A stretch of DNA of 64,000 nucleotides, from NCBI GenBank assembly GCA_950295325.1, contig OX485807.1, positions 18,819,666 through 18,883,665 on the forward strand, written 5' to 3'. The notes below the pieces were generated by a model. That model saw only the letters and a list, made by a program, of their open reading frames with translations. It was not told the origin of the DNA and ran no database searches. Of the stretch, positions 1-64,000 are shown in pieces. The translations under genes and the position numbers were made by a program. Origin of the DNA: Polytrichum commune (lineage: Eukaryota > Streptophyta > Polytrichopsida > Polytrichales > Polytrichaceae). Positions within the stretch are counted from its first letter, which is position 1, and each line of letters starts with the position of its first letter.

Positions 1-384
1 TTTCAAAAATGGCCCATTTGTTTGCACCCTTCCATTACTTATATTGTCCAAGTCATTGCATTTTTTTGTACTCTATATTCCTTTTAAGTAATTTTGGACA
101 GACGGAAATCCCAATTATCATCCATCCCCGTGAGTCCTAAACCCATTTACATACCATACTAAACATACCTTCTAGGATCCTTATCTTCAGCCCCTATATT
201 AATTTTACAAAAAAATAATGGCCCACATTTTATGTCCATCTAACTTACTTATAATGAGATTGTCTACATTTAATGGCCCCTTCATTATTTGGAATTCCTT
301 TATAATTTTTATTTCAAATGACTTTAATCCTCTCTATATTATGCCGCACGTCGTTTTTAAAATGCACTAAGTGATCTACCCGTG
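1..384 (+). mobile_element. Family C TIR element, right end (cut by window edge)
   Basis: The block ends AGTGATCTACCCGTG at position 384, the exact reverse complement of the left end of the 407-bp element at 14908. Its body aligns with both flanks of the 1.5-kb element at 48331-49832: compare 20-95 with about 48455-48530, and 105-384 with about 49550-49832. It lacks the roughly 1-kb ORF-bearing interior of that copy. The left TIR lies outside the window, so its TSD cannot be tested. Confidence 0.7.
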
Positions 385-1849
385 GGGTTACAACGTTCCC
401 AAACCATGCTAAATCTCTAGTTCTAAATTAGTGTGGAAAACATTAAATGTTTTCTTTCTAGAAATTTCATGTGGGTGAATATTTTCCTTTATGTACTTTT
501 GTTATAAGATGACTATTATATTTCAGTCCGGGTGTTGGTTCAAAGTGTCTTGGACCCACGTTATTACCATCCCGATTGAACATTTAGAGTGACCCACGTT
601 AATTTTCCACCCACACTAATAGCACAATTTAGTGTAGTTGACATTAACCGACATTCCCTTGCAACATGTGCCTTTCCATCTTTTTCTAGAACAAATTCGG
701 GGTTGTTTGGGAAATGACTAGGGTGGCCCCTTGCGTGCTTAACAATACCCGGAGGCAAGTTGACAAACACAACCGCAATGTTTTAAATTCCTAGTATCAC
801 ATGCCAGTCTTATTCCTTGGAGCTATGTGGGGAATAGGAGCGGCACAAGCTTGTCGTGTGGCTATAAGCTACACTCGTGTATGCAATTAGGTTGCCCCAC
901 ACTAATTTTGTCAACCATCCACGCTATTCTAGATGTTCATTACCACAATGACAAAACGGGATTGTTAAATTGACCACACGCTGGTCAAAATGACCACAAA
1001 GACTTGTAATTGAGCTTCTGCGAGTGGACTGAGCTTTGACTCGTCAGTCAAGTTGGCCAAGCTTGTTAATACTAACACACAGTTGATTTCTTGTGTCCTC
1101 TTTCATGTGTGGGATGACACAATCAAGTTTTGACGTCAAGTCATGTGGTCGAGCGACACATCTTTGTGGTCGTTTTAACAAACTACGTGGTCGATTTGAC
1201 AATTCCTTAACAAAATGCACGTACTATGCTTCATTGTGGTTGCTATGTGGATGAATTTTAAAAAAAAAGTTATAAGCTTTTGTGATCCGATTTTGGCTCA
1301 AGATAATTTTCATGGGTAAAAAGACCACATGTTTACACATGGCAATGTAGCTTGATTCCACATCCTAGTATCGTCGTCTCCCTTCTCACAAAACTATCAT
1401 TGAGGCAAGCCTAGGGGTGCATTTCTTTTTTATTTCTTTTTAAATATGCATTTTAGAATGCATTTCAAAGTATTCGGCAAATTTTGAGGCATTTTTTATG
1501 TTTTCAATTTTAAATTCACTACTACAGTCAGTCCAAGTCAATAAGGAAAATATAGGTACGCGCAACTTCGTCAATTGTTCCATATTACCATATAGCATTA
1601 TTACATTCAAACTCAACAACAATATCGAAGCCCTGAGCCCTGCCACATGAATTGACCAATACCAGAATATGGATTTTGCACCGGGGATTCATTGCTCCCA
1701 CTTTACTCTTCTCACAACCCCAACATGTGTAGTATCCACATCATTCCTTTACCCCACCCGATGATTATGGCAATGGAAATATCGTCAAATCTAGAGTTTA
1801 TAGTGGCTCTTCCAACACTTTCATAGCAGCTTCATTGCCAAGTATCCCA
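385..1849. other. Intergenic, no gene seen
   Basis: No reading frame here is longer than about 70 codons and none looks coding. The only structure recognised is the 300-bp inverted-repeat block at 941-1240. The rest is AT-rich unique or decayed repeat sequence. Confidence 0.6.
941..1240. repeat. 300-bp inverted-repeat (foldback/MITE-like) block
   Basis: The ends are exact 10-bp inverted repeats, ACCACAATGA at 941 and TCATTGTGGT ending at 1240. Inside them, arms of roughly 60 bp (about 940-1003 and 1161-1241) match imperfectly, sharing ATTGT(T/C)AAAT(T/C)GACCAC and GACCACAAAGA blocks. No clear TSD is visible, so it may be an old foldback element. Confidence 0.45.
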
Positions 1850-2079
1850 ACATTTTGAGAGCAGAACTACTGTATATACACTTCTCATCGCAGTAGACAT
1901 GTATTTTGGATGACGTACACTTCTTATGAATAAGCGAACAAATATTGTCATGGATGGTTTACAAGGAATGACAAATAATGTTGGGTTAACATTTAGTGTT
2001 GGTGACACTACATTGCAGTTTACAATTAGTATTGAGCAAGACAATTAGAATTGGTGACACTAAATATCACATTTAGTGT
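1850..2079 (+). mobile_element. Family B MITE, decayed copy
   Basis: It ends CACATTTAGTGT and shares with the 8.3-kb and 29.3-kb copies the tracts TTGTCATGGATG, ACAAGGAATGA, TAGTGTTGGTGACACTA and TTTACAATTAGTAT. The left end is too diverged to place; the start given is approximate. Confidence 0.5.
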
Positions 2080-2090
2080 ATTATATCCCT

Positions 2091-2762
2091 GGGGGGTAGA
2101 CTTGGAAATCTAAATGACGTGAGTGAGTCACTATGAAATTAAACCCCCTATATATGAGAAGTATATAGAGAAAATGAACGTATACATACTAATGACAAGC
2201 TAGACAAAGGACTCATGTGTTTATACTAAGTTTTTCAATGTAATCTACTAAATGCCTCCACTCTATATACAAAATACAAATCTTGAATTAAAAATTTATT
2301 TATTACATATAAAATCTACGTTCACTTTCCAATTAGAAAGCCATGGACCATTTCTTCATCCCTAACATGTAACTCAAAGATTGCATCAAGCCAACAAAGA
2401 CAAACGCATAATAACTTAGCCACAGTAACTTAAGAGAGCCCATGAGCCTTCAGTTTGTAAAAATGTAGAACTGAAATGCAAACCCCAAGAAGAATGGACA
2501 AGGTAATCATTAAGGAATATTATCATATGACAACTATCAATGAAAATATAAATTAGATGGAACTAGCATATCTATTGTCACCCTAGGGCCCCCTTTTGTA
2601 CATCTACCTTTACTTCATCATTCCTAATAGCCTTTTTACATGTACATACTAGAGAAAAACAATACCTCTCCTTTATGTATACTATGTACGCTAATGCCTC
2701 AAATATTACCCCTTCTTACACTCACGTTAGTTCATATGTGGTATGAAGAGGCCACCCTTGGG
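2091..2762 (-). mobile_element. Family J repeat, copy 1 (inverted relative to 9.0 kb copy)
   Basis: The reverse complement of this block aligns along its length with 9048-9756. The shared tracts include CTTNTNTATATAGGGGGTTT, a GGAGGCATTTA motif, CTTTCTNATTAGAAAGTGAAC and GTAGATGTACAAAAG. The ends resemble inverted repeats (CCCTGGGGGGTAGACTTGG on the left, GAAGAGGCCACCCTTGGG on the right). No coding capacity is apparent. Class is unknown. Confidence 0.5.
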
Positions 2763-5356
2763 CTATATCCTCAGTTGTTTACATGTACCCATGTGTAGCT
2801 ATATGGTTAGCCAACACATATATGGTAGATATATGGGCGACATCCACAAACCGAAAATTATTGATAATAATAAAAAATAATAATCTCTCCCCACTTTGCA
2901 ATCTTTGTAGACTCAACCAAATGGACAATTGCCTCCACCTTCTCTTGTGTTGTATGCATAGTAGGGAAATCACCCATGGAGAACCCACTTTTCTCCCTTG
3001 CCTTGCAACTTGCCATATAGTTTATCAAATTCACATGTTGGAACGAGATATTTTTCATGGCCATTATCTTTTAGAATCACGAGAAATATGATATTCTCAC
3101 CCCACAACTATGGCGACTAGGATGGACAACCCTCCCACCAATTGTCATCACCACCAACATTAGAGGCACCATCCATCACTCATCATTCAACAAACTACAC
3201 GATCTTGATGTTCTTAAATCCAAACTCCAAACCCCCATGGAAATTATTTCACTAAATACCATTAATCATCTTACTTAAATAGTCCTTGACAAGCGTAAAC
3301 TTGTTAACTGCCGAGCCCCAATGCCATTAGATTGGTTTATTCCATAGTTATGAGTCCACATGTCGACAAGTAGACATAGCACCATCCTCTTCTTTCATTT
3401 CCCTATAAAAATAAAACAACAATGGTTAACATACCATCTTCATGACATTTTTTTCTTCTTCTTTTTTTCCTTTTTTTCATTTCTTTTTTCCGTTTTCTTT
3501 CCTTTATCATGCACACATCTTGAGCGCATGCTCAAGCTTGCAAGTTTGGTGGGTCAAAGTGAAAGAATTTTGAGCCTCTTCATGTGTTGTAAGGTCAACT
3601 ATTTCAACGCGTTTGGGTACTTCGAGTGATCTGAATCACATGCCAATTATCTCATAGAATTAGGCTTGCAAAGTGAATTTAGGAACCGTGAAACTAGAAA
3701 CCATTGAATGGTAAGTCAAAATACTCCATCACTTATTGTGGGCACATAGGAGCATCCATTTGTGCTACCCATATAGGTTACACCGCACCTTTTGCATGAG
3801 ATAAAGTGCTTCTTGACTAATCTATATGATCTTGTCTAACACCTCATGACTGGGAGAATGTGAGCCCACAAGAGACATGCCACACTTACTCCCAATGCCT
3901 TATATACCTTCACGTCACAATGTGCTACAAGTGAACTTGCCATGTGTGCACATGGGTCATGTTGAGCCTTCACTTAAGTTTTTAATTTTGAGGGTACCAT
4001 GTAACATACGCTTCGTGCCCACTGTACCAAGAATTATAAATGTCCATAATTGGTCACAAACCAAAATAGGTGCACCTACCTAAGATGGCGAAGCTTTCTC
4101 TCAAAGTTTGTCCCCGCTTTTTGCGAGATCGATGTCAAGTTCAAACTTGACCTTGAAACTTGGAATATTTTCAAGCTCAATGAGTACAAGTTCAAGTTCA
4201 GACTGGAACTTGAAAATCAATCCAAAAGTAAAGGAGGCACCAAAAGTTCAAGTGTACAAACAACTGCGGCAACTGCTTCTAGAAGTTAAGGGGGAGGAGG
4301 AGTGGAAGCCATACATGTGGCGTTCTCTTGACCAGCAACAAGAGCACAAGAACTACTTGATGAGTAATTTGGACAGATATTATAGTACTTGAATTACCCT
4401 ACCCTAAAGTCAATGCACTATGAGACCACCCACACAATCTTGAGAAAAAAACACCCTGGGCAAGATTCAACGGCAATATAGGCATTTCAAAACAATTCAA
4501 TTACTTGAAGTTGTGAAAAAACTCCTTCAAAAACTGAGAGTTTTGCTTGTTAGATTCATTACCTCCAGTACCTGTAAGAGCAGTATTTGAGAAGTTACGG
4601 GGTGGGTGGCTCCACGTAAATGCTATAGAAGTCCCCTCCGAGAAATAACCTCTCGGGTCACCATGGGCACCTATGGGTTAGAAAAGGGTCACTATAACAT
4701 AAATATTGTGAGTAAGAACCTTATTTAGGACTACCTTGTCCTAGGTTGCAGGTTCTGTGCAAATCCCACTTTGTACTACATACATCTGGTGAGTTTTCGA
4801 CCTTTTATTGGTCCACCGAAAGACCTTTCAGTCAAAGAATCGGAAGGAGTTCATTGTTGAATCAGGGGTAAAACTTTCACATTTGACTCGTAGAACCAGA
4901 ACCTTGCGTTCAAGATGAAAAAGCAACTATAAAAGTTGAGTCAAGTCACAAAACCACTAAAACGAAAACAAGACTGCACTCCTCTTTCTGACACAGGTGA
5001 CGTGATCATGCAAAGTCCTGCACAACCATTCTCACCTGGCATTTCTGTAGCTACATTACTGTACTATTGTAAGTTTCATGGTAAGAAATTTCACAAAGAT
5101 TACATTTATCCAAGTTATCTACATGGAGATCCATCTTTCATGCATCAGAATACAAGACTACCCAGGTGGGAGTACAGATAACAGTCCTAGCGTCAGAAAA
5201 TGTATAGTTACATCTGTTTGTTGGACAGTTCGTCCACTGCTATATTGCTTTCAACGTTGAAAGCAATGTACTTTGAGCAAGGCGGAAGCTCGTGAAACCA
5301 ACTGCAGGTCACTTGCTGTTTGTTGTGCACACCATGCTTCCATAAGTAACACTCTG
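2763..5356. other. Intergenic; includes presumed 3' flank of the small minus-strand gene
   Basis: No supported gene. ORFs up to about 100 codons occur, at 2783-3091 and 4108-4392, but they overlap others and have biased low-complexity composition. The stretch next to the minus-strand stop codon (roughly 4900-5356) is probably 3' untranslated sequence; its end cannot be fixed by eye. Confidence 0.5.
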
Positions 5357-8128
5357 TCAACCACTCTTGCCCCCCATATTTGCTCGATTTGAAAAATTCT
5401 CATAGTTGTTCATCGCTGAGGATTCGTCTACCCTTATAGTTGCTGAGGATGAGGCAAGATCTACTCTCATAGCTGCTGAGGATGACACACTTTTGTCTGC
5501 AGTGGATGTTGTGCTTGAACTTGATCCAGAGCCCCGTTGTTGTGAGTGAGGCTTTTGTAAGCTTGTTGGCACTCCAGAAATCTCCTGGAAACAAGAAAGT
5601 AGGGTGGGGACATCAGGCTTTGTTCCAAAGTCGATGTTATCGATCAGACACATAACAAACCTGCATGGGCCACCGAATGACCTGAGAGATATGTGAGGCT
5701 CACTCAACAAAACCAATAATACAACCACAAGCTCAAAGTGTATGAAGAGGCTGCTGCTGTGCCAGATGATGCTCACAGCCTAATAGTGATCCCTATAAAC
5801 AGCCACAAACAACATCTTGACACTATCACTGTTGTTGTTTGAAAACAAATGTGATAGAACATTTTATTGTATTCCAAGCAGATAGGATATCATCTGCAAA
5901 CAACTAGTGTACTCGAGCTCCAAATTATATTTTCAAATTCTCCAATGGTAGCATGGCCTTGACCCCTAAAGACCAAAGCAAAAGTGCCCCAGAATTGCCA
6001 AAACAGTTCAGTCCCATTCAGAAGCTCAGTAAAGAAATCTGCACTTCTTATGGTAGATCTGACCATATGGATTGTAGCTATGCAAAGTTAGGATTTTTCA
6101 CACAAATTTCCAGCCGTCCATGCGTCCAAAATCAGAAGATTATAACATAGGCATGTAGGCTGGTATTGTCAGGCAGCAGTGACTGCCTGGATAGAAAAAC
6201 CTCCACCTCAGGCTTTCGGGGTTAAACCCCCAAATTACTCTAAAGATGAGAAGAAAATGTGAAGAAACAAATCAAATATCTCTTCACCAATCATAGCAGA
6301 CATCCTCTGAATCTACAATATAAAGATACCTCAGTGACTAAGTCAAATATCTCACGAGGATGAAATCCAAACATCATACCAATAACCAAGTCCAACTGCA
6401 CGGTACTAACAATATACGCTTACAAGAGAACAGTGTTCTTATGACAATGAATCACCAATATTCACAATTGCAATAACATTCAAGAAGTCCATCAAAGTCC
6501 TCAGAAAATTTTGTTCAATGAACAGTACATTGATTGGTATCAAATCAGATAGCAATATAGAATATGACCCTACAAGTAGAAAGAGTACAGTTCCTATGAA
6601 GATAATACATACCCTTATTTACCACTAGCACGCAGTCCGCACAAAACTTTCAATTCACTGAGATCCATGAGCAAGTTATGTATCATCTAGTTGTGGGCCT
6701 CAAATTTCAATCCAAAGGAATATTAAGCTACTTGATTTGAAGTACCAAAGTCCCTTCTTGAAAATCATAATATGCTTCTGACTGTCCTACTCAAACATCC
6801 TTACAGCACATTGTGAAAACTGATTTGTATTAAGAAGTTGCATAGACCAATACAGCAAATAAATCAGACAAAGACCCTTTACTTTTGCTTCCAGACAACG
6901 CTTGAGACTTTAAGATCTTTGGCTGCGTTGTAAAAGTTTTTCACCAATTTGTAATCATTGCTCAACTATGAGGCTTCGCTTATATCCTTGCTCCTGATGG
7001 ATAAACCACATGTAAAGCAAGTTCGGCTACAACCTTGCTTCAGTTTCCATACATCGTCAGTTTATATGAATCAGCAGAATGGGGCTAACAGCAATATTTT
7101 GCGCCTCTTAGGATGTATCTCCTTTCCGTACAGTGATTGGAACGTTCTCATCCAACCACTTGTAAATGAGTTATCCAAATGGGTGCAATGTTTGTTTGCC
7201 AGTCCAGACCCAGACAAGGTGCCAATTGCTGGCACTGTCTTTCAAAGTTAATGCTTAAGATGCCAATCACGGATTCGATAGTGCACTTTCAATAGCAAAC
7301 CAACCATAACAAAACAAAAAATACAGATAGAAATAAAATAAATAAAAACCCTTGACGCGGCTTATTTTTCCTCAATCTAGTTCTAGACATAATGTGAGCT
7401 TCGTGACAGTTGCAACCGAAGTTTGCCCTCTTTCTCATTTGAAAAGTAAACATGAGCATCTCTAATTTGGATCCAAAGGAAAACGGCAATACGGCTTCTC
7501 GTGTAAGTCTACAAGTGTGGTGGAACGAGCTTCTGTTGGCAGAAACGTAGGATTTGTATATACTTTCGCCTTCATAAGGTAAAGAGATGTCCTAGAAAGA
7601 TTGCTCGTTACCGCACACACAAAAAAAAAAAGGTTACAAGGAGGAACAACGGGGATATTAAAACATGCAAACTTAATTCTAAGCCTAGCTAAACTAATCC
7701 ATGGTCGGTATCGGCAGATTTTCAATCGAAGGAGACTTAAAACGACAGGCATGTAAACTCACACCATCCAATCACATAAACAGAGAGCAAGAATTCGATT
7801 GTGAGCTTTAAGATTTGCACACCTTGAGCAAATGGAGACGCATCCGGCTGCCTGACACGCCATTCCCGATGCAAGACATCGCAAACGTTGAATAATGCAT
7901 CAGCGCATCCGCTGCCGCCTGCTTCCTCTCATCCGTCTGTTCGCAATCGCATTCGCAATATCAACACATGAAACCAACATTCCTATCTGCCAAGCTTACG
8001 TGGAAAAACCTCACTACGGCCCTTCCAGAACAATTTGAAACATGCAATACTCAAACCAAAATTGCAATAGGACCACCACATTTCACAGAATTCAAATGCA
8101 AGAGTCGAATTACCTGGTAGTCATCCAT
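5357..8128 (-). CDS. Small conserved-type plant protein, three exons, 118 aa, function unknown
   Basis: Exon 1 is 8114-8128 (ATG plus four codons), exon 2 is 7823-7936 (38 codons) and exon 3 is 5357-5584 (75 codons plus TGA). On the minus strand the junctions read CAG|GTAATT, GAACAG|ACG, AAG|GTGTGC and TTTCCAG|GAG. All are GT-AG and all in phase 0. The ATG is followed by G (favourable context) and the joined frame has no stops. Residues 1-53 look like a compact conserved core (a CIGNGV motif at about 28-33, LRLHLLK-like and EISGVPTSL across the exon 2/3 join). Residues 54-118 are Ser-rich and low-complexity, with an 11-residue repeat (77-85, 88-96, partial 98-101). I recall a small land-plant family with the same KEISGxPTSL pattern and no settled function; this is memory, not a search. 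No signal peptide or membrane segment is evident. A family B MITE ends 219 bp upstream of the ATG. Confidence 0.8.
5585..7822 (-). other. Intron 2 of the small minus-strand gene (2.2 kb)
   Basis: It is bounded on the minus strand by donor GTGTGC (from 7822 down) and acceptor TTGTTTCCAG (ending at 5585). Intron 1 is 7937-8113 (177 bp). The long intron holds only short ORFs and no recognised element. An extra in-phase exon cannot be excluded, but joining exon 2 directly to exon 3 restores the continuous KEISG motif. Confidence 0.7.
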
Positions 8129-8346
8129 GATCAGCAACTCTTTCCTCCACCGGCAATTGCTCTGTGCAGGAACAATTCCAAACCAAACTGTTCAAGAGCC
8201 TGCACTCAAACCCTAAAGCTGTCAATGGGAGCCATGAAGTTCCCGCGTTCCCTTATGATGTTCCAACACAATGTTCCCTACGTTCCCATCGCCTTTGATG
8301 TAGGTGAATGCATGGTATCAATACACAATATCAAAATCCAAATACT
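8129..8346 (-). promoter_or_regulatory. Presumed 5' UTR and promoter of the small minus-strand gene
   Basis: The unique sequence between the ATG at 8128 and the MITE at 8347 contains, on the minus strand, AGCTTTAGGGTTTGAG near 8207-8222, a TTTAGGG-like motif common near plant transcription starts. No clear TATA box was identified. The MITE caps the region available for a proximal promoter. Confidence 0.35.
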
Positions 8347-8754
8347 ACACTAAATATAGTATTCGGTGTATGTATTGTATTTAGTTTATTTTGATTTCAT
8401 ATGGGATTTTATGTCATTGTGGTAACTTGTCTAATGACACTTCTTATTAATAAGTTAATGAGTATTATCATGGATGTTTGAGATTTGGATGAAACTCATG
8501 TCAATTATTGAAACAGAGTTTGGTATATTCTACATCCTAATAAGCATGTAATAAGATATTGTCATGGATGAAATGTCACTTAGCAAGTGGCATTATTTGG
8601 AACATTGTGAATCTATAACACCCAAAATTTTGTACAAGGAATGAAGAATAGGGTCAAGCTTACATATAGTGTTGGTGACACTACACGAGTGGTTTACAAT
8701 TAGTATTGAGGAAGACAAAGAGGGTTTGGTGACACTAAATACAATATTTAGTGT
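8347..8754 (+). mobile_element. Family B MITE (408 bp)
   Basis: TIRs are ACACTAAATATAGTATT on the left and AATACAATATTTAGTGT on the right, with one mismatch in the pairing. It is flanked by ACT and AGT, a 3-bp TSD with one substitution. The interior shares TATCATGGATG, TAGTGTTGGTGACACTACA and TTTACAATTAGTATTGAG with the copies at 1.9 and 29.3 kb. It has no coding capacity and sits just upstream of the small minus-strand gene. Confidence 0.7.
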
Positions 8755-9047
8755 AGTGAGATATTGATATTTGGTGAGTATCGTACGATGGCATATTTTT
8801 GTAGGTATATCTTGGTCATTGTTTGGGTTAATACCATTCTACACTCATATTGATCTAGGAATCTTCACTTAAGCATGAAGAATTTGGGATGGTATGTAGA
8901 CCCAAACAACATTAAAAATGAAATATAATCAAATACATATGCCTTGTCAGTATTAAAATTTGATTCAAATCCTTACGATCCATAACCAAGTATGACACTA
9001 GTAGGGCACCGGTGTAACATTGGTCAAAACATAAGTGAAGGGCATGA

Positions 9048-9756
9048 CTACCCCAGGGGGTGGACTCTTCATACTACATACATACTAACATGAGTGTAAG
9101 AAGGGGTATTATAGTATAAGTGAGGGCGAGGTATTGGTTGTTCTCTAATGTGTACATCTAAAAAGGCTATTAAATTTTTTGAAGTAAAGGTAGATGTACA
9201 AAAGCGGACCCTATAGTTTAGAGAATTATTTGATCGTAGATGTCTTAGTTTCATCCAATTCACATGTACATTCATTGTTGTCACATGGTAATAATCCTCA
9301 ACGACTCCCTTGTTGTTTCTTGTTAGGGTTCACATTTGGGATCCAAGACAAGTTAGAGGCTCTTGGAGTGCTCATGGGCTCCCTTGAGTTTTTCTCTCCA
9401 AATCATGGGCTAAGTTATCAGACTCTTGTCTTTGTTGGTTTGATGCAATCGTTGAGGTATATGCCATGGATGAAAACATGTTCAATGACTTTCTTATTAG
9501 AAAGTGAACAAGGATTTTACATGCATGTAAAGGCATATTTAATTCATGATTTATATTTTGTATATGTAATGGAGGCATTTATCACATTAAATTGAAAAGT
9601 TTAATATAAATACAAGAGTCCATTTTCTAGCATGCCGTTAGCACATATACATTTGTTTTTCTTTATAAACTTCTTGTATATAGGGGGTTTTATTTCATCA
9701 TGACCCACACACATCATTTTGGTTTCTAACAAAGAGTCACCCCCCCCCCCCCCAAG
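9048..9756 (+). mobile_element. Family J repeat, copy 2
   Basis: This is the opposite-orientation counterpart of 2091-2762. The left end reads CCCCAGGGGGTGGACTCTTC. The right end has a run of 14 C (9740-9753) after AGAGTCA, reading as the inverted counterpart. A 133-codon frame at 9194-9595 lies inside, but the inverted copy at 2.1-2.7 kb shows no corresponding long frame, so it is not called as a gene. Confidence 0.5.
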
Positions 9757-11335
9757 ACCTTATGCATCATGAACTTGCACTTTGATCAAAGATCCTAAGA
9801 GCATCCAACCTCCAATTATGCATTTTCATGCTTGCATGTTTCAATGGCCACATTGGTTTGTGGACTTGGAAGTGTCCACAATCCACAAACCAATTTCGGG
9901 TCATTAGTTGAGGGTGTACTAGAAATATTTACAATTTGATTCACAATGGCTAACCAAAGGGGATGATTGAAGGGGGTAAGAGGTGATCACTTATGGGTAG
10001 AGGTGAACTCTTAGTAGAGGTGAACTATTATTTGAATTTGTATATATATATATATATATATTCATTCATGTGGCCGTTGAAATTTCATCATCATTGAGAG
10101 TGTGGGTGAAGTGTTAGTCGATATATTTGATGACCATAGCCATAGCTTTTTCTTTTGCTAACTAGTAGTAGAAACTCAAGTTCCATATTCTTTGGTAGCT
10201 TGATTGTTTCTTGCATATCTCTACGTTTTCATCAACATATAGGTAAAATATTGGAACCTGTAGAGCTTCAGTTTAACACAATGTACATGAGGCCAAGGAA
10301 AATCAAAGGATTGCATAAGGTGGGAAAGGATGGAGAGACATGTCACTATAACTCTTCATGAGGCATGCAACATGCCCAAATTTGGCCATGGGATTGGCCC
10401 ATCCATATCCATGGTTTGCAGCACATGTGGACATGGGAGGGTTTTTAAGGGCCGGTGGAGCGAGCATGGCCTTGGGCTTCGGGGATCGAGGAGTTGAGAT
10501 ACGAATTAAAGTTGGTTTTGCACGGTCGGCAACGATGGGGCCTACCGTGCACATTGTCTTACAAAAGGGGGGGGGGAGTGGCTTTGGCAAATCCCCGATG
10601 GCATCAAACCCACCCAACACAACCAAGGGAATTGGAGCCAGCAGACAGACTAGGGACTTAAATGAGTGCTCTGAAAGTCATCTTACATGATTAATGTGTG
10701 CATTGCATTATATCAAAAGTATTCTCCCATAGCACAACATGAATATGGCATCAAGAATTGCAAAGGAGCATATCCAAAGCAATAGCTACTACAATGATGC
10801 AATTTTCCAAAGCACCCACTTTTGTAAGAATCTTAACTAATTGTGCCACCAACACTTAAGGGGATTGGCTTTGTATTGTCTTCGTAGTACTTGCACATCA
10901 CATAGTAATTATGCACTTTCATCCTTGCATATACACTCCAAAATGATTGGACCTACATTGTAATTTAGAAGAGAGTTAAACACATCAACTTAAGTTGGTG
11001 ATATGATGCCATTTGAAGTACTTTTTACTTATATTTTACTTCTAGATACATTATTACACGTATTTTTACACAAAATACAAGCTATGTGTGTAGGATATGT
11101 CATGCAGAAGAGCTTGAGCTCGTGCTTGAATTTAAAACTTACATCATGTGTCAAATTTATTGCAATGTCGATTTTCCTGCTTACAAGGGAGTTGATGGCA
11201 CAAAAGTTTAGATGCATGAAGTCATTGAAGAGGTGATGACGATGACCATGTCCATGTCCATGTCCATGTAGATTATTACGATGTCTTCGTAGAAGAAGAG
11301 GTTATTAAGGATAAGTTTAAGAGGTATGAGACACT
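9757..11335. other. Intergenic, no gene seen
   Basis: It holds a (TA)n run at 10041-10061 and overlapping ORFs on both strands near 10303-10690 that look like chance frames in a less AT-rich patch. Nothing else is recognised. Confidence 0.5.
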
Positions 11336-11740
11336 ACACTAAATATGATATTTAGTGTTTGATTACATTTAATGTTGTTACCACCCTACCCTGCTCAACA
11401 TTAATTTTCAATTCCTTGACAATCAATGTTAGACATAAATGTGTCGCTACCTTCCCTAATGCCACCTCCCTTCCAATAAAGCAAGGATTTCACTGGACTT
11501 ACGATTTTAGGGATGGTGCCCCACCTTCTTGCTCGTTGTTTTCTCATCTACCGACGTCGACAACATTTTTTTTCATATCCTTACTAACACTAAATTCAAG
11601 CATGTAACTTCCACGTATTACCAAAGTTGATATTTAGTGTTTGAGTTTACATTTAATGTTACTTACTTTCATTGGGTTATTGATATTTAGTGCATGCGTT
11701 CATATTTAGTGTATCAAACACTAAATATCCTATTTACTGT
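11336..11740 (+). mobile_element. Family B MITE (405 bp)
   Basis: It begins ACACTAAATATGATATTTAG and ends CCTATTTACTGT, flanked on both sides by ACT, a perfect 3-bp TSD. The interior repeats ATATTTAGTG several times. It matches, in reverse orientation, the copy at 51429-51751 (shared TTGAATTTAGTGTTAGTAA and GACAATTAGTGTTGAGCA tracts seen in complement). Confidence 0.75.
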
Positions 11741-14700
11741 ACTTATTGTCCATCGAGAAGCATCAAAGCATTGAAGATAAATAGAGGCTAGTCTGTACGT
11801 ATTAGACCACATTGATTATCATAGATTGTCCGCTAAAACCCTTGTATAAGGAATCAATCGCATATCCCGGTCAAGGCTCTAGTTAGAGTAAGTAAGCACT
11901 CGAATGAGTCATATTGTGGCCGCATTGCCCAATTAATAGAATCAGTTAACCTATGAAGTAGCTATCCTATATGAGAGTTGTTCTATCTCACAACCACATT
12001 GCCTAGCTAAAATTAAGGTTTAAATAAAAGTTACCAAACTAGAAGTTAGCTAGCTTTTGGGATGTTGCTTTTGCAAAGAAATTTTAATCTCATCCATAAC
12101 CCTAATGCTAACTGACATTTTACAAATGAGTAGTCCAAGTGTTTTCCATGAATGCATGCCTTTCATTTTTGCCACTCTTCTCCGTTCCGCTACAAGGTGG
12201 ACCACACTATTTTTTACATTGTCCTACTAAGAATATGCTTTTAAATAATAAAAATAATTTTTAATGATAAAATCATATTAAAATATCAATGTCAAAGTCC
12301 AAATGTAGATAATGATATTCCTTAATTATGATTATAATATTTTATTTTATTTTATTCATAATGAATCACAAATGGTGTGGGTGAGGGTGTGGGCCACAAA
12401 ATCATAATATATCATAATTAGTGTCGTGTTCAAAACTCGGGCAAGTTGAGCAATATTTTCATCGGTCAACCTTAACTCCTCTCTTAAATTGGTCATCCTT
12501 TGCTTAATGGTAATCAAGATGTGCCACCATGCGATAAGTATGCTCGCATATGAGTTAGTTGATTTCATTAACTCACATTGTTAGCTAATTCTCCTAACTA
12601 GATGGTGCGGTCATGAGTTTAGTTAGCTAGAATGTTGGTTACCTAATCTTCATTAACTCGTAAGTTATATGATTCTCTTAACTAGGCGGTGTAACTTAAC
12701 CCTAAGTTATGTAATTCATGTTAATGTCACATTGTCCCAATGGAATTGTGGTGTGTATTTTCCATCCTGGAAATAACTACCATGGTTCCATTGGTTTATA
12801 CTATGACTCTTGTGAGAATTACACATGTGGATTAATGGAACAATCTAGGATATTTTGTGGCCCCATACACAAAGATTGGGCTCTAGTTTTCTCCACTTCT
12901 TTAAACGCTTCTCGATGGGTAATGTGTAACGGTTTGCAAAAGATGGATCAACACTTACTATCGTGTCATGTTTGCCTCGGTTTCTTCTTTGAATAAATCA
13001 ATCCATATGTGTGTACGAACGTAATGAGCACTACAAACATCACAAGGTTATCCCATTGGATTATGTCGTTGGTTCCATTTTTCCATAAAAAAAATAGGAC
13101 GAAGTGGTTGAAGTCACCATTGTTTCCATGTGATTTCTCGCATAATTGCGCAACTTTGCTATACGTTCTCCAGTTAAGGGGCCCATAGTGAGGTTGACTA
13201 TGTCAACACATGCATAAAAGTAGCGATGAAATAAAAATACACTATTACTTATATAACATAATTTGATTGTGAAAAAGAATGTTCTAAATGCACATGAGTG
13301 AGGAGCTCAAGGGAGCTCAAAGATGATTCTCGTGGTGGGAGCCAATTCATTCAAGGAGCTCTAGTGAGCTAAAAAAATGGCAACCATGATAGGATCGTTA
13401 TTGAGGCTCACACTAATAGAAGAATTTAATATACCATGTTGAGTTTAGCATCTGATTTTGAGGCCGTTGATATCTTAATTCAAGGATGGCTACTCCAAAG
13501 TGGTCAATAAATTCATTAGCAACATCAACATGTGCATGTGTCATGTATGGACTTCGTGCTCCGGCAACCATTTGGGGGTGTCGAGGTCTTGAGTCCGAAA
13601 CCATAGGGTGCCCCTAAAATGGTGGTGCATGCATAAGTATCCCCTTATAATAGCCATGCATGCCTATGTAGGCCCACACCATACTATGACATGCGTAGAT
13701 GTAGGCCTACTAATGAGTGGGCTTTGTTTTATTGGTTGGGTAGGCCTAATGATTGCAACTATTATGCTTGTATGCATACTTTCTTACATTAATGTTGCAT
13801 TATGGAGGGGTGTTGACACTGTAATATACTGCATAATACTATAGAAGTGAACTAGTGATATGCATCATCTCTATATTATTACCTAGTAAGTTTTTATGTG
13901 ACTTGGCCACATGATCCTTGTAGCAAAGAAAATATAATATCCATGTGGTAAATTTGCAAAGGGTTAATGGTAGAACCCTACATCTTGAACATTACCCTTG
14001 ACACCCTCGTCATCAACAACTATTAGCATTTGGAGAGAAAGAAATTGGTCCAATTTGACCAAACCAAACTATGTATTTGTGCCAAGAAGTAATTGCCATG
14101 TCCATGCCACTCATATTGAATCTACTCCCCTCCCCCTACATTTTAAAGATCCATTTCAAATGGGATCCACTAGACTCATTTGGGTCATTGAATCTAGATA
14201 TGATGTCAGACGAGTGTCATATTCATCATAAAAAGGAATGTCCGAATTATAGTGTATTCCAATATGTTTTCTAAATGAATGAAACATATGCTTGTGTGCA
14301 ATTTATCTCCCCATGGGTCTAATCAATGATATGCATGTTAACTCATCCATTATGAATGAAGGGAATGCATGGAAAATATGACTACATATTTGTGGTAGGG
14401 ACAAATTCAGTTGGAGCTTTAAAACTTCATTTCAAATCAAATAAGCTTCAAAATAAACAAGGTTTTGATATATGAAGTAGGTGATTGTGTTCTCACATGC
14501 CAGGCAAATGAGATTATAAGCATGACTGATTCAGATTCACTTGTGGTTTTTCCGAATCAAATAAACTTCAATCTATAAAATAGTTGATTGTTTGTCCACA
14601 TTCCAAAATGTACAAGTTTACATGCATATTTCAAAGTTCAACCTTTGTAATATACAAGTATAGAGAAAGAGAAAGAGATGACTTCAATGTTGCCATCAAC

Positions 14701-14899
14701 ACGAATATTGGTGTTGCTTCAACATCGAGTTGGTTTAAGGCAGAGAGTGCTTAAACCAACACTTTAATGTATTGCACATACATATGGCTAAGTGGTTGAT
14801 ATAAGAATAATATAAAATTACATAGAATAACATGAAATCAAAATTCATATTAGCCTTTGGGCTGAACATAGGTATAAAGAAAGAAAGAAAATAGCCTCG
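11741..14899. other. Intergenic, no gene seen; dispersed repeat near 12.6 kb
   Basis: About 12567-12695 contains a repeat with TTAGCTAA and TAACTAG(A/G)(T/C)GGTG blocks that recurs near 16476-16592 and, more diverged, near 25790-25980. No supported gene. The longest frame (12718-12996) is only 92 codons and has no recognisable features. Confidence 0.5.
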
Positions 14900-14907
14900 A
14901 TTGAATA

Positions 14908-15314
14908 CACGGGTAGATCACTCCATTGTCAAGTTGAACACCACGTGCGACCCAAAAAAACTTCTTTTGGTAAGTTGCACCACCAAAATGGGTCAAAATT
15001 TTATCAAATGTTTTTCATGAGTAGATATACACAGTACCTATGACATAGTCAAAAGTGGTAACTAAATTTGATGATTTGTTTTTTTCATAAAACATACCAT
15101 TTCTAACTATAATGACACAGAATTGAACTAAAACAATTACTAAAAAAATAAAGATGACTAAAAATTCCAAAAAAGTATAAAAATATACTATCAATGGTTA
15201 TGTATATGTAGAAAAAATATCATAAATTTTAAAATTATATATGGCATGTAATATAGGGGTAGCAAACTTTGTCCACACGTGGTGTCAACTTGACAATGAA
15301 GTGACCTCCCCGTG
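14908..15314 (+). mobile_element. Family C non-autonomous TIR element (407 bp) with 8-bp TSD
   Basis: The TIRs run about 44 bp: left CACGGGTAGATCACTCCATT, right the near complement ending AATGAAGTGACCTCCCCGTG. The element is flanked by a perfect 8-bp duplication, ATTGAATA, at 14900-14907 and 15315-15322. The interior is AT-rich and non-coding. The right 15 bp are identical in complement to the left end of the ORF-bearing element at 48331. Confidence 0.85.
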
Positions 15315-15322
15315 ATTGAATA

Positions 15323-16619
15323 TTTGATGAATTGCTTCCTTATACCAATCCACATGCCCCGTGTATGATGACCTTGCATGTGATGAGGACCCCCACCTTC
15401 ATTGCCTATAACCAACACAACATAGTTGGGTACTAGACCCAAGCTGGATCAAAGCCCCACTAGTAATGGTGTGCAAAGTCCCATGGCCACCTCCATGATC
15501 CCACCCAATTCACTTGCAAAATCGTCACCTTGCATCTTGGGTACCGACTCCCTTTGTGCTTTGTGGGCCTATCTCCTTGGCTTTGGGAATAGAATGGTTA
15601 GAATAGGCATTGACAAGTCATCGTAAACCCATATTGAACCAAGCCGAGATAGAGTGGAGCCCATTACTTACCCTACATGGAGGTAATGGAGGCCACTATG
15701 AGGTAGTGCCACTGATGGCACCTAAAGTCATCACCCCATGGGCCCAAGCACTCCTACACCATGGGGAACATTTCAAGGTAGTAGAGTGTTGGCAATTGGA
15801 AGGCGTTTATTGGTGTTGGTTTTAGCACCCTCTACCTCAATCCTTTATGCACTCATGACATTGGCAAACTACATGGTCCTTGAAGAGTATTGCCTCCTTT
15901 TAGAGATTATATTGCTATACATTATCACAACCATTGATTTAAGCCTCAATATCAAATTTAACATAAAGTTAACGTGCCTTATTTTGGTCTCTTATCCTCA
16001 TTTGAAACCTACATTTGAGTGTCGTGTGGTTGGGTGTGGATATAAGAACATACATCATAAAAACGTGTGTTCAGAAGAGATCGTACTACATGCTCAAATT
16101 TATGTTAACCATTCTAGGCTCAACATTTAACATAACCAAGTGAGGCGTACCGAGTCATTCTATGGCTCCAAGATATTTTGGCTATAAAAAATCATAGCGA
16201 CTACTTGAGAGATCATGAAATTCCATAGTTTGTTGCTAGAACATCATATCACATTTGCGGATCCAAGAAAAATCTCAATTGCGAAACCCAAGTTGAGAAT
16301 TTGCACGGCATGAAAGAAATGGTAACCAATTAATGCATGTTTTTCCTTAAGCGAGGAGATGTATATGTACTCCCAAGCCGTAGGCTTGCATGGACAAACC
16401 GAGCACATGTGTTGTAAGCTTATGCTTGATTTTGTCAAGGCCTTGAGGCTCCTACCTAAACTTCTCGAAATTTTCCATAAACTAGGTGGTGCGGCCAATT
16501 TGACTAAGATTTTAGTTAGCTAGCACCTTGGTTAGCTAATCTTAAGTAACTCGTAGATTAGCTAATTATCTTAACTAGGTGGTATGGGTGGACCTTTGGA
16601 TGGATATTTTCTCTTTCTC
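15323..16619. other. Intergenic, no gene seen
   Basis: Overlapping frames at 15426-15825 and 15738-16130 do not look coding. A TAACTAGGTGGT-type dispersed repeat lies at about 16476-16592, related to the one near 12.6 kb. Confidence 0.5.
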
Positions 16620-16960
16620 CATCCACTTCTTGTAAGGTATGAAACACATGATTAGTGCAAGATGGCTAGCAGATCCATACCGCACATGTAACCAACAACC
16701 TCGTAATTTTTGGAGTTCATGTGAATATCTTATTCATTATAAAGTGAAGATTCTCGTGCCCATTAAGCGAACTATATAAGTCTCCAAATCATGTTGACTA
16801 TTGAACCTATAAGATCAACATATTTTGAACACGTACTCCAATCTCTTTTGATTACATGTCTTTTTGGTGCCAATTCTTGGATCTACTCCTAACCACATAC
16901 CACATACCACTCAATATAGGTGTCCATATTATTGTCGTGTTCAATTTAGGTACGTTTCCA
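16620..16960 (+). mobile_element. Family I dispersed repeat
   Basis: It shares ordered blocks with 50580-50900 and 59916-60490 (same strand) and with 34410-34790 and 54640-54970 (opposite strand). The blocks include CACTTCTTGTAAGGTATGA, GTGAAGATTCT(C/T)GTGC, ATGTTGACTATT, TTTTGAACAC and CCACATACCAC plus ATAGGTGTC. Class is unknown; no coding capacity. Confidence 0.55.
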
Positions 16961-18517
16961 TTTTTTCCAATTTATCGTGGCCCACAATACTCATCATCAA
17001 CCCACATTAATTGTCTTGTAATTCTTGGGTGGCAACAAAAGAGGGTGTCCTACAACACTTGGTATTACATGACAAGTCACAAAGACCACTTTGATAGTGT
17101 CGTGCTCAATCACATTCTTGATGTAAGGCAAGTGGTGCTTATTCAACACTTTTTACAATGTAGTGTATTATGGGAGTCAATTTGGATTAGTGGTATGCAC
17201 AATCATTTTAGCAAATTGGCTAGACGAGGTAGGTAAACAAATAAAACTGCACATCATACACATACACTACAAAATGTCGTAGTCACTTACCCCTGGCACC
17301 CTAAATTCCTCCCTAAACCCAAAACTTTTCCATTGTAGACAACTCCCAAATTTGTCCCAACACTCACCCAAAACTATCCCCACCTTTAACTACCTATGTC
17401 TTATGACCTGTTTCAATGTTGACACACATTCTTGTACTTAAGGTCAGTTTCCTAAATTTGAATTCATAGTCCATATTTGTATTAACCCTTTAGGGTCTGC
17501 GGGGTCAAGTATGTAGGGTACACACAATTCCAATGAGTCCTCACCGAGTCTTAGAAACATGCTTTAAAGATATGGGTTTGAGACTTTATTTTGTATACAA
17601 CCTATTGTCGAGGAGGAAATCAAAATAAAGTCATATGCGACATGTGTTAATAATTATCAATGTTCTATTATGGGGCATGATTCACCCAAACATGATATAT
17701 GAAGATAGACCCCTCAAAATATACCAAAATAAACTGTAGCAAAACATCATCCATGAGTAGCTCCCCTCCCCCCCCCCCCTTCAAGATTCCATACGTTTCT
17801 ATTTTGTAGGTTTGATTTAGGGGTTTGAACTTGTGTAAAGTTCAGTTTTGTTTGAAGGGCACCCTTGTCTTTAGTAGTTTTAAATAAATATGGGGTTACA
17901 TGTGCGCTTGGGAGGTGCACTCTATATTGCGGTACTACTTAGGTGGGGTGCACAAAAGGGTAATAACTGAACATTTAATGTATCGTACACACACGAGGCA
18001 TATTATTTTGTATGTGTATTTCATGATATTACGTGATGTTTCAAATTTGTAAAAAAACAACATGCGTATCATCTAGGCAAGAAATGCAAAATTATAATTT
18101 TAGCTATGAATGGGTGCATGTAGTTGGATTTTTTAATTAATTTATTTATTAAAAAAATATAGTTTAATTTTTTTCGTGCACGTGTGTGAGGCTATCTGCA
18201 ATTTGTTCATTTGTATGTAAATTCTTGATTTTTGTGTGCAAATAGGTGTATTAACTTGAGGGTGATGTATGCACATTAATTTTTATTCTAAGAAAGAGTA
18301 CATCCACCAATCATGTTCCAAATTTGCATGGACTTACTCAATATGGACAATATTTCAATGTCCATTCTTAGCAATGGAACCCATTATGGTGCTCAGGGGT
18401 TAATTGTATATTTGAGTGTATACCCATAGCCATGCTCCATAAACCCATCTTAGGATTATATACAAGAGTTTGCAACTATGATCAAGGGTAAAGTTTCTCT
18501 CTTTCATGCCAACTCAA

Positions 18518-18554
<37 letters not shown>

Positions 18555-19467
18555 AGAATACTTACCTAATCCTATATCAAGTGAAGGGAAACCCATGAGA
18601 ACCTTCTTTCAAAGTTCAAGCAACAATGGTTGTTTACCCTTAGTAACCCTTGAGATTAGGTTAAGCAGTGATGACTAGTAAAGGTGGAAGGAGTGTGTAA
18701 CCTACCACAAAGCTCAATCTCATGAGGTTCAAATGGCTAAAGAATAGGTATAATACTCAACGGTAGTATGTGTATTCGGCGATACAAAATCTATGATTGT
18801 GTGACATAGATAACAATCGGGTTCTACTATTATTTACCTCGTGTACGTTACTAACCTCTTTGAGGATTTGGTTGGTGGCATGGGCATAGGTGAGGCAAAC
18901 CCTTCACAAACTTAGCGGCACTCTTAAGTTTTGTATCTCATCTTCCCTTCAAAAATAATGTGTGTATGTTGCATGAACATTCTACAAGAAATTTTGGAAT
19001 ACATAGCATTTTGATTTGAGATGGACTTTTGAGGCTCTTTTGAGTTTGTCTTGCATGTATGCTTGAACTTAACAATTTGAACTTTGGATATATAGTACAA
19101 CGCTTTATTTAAGTGTACAAAGGGTAAAACCTGACTACTTTGGTGATTAAGGTTATAACTTTTTATTGTGAGGAGGCAAACCAATTTGGGAGAGTAACAA
19201 GTGAGTGGAGATAGTTAAGCATGAGATTTCCTTGAGAGATGGTCCCACCCACCCTCCCGGATTTTGAGAGGTACACATATATGTAGGAGAATGGTTTGGC
19301 CTCTGAACAAGAGGATGTACTAACAAGTGACTAAGCTCGAAAGCAAGCATAAATCTGCTCAAGAAAACACCCAGCTCTCTCTCGGCTTGTACTTAAGAAT
19401 AAACACCCAAAAACACACATGTTACGATAAGATCAAACCATGTCCACAAATACATCAAACATTCTAG
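16961..19467. other. Intergenic, no gene seen
   Basis: AT-rich sequence with homopolymer runs (C-rich at about 17765-17780) and a (TC)15 microsatellite at 18521-18550. No gene or element boundary recognised. Confidence 0.5.
18521..18550 (+). repeat. (TC)15 microsatellite
   Basis: Thirty bases of uninterrupted TC dinucleotide repeat. Confidence 0.95.
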
Positions 19468-19694
19468 GCCCAACAACAAATCATAACATTACTAAATCGA
19501 CAAGTTGTGTTCATTCGCCTCTACTTTTAGGTTGAGTCTGAAGCTATGGGACTCCGACATCTGGAGACTTTATTCTCAAAGCCCAACAACAGATCATAAC
19601 ATTACTAAATCGACGAGTTGTGTTCGTTCGCCTCGACTTTTAGGTTGAGTCTGAAGCTATGGGACTCCGACATCTCGAGACTTTATTCTCAAAT
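19468..19694 (+). repeat. 113-bp direct tandem duplication
   Basis: Units begin GCCCAACAACA at 19468 and 19581 and end TTTATTCTCAAA. They differ at only a handful of positions (for example AAATC/AGATC, CTACTT/CGACTT, CTGGAG/CTCGAG). The closeness implies a recent local duplication. Confidence 0.9.
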
Positions 19695-21610
19695 CCATTG
19701 TGAGTCCATGAACACAACCCATTAGCTGAGTATTACTACGACGCCTCTAAAATGGCTTACATGATTGTCTAAAGAGAAAGACAATCTTCACTTTGAACTA
19801 GAGAGAGATACATCTTCACTTTAAACCTAATCCAATGCGACAATCATTCCCAAGCCGGTCCAATGGCCATAAAGTGTGCATGGAGTTGGAAGTGCCGAGT
19901 TATAATCGAACGTAAACATGCTCAAAGGACTTGATGCGGAAGGTCCCAATATATTTGTTATAGGTACGTGAAGAAGTCGATAGCCTACCTCCTGCCAGTA
20001 GTTCTGATACCCAAAAATCTCCAAAGCTTGCCTCGGGATCCTTCTGTCACACATGTCCATGGTCCGGGTGTGTGTTGGCCCAATGGATTTTTTGGATTAA
20101 AGAGAGTGTACAGTCCTTTCGACTTGAAGCTCTCGAGAGCATTTATCCTTTGTGATCGTACTCTCGTCAGTTAACTGCTTTGATATTGTATGTATCTCCG
20201 TTCAGAGAGCACTCCAATGGAGACTATATGACAAAGCTTAATTCACAGCCATGCTGCCAGGTTGCCCATGTTTTGTGCCGCATGGGGCCACACCATAATA
20301 CATATACATAAGGTTAAGAGTGCATTTAGGGTGGGTTTAGATTACGGTGAAGAAGTGCACCGGTCGATCAAGAATTTCAGTGCAAGATAAGGTTATTTGA
20401 GGATAGAGTTGGTATGGTGGACAAGATGGGAAAAGAAAAGAAACAAGCTTAATGTTGGAGCTCTCTGGAGGCCGAGTTTCTTGTCCGAGGGTTTGAGGTT
20501 GCCAAAGAAATTTGATGTCCAGAGGCACTCCCCCAACAAAAAGCGTTGTCGTGTTGGTAGCCATGTCATTTTTGCACTCATGTTTGAAGTTCTCCACAAG
20601 AGATGTCTTGGCCATAGTGTAAACCATGGTTGGTGAAGAACCCATTTCGTAGCCAATAATATTGCTCCATTCCTCTTAAATTCTTCATTATAGTCTAAAT
20701 TGGCCTTTGGGCACCTCCTTATGCCCATGGAGGGGAGCCACACACATTTGAAAGCACCGGTTTCGAAATGGAGTTTGGTAAGCCAAGGTAAGAGAATCTT
20801 GGCCTTGACATGTGCCTGAGTTCGAGGAGCTTAATTTTTTTTGGTTAAAATCATTTATTTCCAACTATGATCGGAAACGGAGGTTTTGAGCCTTGCAAAG
20901 TTTTCATCTTGGATCAAAGTTGAAAACATACATTTATACCCCGTAAAAAAGGAACCGACTTTGAAACTGAGCTCCTTGAGGTAAGGCTCTTATGGTAGTT
21001 GTTCTTTGATCCTCACCACGAAACAAATACATGTGACAACAAAGTTACATAACATTACCCGCATACCTTAATGTCATTGCCTCAAAGAGTACACCAATCC
21101 CATTCGGCCACAATATGGTATGTGGGTATGATGTGGTTCGTTTTTCACATTCTCAAACTTCTATTGGTTAGATTACACAACGAAACTTGTGTTGCATTAG
21201 AAAAAAATATCTTGAAGCATCAACAAAAATCGGGTTGAAATTCAGACTATTGATTTATTTATTGTTTTTGGGAGTGCATGTATGTGGATTCCTTAACTCA
21301 ATACATAAAACCTCTCAATTGTGATCACTATTGAGTGTGGAATAATTAATGAAATTGAAAACATAGTCCAAACTAGTTTGAACACATGTCTTTATGGTGT
21401 TTGTTCTTTGATCCTTGCCTAACCACACACCCATCAAATATAAGTGACCGGTTTAAAAAAGCCCTTTCTCGTGATAATCAATGTATGATGAACCTTAAGA
21501 TACAAGTAGACATTGGGCTCGTCCATGCGGAAGGTCTAGAGAATATTCGGCCCATTGGATGTTTGAGATGTTCCGATATCGTTCAATTGCACAAAAAGAG
21601 AGTTGGCTGA
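19695..21610. other. Intergenic; possible decayed coding on minus strand
   Basis: Minus-strand frames at 19827-20060 (77 codons) and 20337-20743 (two overlapping frames of 102 and 116 codons) are longer and less AT-biased than the surroundings, but no domain is recognisable. A fragment of family I appears near 21365-21445 (TTTGAACACATGTCTTTATG, CTAACCACACACCC). Confidence 0.35.
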
Positions 21611-22109
21611 GGGCCACTCCACACACAAGTCAAGAGCCGTGACCGTGAAATCATGAGAGCCCAAAAGAAAGTGTCCAAAGGCCGTCCCAACACACCTCCA
21701 AACTCATGTAGTGTGGTCACGGACCCTCAAGTGTAGTGTGAAGTCATATGTGACCGGGCCCTCAACCAAATGTTATTTCAATGAATTTCTATTCATGCGG
21801 GTCCTCACACATGATAAAATAAAATTAATCAAGGATTGTCAGCATTCAGAGTGCCATAGTCTCCCAGTTTCTTGTTAGGCCTACCTCCAAGAGGTGGTTC
21901 ATGAAAATAATCCGAGTGACCATGAAACATGTCCATTCGATGCCACGTAGGAATCCACGTAGACGTTACATCCGTCTTGCATTCACATACTCCGTTGGTC
22001 TCTCAAGCGTCGTGTGAAGCGAACTTGGACCGGCTCCGCCCTTTTCCACCATTGAGAACGCTTGAAATGTAATGGTCACGGGCTCTCAGTCTCATGTGAT
22101 AAGTGGCCC
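21611..22109 (+). mobile_element. Family A MITE, copy 1 (499 bp)
   Basis: The long TIRs (about 45 bp) begin GGGCCACT and end AGTGGCCC. The inner blocks are AGAGCCGTGACC on the left and GGTCACGGGCTCT on the right. Flanks are TGA and TAA, consistent with a degraded 3-bp TWA duplication as in PIF/Harbinger-type elements. Internal landmarks used for the other copies are CCCAAAAGAAAGTGTCCAAA, CCTCAAGTGTAGTGTGAAG and AGGCCTACCTCCAAGAGGTG. Confidence 0.75.
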
Positions 22110-22269
22110 TAATCTTCTCTAGATTTTTTCACAAGGCTTGTTGGGATAAGTCGTCACTATCCTAGAGTCGTGTCAAGTTAGGTGAATGACAACAAACATC
22201 CCTCATTACAAATGGTCATATTAATCACATAACCGGTCACCATAGTTACCTTGTAGCTTCAATGTAATC

Positions 22270-22289
22270 GGGGGGGGGGGGGGGGGGGG
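22270..22289 (+). repeat. Homopolymer run of 20 G
   Basis: An uninterrupted G tract. Exact length is likely to be unreliable in sequencing. Confidence 0.9.
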
Positions 22290-25265
22290 AGTATGCCATA
22301 GATCAAGAAATCCACAAAGCAGGATAACATGTATGTATATTATCTTAATAACTCTGTGGTCTCTGTACAGTCATGACTCTATAAGTGTTACCCCTATAAA
22401 CGTTATTAATTCATATATGTTAAGAAAGTTTTACTCCCTTACAAAAACACAATTGGTAAGACTAGTGAGTGTTATGTGTTAAGTGTTATAACATGCTCTA
22501 CTCCCTTCTTTGTTAATTGCACCTTTATAAGTGATAATTTAAAGAAAATCAAGGTAATAATATTTGAGAGCATACATTTTAAACATGTAATCACATTTAT
22601 CCCATATTCGTTGCGAACAAGTCAAATATGCTCTCTTATTTAGAAATCCTTCCTCCGCACATCCGTTGTTGTCATTTGATAGTGAGGTGGGTGACGTGAT
22701 GAATGCTCGTGAATACCTCAATTATGAGATGGAGTTTGATTTAAACAACCCCTATGAACCTATTGACGAGGAGTTTTTTAATATGTATTATTTAGAACAT
22801 CAAGAAAATTGATGTTGATGAGGCTATGGTTGATGTGGTAGAAGAAGTTGTAGGATTGAGTGTTGTTGAGCGTTCTCTAGAGACTTTGAAGAAATACTTC
22901 AAACAAAGACCAAATGATGCCCTATCACACATCAAGACCATTCAAGGACTCCAGAAGGAAGTTTCATCTCATCATTTAGAAGCTTCTCATCAGACTACTA
23001 TAGACTCTTTCTTTCGGTTAGTTTAGTTTAATTATGTATTACCATTTGTACTTTCATTTTAAATTTTTGTAAAATGTTATGTTCTTCATATTCAAAAATT
23101 TCAAGTGTTATTTCTATAAATGTTATTAATCATCGATATGAATTCTATAAATGTTACTTGTTATTATATATGTTACTTTTTTGCTACTCCCGACCGGTAA
23201 CATTTATAGAGTCTGACTGTATAGGCTTTTCCAGCAATCAGTAGAGGAATATTATTATGGGTTTAGAGAATATTGTTTGGGCCTTAAGCTCCTCATATAA
23301 GTGTCAAAGCTGGAGGGCTCAAATGGCCAAAGTGTGCACAATAACACTTACTCATCCGTAGGCAATATTGTCAAAGCAACAACACAACAGACCATTGTTA
23401 CCTTTGAAAGTTCACAAAGGCTTTCTAGCCGGAGTCCAGTGGCTTGGTAGCCGTGACATTATAGAGCACTACTTTACAAACAAATACACCCTAAACTCCG
23501 TAATATCAACCTTCATAATGTCACACATTCTCTAATATCCCGAAACCTTGGGGAACAAATGTTCGTAGTTCAAATCTCCCTCCTTATTGTCATATTTCTC
23601 TCCCTTATATCATGAAATTTGTCATTAATGCAAACCACCAAAGCAGTCAACCCACACTCTCACATTGCGCCATGTGTCAACATGTGGAGTGTCACCTTCT
23701 TTTGTCACTTGTTAAATGTTGGTGCATGCGTCCGCCACATCGCCTGGGAAGGCCAAGTGGAGTGGACCACACTAGCGTAGGTGGCGGGAAAACGAATTGA
23801 AAATTTCCTCACATCTCCTTTGTGTTGTTCCATAATGTCACACACTACACTAATTCTATAGTATCACGCATCCATGTTAGTATTACAAAACTCCGTAATA
23901 TAACGTGCATTTTGGTTGCCACATGTGTGATACTACGGAGTTTAGAGTGTAAAACCACCGTGCATAGGATGACCCCCGCCATTATTAGAGACCAGACATT
24001 AGTGGATCTTGATGTGTAGTCAAGTCTATACAAAAAATGATAGACCGGTAGAAAGTATGTTCCCATGGAAATCCTTCAAGGGTGATTGTTGGAGGTAGGA
24101 AAGTTCTTAATAAGTCAAGCATCACTTGTAGAAGAGGTCTTCACATGTGCCATGCTCCCCAAGAATACAATAAAGTAAGTTAACAAAGCGTACATCATGT
24201 GTCAATGAACTTCTCACTTGTTATTGATGTCAACAAGGCTACAATGTTTCCTCCAAATGATCATGGTCGTTAACAACTGTATATGCAAATACCTCCATTA
24301 TTGTGTTGAATTCCATCACGAGATTCAATTTTCCACTTTATCCACAATACCATTCTCCTCTTGCGGTTTGCAACCATGTTCCATGAATTTGAACACCTTG
24401 AGCTCCTCAGTGGATTACACAACCTTCCCCATCTTCGCCATTCTTCTTATAATATTTATGTATAATGTTGTGATGCATACACCTTGGAGTGAGCGCAACG
24501 CAACTGCTTCGACTACTAGTCTTACCTTCATATTTCAAGAAGAAGAAGTGCACCTTCATCTCCCCCCAATCATTGGATATCATCTGTCACATAAGGGTCG
24601 ATGTGTCATTTCTTTTAAGGTGTGAAATCGGGTTGAGAGAGAGAGAGAGAGAGTCCAAAATGAGTTTATAGAGCAGGGCTATGGGACAAACGTTATTGCA
24701 TCATGTTGGAAGTGGTCCATGGCTTTCCTAAGGTATTAAATACCATGCCCCCCTAGATAATGAGCCATGTCATGCCTCTTCAAATTGAAATTCATCCATT
24801 CCACTAGTTTGGTTTGTTCATATTAGTGACTAAACAATTAAAGCAAAGTTAGTAAGCCTAGGGTTTCCCATTTTAGAACGTTCGTATGTGGGTACTCACT
24901 TGGAACTAAATTGTATTGTATCTTTTAGCTTATAGTGTCAATATTTAAGCTTCAATCCAAGTTTTCTTTCACTTTATTTTCTTAGCATTGTATAAACCAT
25001 ATGCAAATAGCTCAAGAATGGTTAGGAAGATATACACAAATTTTGCCAACTTTACTTATATTTCACCTTGTATATTTCTTGAAATAGTTAAAATTCCCAC
25101 TCTACACAATATCATGCAGTGCTAATAGTAGGATTCATTGTAGGATATTAGGTATAGAAAGGGCTTACATTATAATCACGGTCATCCTAACTTAGCGCAA
25201 AGAAACATCGGTTGACACGCAATTGCAAGGCTATGTATAGGAAATTTATTCATTTTTTCTTTGTT

Positions 25266-25640
25266 TCTTTCAAAAGCTTATATTTTGTATGTATATTTGA
25301 GATAATTTACTCTAAAGTTTCAAATTTCCATGTACATACACGTGACTATTATGTAACCTATATTTTGTATGCATAGTCTTCCTTTTGGTCAAAATTGTTT
25401 TGAATATAATATGCTCTCATTGAAGAGCAAGTCAACATAAAGGAATTTTTTAGCTTGTATATAACACATGCTCATTTTTTGTTTCCAAAAGCATGTAGTT
25501 TTATACAAAATTAAGGCAAATTGCTCTAAAACTTCATAGTTGCCATATACATACACAAGATTGTTATGCAATCTATGATATGCATGTGTACTCTTCCTTT
25601 TGATCATGAAAATTTTGAATGCAAGGGATTCTAGTGAATG
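25266..25640 (+). repeat. Diverged tandem duplication, about 220-bp unit
   Basis: Two successive segments share TTNCAAAAGC, ATTTACTCTAAA/AATTGCTCTAAA, CATACAC and TCTTCCTTTTG(G/A)TCA blocks in the same order and spacing. Confidence 0.55.
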
Positions 25641-27173
25641 GTCCCACACGTACTCTCAAAGCCAAGTTGCCCCCCCCCCCCCTTCCCCTCCCCGGGTGAA
25701 TGAAAAGAAGTGCTTTGGAAAGAGTTTTTTTCCCCCCTTCAAGAGCTTAGAAGCTCTTTCCCATTGGGCATGTCGTGTACGACTATAAAATTAGGCAGTT
25801 AACTAACCTAGGGAGTGAGTTAACAATAAAGCCCTTTAAGCTCTCATAGCTTCTTAAGGTTAACAACTTGGTTACCTAACCATTACTAGGGTGGACCTAC
25901 AGCGGACCTGGTCCTTTTTCTAACAAGCATGTTAGCTAACCTAAGAATTGCTTGCTAACTAGATAAAGCGGTCATGCCATAAAGGAGGAAGTTAGATGAA
26001 GCATGCTTCTTTGAGCAATTGTTATGCATCCAATCTTATCCATAAGGATGTATAAATGAACGTTTCTTAGACGGGTTTGACTTTGTCAAGCCCGGTTCAT
26101 TTATTGTAGAGCCCAATTTAATTGAAATGTCATTAACCCGAGAGCCATTTCACACGTAAGTAAATAACTTCCAAAGACAAGAGTTTAACCTTTAGTTATT
26201 CCATGTGGAACATAGTCGATAGTAGGACTAGTTTGGACCCATGCCGTCCCGATTTGTTGCACCCATTCATACTGCGCAGTTTGGTCATCATGGCATTATC
26301 ATTGGCCGACCATCTTGTCGGACACGGTGATTGCGTCAATGTCCATGCACCCTCGACATTCCAAGTTCCAAAATTGTACAGTAGTCACCCCACCGACCCA
26401 ATAGCCACATTGGTCTGGGATGTTAAGTACAGTATTTCATAATTTGTTAAGCAGCCATGAACACGATCAACGTAGTATAAGTAATTGTGTCACCACTTAT
26501 TTGTGAAGACCCACGTTGAATTTCCATTTGTAATTTAAGGCACCCTTGCATTATGCAGTGCACCCACGTATTTTGGAGTGAATTACGTTTATGGACATGG
26601 CATTACATTTCTCCAACTAATCAGAGCCGTTGGAATCCATCTTCGGGCCTTTACATTGGCAATGCAATCAAGGGTGTGCATTTTACATGCATTTGGATGC
26701 ACTGATCCCATATGCATCTTGTACAAAAAAAATAATGACCTAACAATATGTACTCCATAACATTACTCGACTTATGCGTTGTGTTCATGGGCCCAACAAT
26801 ATATTTGAGAATAAAGACTTTGGATGTCAAAATCCCACTGCCTCATATTGAATTTGAAATTAAGGCAACTGAACACAACTCATCAACTAGGCAATGTTGT
26901 GTTTATGTGAAACTCCACATTGCAATAAGTTGTCATCCACTACAATATCATGGGTGGAATAAATATTACATGAAAGCATCATGAACCATCTATCTTATGA
27001 TTCACTATAGACTTAAGATTCTCAATATCATAGTGAGAACTAATTCATTACGCTCGTGGGTAGCAATTGGAAAGCTTTGAATATCAACAATAGATTCGGA
27101 GAACGTTGTTTTGGGCTTCCACCAATGTTTTGATGTCATATTGCGATTCGTGATTGGCTCGATCTCGGACTAA

Positions 27174-27494
27174 GGGCCACTTCGCACATGAAATTAAAGG
27201 CCCGTGATCATTGCATTCTAAAATCTCTCATGGGTCGAAAAGGTTGAGATCATTCAAGATCATTTCACACGAAAAGGTGGAGGTGTAAGGATCCAAAAAA
27301 ATATCATGGATTCCTACATGACGAATTATGGATCATGTTTCATGGTTTGCCAGAATTTACATGAGGCCCACCTCCAAGAGGTAGGAATGACACAAATTCC
27401 GACATACCATGTCATTGAGACGGGCATTTGGACGAGAATCACGGGCTCTAACAATTACATGGTCACGGGCCTTGGCTCGTGTGTGAAGTGGCCC
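27174..27494 (+). mobile_element. Family A-related MITE with perfect TAA TSD (321 bp)
   Basis: It starts GGGCCACTTC and ends GAAGTGGCCC, flanked by TAA at 27171-27173 and 27495-27497. It has a shorter, different interior from the 0.5-kb copies but keeps the end blocks and the CACCTCCAAGAGGTAGG tract. It resembles the degraded copy at 44941-45262. The intact 3-bp TSD makes it the best diagnostic copy of the family. Confidence 0.8.
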
Positions 27495-27512
27495 TAAGCC
27501 CATTCGAAATGA

Positions 27513-27976
27513 GGGCCACTTCACACACAAGCCAAGAGCCGTGACCATGAACTTGTGAGAGCCCAAAAGAACGTGTCCAAAGGCCATCCAAAACACTTCC
27601 AAAATCATGTAGTTTGGTCGTGGGCCTTCAAGTGTAGTGTGAAGTCCTATGTGACCGGAACCTCAACCGAATGCTATTTCAATGAATTTCTTTCATGCAT
27701 GGTCTGCACACATGATAAAATAGAATAAATCAAGGTAAGTGGCATGGTCCCATGCTTTTGTGTTGGGCCTACGTCCAAGAGGTGGTTTGTGAAAATAGTC
27801 CAAGTGACCATGAAACAAGATCCATTTGATGCCACGTAGGAATCCATGTAGACTTTACATCCATCTTGCATTCACTTACTCCGTCAGTCCCTCAAGCGTA
27901 GTGTGAAGCAAACTTGGACCAACTCCATTTATTCCACCAATGAGAGTGTTTAAAGTGCAATGGATGCGGGCCCTCA
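27513..27976 (+). mobile_element. Family A MITE, truncated copy
   Basis: Full left TIR (GGGCCACTTCACACACAAGC) and interior, but the sequence stops at ATGCGGGCCCTCA, where the next copy begins. The right terminus is missing, consistent with a copy inserted into or recombined with its neighbour. Confidence 0.7.
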
Positions 27977-28847
27977 GGGCCACCTCACACACGAGCCAAG
28001 AGCCGTGACCATGACGTTGTGAGAGCCCAAAAGAAAGTGTCCAAAGGCCATCCCAAGAGACCTCCAAAATCATGTAGTGTGGTCACACACCCTCAAGTGT
28101 AGCGTGAAGTCATATGTCACCGGGCCCTCAACCAACTGCTATTCCAATGAATTTCTATACATGCGGGTCCTCACACATGATAAAATAGAATAAACCAACA
28201 GTCGTCAACATTCATAGTGCCATAGTCTCCCGGTTTTGTGTTAGTCCTACCTCCAAGAGATGGTTTGTGAAACTAGTCCAAGGGCACCACGGGCCTTGGC
28301 TTGGTGGTTAGGGCTCATGGCCCCCAATGAGGAGGTTGTGGGTTCTATTCCCCATGCCGGCGTGGTGCCACTGTCTTAGTCCACCCAACTATGGTGGGGG
28401 GTCCTTGGACCTTGTTGTATGGGTACCTCAAAGCCCTTTGGGGGGATACCATGTCCGGTATCTTCAAGGCACTAGTGGCTAGCTAGGAACTTGTATAGTG
28501 TGTCACTATAGTGTCCATCCTCGAAAGGGGAGAGTAGTATTTGTCCCAATGTCCCCTTGTCCAGTGGGCATCGGGTCATTGGCATTACGAACAGACATTT
28601 TATTCACGCCGGCTCCTTGCTTGAAAGGGGTCGGAGTTTCTATCTATCTCCAAGAGACCATGAAACACGATCCATTCGATGCCACGTAAGAATCCACGTA
28701 GACTTTACATCCGTCTTGCATTCACATACTCCGTCGGTCCCTCAAGCATCGTGTGAAGCGACCATGGACCGGCTCCGCCTTTTCCACCAATGAGAGCGCT
28801 TGAAGCGCGATGGTCACGGGCTCCCAGTCTCGTGTGTGACGTGGCCC
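27977..28847 (+). mobile_element. Family A MITE split by a SINE
   Basis: The element starts GGGCCACCTCACACACGAGC and ends GTGGCCC followed by TAA. It is interrupted at 28283-28648 by a tRNA-like SINE. Removing the insert and one TCCAAG copy rejoins the GTCCAAG and AGACCATGAAAC blocks in the order seen in other copies. Confidence 0.75.
28283..28648 (+). mobile_element. tRNA-derived SINE (366 bp)
   Basis: Near the left end there is an A-box-like TGGCTTGGTGG (28297-28307) and a B-box-like GGTTCTATTCC (28341-28351), at the spacing of internal Pol III promoters. The block is flanked by TCCAAG direct repeats (28277-28282 and 28649-28654). It lies exactly where other family A copies are continuous, so the empty site is known. 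The tail ends in a TCTATCTATC tract. No second copy was recognised here. Confidence 0.75.
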
Positions 28848-29252
28848 TAAGGCATCGTTTTTAGAAGTCGCTAGAACGACATAGAACCGACACATCCAAT
28901 GGAGACTTTTTAAAACTGGCATAGATTCGAAGTTGCCACGAATGCTGCCACTAACCGGCAAGTATATTTATAGACTATATCAGTTTGTGGAGTATGTAGC
29001 ACTCCAGCTCGACCTTGGATTTGGGGTGGGGTGGGGTGCTGGGACCCATAAGTGAATAAAGGCCAAGGGGGGGGGGGGGGGGCCTTACCTAGAGAAATAT
29101 TAACAGGCAATACATTTTCTAACCGAACCCTAGTTTCATCGGGCAGCACATCTCTCATCCATCCATGTCCAAGAAGAAGAAAAAAATTTGTCGTGTCATG
29201 TAGGTTTAGGGATAGTTGGTTTATTTTTTATGATGTTGGATGGAATTATAAT
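28848..29252. other. Intergenic, no gene seen
   Basis: Contains a G run (about 29069-29083). No element or gene recognised. Confidence 0.5.
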
Positions 29253-29868
29253 ACACATGATGTTTAGTGTCATGTGGTATTTTATGTCACTATGGTAAAG
29301 TTTTGGATGACACTTCTTGTGAATCAGGTTACGAATACTATTGTGGTTGATGGATGAGTTCATCCATTGGCCGAAACCCTACCTTCTCTTGTCAGCAACT
29401 TGTGATGAAATATATTGTCATGGATTATTGAAATTTGGATGAAAATATGCTCGGTGAGTGACGATAATTGCAACACTGTAAACCTACAACCCCCCCCCCC
29501 TAAAAGATTACAAGGAATGACAAATATGTCACTATGGTAACTCTTTTGGGTGACACTTCTTATGAATCAGGTTATGAATACTATTGTGGTTGATGGATGA
29601 GTTCATCCATTGGCCAAAACCCTACCTTCTCTTGTTAGCAACTCGTGATGAAATATTGTCATGGATGATTGAAATTTGGATGAAAATCTGCTTGGTGAGC
29701 AACGGTAATTGCAACACTGTAAACCTATGATCCCCCCCTAAAAGATTACAAGGAATGACAAATATAATGTTGGGTTAGCGTTAAGTGTTGGTGACACTAT
29801 ACCATGGTTTACAATTAGTATCAAGCAAGACAATTTGAATCGGTGACACTAAGTATCCTATTTAGTGT
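29253..29868 (+). mobile_element. Family B MITE enlarged by an internal tandem duplication (616 bp)
   Basis: It ends CCTATTTAGTGT followed by ACT and shares TAGTGTTGGTGACACTATA, TTTACAATTAGTAT and GTCATGGAT tracts with the 1.9 and 8.3 kb copies. The left end, ACACATGATGTTTAGTG, is diverged. The extra length over the roughly 400-bp copies comes from a duplicated 240-bp middle. Confidence 0.6.
29284..29764 (+). repeat. 240-bp tandem duplication inside the family B MITE
   Basis: The units start ATGTCACTATGGTAA at 29284 and 29525 and both end AAGGAATGACAAAT. They are nearly identical except for small substitutions and the length of the internal C run, so the duplication is recent. Confidence 0.9.
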
Positions 29869-32736
29869 ACTTTGAGGTATTCAAAGTCAAACCAACTAAA
29901 ATATAATAACATCCATGGTGCATATTGTTCATGGTACTCTTTTTTATTTATTTGTTTTTGATGAGTGAGAAATGCGTTCGTGTGCAATAACTCCCTATTG
30001 ACTTTCTTCGGTGCATGCACGAAACTACAATAGTGTTCCCCAAACATGATTTGAGCCTTTTTGCCTTAACCTTTCTCCACACAGTCCACCAATATTTGCA
30101 CCCTCGATTTCACCGATCATTCACACGTCATGAACATATTATTTGAAAATGGGTATTGTTAATAGTGTGTATGAATCATAGTAATTATGGGACATGAAAC
30201 TTTATGTCGAGTCGTAAAAAATTTACAAACTGTGTAACATGTGAATAAGAGTGCCATGTAAGGCCAAATTAAACTATAGTGTCAAAATTTGAAAAAGCAA
30301 AAGATAAACGTACTTGTAAGAGCAAGCCCAGTCGTTCCTGGATATGCATCTGCATCCGGGAATGAAAAGTGGCCTCCACCCATAATGCAGATGCAGACCT
30401 AGGCAAAATTGCCACTCATTCTACTTTACTACCTCATAATTTCCTCTAAAATGATTTTTAGTTTTTTGCGGCCCTATCATATTGAGTTGTCTTTAGTTAA
30501 AAGCCGCCATGAAGTTGTTTGTCCTTAGCTGATAGTAGGCTCCCTGCATATCTCGACGAAATGCATGGAGTTCTGCACTTCTTGTACTATTTTACATCCA
30601 GTTTTAGGGTATAGCAGGGTGATTGGACCAGTATCATGCATCTCCAGCCACATCGTGGATGAGAAAGCGCAAATGCAGATGCAGGTGCAGGGTCACTGGG
30701 CTTGCCCTAATTGATGCTATCATAGACCTATAGAACCTGAAAATCATATTACAAAAGTACGATTCTTAATAAATCCTATGGTGTATGTGAATCGGAATGA
30801 AAAGTAAACTTTGAGAGGTTTGTTTTATTTATTAATGAAGCTCCAAATCTATCGAAAATCATATTGAAGGTGGATTTGAAGTTTGACCAATGCGAAGCCT
30901 CGAGAGGGCCCCTTGCACCATTTAGGGTTAGGTTACACAACACATTGTAAACCGAAACCAAAACCAAAGCCAGTCGTCCCCCACCTGTCGGTATTTTTTG
31001 ATCTCACCAGATCGACGGCTAAGATGCTTCAGCCAAGGCAGACCAATCATGAGGCATGTTGTCGGGGCACGTTTTTTTCATTGTACATTGCATATAGCTA
31101 ATATCAGACTCCTGTAAGATTGCAGGTTTCAAACAATGGCTACTATGCTTGTAGGACTTTAAAGGCCGAGTCCATTGGACCCAACCATAATAGAGTTATC
31201 TGTAAAGTAAAGCCATATGAAACCATGCGTTTAGTCCCAAACCTTGAGTTTAGCATAATCAACGAGAGAGGAGATTACTAGTACAAAGTCATCTTCAGAT
31301 ATGTCGACCACAAACTTATAGGGGGTGAAGATTTCTTATGTTGGAAGGATGAGAGATACAGTCGTATGCGATCATTCTCTGTACCCTGTAATCTACACAT
31401 TAGTTATGATGTTAGTGAGTATTGATTGTTGTGGAACACATTCTCACCAGCTTCCTTTTGTTTGATTTTATGTGCACCCCACCACTTATGCCCCACCCAA
31501 TCATGGTGGCGGTGTGTGGGTGAACTGGATATTTTCAACCAACCATGTGGGGAACCTAGGGGCTTGCCCTCGGGGGAGATAGACCCATTCAAGGTGCTCA
31601 CCTTCGAAAGAAGGCAATAATCGTTGGGGCCCCTCTGATTCTTGTAATGTCCGTCTCGGGATTACATGTAGACTTAGACCGACTTGAAATTGAAGCAATA
31701 CCATAATTCACATCGGTGACAACATTGGAATCATCCCTTTTTTTTCCTCCCCCCCCCCCACACACACTGCATGTATGAGGGTTTATGCCTCTTTGGGAGG
31801 TGGGCTCTAGTGTTTTGTTTTAGTCCCTTTGTTTTAGGGAGGTGTGACAGTAGCTTGTTTATTTTCAAGTTTTCTTTTGTTGAGAACGAGGTAGGTAAGA
31901 TATTTAATGGCATTTTGGTGTATATTTGTCATGAGGGTTTTGATGCTGGACTTTGAGATTTTAAGATTGGTTAGCTTGTTAATGGATTGTTCGTGTATTG
32001 CTCCTCGAACGCCAGCCACGAACAAACTTAAAGATAATGAACTCACATTCATGTCGGTATAAGAACACCATCAACGGTTTCTCTTTCTCTTTCTCGTTCT
32101 ATTTTGTCTTCTTTATCTTTAAACACATTCTTTGCAACCACCGTTGCATAAAGACCGAGATTCGGATTCCTTTTTTCAGTGCCACTAGGAAACCAAGTTG
32201 GTCTTCACATCATTGAACTTTACGAGGGTTTGGGCATGTGATTCATGAGTGGCGGATAGGCTCAATAGATCATAGAGGAGGGGCCTCAATCCGGTCCCCT
32301 TTAATTACTCAACATGTTACGTTTTGTCCTCAACATAGATCGAATGTGTGATAGCCATGTAGATTAGGGGGAGGGAGGGGGGGGGGCTCTGACAAAGGGG
32401 CTAAATTAGATAACCGCCGTTTATAAACAATGGCCACAGGGTATCAGTGTCACGTGCAGCCCAACATGGCATGTAAGCAGGCAACTAGGGCTACAGTTTG
32501 TTTTTAGTCGCTGCCCGCTGCCCGAGCCAAATTACTAAAAGAGAGGGGGTGTGAGGGATCATCAAAGAATCACATCTCATATAGTTAGAATCCCTTCCTC
32601 CAAAAAAGAGAACCAAAAATCTTCATGCAGAAAACACAATAACATAAACTCTTTATTGTTGTGATGAGAAGGAAACATTGATAAGATTGGTCAAACTTGG
32701 AAGTGTTCAAGATTGTTAGAAAATTATGAGCATAGA
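29869..32736. other. Intergenic, no gene seen
   Basis: It contains the TIR element at 30320-30707. The rest holds short frames only (at most about 72 codons) and C-rich runs near 31750. Nothing is supported as a gene. Confidence 0.5.
30320..30707 (+). mobile_element. Family G TIR element with TAA TSD (388 bp)
   Basis: Left end GAGCAAGCCCAGT, right end ACTGGGCTTGCCC. Inner subterminal blocks pair as TGCATCTGCATC and GCAGATGCAGGTGCA. TAA flanks both sides (30317-30319 and 30708-30710). A 3-bp TWA target duplication is typical of PIF/Harbinger (Tourist-like) MITEs. No coding capacity. Confidence 0.8.
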
Positions 32737-32917
32737 CAGTGGCGTCGCCAAGCCTAGGCCCGGGTAGGTCGGGCCTACCCTGGGCTTGAAGGGCGCACTT
32801 GAAAGCCTCGGTCATATACAAAATATGACATTTTTCCTGAAGAAAAAAATATGTATTGGATAAAATACGATTTCTTGAGCGGGCCTACCATGAAAATCAA
32901 GGCTAGCGATGCCCTTG
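32737..32917 (+). mobile_element. Family F hAT-like MITE (181 bp)
   Basis: Left end CAGTGGCGTCGCCAAGCC pairs imperfectly with right end GGCTAGCGATGCCCTTG. Flanks AGCATAGA (32729-32736) and AGCATAAA (32918-32925) form an 8-bp TSD with one mismatch. The CAGNGGCGTCGC-type terminus and 8-bp TSD are characteristic of hAT elements. Another inverted pair, GGTAGGTCGGGCCTACC, lies inside. Confidence 0.75.
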
Positions 32918-32925
32918 AGCATAAA

Positions 32926-34409
32926 ATGTTTACCAATCTATCTTATTATTATTTAGTTTCAATCAATACCATCGTAAAGCTCACGGAACATTTTCCCTTC
33001 TATGTTGGCATGCCAATTACGTAGGGAATTTCTTGCTGTCATTCATGGCGGAATATTAAGTGTCGGTGGGATCTTATGGAAATCCAACGGCCATACAGGT
33101 CGTAGTGGTTTTATGGGAGAAAAATACCAAGGGGGTGATCATTAAGCACGTACAGTCCCAACTCTCAGGCTTTGCCCTTGATGCAAGCCCTTGCACACAT
33201 AATGCCCTCCCCTTGGGCATTTTCTACCAAACATTTTCTCTAAGAACAACGAAACCCTAAACCCTAAACGATATTTGTGACATTGAGGTCTGTTAGACGT
33301 TTTTGTTGTTGATTTCATTGTAAGAAAACCAAAAATATGTTTTTTGCTTGTTTATAACTGAATGGATGTGATCATTTGATGTTGCCTCACAACTTATTCT
33401 TTATGATAGTTCTCAATAAATCATGTGGAAATGCTACAACATAACATATGGTAGGAAATGCTCTTGAACTTGAAGCCCCCATTGTTTTGTAAACACAAAT
33501 CTCATTGACTTGGTCAAGATCTTTGATGGCTTAAAATTGCATGTAATGGTAAATGGCTGAAAATCTCAAAAAATCTAAACATATAAATCTAAATAATTTA
33601 TATATAGCTCACATCTCAACAAGCATTTTGACATTCTGGTCACTTGAAGATCATATAATGCTTTGCAACTTGCTACTAATTTCCATTATATGTAATTCAA
33701 ACCACTCCTATCAATTTTTATTATCAAAACAATGAGAAATGAGATTACAAAGACTTAAGAAAATGGTGCTTAATTTATTCTAAGAATAGCAATCAACAAC
33801 ATTATTTTGTATATTGAACCACATAGGTGTGATCAAATTCAAAAAAAATCGGTACATATTGTGGGCCACTCCAATAACAAAAATAAAATTCACACTAAGA
33901 ACTTTGGGGAAAATAGTGTGGGTGTACATTATTTATCGATCCACGCTATGAAATATCAGAGGTCCCCTAAACAAATGATGGTGTTTTTTTTTTTTCAAAT
34001 CTTGCTTGTTTTCCACAAACAAGTACTTTGTTTCCTGTAGCTTTGTGTGGTTCTTCTAAATGAACCAATATCGCCTCCTAACTCTTAGCCACTTGGCTGC
34101 GGTGACCATTATAAAATTAGTTGCATATACCTTCAAGAAACCCCTACATGTCGACTTTTGATATATTCTCCCTTGATTCTTGGACTTAGGAAATGACTCC
34201 ATTCTCTTTGGAGTTGTATCCTCAATTCCTTTCAATTGATACCTTACCTATAAATAGAAATGGAAGAATGAAAACATGTTGAGTGGTTGAAACTTCAAGT
34301 GTGATTATTGTTGCATGCCATTTCCATGGGTGATGGTGTCACTTGTGGGCCACACAACATGGATGTGAAGGGTAAGCCACACTATACACATGCCCATTCC
34401 ATTTACATA
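32926..34409. other. Intergenic, no gene seen
   Basis: Short frames only. Two telomere-type CCCTAAA units lie at about 33253-33267; too short to mean an interstitial telomere. Confidence 0.5.
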
Positions 34410-34790
34410 AGGTAGACATGCATGTTTTGGTCACTTATCTTAACTGGACACCTATCTTAATCAGACACCTTGAGTGATGTGTGGTTTGGTGTGGCTCCAT
34501 CAATATATACCAAAAAGACACGTGTTTAAAAAATATTGGATTGTGTCCTCAAAATATGATAACCATTATAGGCTCAACAATGAACATACTTGGAGGTAGG
34601 GGACCTATATGACCAATTAAATGAGCATGAAAAATTTCACTTTGATAATGAATAAGATGTTCATTTGGTCTCCAAAAATTATTAGAAAAGCTATTACGAC
34701 CTTGATTTGGATATGCTAACCAAATCATACTAATCACGGGTTTCATATCCTACAAAAAGTGGGGCTACCTTAATTGTCCCATTTAGTAAG
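34410..34790 (-). mobile_element. Family I dispersed repeat (minus orientation)
   Basis: Shares, in complement, the ordered blocks of the copy at 16620-16960: CAAAATATG, AGGCTCAACAATGAACAT, CACTTTGATAATGAATAAGAT and TTTCATATCCTACAAAAAGTG. Confidence 0.55.
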
Positions 34791-35324
34791 GGTGGGTTAA
34801 TAGTGCGTGTGGGAAATATATGAAAGAAATACTATATTTTAGTGACACTACGAATTTAGTGCCACTAGAAGATCTAAAGTTTTGGGAGCCCAAAGTGTCA
34901 AAGTGCCGAAAACTCTCGATACAAACTCTCTTTAATTTCTTAGTGTTAGGAGATGCCTTACGAGTGAGCGGTGCTGACTAGAAAGCAAAAGGAAAAATCT
35001 CTTTGAGTTCACCAAAACAAATCATGCACTCTAAAAACACCTTTAGAGTGCACGCTAATTTGATTGAAATATATGATAAATGAGCATGTATTCATGAATT
35101 TAGTATTGCCCAATAAATTGTTTAGCCCTTGATAATTTCATAACTTGACAAAATAGTGTGTGTTTTGGGAATTAGTACCACATGCACTAAATAGAATAAT
35201 CAGTGTAGTTGGAAAAAACCAACCAATTAAGACCTATATACCTTAATCAAGTGTAGCGGTATATTTCTCGAGTGATCATTGGGAATGTTATTGTATAACA
35301 CATCTTAGAGAGAGCTTTAACTTT
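34791..35324. other. Intergenic, no gene seen
   Basis: AT-rich sequence between a family I repeat and a family A MITE. No feature recognised. Confidence 0.5.
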
Positions 35325-35823
35325 GGGCCATTTCACACACGAGCCAAGAGTTGTGACAATGAAATTGCAAAAGCCCAAAAGAAGTGTTCAAAGGCTGTCC
35401 CAAGACACTTCCAAAATTACGTAGTGTGATCACGCGCCCTCAAGTGTAGTGTACAATCACATGTGACCGGGTCCTTAACCAAATGGAATTTCAATGATTT
35501 TTTTTGCATGCGGGGTCCTCACACATGATAAAATAAAATAAATCAACGGTTGTGAAATTTTGGAGTGCCATGATCTCCCAATTTGATGTTAGACCTACTT
35601 CCAAGAGGTGATTCAAAAAAATAATCCAAGTGACCATGAAACATGATCCATTCGATGCCATGTAAAAATCCATGTAGAATTTACATGCATCTTGCATTCA
35701 CTTACTCCTTTGGTCCCTCAAGCGTAGTGTGAAGCGAACTTGGACCGTCTCCGCCTTTTCCACCAATGGGAGAGCTTGAAGTGCGATGGACACGGGCCCT
35801 GAGTCTCGTGTGTGAAGTGGCCC
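35325..35823 (+). mobile_element. Family A MITE upstream of CDPK copy 1 (499 bp)
   Basis: It starts GGGCCATTTCACACACGAGC and ends GTGTGAAGTGGCCC. Flanks TTT and TTA suggest a degraded 3-bp TSD. It has the same length as the copy at 21611. It ends immediately before the GC-rich leader of CDPK copy 1, so it may lie in the promoter of that gene. Confidence 0.75.
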
Positions 35824-35839
35824 TTAGCCACTCTGGTCC

Positions 35840-36300
35840 TCGTACGTCGTACGCAGTTAGGGAGGGCAGCTAAGCTGCCGCCCTGCCCGCTGCCCTCTGC
35901 CCGGCGGTAAAAGAAAAGAGAGGCGCAGATGAAGAAGAGAAACGGAAGCCTCCGGCCTGCTTCCCATCGCCCGCCCGCCCGCCCGCTCTTCCTTCCTTCC
36001 ATCCATCTCCATCGCCGAGATCTTTACCACGCCCAGCGCACACTCCCTAACTCGATCCGCGATTCCGCCCCCGCCTGCGCTCCCGCATCCACAAGACGCG
36101 TAGATCGCGATTCGTATCACTGCAAACTGTGGGGCGTGGCAGGAGCTCTAGTGCTGCGAACGACTCAAGGGGAGCACATCCCATTGCAGAGTAGACCAGA
36201 ACAGCGCAGAGCAGAGCTGAGCTGAGCTGAGCAGTTCAGAGAGGTGCATTTGGTGGCGATCGGCCGACTGTTGGTTTGGATGGGGGCTGTAGCGCCTCGT
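35840..36300 (+). promoter_or_regulatory. GC-rich promoter/start region of CDPK copy 1
   Basis: Composition changes abruptly to GC- and CpG-rich with pyrimidine-rich tracts (CGCCCGCCCGCCCGC then TTCCTTCCTTCCATCCATC at about 35971-36008). It then becomes purine-rich with GAGCTGAGCTGAGCTGAGC at about 36214-36233. This looks like the transcription start and first untranslated exon of the long leader of the kinase gene. No TATA box is obvious and the exact start is not determinable. Confidence 0.45.
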
Positions 36301-36339
36301 GCGTGGGGTTAAGTCTGCAGGAGTGGCCGTGACCTTTCC

Positions 36340-37860
36340 AAGGTGCGTAGGAGGCTCCTCTTGCTCTTGTTCTTACGCTAGTTTTCATGTTTTTTGCTTT
36401 ATCAAAGCAGTCCTTGAATTCTGGAAGTCGTGGATTGGAAGGAGATGTTGTCGTGGAAGTCTATTGCAAGAGACATTCTCATTCTTGATGTTATTGTCAG
36501 ATCACGGAGCCTTCTAAAGGTGCCTGTTAATGCGTTATCAGACTTTGATTAGTCGCAGGTTTCTGTTCTTCGCGAGGTTCGTTCGAGCAGTACCAATGTG
36601 CAGGACTCGTTAGAGTACTGAATTTGAACCAATTTTGAGGGTTGTCGGAATGCAGACAGGAAATATGGATCCTATTCTTGCGCTAGTTTTGACGTTTTTG
36701 GCTAACATAGAAGTCCTCGAGCTTTGGAGGTCTTGGATTGGAAGGAGACATCGTTGTGGAAGGTTATTTACAAGAAACGTATTTATTCTTGATATTAAAT
36801 CAGATCGCGGAGCCTATCGAAGCCGCCTTTTAGAGCGCTCTGCTGCCATAGTCTCAGGCTGAGTTTCGAGCAATACTAATCTCAAGGACTCCGCAGAGTG
36901 CTGAATTTGAAACCGTTCGAGTCGATGTACCTCAAATTTGAGATATGTCGGAATACAGACACAAAATACGCCATCCTGATATGCGTATGGCTCTTGTCCT
37001 TTGTGCTAGTTTCGATGTTCTTGCATCCAGCATATCTATTCTGGAACTCGTGGAGTGGCTATTGCAAGAGCCATTATCATCATTGATGTCACATCCCCGA
37101 GCCTGTCCAAGGCGCCTGTTAATGCGCTCCGCCGCCATAGTTCGATTAGTCTCAGGCTTCTTTTGTTCGTGAGGTTCGTTCGAGCAGTATTAATTTGCAG
37201 GATTGGCACTGAAGTTAAACCAATTGTGAGGTATGTCGGAATACAGACGGAAAATAAGCCTTGTCATCATCGAAAGGATCTTATTCTTGTTTTGTTTTTG
37301 GCTCTAACATAGCAGTTCTGGAAGTCGTGGATTAGAAGGAGACGTCGTCGTGGAAGTCCATTGGAAGAGCCATTTTCATTGCTGATTTTAAGTCAGATCA
37401 AGGATTCTGCTAATGAGATCTGTGGTCTTAGTGTCTCGGGCTTCTATTCTTCGTGAGGTTCGTTCGAGCAATACTATTGTGCAGGATTCCGTTTTTAATT
37501 CGAACACGATTTAGTCGTTCGTGCGGCGAATTTGAGGTGCTTCGGAATACAAACACAATACGCCTTCCTCGTTAGCGTGTGGCTCTCGTTCTTTGCGCTA
37601 GTTTTGATGTGTTTTGGTTCTAATGTAGCATTTCTTGAATAGTGGACGTCGTGAAAGCTATTGAAAGAGCGATTTGTACGATCTGAGAACGGATCCTTTC
37701 GAAAGCGTCTGTGAGTTTAATGCTCTCTGCCGCCATAGTTCAATTATTTTTTATGTGATTCGAGCGGTACTAATAATCATTCGAATGCTGATTTTGAATC
37801 CATTGTACCTCGAATTTGAGGTATGTCGGATTACAGACACAAAATGCATCGAGTTGTTTG
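36340..37860 (+). repeat. Degenerate tandem array (about 5 x 300 bp) in the CDPK copy 1 leader
   Basis: The marker GCTAGTTTNNATGT (or its relic) recurs at about 36377, 36682, 37005, 37288 and 37597. It is followed in each unit by a CTGGAAGTCGTGGATTGGAAG-like block, a GTTCGTTCGAGCA block, a TGCAGGA-like block and a GAGGTATGTCGGAATACAGA-like block, in the same order. Units are diverged by substitutions and small indels. Several carry acceptor-like (TTTGCAG|G, GTGCAG|G) and donor-like (GAG|GTATGT) motifs about 30 to 55 nt apart. The array lies between the GC-rich start region and the coding region, so it is probably transcribed. Confidence 0.75.
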
Positions 37861-39039
37861 GGATGGGATCTGCACTTGTTGGATAGATTGTCTATCATTT
37901 GGTTTACAAGCTGTAGGTTAAACGCTCAAGAAGAGTAACCTCACCTGTCTCAACGAAAATTTAGATCAGCTTAATTATATTGTTCTTTATAGCTCAAGTA
38001 ATGTCGGTCTTCGCTATTTTTTCAAGATAGCACCACAATGTTTTGGTATTCAGAATGCGAAGCTATGCGGGGATATAACTTCTGCCTTCTCGTCTTGAAT
38101 TGGCCCAGTTGTGATACCGTTAGTTTAGAAAGGGTTTCCTACTTAAGAAACGAACTTACGTTGACGGGTCCAGATCTCCATGTGATCCCAGCGTTTGCGT
38201 CTCTTTGTGTGGAGATGGAGTCTTAAAACTGTTGAGTAATACAAGCCATAATTAGCAGGGTTTGTTTGAAGAGGCGAAGAGCAAGCCGCGCAATGTGTTT
38301 CGCGGGTCTGTCGTCGCGCATTTCATGCGATGATGCGTCTTAACATGTATTCCTAGTTATTGCTCTTGTCTGTATGGTGCCGACGAAGAAGATAAGATTG
38401 TACGATTTCCGTTCTAGTATTGTACGGTTTTTTTACTCGTGACTCATCTGATTGCTGGCACCTGTCTTCCATAAATGTACAGACGATCTCCATGATTCTT
38501 TCTTTTATTTCCTAGTTCATTTCATCAGAATTTTCAACTGGATATGAAATCAAAGTCGAGTTCGCAGCCTGGAACTTGATAGTAATAAACTGCTTCTGTG
38601 GACTCTTGATTGTCTGCTTCTCATACATTGAAATGCATATAAGATACGTATTCAATCTTGTTGCCTCTGAGCCCTACAATCTTGTGAGGATGCGTAGCAT
38701 GCTGGTTAAAATACATAATTTTAGTCTCTTATTATTGTTCAAGTCGTCCTCCCCTCACTTATATTATCGTGTATGGTTAATGTCATAATTTTGAACTCAA
38801 TCTGTATTTTGAGGACATCTTAATATCTTCGGTTGAACTGCGAAGATAGAGCTGAAGCACGACAAGGCGGTCATTAGTGTTCTGTGACATCAAATGTGAT
38901 GTTCATGGGAATGGTCTGTTATCAGTTTCAGGTTTATCTTTAGATTTACCACATTATAAATCTTGTATTCTGTAGTATTTTGGAGCATGATGTGCCCTAT
39001 GCAATCAACTGACAAGGCTTCTTCTGTTTTATGTTGCAG
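37821..39039 (+). other. Candidate leader intron of CDPK copy 1
   Basis: The last array unit has a strong donor, TTTGAG|GTATGT, at 37821. A strong acceptor with a pyrimidine tract, CTTCTGTTTTATGTTGCAG|G, ends at 39039. Splicing here would join array sequence to the last leader exon. This is inferred from consensus only. Confidence 0.4.
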
Positions 39040-39928
39040 GAATACTTTGCGGGTATGACCGGAAATGTCATTTTTGGAGGCCCGATGGAGCTGGGTATCT
39101 AAAGTCTCGCAAATTGAGTTGAAGATTGGAAGTGCTCGTTGTTGGACAGAAAAGCTCTTGGAGTCGTCTCCAATCCTGCATGATAAAGGTGATAGAGGTG
39201 ATGATTGCATGCTTCCAATTTTGACGTCACCCTTTACCCTGTTTGATGATCTACTTCAACTATGTTGATGTTGTTGTGGATCATTGTAATCATTGATAAC
39301 ATGAAATCGTGCACAGATTAACCCACCCCTGTATCCATTTTGGGTCATCTTTGCAGCTCATAACTTCAATGATGAAAAGTACTGTCTGAGTACTATCAAT
39401 TTGTGGACAGACATTGTTAATAAAATTGGTAACGCTTTGCTGAATAAGAACTTTTAGTGGCATGACCGGAAGGAAAGTAGCTTCAAACGAGTTGAATCAG
39501 AAATTTGTGCATAGCCTCTATTAGAGCTTCTCTTCAGTGTAGATCAAGGTTTGAATGCTCCAAAGGCGTTCAAGGAGGAATGAGATTGTAAGAGACAGTG
39601 GTTGACGTTGTAAGGGTGCTTCCAGAATCGTCTGCGTACTGGTGGTACTCTCAGATTCACATCGCGCCATGAGCAGAGATCATAGCACTGGTGACGAATG
39701 ATGAGCAGTCCATAATTGGAGACTTTGGCCGATATTGTTTGCTAGTATCCTCCATTTTGGGTTCGCCTACACTCGACAGCTTCTAACTTAGATCTTCAGT
39801 TCCAGTAGTCGCCATCCTTTGATGATGAATTTGATGATGCCGCTAAAAGTATTTTTACTGGACATGTGGATATTGCAGATGCTTTAGAGGAGAGCAGCGG
39901 AGTCGTCATGAGTACCTTTAAGCACTGA
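39040..39928 (+). other. Presumed last 5' untranslated exon of CDPK copy 1, with several upstream ATGs
   Basis: The sequence between the acceptor at 39039 and the start codon contains several short upstream frames, the longest 39065-39268 (67 codons), and no in-frame extension of the kinase. It could instead contain further introns. Confidence 0.4.
39908..39928 (+). promoter_or_regulatory. Six-codon uORF abutting the CDPK copy 1 start codon
   Basis: ATG at 39908, five further sense codons and TGA at 39926-39928, directly followed by the kinase ATG at 39929 with no spacer. Such an arrangement is known to favour termination-reinitiation control; here that is inference. Confidence 0.55.
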
Positions 39929-41611
39929 ATGGGCAACACATGTGTTGGAGCAGCCAGCAAGACAGGGTTCTTTGAGTTTGACCCAGAATCATCCACGAAT
40001 TCTAACAGTCAGCCATCAAACGAGGGATCCACGCAAGAGCGCGAACCAGAACCCGATTTCACTCAACAAAAGCCACCTCCTGAGAACCATATTCCACCGG
40101 TTGCTAAAAAGAGCGAGCTGAAGGAAGCGGTTGCCGCCATGAGGAACGGAGGGTTTAACCTTATTCCCGGACAGAGTTTCACACAATCAGTTCTGCAGCG
40201 GCAGACTGAGAATCTTAAGGATTTGTACACTTTGGGTAGGAAGCTCGGCCAAGGCCAATTTGGTACCACGTACCTGTGTATTGAGAAGGCTACTGGCAAG
40301 GAATATGCCTGCAAATCCATAGCTAAGAGGAAGCTCATCTCACAGGAGGATGTGGATGACGTGCGTCGCGAGCTTCACATCATGCATCATCTATCAGGGC
40401 ACCCTAACATTGTTACCATCAAGGGGGCTTATGAAGATTCTGTATCAGTTCATCTAGTTATGGAATTATGTGCAGGTGGTGAGCTTTTTGATCGAATCAT
40501 TCAAAGAGGCCACTACTCTGAGGCCAAGGCTGCCGAGCTGACCCGCGTCATTGTGGGTGTTGTGGAGGCTTGCCACTCGCTTGGGGTGATGCATAGGGAC
40601 CTGAAGCCAGAAAATTTTCTCCTCTCAGATCCAAGCGAGAATGCTGCTTTGAAGACGACTGATTTTGGGCTCTCTGTGTTTTTCAAGCCAGGAGAGATTT
40701 TCAGTGACGTGGTTGGAAGCCCCTATTATGTTGCTCCTGAGGTTTTGAGAAAACACTATGGCCCGGAAGCCGATGTCTGGAGTGCCGGAGTGATCCTTTA
40801 CATTCTTCTCAGTGGTGTGCCCCCTTTCTGGGCTGAAACTGAGCAGGGTATTTTTGAGCAAGTACTGAAAGGTGATCTAGATTTTGTCTCGGAGCCTTGG
40901 CCGAACGTCTCCGAGAGTGCCAAGGACCTGATTAGGAAGATGCTGAACCCACATGTTTCGAAGCGCCTTAAAGCTCACGAGGTGTTGAGCCATCCATGGA
41001 TCCGTGAGGACGGGGTCGCCCCCGACAGGCCCATTGATCCCGCGGTCCAATCTAGGCTTAAGCAGTTCTCAGCTATGAATAAGTTGAAGAAAGTTGCAAT
41101 TCGTGTCATCGCCGAGTCGCTGTCGGAGGAAGAGATTGCCGGTCTAAAGGAAATGTTCAAAATGATGGACACAGATAACTCCGGGTCAATCAGTTTTGAC
41201 GAGCTCCAAGCGGGCTTGCACAAGGTGGGCTCCAACCTCATGGAGTCCGAAATACGCCAGCTGATGGACGCCGCTGATGTTGACCAAGATGGGACGATTG
41301 ACTATGGTGAGTTCATGGCTGCCACCCTGCACTTGAACAAGATCGAACGTGAGGAGAACCTTTTTGCTGCTTTCTCATGGTTGGACAAAGACCACAGCGG
41401 TTACCTCACAACCGATGAGCTACAGCAAGCTTGTATCGAGTACAACATGGGTGAGACGTGTGTGGAAGACTTGATCCGCGAGGTCGACCAAGACAATGAT
41501 GGCCGTATCGACTACAATGAGTTTGTGACTATGATGCGAAAGGGCAACGGCGGTGTCGGCCGGGCCACATTGCGCAACAGCCTGAGCCTCTGTGATTCCT
41601 TTATGCAGTAA
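39929..41611 (+). CDS. CPK: Calcium-dependent protein kinase (CDPK), copy 1, 560 aa, intronless CDS
   Basis: A Ser/Thr kinase activated directly by calcium. Residues 1-99 are a variable domain beginning MGNTCVG: Gly2 fits N-myristoylation and Cys5 palmitoylation, so membrane attachment is expected. Kinase domain about 100-358: Gly loop GQGQFG 107-112, ATP lysine K129 (YACKS), alphaC Glu E148, HRD 222-224, DFG 245-247, [11 protein letters not shown] from 263 with APE at 269-271. The autoinhibitory junction is about 364-400, followed by four EF-hands at 414-425, 450-461, 486-497 and 520-531, all with canonical Asp at position 1 and Glu at 12. Full length, no lesion. The start follows directly on a uORF stop and is the only start giving the acylation motif. 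Most angiosperm CDPK genes have introns inside the CDS; this one has none. Tandem paralog of 57628-59361. Confidence 0.97.
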
Positions 41612-42600
41612 GGGCTTTCACGTCATGCTCTACTTGTTGAGTCTAGGCCTTGGATTCCATACTGAGTCCTTGCCAAAGGTGTGCTGCATAAATGTGGGCA
41701 TTCACAGGGGATTAGCTGCAGGTTTTGCATGAAAAACTTTTTGATGTTGGTTTAGGATGCATCCCCTTTGCTCAAATGCCCGAAGTCTTGTTGGCTCATC
41801 ACTTCTGATGCATGTGATGGGCCTGGACAAATATATGCATGCCGTTGCCGGGCAGAAAGCTGCCCTGCACGGACAGAGAGAAAGAGATAGAGACTGTGCA
41901 GGTGATAGATGAAATGTTGGGCCTGAGTTTCCAGGTACTTTAAGTTTAATCAGCTATGGTATGCCTCGACTTCCAAAACATATCTCGATCATTGGACACA
42001 TCGAAGCCTGCATATATCACTTTCCTTGAGACAGTTTGAGGAAAGGTTTAAATTATGTTGGTGATAGCATGTTCATCACTCGGTTGCGAGAATTCCTACA
42101 CTTGCAGTTGGTGCATGTGGATGTTTGGTCACTTTTGTGATTAGATTTTGAGTTTCTTCCGAGTAACCTAGCCACCCCTTGTACTGTTTCTACGTCACAT
42201 ATGGTAAAAGGCCTTTGTAGGTTACTTGTATTAACCCGGTTCAGATTATTGTAGATGTTCATGATTTTGTGAGAAGTTGCCTCATACGGCAACAATTAGA
42301 CGATGCTTGTGTTTGATCTTTGGCTGTTTGAATACTAGGGTATGGGAGCAACAGCATGTCCGTTTTGATGATGACGCCCCTTAGTGCCTCCAGACACTCC
42401 TTTGCGCGCACGGATTGGAGCCAAGGCAGAAGCTGGTGCCAAAGGCCCTTACTGGTGCCAAAGCTCCATGCCTCTTCTTGATAGAGACTACAGTTCAAGT
42501 GGCTGCATTCTGAACCTTGGATCCAACATAAAATTATCTGTCTCTTGCAGATCGCAGCTGTTAATATTGACTGTAAATAAACCGCTATGGCATGTCACAT
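41612..42600 (+). other. Presumed 3' UTR of CDPK copy 1
   Basis: Unique, less AT-rich sequence follows the TAA stop. An AATAAA at 42576-42581 could be a distal poly(A) signal, but the true end is uncertain. The frame at 42384-42827 (147 codons) lacks any recognisable domain and is not called. Confidence 0.35.
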
Positions 42601-44940
42601 GTGTGGATGGCTTCCCTAAATTTTTCTATGCTTTTGGGGCCTCAACGCTTCGGAATTCGATGCATCCATTTACAAAAGCTCAGATGGATGGATTCGAGTT
42701 TTGCAAGGGTTTGGATTACGTTCTGGAACAAGGGAATTGCCTGTCTTTTGTAGGTTGTGTCGTAAACTTTCATTCATCTCAGAATGTTCTGAATGAACGG
42801 CATGTGCTTCTGAGAGTTGAATTCTAAGCATCACTTCGCATCGTCTCTACCAAATATGAAACATATTCAAGCTGGGGTTCACTTCATCGAGTCAAATGAG
42901 GTGAACCGTTTTTTTAGGCATCAAAAGAAATTGGTATCTCGATACTTTTCGATGATTTATGGTATGTTAGCCTTACAGTATGTGGATTATCATTCTTCAC
43001 ATTTGGATTCCAATATTTGAGTGGTTCGATCTCTCCTCGTTAAATGACCATGTGACCCCTTATAATTGTTTTGACAACCAAACCTATAATGATTTCTAAG
43101 TTCACACGGCGTCTTGAGTCCCTCTCACGTTAGCAAGCCATTATATTGAGCCCAAAGAGGGCTTTAAAACATGGTTAATTGATTAAAAAGTTGATCATTT
43201 AATGAAAACCTAATCGTGGACATGTGTTGGAATCTGGATCTAGGTTTTTACTCAACCCAACTCTTAACACAAGTTTTAAGCTTCACCTTCAAAAATTGTT
43301 GCCATGTAGGCATCCATGTCATACTTGGGGCTTAGAACCTGGGACCATGTGTGAAGTGGTAAGACCCAACTTTCTAAATTCTTGATGGCTCAGATTGCAC
43401 GGAAGTCATGTTTTATATATTGGTGTGTTTGAAACCTTATCGTATGCATTGTCTGATGCAAGGAGAAAATAAAAATATACTAGACATTGATGATCAAAAT
43501 ACAGTGTATGTATTTGCATCAAAGGCCACCCAAGCTGTGAAATTTGAACTTCAATCTTTAGTATCATCCGTGTGTTTGACTTAATCAAATAATGCACTTG
43601 AAGAATAAGCCTTTTTTAGATAGTGTCGCTTTTGACATAATTAGCTAAAAACAAAAGTATGTAGTTCAAATATGCTAGTTTTTGCTTGGAGAGGCCCAAT
43701 TTGGGCCTCTTAGATGCTAGGCATCAAGCATAAGTCCACTCTCATCATAGTAATACTCTTTTTTATGTTTGTTAATGATATGAGTCTTGTCATTTACCAC
43801 TGAAATATAAGAGTTTAATTAAGAAGAGTCAAAATATAATAGTAAAGCCATTTGGGAAGGCACGTGTGATCCCTTAACCGAAAACCTTAAGAGTTTATTA
43901 TTGAAAACTTCATCTTTAGTTGTTTCATTGGAATCAACGTGTATCAATATATATATTTATATTTCCAATGAGATTCTTCAATGAAAAGGATATCATGCAC
44001 TGAGGGTCCAAAAAGGGTCAAGTATGTGAAGGAATCCAACATGCAATTCCTTGCAATTCCTTACAATACATAGTACTTTGAGCTACTATTTTTATTTTTT
44101 AGACTATGTTGCACATAATTTACTTTTGCACTTTAGGATACATTTTCATTATGTAGTATTTTGTTATGAAATTTTTATGAATATTTGCAACCAAATCTTA
44201 TTCATAGGCTTTTCGCATGTCAACTAACTCAATCTACTCTTAGCCATATTAATGTAAATCAATAGTAATTATTAACAAAAAAAATCTTGTGATATATTAT
44301 AATATATTATGTTTGACCATTGAATTGTTTTCATCTTTTCAAGGCCATCTTGATTTTTTTTTTAAAAATCCATTTGACCTTTAAGATCCAAACAGAGATA
44401 AACTTCACTTTGACTTCCTATAACTTTGGCATTCAAATTATCTTTGTAAAGCTTGATATAACAATATGTAAGATGTAAAATTGCTAACCGGATGAGTCGA
44501 TCCCTTATCCAATCAAGGGCAAAAAATTATACGTGGAGTCAGGTCGTGCCCATAATACCACCATATTCCTTACATGATATGTTGTGGATGAAAAATGTTT
44601 TGTGCATGTCATGCATCAAAGTAGTTGATGCCATGAAGTTCCATTATTAATGTTTTGTTTTAATTGATCAATCAATGAAAACATTACATATTCAACTATG
44701 GTTGCTACACTATACATATGATTTGGTGTGGGCCATATTATTCATCACCAACCTACATAAATGATGATGCAATCACTGGTGGCAATCATAGAAGATGACA
44801 TACAAGAGTTGCTCCTACATGACAAGGTCTTGGAAGTCACATCCATGGCACACTGATTTCATAATTTCCCTAATTCAAATATATAGTAGACTTACCTTAA
44901 TAATGACCCCTTAGTCGGCATTACATGTTGGCATTAACTG
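42601..44940. other. Intergenic, no gene seen
   Basis: AT-rich, short frames only, no element boundary recognised. Confidence 0.5.
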
Positions 44941-45262
44941 TGAGGGCCCTTGACTCTCATCCAAAGGTTGTACCATTTGTTTCATTGACATGGTCTGTTG
45001 GAATTTGCATTAGGCCTACCTCTTGGAGGTGGGTCTAACACAAATACACAAATTTTGGCAGACCATGAAACATTATAGATATTTTTCCATTTACGAATCC
45101 ATGTAGATTTCTCATGCATGATAATGTAATTTTTTTGGACCCTTAGGTCTTCACCTTCTAGTGTGAAGTTAACTTGGACGGTCTTCATCCTTCTCGACCA
45201 ATGCGAAGTCTTAGAATGCAATGGTCATGAGCATTCATGGCCACTTCACACACAAGATTGAT
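44941..45262 (-). mobile_element. Family A-related MITE, degraded
   Basis: It retains TGAGGGCCCTTGACTCTCAT at one end and ATGGCCACTTCACACACAAG at the other. Internal AGGCCTACCTCTTGGAGGTG and CTAGTGTGAAGTTAACTTGG tracts match family A. Length and interior are closest to the 321-bp copy at 27174. Confidence 0.5.
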
Positions 45263-46747
45263 AGCCCTTTCATGAAAACCAAGAATCACGTTCGTTCGCG
45301 ACATACATAACATTATTCAAATTCATAATAGTGTTATGTGGGACGAGCAATATTCCATGGAATGCTCCCGTATATTTCCCACATTCAGTTTTTATGTGCT
45401 CTAAAAGCCCTCCACATACATTTTTTTAATGTTGTAAAATCAAGCAATACACATATAATTTCAATGATAAGAATATGAGTGACAATATGTATACATAAAA
45501 ACATTACATTCGTATATAGTGATTAACAAAAGTATATAAATATACTTTTGAATAACAATCAACTTCTATCATATGTAAAATGCATTCATCATAAAGACGT
45601 CGAGGATTTTTTTCATCCCCGGATGTGACTCATGAGCACCTGAATTGCCATAGAAACTAATGCAATTTTAGTTTCAAAAAATCCGTAAGATCATATGAAA
45701 ATTTCATCGTAAGTCCCCTTGTTTTTGGCCTTTCTGATACCAACATAAGCCAATCTCCATTTTCAATGGATGGCTCATCAAGTCAATTGGATCCCTACAC
45801 TCCACCCAATGATTACTAGATTTTCTACGCATCTTATAAACCCTCCCAACAAACCGAACTTATTTGGAGTTGGTTTCCTTGATCTACCTCATTTTTGACG
45901 ATTCTAGCTTTAGGTGCGTTCTTGTCTTGACTTTCCTTGTTTGCATCTTGGAGTTATAATATCAGTCAAAACTCAAAGTATCTTGAACAAAAAGAAGTTA
46001 CTTTACCCGTTTTATTCCACTTGTTAATTAGTCTCTACCATGCATGCTTTAATAATAGCCATAACCTAATTCGGAGACAAGACAAGCGTTCTGCTCTCTA
46101 TTCAACACCAAGAAATCAATTGATGGAAGAATTTATCAATAAACACTTATTGTTGCTTCCACAATCAAATACACAAAACTACTAATGTGACGAACACCCA
46201 AAAGGAGGTAGGGGCAATGTGAAACACATGAAACATATGAGGAAAGGATGAGTTTTGAGCACCTTTGTGATTTCAACAAACCATTCTGTTGGCATTTGCG
46301 ACATGACCTAACTTGTAAGTCACCTAATGCATGTAATCACTACTTGCATCAACCACTTGCATCACCCATCCGCATCTCCTTTCATCAACCTCCACAAAGA
46401 AGCGCGGCCTATTCCTCTTGCAATCCTAAGCAAGAAGTGGGCTCATTCAACGAGCCCTTCCAAAACCCTAATACTGCCTCTTTCATACATGCATGAATGA
46501 GATAAAGAAATGAAAAAAAATCATCCTAGTTTCATCCAACATTGAATATTTATTCCATAGAGTCTAGTGACACTACCATACAATTACAGATGTTGTATAT
46601 TTTCTAGAGGTCCTTCGTACATGTACATAACTATGAGCTATAATTTGTGTAGCATATGTATATGTGGTATGGAAAAGTTCAAATTAATACTCCTTTTGTG
46701 CACTCTTGTATACTCATACATGTTATGAAAGGTGCACCCCTGGGATG
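45263..46747. other. Intergenic, no gene seen
   Basis: Two frames of 82 codons (45937-46185 and 46248-46496) have no recognisable features. The rest is AT-rich. Confidence 0.5.
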
Positions 46748-48171
46748 AGGGCCTATGACCATTACACTTCAAGCACACTCATTGGTGGAAAAGGCGGAGC
46801 CGATCCAAGTTCGCTTCACACTACGCTTGAGGGACCAATGGACTATATATATGTGAATGCAATATGGATGTAAAGTCGACATGGATTCCTACATGGCATC
46901 AAATGGATCATGTTTCATGGTCACTTGCATTATTTCCAAAAACCACCTCTTGGAGGTAGGCCTAACATAGAACCGGGAGACCATGGCAATTTGAAATCTC
47001 ACAATTGTTGATTTATTATATTTGATCATGTGCGAGAACCCCGCATGAATAAAAATTCATTAAATTAGCATTTGGTCGAGGGCCTGGTCACATATGACTT
47101 CACACTACACTTGAGGGCCCCTAACCACAATACCGTAGTTTAATAGCAGGTTCGGCACAAAATAATTCTAAAAATAGATGCCTAAATTTTTGGAATATTA
47201 TTGGCATTTTTTGCCGAATATAAAATTAATTATTTTTCAAAAATGTCTAAAAGTAAGAAATTTTTACTTCTCACTAGAGTTTTACTTACAGTGGAAGCAT
47301 ATGTGAATTTTGAAGGAGAGAAGGTGCTCCTTTTGTAATCAAGCTCACGTACATTAGTCCACAGAATATGGGTTAAGAAGTAGCAAGACTCTAGGCGAGG
47401 CTTTTCAAATGTGTTGTACACAAACTTTTGGAGTCCAATTGAGCATAGAAGATGAAGTTTTTATAGAATTTTGTCCAACTAACAAAAGTTGAGAAATCAA
47501 TCCTTCTTCCACCTCCAACAAGTTTTGTGTCAAAATAAGTCTTTATGCAAAAGATATGGACAAAACATTGCAGCCGTGTAAAGATCAAAAAATTAAAATG
47601 CGTTCATAACAGTTTTTTGGAGCTCATTTGTGCATAGAAGATCAACTTTTTTGGAATTTTGTTGGTCTAAGAAAAGTTTAGAAATCAAGTAATATTTCAT
47701 CTCCAACAAATTTTATGTCATTTGAAGACTCTATGCAAAAGTTATGCGTGTTATAAAAATGACGTCTAACTAGGTGCTTCACCTCAAAGTTTACATATCC
47801 CATATGCATTGTTGAACACAACTCCACTCTACTTGCATAAAGCACAGAGCATTCTCAACTCTTCACTCACATCTTACTTGTCATTCAATGCAAGAGAGAT
47901 GTGCAAGATATAAGTTGAAATAGAAAATTAAAAATGAATGTAAGCCGAATTTTTAAAAATTAAAAGAGAAAATTGCCGAAAATATGAATATACTATTTTT
48001 AGGTGCTGAACCTACTTTTTGAACTTTAATTAAATATTAGGCAGCAAGTTGCCTAACCTGCTAGTAAACTACGGTACATGATTCTAGAAGTGTCGTGGGA
48101 TGGCCTTGGACACTTCTTTTGGGCTCTCACAATTTCGTGCTCACGGCTACTGGCCCTTGTGTGAAGTGGCC
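46748..48171 (-). mobile_element. Family A MITE, minus orientation, split by element D
   Basis: In complement it carries the family landmarks: GGCGGAGCCGATCCAAGTTC, CACTACGCTTGAGGGACC, CCACCTCTTGGAGGTAGGCC and CTTTTGGGCTCTCAC. It is interrupted at 47133-48074 by a TA-flanked TIR element. Removing that restores the CCACAATACATGATTCT equivalent of the CCACACTACATGATTTT found in other copies. Its right end (GTGTGAAGTGGCC) lies 8 bp from the next family A copy, in inverted arrangement. Confidence 0.7.
47133..48074. mobile_element. Family D TIR element with TA TSD (942 bp)
   Basis: The TIR is CCGTAGTTTA(A/C)TAGCAGGTT(C/A)GGCA at both ends (about 26 bp, two mismatches). TA lies on each side (47131-47132 and 48075-48076). 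The host sequence is a family A MITE, so the empty site is known. A TA duplication fits Tc1/mariner-class or Stowaway-like elements. The interior is AT-rich and has two short minus-strand frames (47230-47421 and 47391-47588) without recognisable transposase motifs. It also contains a diverged direct duplication (AGATGAAGTTTTTATAGAATTTTGT against AGATCAACTTTTTTGGAATTTTGT regions near 47450 and 47640). Confidence 0.8.
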
Positions 48172-48330
48172 GTGAGTTAGGGCCACTTCACACACGAGCC
48201 AAGAGCCGTGACCATGAAATCGTGAGAGCCCAAAAGAAAGTAAGTGTCCAAAGCCCGTCCCAACATACCTCCAAAATCATGATAAAATCAAATAAATCAA
48301 ACAGTTGTGAGCGTCGGAGTGCCATGGTCT

Positions 48331-49832
48331 CACGGGGAGGTCACTCAATAGGATTTTTGTGTACCACGTGCGGCGGAGGGGTATTTGTTTAGGGGCTATT
48401 TACCTCCAAGGCACGAATTAAAAGCTCCCTATAATTACATAATATTCTAAAATGGCCTATTTTTTTTGTACCCTACCATTACTTATAATGCCCATGTCAT
48501 TGAAATTTTTTGTAGTCTATATTCCTTTTAATTAAAAAAAACTGAATTTAAGAATGTATGCAATGCAAAAGTGATGGGAAAAGCATGGCAACAAAAAAAT
48601 ATAAAAATTACGTACCATTGCAAAAACCAAGTACAAAAACTTAAAGTGAAAATACAAAAAGAAGACTTAGGATGGAACACAATATGATTGAGTGTGTGTT
48701 TACAAACACAACAAGATTGTGTGTGTGTTCACAAACACAACACCCGCTCCATAAAAATCCTTTATTCAAAATCACTTTACATGCTAGTGAAGACCAAAAC
48801 CATATAGTGTGAAACACTTTAAGCTTGGTCATGAATCTTATATAGTTCGTTCTGTCACAAACTTGGACAGTTGCTCTGAATCATTCCTATCAAGAGTGTA
48901 CACCTCATTTGTAGAATTGTAGCTCATGGTTACCGTATATATAATGCAATCTACATCAATCCATTTGCTATCCGTGTAATCATACTTAAATTTGTTACGG
49001 CCTGGATATTTTCTATAATATTGCAACATTACTTCGATGTAGGGATTATTAGGATTTCTCCTCCCTGATTCCTCCGTTCGAGCAAGGAGGTCAACTGCTT
49101 GCCTAAGTACTCCAAATTGTTTCCCATTGCGCCGCCGCATAGCCTGCACCCTACCCACCCACCATGAACTGGAATCTACTCCGTTCAATATGTTAGTAGC
49201 ATTTCCAGCTTTAACATCAGTCATTGAACGTCCCCTTTTTTGTTTGGCAGCGGATTTTACAGTTGACAATAGCATTGTTGTGCTCCGTTGGACAAAATGC
49301 ACCCCACAATCAGATCCTATAGATAACAAACTTGATCCACATAAAGATCTTGCTTGGAGACAATTATCATGGTTGTTGAAATGAATACTATGTTTAATTC
49401 TTGCTAATCTATCTTTGGATAGAAAAACATTACCATTGAGTTGCGAGACAAATGTTGACTTGTAAATGGAATGCCCATCAACTTCTATGGTTGGCAAAAA
49501 ATTTCCGGTTCTCTATACTGAGGCTTCCAATTTCATCCATTTTTGGGTGAATGATGAGTAATTTTTCATCCATCCCTCGTGAGGCATGCGTACGACATTG
49601 ATTCTACTAAACATATATCCTAAGATCCTTATTTTGAGCCCCTATATTATTTTTACTAAAAGGGAATGGCCCATATTTTATACCTATCTATTTTACTTGT
49701 AATGGGCTTATGTATTTTTAATGGACCCTTCATTATTTGGAATTCTTTTATAAATTTTATGTGAAATGATTTTAATCCTCCCTATATTATGCCGCACGTC
49801 GTTTTTTAAATGCACTAAGTGACCTCCCCGTG
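48331..49832 (-). mobile_element. Family C TIR element carrying an ORF (1502 bp, 8-bp TSD)
   Basis: Terminal inverted repeats start CACGGGGAGGTCACT (15 bp identical at both ends); similarity resumes at CACGTGCGGC-like blocks about 35 bp in. The TSD CATGGTCT is at 48323-48330 and 49833-49840. The host is a family A MITE with a known empty site. The outer parts match the copy at 1-384; the central 1 kb, including the ORF at 48838-49512, is absent from that copy. An 8-bp TSD occurs in hAT, P, KDZ/Zisupton and some MULE elements; the superfamily is not decided here. Confidence 0.88.
48838..49512 (-). CDS. ORF inside the family C element; transposon protein or captured gene fragment
   Basis: The frame is open from 49512 down to the TAG/TGA at 48838, 219 codons from the TTG at 49497, with no ATG until about residue 74. 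It is therefore probably a 3' exon or 5'-truncated piece. It is by far the longest frame in the non-kinase part of the window and its composition looks coding. Visible pieces are a VDGHSIYKSTFVSQLNGN stretch near the start, a basic segment with AAKQKRGRS, then WWVGRVQAMRRRNGKQFG, KFKYDYTDSKWIDVD and VYTLDRNDSEQLSKFV near the C-terminus. No zinc finger or DDE triad can be assigned. The C-terminal part recalls TE-linked proteins of non-seed plants, but that is memory only and I name no family. Confidence 0.5.
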   Translation of the reverse strand, partial: RTGNFLPTIEVDGHSIYKSTFVSQLNGNVFLSKDRLARIKHSIHFNNHDNCLQARSLCGSSLLSIGSDCGVHFVQRSTTMLLSTVKSAAKQKRGRSMTDVKAGNATNILNGVDSSSWWVGRVQAMRRRNGKQFGVLRQAVDLLARTEESGRRNPNNPYIEVMLQYYRKYPGRNKFKYDYTDSKWIDVDCIIYTVTMSYNSTNEVYTLDRNDSEQLSKFVTERTI

Positions 49833-50089
49833 CATGGTCTCCCAGTTTTGTGTTAGGCCTACCTCCAAGAGGTGATTTTGAAAATAAGTCAAAGTGACCA
49901 TGAAACATGATCCATTCGATGCCACATAGGAATCCACGTAGACTTTACATCCATCTTGCACCCACACACTCCGTTGGTCCCTCAAGCGTAATAGTGTGAA
50001 GCGAACTTGGACCGGCTCCGCCTTTTCCACCAACGAGTGTGCTTGAAGTGCAATGGTCGCGGGCTCTCAGTCTCGTGTGTGAAGTGGCC

Positions 50090-50579
50090 GTGAGCTATTA
50101 AGAGACGTTTCCCAACGACGGGATTGAGTCGGGAGCAGTCAAAGCAACTCAAAAGCTTAAAAGAAAGGTGCGAGAAGCTTCTCCCAATGAGACCCCGAAG
50201 CTTCAATAATACAAGGTCTCTCATGTGATCCACTCACATTATATAAGTTAGATGTACCTCTTCTAGACAGCTGTTGTTTTTTTTTTCTTCTTCTTCTTCC
50301 TCTAGTTCTCCCCCCTTGCCTTGCCTTGAGCTTCACCTTTTCTTTTTCTACCGGCCTTTCTTTTCTAGGTAGGGAGGTGCATTGCAACCGAACCGAATTT
50401 GCCCAACAAATTCCAAGAAGGTCGGTGGCAAACACTTTCGAACACCCGATGCCGTATGCCAATTCTTTGGGAGCAAAATATCACTCCATCGCCGTGTTGC
50501 TTTTTGGGTTGGCAACGGTAAAGGTACACGTGTAGATGGGTCTTAAATCATAGTTAAACTTTTCCCAACTTGCTCACCT
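50090..50579. other. Promoter-like unique block, no gene
   Basis: ACATTATATAAGT near 50234-50246 followed by a long pyrimidine tract (TTTTTTTTTTCTTCTTCTTC near 50278-50300) looks like a plant TATA and leader region. No substantial coding region follows. It may be a gene or LTR fragment. Confidence 0.3.
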
Positions 50580-50900
50580 TCTCCTAGACCATCAAAACAT
50601 GAGATTTAGTACAAGATGGGTAGTGAATCCGACTTGAGGTTGTAGCCACTTTCCTCATGATTTCTAGGAGCTCGTATGAATAACTCATTTGTGATCAAAG
50701 TGAAGATTTTTGTGCTCATGAAGTGGTGTCTTCAAATTATGTTGACTGGTGAGTCTGAATCAATTAGCATGTTTTGGAACATGTAGTTCAATATCTTTTG
50801 AACACATTATGTCTTCTCTTAGATCCACGTGACCTAACCACATACTGCTCAATTATAAGTGTCCAAAATTGTTGTTGTCTTGGAATTAGGTAGGTTGACT
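50580..50900 (+). mobile_element. Family I dispersed repeat
   Basis: Shares with 59916-60490 the blocks GAGGTTGTAGCCACTTTCC, GTGAAGATTNTTGTGCTC and AATTATAAGTGTC, in the order seen at 16620-16960. Confidence 0.55.
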
Positions 50901-51425
50901 TTAGTGGTTGAAGGAACGTTGACATGTGGGTGCAACGCGCTCTCTAATTGTTTGTATTGTCCTGGAAACATTGTTGTATTAGATCCCCCAAAATATGACA
51001 AAGAAAATGAGAAGAAGGTCAAGTAGGAGGAGAGAGAAATTTATTGTATACGAACGTACCTCTCATTCCTCCAACATGAAAGTCCTTGAAAGAATATGCA
51101 ACCCGTAGGTTACTTTTGTTTGTTTGTTTGTTTGTTGATTTGACACCGGAATCAACTTCAAAGATCCCAAATTCATGTACTTGAAGTCATTTGAGATGAA
51201 TCGACAACAAAGCTCTAGGGGTCAATTTTATAAGTTGGATGGATGAGAGGTTCTACGCTCATATACAATAATTCCCTCTCTCCCAAGCAGGGCCCGGTTG
51301 CTAAACCAAAATCCCAATGCTTGGGACTTCAACAATTCAAGGTTCTAACTCAGTTCTCTATACAAAATAAGGTAGGTACTCGCGTCTAAGCTAACTTATG
51401 ATATTATTTAAGGCATGAGCAAACA
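50901..51425. other. Intergenic, no gene seen
   Basis: Holds a short TTTG tetranucleotide run near 51116-51135. Nothing else recognised. Confidence 0.5.
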
Positions 51426-51428
51426 AGT

Positions 51429-51751
51429 ACACTAAATAGGATATTTAGAGTGTGATACACTAAATATGAACGCATACACTAAATATCAATAACCCTATGG
51501 AAGTAAGTAATATTCAATGTAAACTCAAACATTAAATATCAACTATGGTAATATGTGGAAGTTACATGTTTGAATTTAGTGTTAGTAAAAACATGACAAA
51601 TAAACAAATAACAATGATAAAAGGAGAATTCCAACATATCTCCTAGCATATCTTCCAACACTAATTGTCAAAAAATTGACAATTAGTGTTGAGCAAAGTA
51701 GGGTGGTAATAATATTACATATAATCAAACACTGAATATCTTATTAAGTGT
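51429..51751 (-). mobile_element. Family B MITE (323 bp) with perfect AGT TSD
   Basis: Starts ACACTAAATAGGATATTTAG and ends GAATATCTTATTAAGTGT, with AGT on both sides (51426-51428 and 51752-51754). It is the reverse-orientation counterpart of 11336-11740. It also contains an internal hairpin, GACAATTAGT-type arms around 51664-51695 (CACTAATTGTC then GACAATTAGTG). Confidence 0.75.
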
Positions 51752-51754
51752 AGT

Positions 51755-54639
51755 CCTAATTGGGACTCAAGCTTAGAGCTCATATAGTGCCAATTGACTC
51801 ATTAGCACGTCTCAAGGTCAAGGTATGTGGGCCTCACATTGAACGGCTATATTTGAGTGGTATATTGCAAGACTCATTTGCGCGTCCCAAGGTAAGGTAT
51901 GTGGGACTCTTCTTAATTGAACATCTTTATTTGTGTGGCATATGTCAAGGCTCGTAATTAAGAACGGACACCGACTTTTAAGGCGTGTGTTACGATGAGA
52001 TTAAAGAATGTGGACCCAAAACATGGACCATTGTACAGGGAGAACCGACCGCTAGTTATACATGAACTAGTTGAAATTCACGACTTCATGAAAATTATCA
52101 ATCATTTATGGAAGAATCTATGGAATATGCCTCGAATTAATAAAGAAAACCCGAATAATCACAACATGCGACTGGTTGGACTCGGAAACACTAGAATGTT
52201 TGATTGACTGAAATTCTAGGTTCAACGATGAATGTACTTGGGAGGACTTTTAATGTATGTATGTGATGTCTTCAAGAGAAAGGCAACCTTCACTTTGACT
52301 TTTTATGCATCTCAATTCCAATTCCGAATCTTGGAATGATACTTAGTGTGATTCACGATTGCAAATTGGATGACACGGTCTTCTAAATTGCTTTCATCCA
52401 TCGGTCAAAAGTATACGTGGAGGTGGAAGTGCATGCAATAGGGCCACACACCTTATCTTAAGGCGTGCTAATAAGTGCAGTCAAGGCGTTGTGGCACAAA
52501 ATAGCCACAAACTAGTGGACGAGATCTCTGAGTTGAGGTTGCTATGTCATTGTGCTATCATCTGAATCCTGTATTTGATGCACTATATCACTCCATTTCC
52601 CCCTTTCTCGTGAACGATTTCACAAGAGTAAGGGTTTGTGCCATGTATGACACTCAACTGCAATTAAACTTTGGTAAGCATAATCAAAGTAATGGGAATT
52701 GGTTTCTATCTAAAGATATTTTTTCACCACCTAGCAACCCATATAACCAACAATTGGTAGTTTGTAAAAGTTGAATTGCCTTCCTCTCTAATGACTCTCT
52801 TCGTTGGTCAATTGCAATTATTATTCGCTAGAATGATGAAAATCTCCACACATGCGGTGTGAGATGAGGGCAGGCATGGGGAGGGGATCACCCATCAAAG
52901 TATGACCAATCACTCCAGAATAATGTACAGTAATCGACTTAACAACATTGATACACGACGTTCCAAATGATAGATCATGAGAGACAACAATTTAACCTAA
53001 GAAGTGATTTTGAATACTTTAACATGTTCCTGTTATAATTACAATTCGACATGACAAAATGCAAGTAAATGCAAGTAAATGATGAAGACCATGGATTCCA
53101 CCTCTCGTGAAAGGGAAACCATCTCACACCAATCACTTTGTTAATTTCAAGTTGATTGGTGATATATTTTGTGACCGAATTATCATGGTTACTTATCACA
53201 TTTTGCCTTGACACCCAATAACTTTTTGAATGTTGAGGCCCAAGGACGAGACACCGTGACTTTCCCTTCCAAAGTCAACAAGACTTTAATACTCTAGGTG
53301 GTTATGTCAACGAACTAGGCCAAATTTTCTCTCTCTTCCAAACTTCTTAATTACAAGTGAAGGGCCGGGGCTCTGACACTCGAAGACAATTTATAATTTA
53401 TCATGCTTCTTCAACATCATCGTGTTGCCAAGCGTTGAGTCCAAATTAAGCTTTATATTTTAAAATGACACTTTCCATATCTTTTGTCACCATGCACACA
53501 ACCTCACCTTCCAATAATTTTTACTTACTTAAAGTTAGTAGGTACTTCCATCTTTAGCATTCCCACCAAAAGGGCTTGCCATAGGTTTTTTTGTGTTATC
53601 CTGCGCTTATAGTATTAGTACTATGTACCTAATTAGTTTCGAGGGAAGAATCCCACAACATTGGCTGCCTTCTTAAGCTACTATGACCTCCACTATTAAG
53701 AAACATGGTGTTAGAACGCACATCCCCAATTGACATGGGTAATCATTAGAACACGACCCGATTAACAAGAGTTGAGCCCAGTCTATATTCATTATAAATT
53801 CTATATGACTACTGTCAATCAAGTCATATGCAAATGCCAAAAGTCAATCCAAACCTGCACCATTATTATTATTTCTTTGTTTTTTTTTTGGTTTTTTTTT
53901 GGGGGGGGGGTCTTTTAAAGTTTTTTGTTCCTACCGTAATCATGTGTTTTTAAAAGACCATGTTATCTTATTGAATGTCAAGAAGAAATTTGGTATTCAT
54001 AATTCTTATCTCACCTCTATTGGGGATCATGTCAAAATGTTTGTAGCTACTATAATCTTCTACCAAGGACCCACAATATAACCACCGCGCGGGGGGTTAG
54101 GGGGGGGGGTGACTTCCTTGTAGAGATATGAATCATGTGCGTTAAAGGGATATTTCAAGGGGGGATATGAAATAATGCGCATATTCATGGGATACTACGC
54201 ACATGTGGTGTTTATTCATGTCATATATCTATTATATTTTGAAACGGAGTTTCCAATTCCATAAATTTTTTAAAGACTTTTATAAATTACACTTTGCAAC
54301 TTTAGAGAGGACCCTATCGCACAACATTTTCTAGTGGAATGCCGGCTACCCCCCTTTGAAAACTGTCCTTTTCTTCCATTTATGGTGGTTGAGTACTAGG
54401 TGAAGCCTATGTACAACCAAATCACACGATGTGATACTTACTGGTGGAAAATGTTGACAAAGGTCTTGGCTTGATCTCTTTACTTCCATGAAGAAAATTG
54501 TCACAAAAAGCCAAGGCGCACAACAAAATCTTCACCAATCTTTTCGCAAAAGAAAAAACGGTCATGCTGATGGGGATTTGAGAGGATTTTCATCAGTTGG
54601 CTAAAGCAAACAACCTTTATTCAATTGCTTTTCTTATTA
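51755..54639. other. Intergenic, no gene seen
   Basis: Short frames only (at most 79 codons) and T/G homopolymer runs near 53880-53912 and 54085-54110. No element recognised. Confidence 0.5.
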
Positions 54640-54970
54640 TGACACTTGTGTGTGAGTAGTTATGTGATTTGGTTTGGCTCCTAGAAGTAGATACCAAAAG
54701 AAATGTGTATAAGAAAGATTGAACTTGTGCTCAAAATATGTTAACTATTTTAGACTCAATAGTCAACATAATTTGGGAGACTTATATGACCATGTAATGA
54801 ACGCAAAAATAAGCACTTCAATTCCGAATAAGATATTCATACGAGCTCCAACACTTATGATAAGGGAAGTGGCTACGGCCTCAACTTGGATTCCACTAAC
54901 CATATTGTGACACTTGCTTGTTTCACATCCTAGGAGAAAGTGGGCTAGTTGGAAAAAGTAACCATTTAAG
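54640..54970 (-). mobile_element. Family I dispersed repeat (minus orientation)
   Basis: Carries, in complement, CAAAATATGTTAACTATT, CTCAATAGTCAACATAATTT, GAGACTTATATGA, CCGAATAAGATATTCATACG and TTTCACATCCTAGGAGAAAG, collinear with the other family I copies. Confidence 0.6.
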
Positions 54971-57627
54971 GCCCCCCCCTACCTTAGCTTGGTATAGACA
55001 GCCAAGTTCTTTCAATGCACATCTTACTCCGCGTGGAACCATTTAGCTACTCGCAGCAAGCCATCGGTCCAGATTCCATGTCGTACGCGGGGCCCAACGG
55101 CTGAGATGACAGGATGAGAAAAGGAAGCGGGATCGTGGACTTCAGAGCGAGCGATTGCAGACTCAATTCTTTCCCTGGAAAGATGTCAGGCCACGTGGAA
55201 GGCTGAGATTAAGCGATGTGATCTCGTCTTTCTAGACCTGGAAAGATGAGTCCATCTTTTGGTCGTCTCTCCCGACTCGAGTGCGCAGTCCATTGTAGCG
55301 CGCTGCGCAAACGCTCGCCATAGCTGCTCACAGCCCTCGAGCTCTCCCAGTTCGCTCAAATTTGACTCGACTATCACATGATCGAGGTAAGTGTGGCTCA
55401 GCCGTGCCGTCTCTTATAAATTTATAAATTTTTTTGGGGGGTTTTTTCGGGATTTGTTTTGCAAATTTTCACATGCTTCGCAGCTGAGGTAGACTTTCCT
55501 TTCTCTGTCTCCCTGTCGCTTTTGACGGCTGGAGCTTTCCGGTGGTGCAGCCGTTCGTGATGGGGAATGAGAGAGGAGGAGGATTATGCTGAAGTGACGC
55601 TGGTCGTGTAGATAAGCTCGTTTCGTGGAAGTGAGCAAGATTGTGAGAGGGTTCTAGTGTCCGGCGTAGCCGATTCATCGTCTCGTTCAGTTTTCTGTTA
55701 GAGGCTTTAAGTTAGTTGAGGAGCTTAAATGTTGAGTGAGCAGTTTTTGGATGTTGATATTATGTACGCAAGGTGGGAACCCCGTGGAATCATTGTGGAG
55801 GTGAGTTTGGGAGTGGTGTGGGGAGCTTAGCAAAATTAGTGTGCACCTGGGTGTCTTTGAAGGCTTCCTTTGCGATTCTCCATTCTTTTAAGGTTCTTTT
55901 GTTTTTCGGAGGCTTACCGCTGCCCTGACACGCAGAGTTTTGTCCAGGATACACTAGAGCTGCAAAATTCTGGTCCTCTGTTTATAGAATTTTCAATTTT
56001 TAATATGGAACATGTCGGATTACACTGAGGAGTACTCGTGGATCATCTTAAACTGTGCCGTCTAGACTTTCAGGTTCAGCAGAATGCAAGCAAGGATCCA
56101 AGAGCACGGCTGGTTTTAAATGGATTTGTTAGACTTGACTATTGCTTAAGTTTAATCCCTTAATTTGATCCTAGGGTTCCAAAACTGTAGCGACAACCTC
56201 ACTTGCCTGAAAACGCTGTTAACATTCTGGAGTTCGTAAACGGCGTCAAGAAGAGACAGAGCTAAGATATTATTGGAGGAAGCTTAGGAGTCGTGATTCT
56301 CCTCGAAGTTTCATTTTTAGCAATTAGTTTCTATAGCCTTTCGGAGCTTGAGAAAGTCGTTTTTGAGGATTACTTGCACAAACCGTATTTGGATTTTCAA
56401 ATCAGCAAAGCACAAAGGTGGTGCCTTTGCCGCCCACACGAAGTGCGGACACGTGGACGAAGTCATCTTGTATATTTTTGGCAGTCAGAGATTCTGCTTT
56501 GTGTACAAAAAATTCCAGTAGCCTTGAAAGAGAACAGAGTGCTCTAGCAAAGCTGGACTGAGCTAGAATTGCTCGTGTTGGTGCTAAAAGGACGAAAAAA
56601 AGCGCCACAATTCGGAACGCTTGTCAGTCTTTGGAACCATAGGTTAACATCTGGTTGGTGGACATTGCGTTCTTGTGTTACGCCTTAGGGAGACGGGACA
56701 CTCAGTTGTAGTTGTAATGTTAGGTGTCGGTAACTGGTGAATCAGATTCAAAGCTGATGAAATTTGACTTCTGGGCAAGTCGGCCATTGTAGAATCTATA
56801 CTTTTACCGTGCAAAACATTATCTACGGGGGGCATAGAATATACTTGTATACTCTATTCCAAAGTCCTATATTGTGCCACTCATTAGCTTACTTCTAGAA
56901 TGTGCACTCTTAGATCGGAAGTAATACACCGTTCGGCGTTCGTAAGTCGCAGATTCCACTCACAGTGACTGTCGCTTTCTACAGACAATGTTGAATCCTA
57001 GTGGGAGGCGATCATTCTTGTGGAGTGAATTAATTGAACTGCAAACGTGGACTGGTTGTAGCAGAGATTGTGGACACTCTTGAGAGTAAAAAGACCCGCT
57101 AGAATAGTTAGACACGCGTTTGTCATTTTCTTGATTCTCAGTTGCTACGGCACTCCCTTAGCGTATGGAGAGGCTTTTCATGCTATCTGACACTCGGCTG
57201 TGATTCCTGCAGAGTGTTTCGGATAAAGTCGAAGAGTCACCTCTGATCAAGTCTCGCTGGCTGGGGAATCCGAGACGTGCTCAAGTGATTTTGGAGATGG
57301 AAATGTTCAATTTCCAGCGGAACAGCTCCTGTGGTCCGCGGGCCTGCGTCAGCTCCGTGCAAAACATGCTTCTAGTTAGATGGCTCTGAATCATGTGAGC
57401 CTCTACTCTCCAGGAAATGAAGGTTATAAGGGCATGAGGGGCACATCCACACTGCTATATCGTTTCCTCGCGGCATGTAACACTTCGGGGTCCAAGAATC
57501 TAGCGAGCAGGTGGTCGGGTATGTTTGAATCCTTGTTTTCGTACATGCTGTGTAGGTTGGGGTAAGACAGCAAGAAAAAAAGGGTCAGTTACTTTCCTGG
57601 TGAAAGTATGTTACACGTTGGGATTAA
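54971..57627 (+). promoter_or_regulatory. Promoter and long 5' leader of CDPK copy 2
   Basis: After 55,020 the sequence turns GC-richer and unique, as in the copy 1 leader. A consensus donor GATCGAG|GTAAGT lies at 55387 and an acceptor TTCGCAG|C at 55483, giving a possible 97-bp intron. A second donor, GTGGAG|GTGAGT, is at 55801. Later acceptor candidates are CTTTCTACAG (ends 56984) and GATTCCTGCAG (ends 57212). The exon pattern needs transcript data. No copy of the tandem array seen in the copy 1 leader was found here. Confidence 0.4.
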
Positions 57628-57646
57628 ATGGGCAACACATGTGTAG
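57608..57646 (+). promoter_or_regulatory. Twelve-codon uORF overlapping the CDPK copy 2 start codon
   Basis: The ATG at 57608 opens a frame different from the kinase and stops at TAG 57644-57646, 14 nt past the first base of the kinase ATG. If transcribed, translation of the kinase would need leaky scanning or a downstream-shifted transcript start. Confidence 0.5.
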
Positions 57647-59361
57647 GGGCGGGCGGTAAGACCGGGTTCTTTCACTTCCCGAGCTCAATCTCCTCTGGAG
57701 GTCGAAATTCCGCATCCACGAGCCAAAGGTCGGCGACTGCGGCCCAATCAGAGCAATACCCCCACAGAGGTGAGATTGAATCAACTGTAACTCAGCATAA
57801 GCCGCCACAACACCACCGCATTCCTCCTGTGGAATTGGCCGTGGACAAGGACCACCAGTTCAAGGAGGTGATTGAAGCTATGCAGAAAGGAAATGAGAAG
57901 AGGAATGTTCCAGGTACGAGCTTGACGCACTCTGTGTTGCAGCGAGATACTGAAAATGTCCGCGATTTGTACACACTCGGAAAGAAACTGGGTCAGGGTC
58001 AATTTGGCACCACCTACTTGTGCATTGAGAAGGCCACCGGGAGGGAGTATGCGTGCAAGTCCATTGCAAAGAGGAAGCTCATTTCAAGAGAAGATGTGGA
58101 AGACGTGCGTCGTGAGCTTCACATCATGCACCATCTGTCGGGGCATCCCAACATCGTCATGATCAAAGGGGCATACGAGGATGTCTCCGCAGTGCACTTA
58201 GTGATGGAGCTTTGTGGAGGGGGCGAGCTTTTTGACCGGATTATTCAAAGAGGCCATTACTCCGAAGCCAAAGCTGCCGAGCTCACCCGCACTATTGTTG
58301 GTGTGGTTGAGACATGTCACTCACTTGGGGTGATGCACAGGGACTTGAAGCCAGAAAATTTTCTGTTCTCGAGCACCCGAGAGGATGCGGATTTGAAAAC
58401 CACTGATTTTGGTCTCTCTGTTTTCTTCAAGCCGGGTCAAGTATTCACCGATGTGGTTGGAAGCCCATACTATGTGGCGCCCGAAGTTCTGAGGAAACAC
58501 TACGGCCCTGAAGCGGATGTCTGGAGTGCGGGAGTGATTCTTTATATCCTTCTTAGTGGAGTTCCACCTTTCTGGGCGGAAACGGAGCAGGGCATTTTTG
58601 AACAGGTGTTGAAAGCGGAGCTGGATTTCACCTCGGACCCATGGCCGAAGATATCTCGGAGTGCGAAGGATTTGATCCGCAGAATGCTCAATCCTCACAT
58701 TGGGAAGAGGCTGAAAGCGCATGAAGTGCTGTGCCATCCCTGGATTTGCGAGGACGGGGTGGCGCCAGATAAGCCTATCGATTCTGCAGTGCAGACTCGC
58801 CTCAAACAATTTTCAGCGATGAACAAACTGAAGAAAATTGCCATTAGAGTCATAGCCGAGTCTCTCTCCGAAGAAGAAATAGCAGGTCTGAAGGAGATGT
58901 TTATGATGATGGACACAGACGGCTCAGGTTCCATCAGCTTCGAGGAGCTCAAAGCGGGTCTGAAGAAAGTGGGGTCGAATCTCATGGAGGAGGATGTCCG
59001 TCAGTTGATGGATGCTGCAGATGTCGATGGTAATGGGACGATCGATTATGGGGAGTTCCTCGCTGCCACCCTCCACTTGAACAAAATCGAACGGGAGGAA
59101 AACATGTACGCAGCCTTCTCTTACCTAGATAAGGACAACAGTGGGTACCTGACCACAGATGAGCTACAGCAAGCTATAGAGGAGTTCAATATGGGCGACA
59201 TGTCTGTCGATGATTTGATCCACGAGGTTGACCAGAACAATGACGGACGCATCGACTACAATGAGTTTGTCACCATGATGCGGAAGGGTAATGGGGTGGG
59301 CCGCTCCACATTACGGAACAGCTTGAGCCTGAACCTGAATGATGCCTTGATGATGGAATAG
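57628..59361 (+). CDS. CPK: Calcium-dependent protein kinase (CDPK), copy 2, 577 aa, intronless CDS
   Basis: A calcium-activated Ser/Thr kinase, close paralog of copy 1 (both begin ATGGGCAACACATGTGT). Residues 1-114 are a variable, Ser/Gln/His-rich region with the acylation motif MGNTCVG (Gly2, Cys5). Kinase domain about 115-373: GQGQFG 122-127, K144, HRD 237-239, DFG 260-262, APE 284-286. The autoinhibitory junction is about 379-415. EF-hands are at 429-440, 465-476, 501-512 and 535-546, all canonical. It is intact and 17 residues longer than copy 1, most of the difference being in the N-terminal variable region. The start is set by the acylation motif, although an overlapping uORF precedes it. 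It has the same orientation as copy 1, 16 kb away. The intronless state of both copies implies the duplication followed intron loss or retroposition of an ancestor. Confidence 0.97.
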
Positions 59362-59760
59362 GTGCACACAGCATCCATAGTCTACCAGTACATGCACACC
59401 CTAACAGTTTGGCTTGGGATTCAGAGACCCTCTTACTATTTAATTAGATCATAGACTTCAACCGCTGGGTAAGGAGCTGCTCTTCAAGGGGATGTGTGTC
59501 AGGTACCTACTTACTATCACTTCCAGTTTGGCTTTCTGGGGATCAGTCATCATGGTCACAGGCCTCTTTGAGTCTGGTGTAGCAATCTTAGCTCCACATC
59601 TGAGCTGCTTTTGAGGCGAAGCAGCTGTTGGAAGAATATGTTGCCACTTGCACATCATTTTCTTGAGATTTGTTGTCATGAGCAATAGAGTGGGAGATCC
59701 CCGGAGCTTTCGAAGGGTGCAGGGAAAATCCAATAAATACGCTGTCCGTGCCTTACCAGA
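59362..59760 (+). other. Presumed 3' UTR of CDPK copy 2
   Basis: Unique sequence after the TAG stop. CAATAAATAC at 59731-59740 supplies an AATAAA-type poly(A) signal about 370 bp downstream. Confidence 0.45.
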
Positions 59761-59915
59761 AGGTAGAACTTAGAAGCTTCCAATTATGTGAGTGATCCAT
59801 TTCCGACACCTATTTTTTGGCCCAAAGCGGGTAGGTGCGCATTTGGGATGCATATTTCTGATATGAATAAGATAGGCCGGTGTTAATCCAACACCAAAGT
59901 TATTTGACACACCTA

Positions 59916-60490
59916 AGGTAGATTCATGGGTCTTAAATGGGTTACATTTTCCTACTAGCCCACTTCTTGTAGGATATGAAAAGAACACGCTATTAGGCCG
60001 AGATGGTTAGCAAATCCAAATCGAGGTTGTAGCCACTTTCCTTGTTATTTTTGGAGCTCACATGAATCAATGAACGGGGAGTACCGGCTACTACAGTACC
60101 TAGTTACAGATGAAGAGGTTCGTTTTTCCCGAAATACCTATTGAAAATCAAAACTCTAAGAAATCAATTGAACCATGTTCTGGGGGGAAAAAAAATCCTA
60201 TTTTAAGTTAGGGGACGAGGAATATTCAAAGCTCTTTGATGAATAATAACCGATTGATAATAAAGAAGTAAAGATGGTGACCGAGTTGGATTTCATTGTC
60301 AATGTGAAGATTCTTGTGCTCCTTATATAGTCATATAGGTTCCCCCAAGTATGTTGACCATTTATAGAATGGTTAACCTATTTTGAGCACATAGTCCAGT
60401 CTCTCCCAAGCACATGATTTGTGGTTTCCATTGTTGGAGCCACAGACATCATTCAATTATAGGTGTCTGAATAAGATAAGTAACTGAATT
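59916..60490 (+). mobile_element. Family I repeat with an internal insertion
   Basis: The left part (GGGTCTTAAATGGG, CACTTCTTGTAGGATATGA, GAGGTTGTAGCCACTTTCC, CACATGAAT) and the right part (GTGAAGATTCTTGTGCTC, TATGTTGACCATT, TTATAGGTGTC) are collinear with other copies. They are separated by about 215 bp of foreign sequence (roughly 60075-60290) with no TIR or TSD that I could define. Confidence 0.55.
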
Positions 60491-60963
60491 ACGCACATCT
60501 TTCTTACGTCATAGTTTTTTCAAACGAAATGCAATAAATGTTCACAACGTTCAAATGAGGCATATTCGTGAAGGTTATACACAAAGAAAGGATGTATATT
60601 TACACACAAAAGGATGGAACCTTAATGAAGCATGTTTTACTACACCCATAGTATTAGGACTATTTAGTGCAGTTCCCGGTGCCTCAAAATGTAAGTTCAC
60701 TTTAAAATAGTCTGGATATGGAGTTTGAACTTCAACTCTAAAAACTCAAAATCTCTCATGATATGCATATTCTATTGCTAAATAAGATTATCTATTTCTA
60801 TCTAAAGTGCTCATCCATTCGGCATCTAATTTCGACTTCAACCACTTAGCTGCTGTTGTCCATCTTTTCAAATTTTGTTGCAATGGAGGGATTTTTCTTC
60901 CTATCAGAGTTGGTGTGATGGAAGACATGTCAATCCAACTTAATTTCACAATATGACCTGCCT

Positions 60964-61189
60964 GATCTGCTCTTGGCCATTGTCGTTTGAGCATTTAAGA
61001 ATGATCTGCTCTCGGCGTTTGTGTTTTAAGTATTTAAGAACGATCTGCTCTTGGCCATTGTGTTTTAAGCATTTAAGAATGATCTGCTCTTGGCCATTGT
61101 GTTTTGAGCATTGAAGAATGATCTGCTTTTGGCCATTGTGTTTTGAGCATTTAAGAATGATCTGCTCTTGACCTTTGTGTTTTAAGTAT
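60964..61189 (+). repeat. 39-bp minisatellite, about 5.8 units
   Basis: GATCTGCT recurs at exactly 39-bp steps: 60964, 61003, 61042, 61081, 61120 and 61159. The unit is GATCTGCTCTTGGCCATTGT followed by GTTTTAAGCATTTAAGAAT, with scattered substitutions. It has no CRISPR-like spacers. Confidence 0.95.
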
Positions 61190-61651
61190 GAGAAAGGGAG
61201 CTGGAATATCTAGAAACAAACACAGAAAGCGTGTGTACACCCACCGCATCAAATTTAACATGCAAGTCTTGGCATCTCATGTGAGTGAGAAGCAACAGTC
61301 GTTTAAAATGGTGCGAGTGTTGTCACTCGTTGTACGCCACTTGGGCCACACACAAAGTGCACATAAGTACGACATTGCTTACCTCTCATGAATCATACAG
61401 CTTTGAAATAAGTTATATAACATTAAATTCACATGTTATCAATACAGACACCTCTAAAGCCTTATGATCACCAATTTACAAGAGGATTTCCAGCAAAATA
61501 GGCTCCGACCAAGCTTTCTTAATATCACCAATTTAGAGGTGCTCTCTCCCTTTTAAAGCCTTCCATCCCTGTAAATATTTAAAATATTTGAGGGGCGACT
61601 TGCAACTCCTTTATGACGAAATTAACTATCAAATACCTCACAATCATTGAC
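61190..61651. other. Intergenic, no gene seen
   Basis: Two overlapping short frames (61188-61467) follow the minisatellite. No domain or element recognised. Confidence 0.5.
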
Positions 61652-61653
61652 TA

Positions 61654-62061
61654 AGGTAGGGGTGGCAATTTCCGTCCAAATTTCAGATGTGCCTAGTTGG
61701 GATGCTGAAACTATTTTTTTTTTAAAATTTTGAGCGCTCCGCAAAGCTGGTGCAAGAGCAACTATGAAAAAATCAAAATTTTCCAGCATGTTTATGATTT
61801 CCTACAAATTTTTAAAGGAAACTTTGTAGAGTGACCAACATTCGCACATAGGGTGCGTGGTATATCCACAGGGTGGATTTCTAAAACCGACTGCTGGCAG
61901 CATTAAACCGACCGCTGGCAGCCAATGAAATGATGGTAGCGTTGTGAACAGTAAAAGCACCTTGATAGGTGCTTTTGTAAACCCAGGTAAAAGCACCTAA
62001 ATAGATGCTTCTGACATAGGGGTCGACTTTAGGACCCGCACGGAAATTGCCACCCCTACCT
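61654..62061. mobile_element. Family E MITE with TA TSD (408 bp)
   Basis: The TIR AGGTAGGGGTGGCAATTTCC continues to CGT at both ends (23 bp identical). TA on each side (61652-61653, 62062-62063) fits a Tc1/mariner-class or Stowaway-like MITE. The interior has a short direct duplication (AAACCG(A)C(T/C)GCTGGCAGC at about 61884 and 61905) and a perfect 10-bp stem hairpin at 61953-61976, followed by an imperfect second one. Confidence 0.85.
61953..61976 (+). other. Perfect 10-bp hairpin inside family E MITE
   Basis: AAAAGCACCT, loop TGAT, AGGTGCTTTT. The left arm recurs at about 61988-61997 (AAAAGCACCT) with an imperfect partner. Not T-rich enough or suitably placed to call a terminator. Confidence 0.6.
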
Positions 62062-62149
62062 TAAATAAACTCTTAGCTCTGATTATTTGTGTGTCCTAGA
62101 AAGACATGACATAGTCTACTTATTGTTTCTTGATTGACCTTAACCCCTA

Positions 62150-63265
62150 AATGCATGGTCCTTTGCTTGGAAAGAATGCAACTTCATGTCCTTATATTTT
62201 TTTTTGCTCTTTAGCAACGAAAATTCAAGGGTGGGTCCTTGCACATTCCAACCACAAAGACTACTTCATTACATCTCTACAATGGAGAGGCCTTCTTGGA
62301 AGACAATACCATCCTACAAACCTTGTTACATGGGGTTCTGTTAGACTCCCTAACAGTTTGCTTTGCCACATTGGTGCTATTGCATCCCTCCCTATACCAG
62401 ATGGGCTCCAAATTTTGGGAGTTCCTTCTAGGTGAGCCATGCTTGTCATTTCAATTTGTACTTATATTTTTCAATGCAAGTAGGATATGAAGCACCCCCC
62501 TTAGTGACATGGTGTTTCTTTGGTTTTTCTTTGACCAACTTTTTGGCGATTTCTAAAATTTGCCATTAAGACTCCAACCCAAAAACTTTGGTGGATGTTG
62601 TATTTTTTTCCATGCTAAGGATGCTTGCAAATTATCATGCCATTCCCACAGTGTATTCTTAGACATATATGCCCCCATATATATCATCTAGCCAAACTTT
62701 AACCCAATCCTTCCTTTTCCCTTCCCTATGCGGTCAACCCCTACACAATACAACGCATGTCCAAAGTTTGTTGAGATGCAACTAACCCAAAATTCTCAAT
62801 CCATGGACTCCAAACTATCACCCCTTCTAACATACACTTTCTACCACGCCACAAAACCTCACCATTGAACTCAACACTTGAAGGCCCAACATTTGAAGCC
62901 TCAATTGCAGGTGATCGTGGCACCATGTCCATGCACTTTGAGGCTATCACCTACATACATCCTATGGACCCGCCAAAAGTAACCAAAAATATGAACTTCC
63001 CTTCATCGTGAGAGAACCATTCATTCAATATTTCACAAGTGGAATGCTCCAACCTGCCCCAAAGACCCTCATTGTAGTCCAATAAAGATAGGGGCACAGA
63101 GACAATTCTGTTTTGGCGAGGCATGTATTCCATGGTGGAAGAGCCATAAACATTCACATTGGGTATTGGAGGCTCTTCGTTGTGAATAGGAGTATCATCA
63201 AACACCAGTTGCCTACTTTGCATCTTAAGGTGCACTTCAAGCACATATTGCCCAATAGTCATCCA
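62150..63265 (-). pseudogene. Decayed coding relic, family unknown
   Basis: On the minus strand one frame runs from 63265 to 62741 (about 174 codons) with a single internal TAG at 62951-62953. A further coding-like minus frame lies at 62261-62449 after a frame change. Residue composition is protein-like (GRLEHSTCEILNEWF, FLVTFGGSIGCM, EVLWRGRKCMLEG). No ATG-started intact protein and no recognised domain; probably the remains of a transposon or gene. Confidence 0.35.
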
Positions 63266-64000
63266 TCAATTGGTTGAGGCTAGGGATAATGTCTTCACTA
63301 ATCGAAGATATTGCATTTGCGACAATGCGAGGGAAAACTTGGTTGTCTGTAGCAAGTGTTTTCACAGAAGAGGGTAAAGCAATAGTTTACTTTGCTCAAG
63401 TGAGACCATATCCCTTCCCACCTTTATGGGAATGCAAAGCTAAAGGTGTGTAGACCTCCAATGTGATGTGTGGTGGATGCCAACTGGGGGGCGTCGATGG
63501 CAATCGAGCATCTTGTCGCTTTGGGAGCCATTAATTGTCAAATTTACCTACACGCCTACCATTGTGGCCTTTGCATCCATGACCACTCAAATTGGTTAAG
63601 AGGGGAGTATCAATTGCTTCAACCAAAAGTACAAAATTTACTTGGACACCTTGTGAATGTTACCTCCAGTATCGGTAGTCTTCCCAAGGTGTTTATTGCT
63701 TAGGAGGCTCATGTTTGACACATGCGCGCTTGGGGGTGTTGATGGCAGCTCCTCCTTCATTGCAATGATGTTTGACTTGTCTTCCCACCTAGAAGTGAAG
63801 GGAACTTGAGGTCACATATGATGGATAAAATATGCCATATTGATTTATAACTAATATAAGGTCCTATACAACATATCCAATTTTATTTTATTTTAGATAT
63901 CATATACCGTATGGTATAGATTATCTTCATGTCGGTAATGAAGCATTTGTGTGTTGTTTGTGCCACTGAGTGTGTAATGGCAACATTCATGAAAACTAAG
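63266..64000. other. Intergenic to window end, no gene seen
   Basis: A 77-codon plus-strand frame at 63470-63703 has no recognisable features. It may be part of the same decayed block as 62150-63265. Confidence 0.4.

Follow-up and report, generated by a model that had tools for sequence, protein, structure and literature searches.

A Probable Decayed Tandem Duplication in the Predicted Leader Intron of One CDPK Paralog

Just upstream of the coding sequence of one plant-type calcium-dependent protein kinase (CDPK) gene (copy 1), the plus strand carries a tandem array (36343-37870) made of five same-strand units and a partial sixth, which is probably a decayed tandem duplication in the leader intron of this one paralog, amplified after the two CDPK genes had split and under no detectable constraint; coordinates refer to the window, the whole stretch of 64,000 nt that was analysed. 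By this account, tandem amplification of a ~300-bp segment, the 5′-most of the copy 1 leader intron, would have given five and a bit copies, probably after the separation of the two genes; the copies would since have decayed, each by ~11-19% from the majority sequence, with no constraint detected. The array would be transcribed within the intron 36343-39039 and would leave the transcript together with it, and its donor- and acceptor-like motifs, presumably inherited from one ancestral unit, would for the most part have no function; the gene would be affected, if at all, via intron length or first-intron position and not via the splicing of units. The array is a real but ordinary feature. As such, it would be a further case of local tandem duplication adding length to a leader intron, and it would carry a caution, namely that repeated splice-like motifs can arise simply from one ancestral copy having them.

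Architecture of the Array

The five units, with lengths of 297, 303, 288, 306 and 284 bp (units 1 to 5), span 36343-37820 and are followed by the partial sixth:

36343-36639, plus strand: repeat unit 1 (nhmmer 36354-36638, E 2.1e-86)
36640-36942, plus strand: repeat unit 2 (nhmmer 36643-36942, E 6.6e-81)
36943-37230, plus strand: repeat unit 3 (nhmmer 36945-37229, E 2.4e-79); its last 30 nt are 37201-37230
37231-37536, plus strand: repeat unit 4, starting with donor-like GTATGT (6.61 bits) (nhmmer 37233-37537, E 5.4e-76)
37537-37820, plus strand: repeat unit 5, starting with weak donor-like GTGCTT (0.71 bits) (nhmmer 37539-37821, E 1.6e-66)
37821-37870, plus strand: partial sixth unit, starting with donor-like GTATGT (6.61 bits) (nhmmer 37823-37870, E 0.003)

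The nhmmer profile was made from the five units themselves and their five rows match by construction; the independent test is that of shuffling, in which 10/10 unit pairs outscore all 100 dinucleotide shuffles of one member. This bears out the sequence-only reading where it had described a degenerate array with a repeat of ~300 bp, with five units in one orientation, in the leader of CDPK copy 1. Pairwise identity between units ranges from 0.67 to 0.78 (mean 0.727), and the head-to-tail copies, being more alike than chance, form a degenerate tandem repeat array. Self-alignment of the window and the unit profile revealed no second site of the array; in the rest of the window, the sole other row given by the profile up to E 10 lies on the minus strand (52150-52185, E 8.1). 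Tandem Repeats Finder at a score of 50 returned 12 rows in the window, none of them the array, a miss that fits the degeneracy of the units. Long alignments occur at a two-unit offset (36451-37148 with 37048-37746) and a block of ~22 nt, kept in units 1, 2 and 4, is absent from units 3 and 5; these offset alignments and shared gaps suggest that some amplification steps copied a pair of units.

Degenerate intronic tandem repeats extend from minisatellite-like to satellite-like local duplications. The array is like them in its head-to-tail units of similar length that have accumulated gaps and substitutions, in its placement within one predicted intron and in not having been found in the paralog leader; it differs from them in its long unit (~300 bp) and in boundaries that coincide with donor-like motifs. 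Tandem repeats in a CDPK leader intron were not found among the literature matches listed (titles and abstract starts), which is no claim of their absence from print.

Gene Context and the Leader Intron

The array lies between a GC-rich region and the coding sequence of CDPK copy 1, and the features that define its setting are the following:

39929-41611, plus strand: CDPK copy 1; kinase domain and EF hands encoded in one open frame (560 aa)
57628-59361, plus strand: CDPK copy 2, the paralog, 577 aa; array not found in its leader
35860-36342, plus strand: GC-rich start region of CDPK copy 1 (promoter / untranslated exon 1, putative TSS), placed by composition and by the best donor at its 3′ end
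36343-39039, plus strand: predicted leader intron of ~2.7 kb, with donor AAG|GTGCGT at 36343 and acceptor TTTTATGTTGCAG ending at 39039

The best solved-structure match of copy 1, among the best 60 of 3021 rows, is calcium-dependent protein kinase 3 (5e-198). In both CDPK copies, the complete kinase and EF-hand coding sequence is intronless and forms one open reading frame, an organization that is unusual among plant CDPKs.

The promoter-proximal leader intron is a model drawn from splice scores and composition, the bit scores of donors and acceptors being computed with splice tables of plant consensus frequencies. The 35860-36342 region has a GC content of 0.617, a T content of 0.182 and 2 ATG vs 5.7 expected (P 0.04), and AAG|GTGCGT at 36343 is the best donor in 35860-36360 (4.13 bits; next 1.17). 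At the other end, the acceptor ending at 39039 tops those listed for the copy 1 leader with 8.81 bits, the next ones, of 5.37 (36558) and 5.02 bits, both lying within the array. The array is T-rich and in composition resembles the remainder of the predicted intron (T 0.334 and GC 0.431 vs 0.354 and 0.396), unlike the coding sequence (0.239 and 0.505). The simplest and most likely gene model would have one leader intron, 36343-39039, enclosing the complete array and excised whole. The array holds 23 ATG vs 28.5 expected (P 0.10); the copy 1 leader at 39041-39928 holds 25 vs 23.4 expected, and with a count so near expectation a further leader intron is possible there. As for CDPK copy 2, it has a strong donor (GAG|GTAAGT at 55387, 7.45 bits) and acceptor candidates that are weak to middling (best 5.65 bits); its predicted intron is ATG-poor, with 17 vs 26.6 expected (P 0.005), which would fit a partly exonic leader.

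Paralog Comparison and Age of the Array

The paralog leader had been said to lack the array, and this stands: it yields no unit-profile row up to E 10, and the score of the array against it (356.7) is no higher than that of shuffles (361.9 +/- 15.3; 33/60 as high). Taken singly, units 1-5 are equalled by 10, 6, 18, 15 and 31 of 40 shuffles, respectively, and the array was rejected as a homologue of the paralog leader. Against an unrelated stretch, 32/40 shuffles score as high as the array, and the exon 1 region compared with the paralog exon 1 region is equalled by 13/60; these leader comparisons were aligned with lenient gap costs. By the same procedure, the array-free rest of the copy 1 intron (37861-39040) scores slightly above shuffles against the paralog leader (55381-57627), with 3/60 as high.

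The two CDPK copies share 79.8% of 559 aligned residues, and 66% of their 193 fourfold sites differ (JC 1.62), the NG86 dS of 4.07 being saturated. The divergence among units, ~0.34 (JC from the mean pair identity of 0.727), is far below the fourfold distance of ~1.6, so that the gene duplication probably predates the array, on the assumption of comparable rates and of no gene conversion keeping the units alike; with gene conversion among units, the array could be older than it looks. The simplest reason for a paralog without the array would be that the array arose after the gene duplication.

Decay of the Units and Tests for Constraint

Identity along the unit is uniform (P 0.40 for the maximum over 15-column windows and P 0.10 for the variance) across the 264 of 398 alignment columns that have at most one gap. 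Each unit is 0.83-0.89 identical to the majority sequence (mean 0.853), i.e., a decay of ~11-19% per copy, at which 24% of copies (~1.2/5) should still carry an intact 9-nt motif; GAG|GTATGT is kept at 2/5 internal boundaries. Neither the retention nor the loss of donors departs clearly from neutral decay, five copies giving little power against weak constraint.

Coding units were considered and rejected. Stops occur in 15/15 forward and 15/15 reverse unit frames, and units 1-3, under one way of cutting the units, have open stretches of 57, 72 and 75 codons in frame 2. For the forward frame that is most open, mismatches in the same phase, summed over the 10 pairs, are even over the codon positions (80/278, 77/276 and 82/278), and pairwise gaps are multiples of three in 31/107 cases; neither the open frame nor the third-position excess of a protein-coding repeat was thus found.

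Known RNA genes were likewise set aside. No Rfam match reaches the gathering score in the whole window, and a search up to E 5 over 35800-39950 gave one match, MIR528, below the gathering score and outside the array. Folded with alifold, the whole unit gives -14.49 vs -10.4 +/- 3.6 for neutral decay of random ancestors, 26/200 of which are as low; plain column shuffles are as low in 2/100 cases. A 14-pair helix around the acceptor-like motif has 61/70 cells paired and 3 double changes, for which 5000 runs of simulated neutral decay give P 0.08 (pairing) and P 0.03 (double changes) in a region picked after the fact. The hairpin region (alignment columns 258-306) is equalled in strength by 0/200 column shuffles and in covariation score by 20/500; by eye, when the five fragments are folded singly (z -0.3 to -2.0), that of unit 1 alone takes this form. 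A conserved RNA hairpin was rejected on these grounds: the region was chosen after sight, 1/5 fragments fold and the whole unit is ordinary under neutral decay. Neither a family match nor structure beyond neutral decay marks the units as an array of structured RNA genes and, with a weak reservation, they are taken to hold no RNA structure.

Splice-Like Motifs and the Duplicated-Exon Reading

The splice-like motifs quoted in the sequence-only reading are present where it had placed them, and 37201-37230 does measure 30 nt. GAG|GTATGTCGG stands at 37231 and 37821 (positions of the base that follows the bar), i.e., at 2/5 internal unit boundaries; the altered donors are GAG|GGTTGT at 36640 and GAG|ATATGT at 36943, and the acceptor-like motifs are TTTGCAG|G, ending at 37200, and GTGCAG|G, ending at 36603 and 37484. 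From such motifs, it had been proposed that the units resemble duplicated leader exons. Read in this way, they would be untranslated exons that are alternatively spliced, and the array would share with tandem duplicated alternative exons units bearing both acceptor- and donor-like motifs. Unit 3 offers the clearest candidate, TTTGCAG (5.02 bits) and GTATGT (6.61 bits) on either side of 30 nt, and unit 1 provides a second candidate pair, of 18 nt, formed by the acceptor ending at 36558 (5.37 bits, the highest-scoring acceptor listed within the array) and GAG|GTTCGT at 36577 (4.32 bits).

However, scored with the splice tables, the named acceptor/donor pair is intact in 1/5 units, that of unit 3, and the array differs here from tandem duplicated alternative exons, in which acceptor and donor are intact in each copy. 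The donor GT is gone at the ends of units 1 and 2 and the end of unit 4 reads GTGCTT (0.71 bits), while the acceptor position is CTCAAG in unit 2 and a gap in unit 5. In the candidates themselves, a further AG precedes the acceptor AG by 13 nt in unit 3 and by 6 nt in unit 1, and a nearby preceding AG is unfavourable for acceptor choice. Lastly, conservation in the putative exon does not exceed that of the flanking part of the unit, identity showing no significant clustering over the 264/398 columns. It is thus highly improbable that the units are duplicated exons, and the resemblance proposed earlier was not supported.

Inner Donors and Alternative 5′ Splice Sites

No donor listed for the copy 1 leader scores higher than the GTATGT sites at 37231 and 37821 (6.61 bits each), and both surpass the exon-1 donor (4.13 bits); among all 3755 GTs of the window, 0.16% reach their score; three GAG|GTTCGT sites of the array (4.32 bits) also lie slightly above the exon-1 donor. 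The motif AGGTRNGT is over-represented in the array, with 2 exact occurrences vs 0.11 expected (0/100 shuffles have as many) and 8 with one mismatch vs 3.57 expected (2/100 shuffles). These scores and counts speak for a ladder of 5′ splice sites, an unlikely alternative in which exon 1 would have several ends, one each at 36342, 37230 and 37820 and perhaps further ones at GAG|GTTCGT sites, with all ends joined to 39040; the longer leaders would carry units and many upstream ATGs and would be poorly translated. In keeping with this, the ATGs ahead of the donor, counted from an assumed start at 35990, rise from 1 (36343 donor) to 15 or 22 (inner donors). On the other side, GAG|GTATGT survives at about the rate of neutral decay, the GT is lost at 2/5 internal boundaries, the composition of the array is intron-like, and the leader past 39040 already has 25 ATGs, which makes the effect of extra ones hard to judge. 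The AGGTRNGT excess would equally be given by the copying of one ancestral motif.

A more elaborate and frankly improbable version holds that the ancestral unit contained the end of exon 1 together with its 5′ splice site, and that the donors at 37231 and 37821 would outcompete or share with that at 36343; the resulting leaders would differ in their upstream ATGs (1, 15 or 22 before the donor) and would constitute a translational dial dependent on repeat number and present in one paralog only. The exon-1 end does resemble the end of unit 3 nearly in register, a match reached by 23/1000 shuffles, which is not significant over five boundaries. Against the five boundaries in turn, a first test gave P 0.08, 0.71, 0 (0/300, at 37231), 0.18 and 0.93, and a longer query, itself shuffled, was equalled by 389, 843, 23, 785 and 35 of 1000 shuffles; the match is nearly in register at 37231 and out of register at 37821. 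Up to E 10, a profile of the unit boundary matched nothing in 36240-36343; two unit boundaries gave weak rows with it on the minus strand (E 0.11 and 0.13), which stem from a short near-palindrome. The paralog exon-1 end, compared with the same five boundaries, gave P 0.06-0.78. Homology of the copy 1 exon-1 end to the unit boundaries is thus not proven. Were the inner donors used, the array would be a natural case of a tandem duplication that multiplies a 5′ splice site and changes the leader of one kinase paralog.

A Possible Intronic Regulatory Array

The sequence-only reading had offered alternative leader exons or an intronic enhancer array; the exon part was not supported, and the enhancer part is retained as a doubtful alternative. 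According to it, the units would carry first-intron enhancing or transcription-factor sites, and their copy number would raise the expression of copy 1. The position of the array, directly behind the first predicted donor and promoter-proximal in the predicted leader intron, would suit intron-mediated enhancement. This effect is confined to roughly the first kilobase, and in Arabidopsis the motif TTNGATYTG, located near the transcript start, raises expression in a dose-dependent manner, as described in one report (PMC6760150). With the AtMHX leader intron and the UBQ10 intron, the array would share a long 5′ leader intron near the promoter. The AtMHX leader intron is 416 nt long, and the words 'repeat' and 'copies' have 0 occurrences in the main text of its report (PMC3808313). 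The array differs from such introns in that TTNGATYTG is not enriched: on its plus strand there are 0 exact occurrences vs 0.19 expected and 6 with one mismatch vs 3.58 expected (15/100 shuffles have as many), although this motif comes from Arabidopsis and need not be relevant to the present gene. The units also lack any block of outstanding conservation, which counts against a regulatory array.

Other Repeats in the Window

Further local tandem duplications are found in the window, e.g., at 19468-19693, 29283-29765, 47426-47746 and 60963-61186, so that such events are not rare here. That at 29283-29765 is a direct duplication of ~245 bp with 91% identity, and that at 60963-61186, downstream of CDPK copy 2, is a 39-bp tandem repeat in 5.7 copies. 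An inverted self-match of ~205 bp with 78% identity at 48077-48281 is a possible hairpin-forming element. The window also contains an interspersed repeat family of up to ~500 bp, the pieces of which are 78-89% identical and lie in both orientations:

35325-35828, 21607-22112, 27510-27977, 27973-28282, 28649-28854, 46746-47141 and 49833-50095, both orientations: pieces of the interspersed family

One copy of this family, on the upstream side of CDPK copy 1, stops ~30 bp before the GC-rich start region of that gene.
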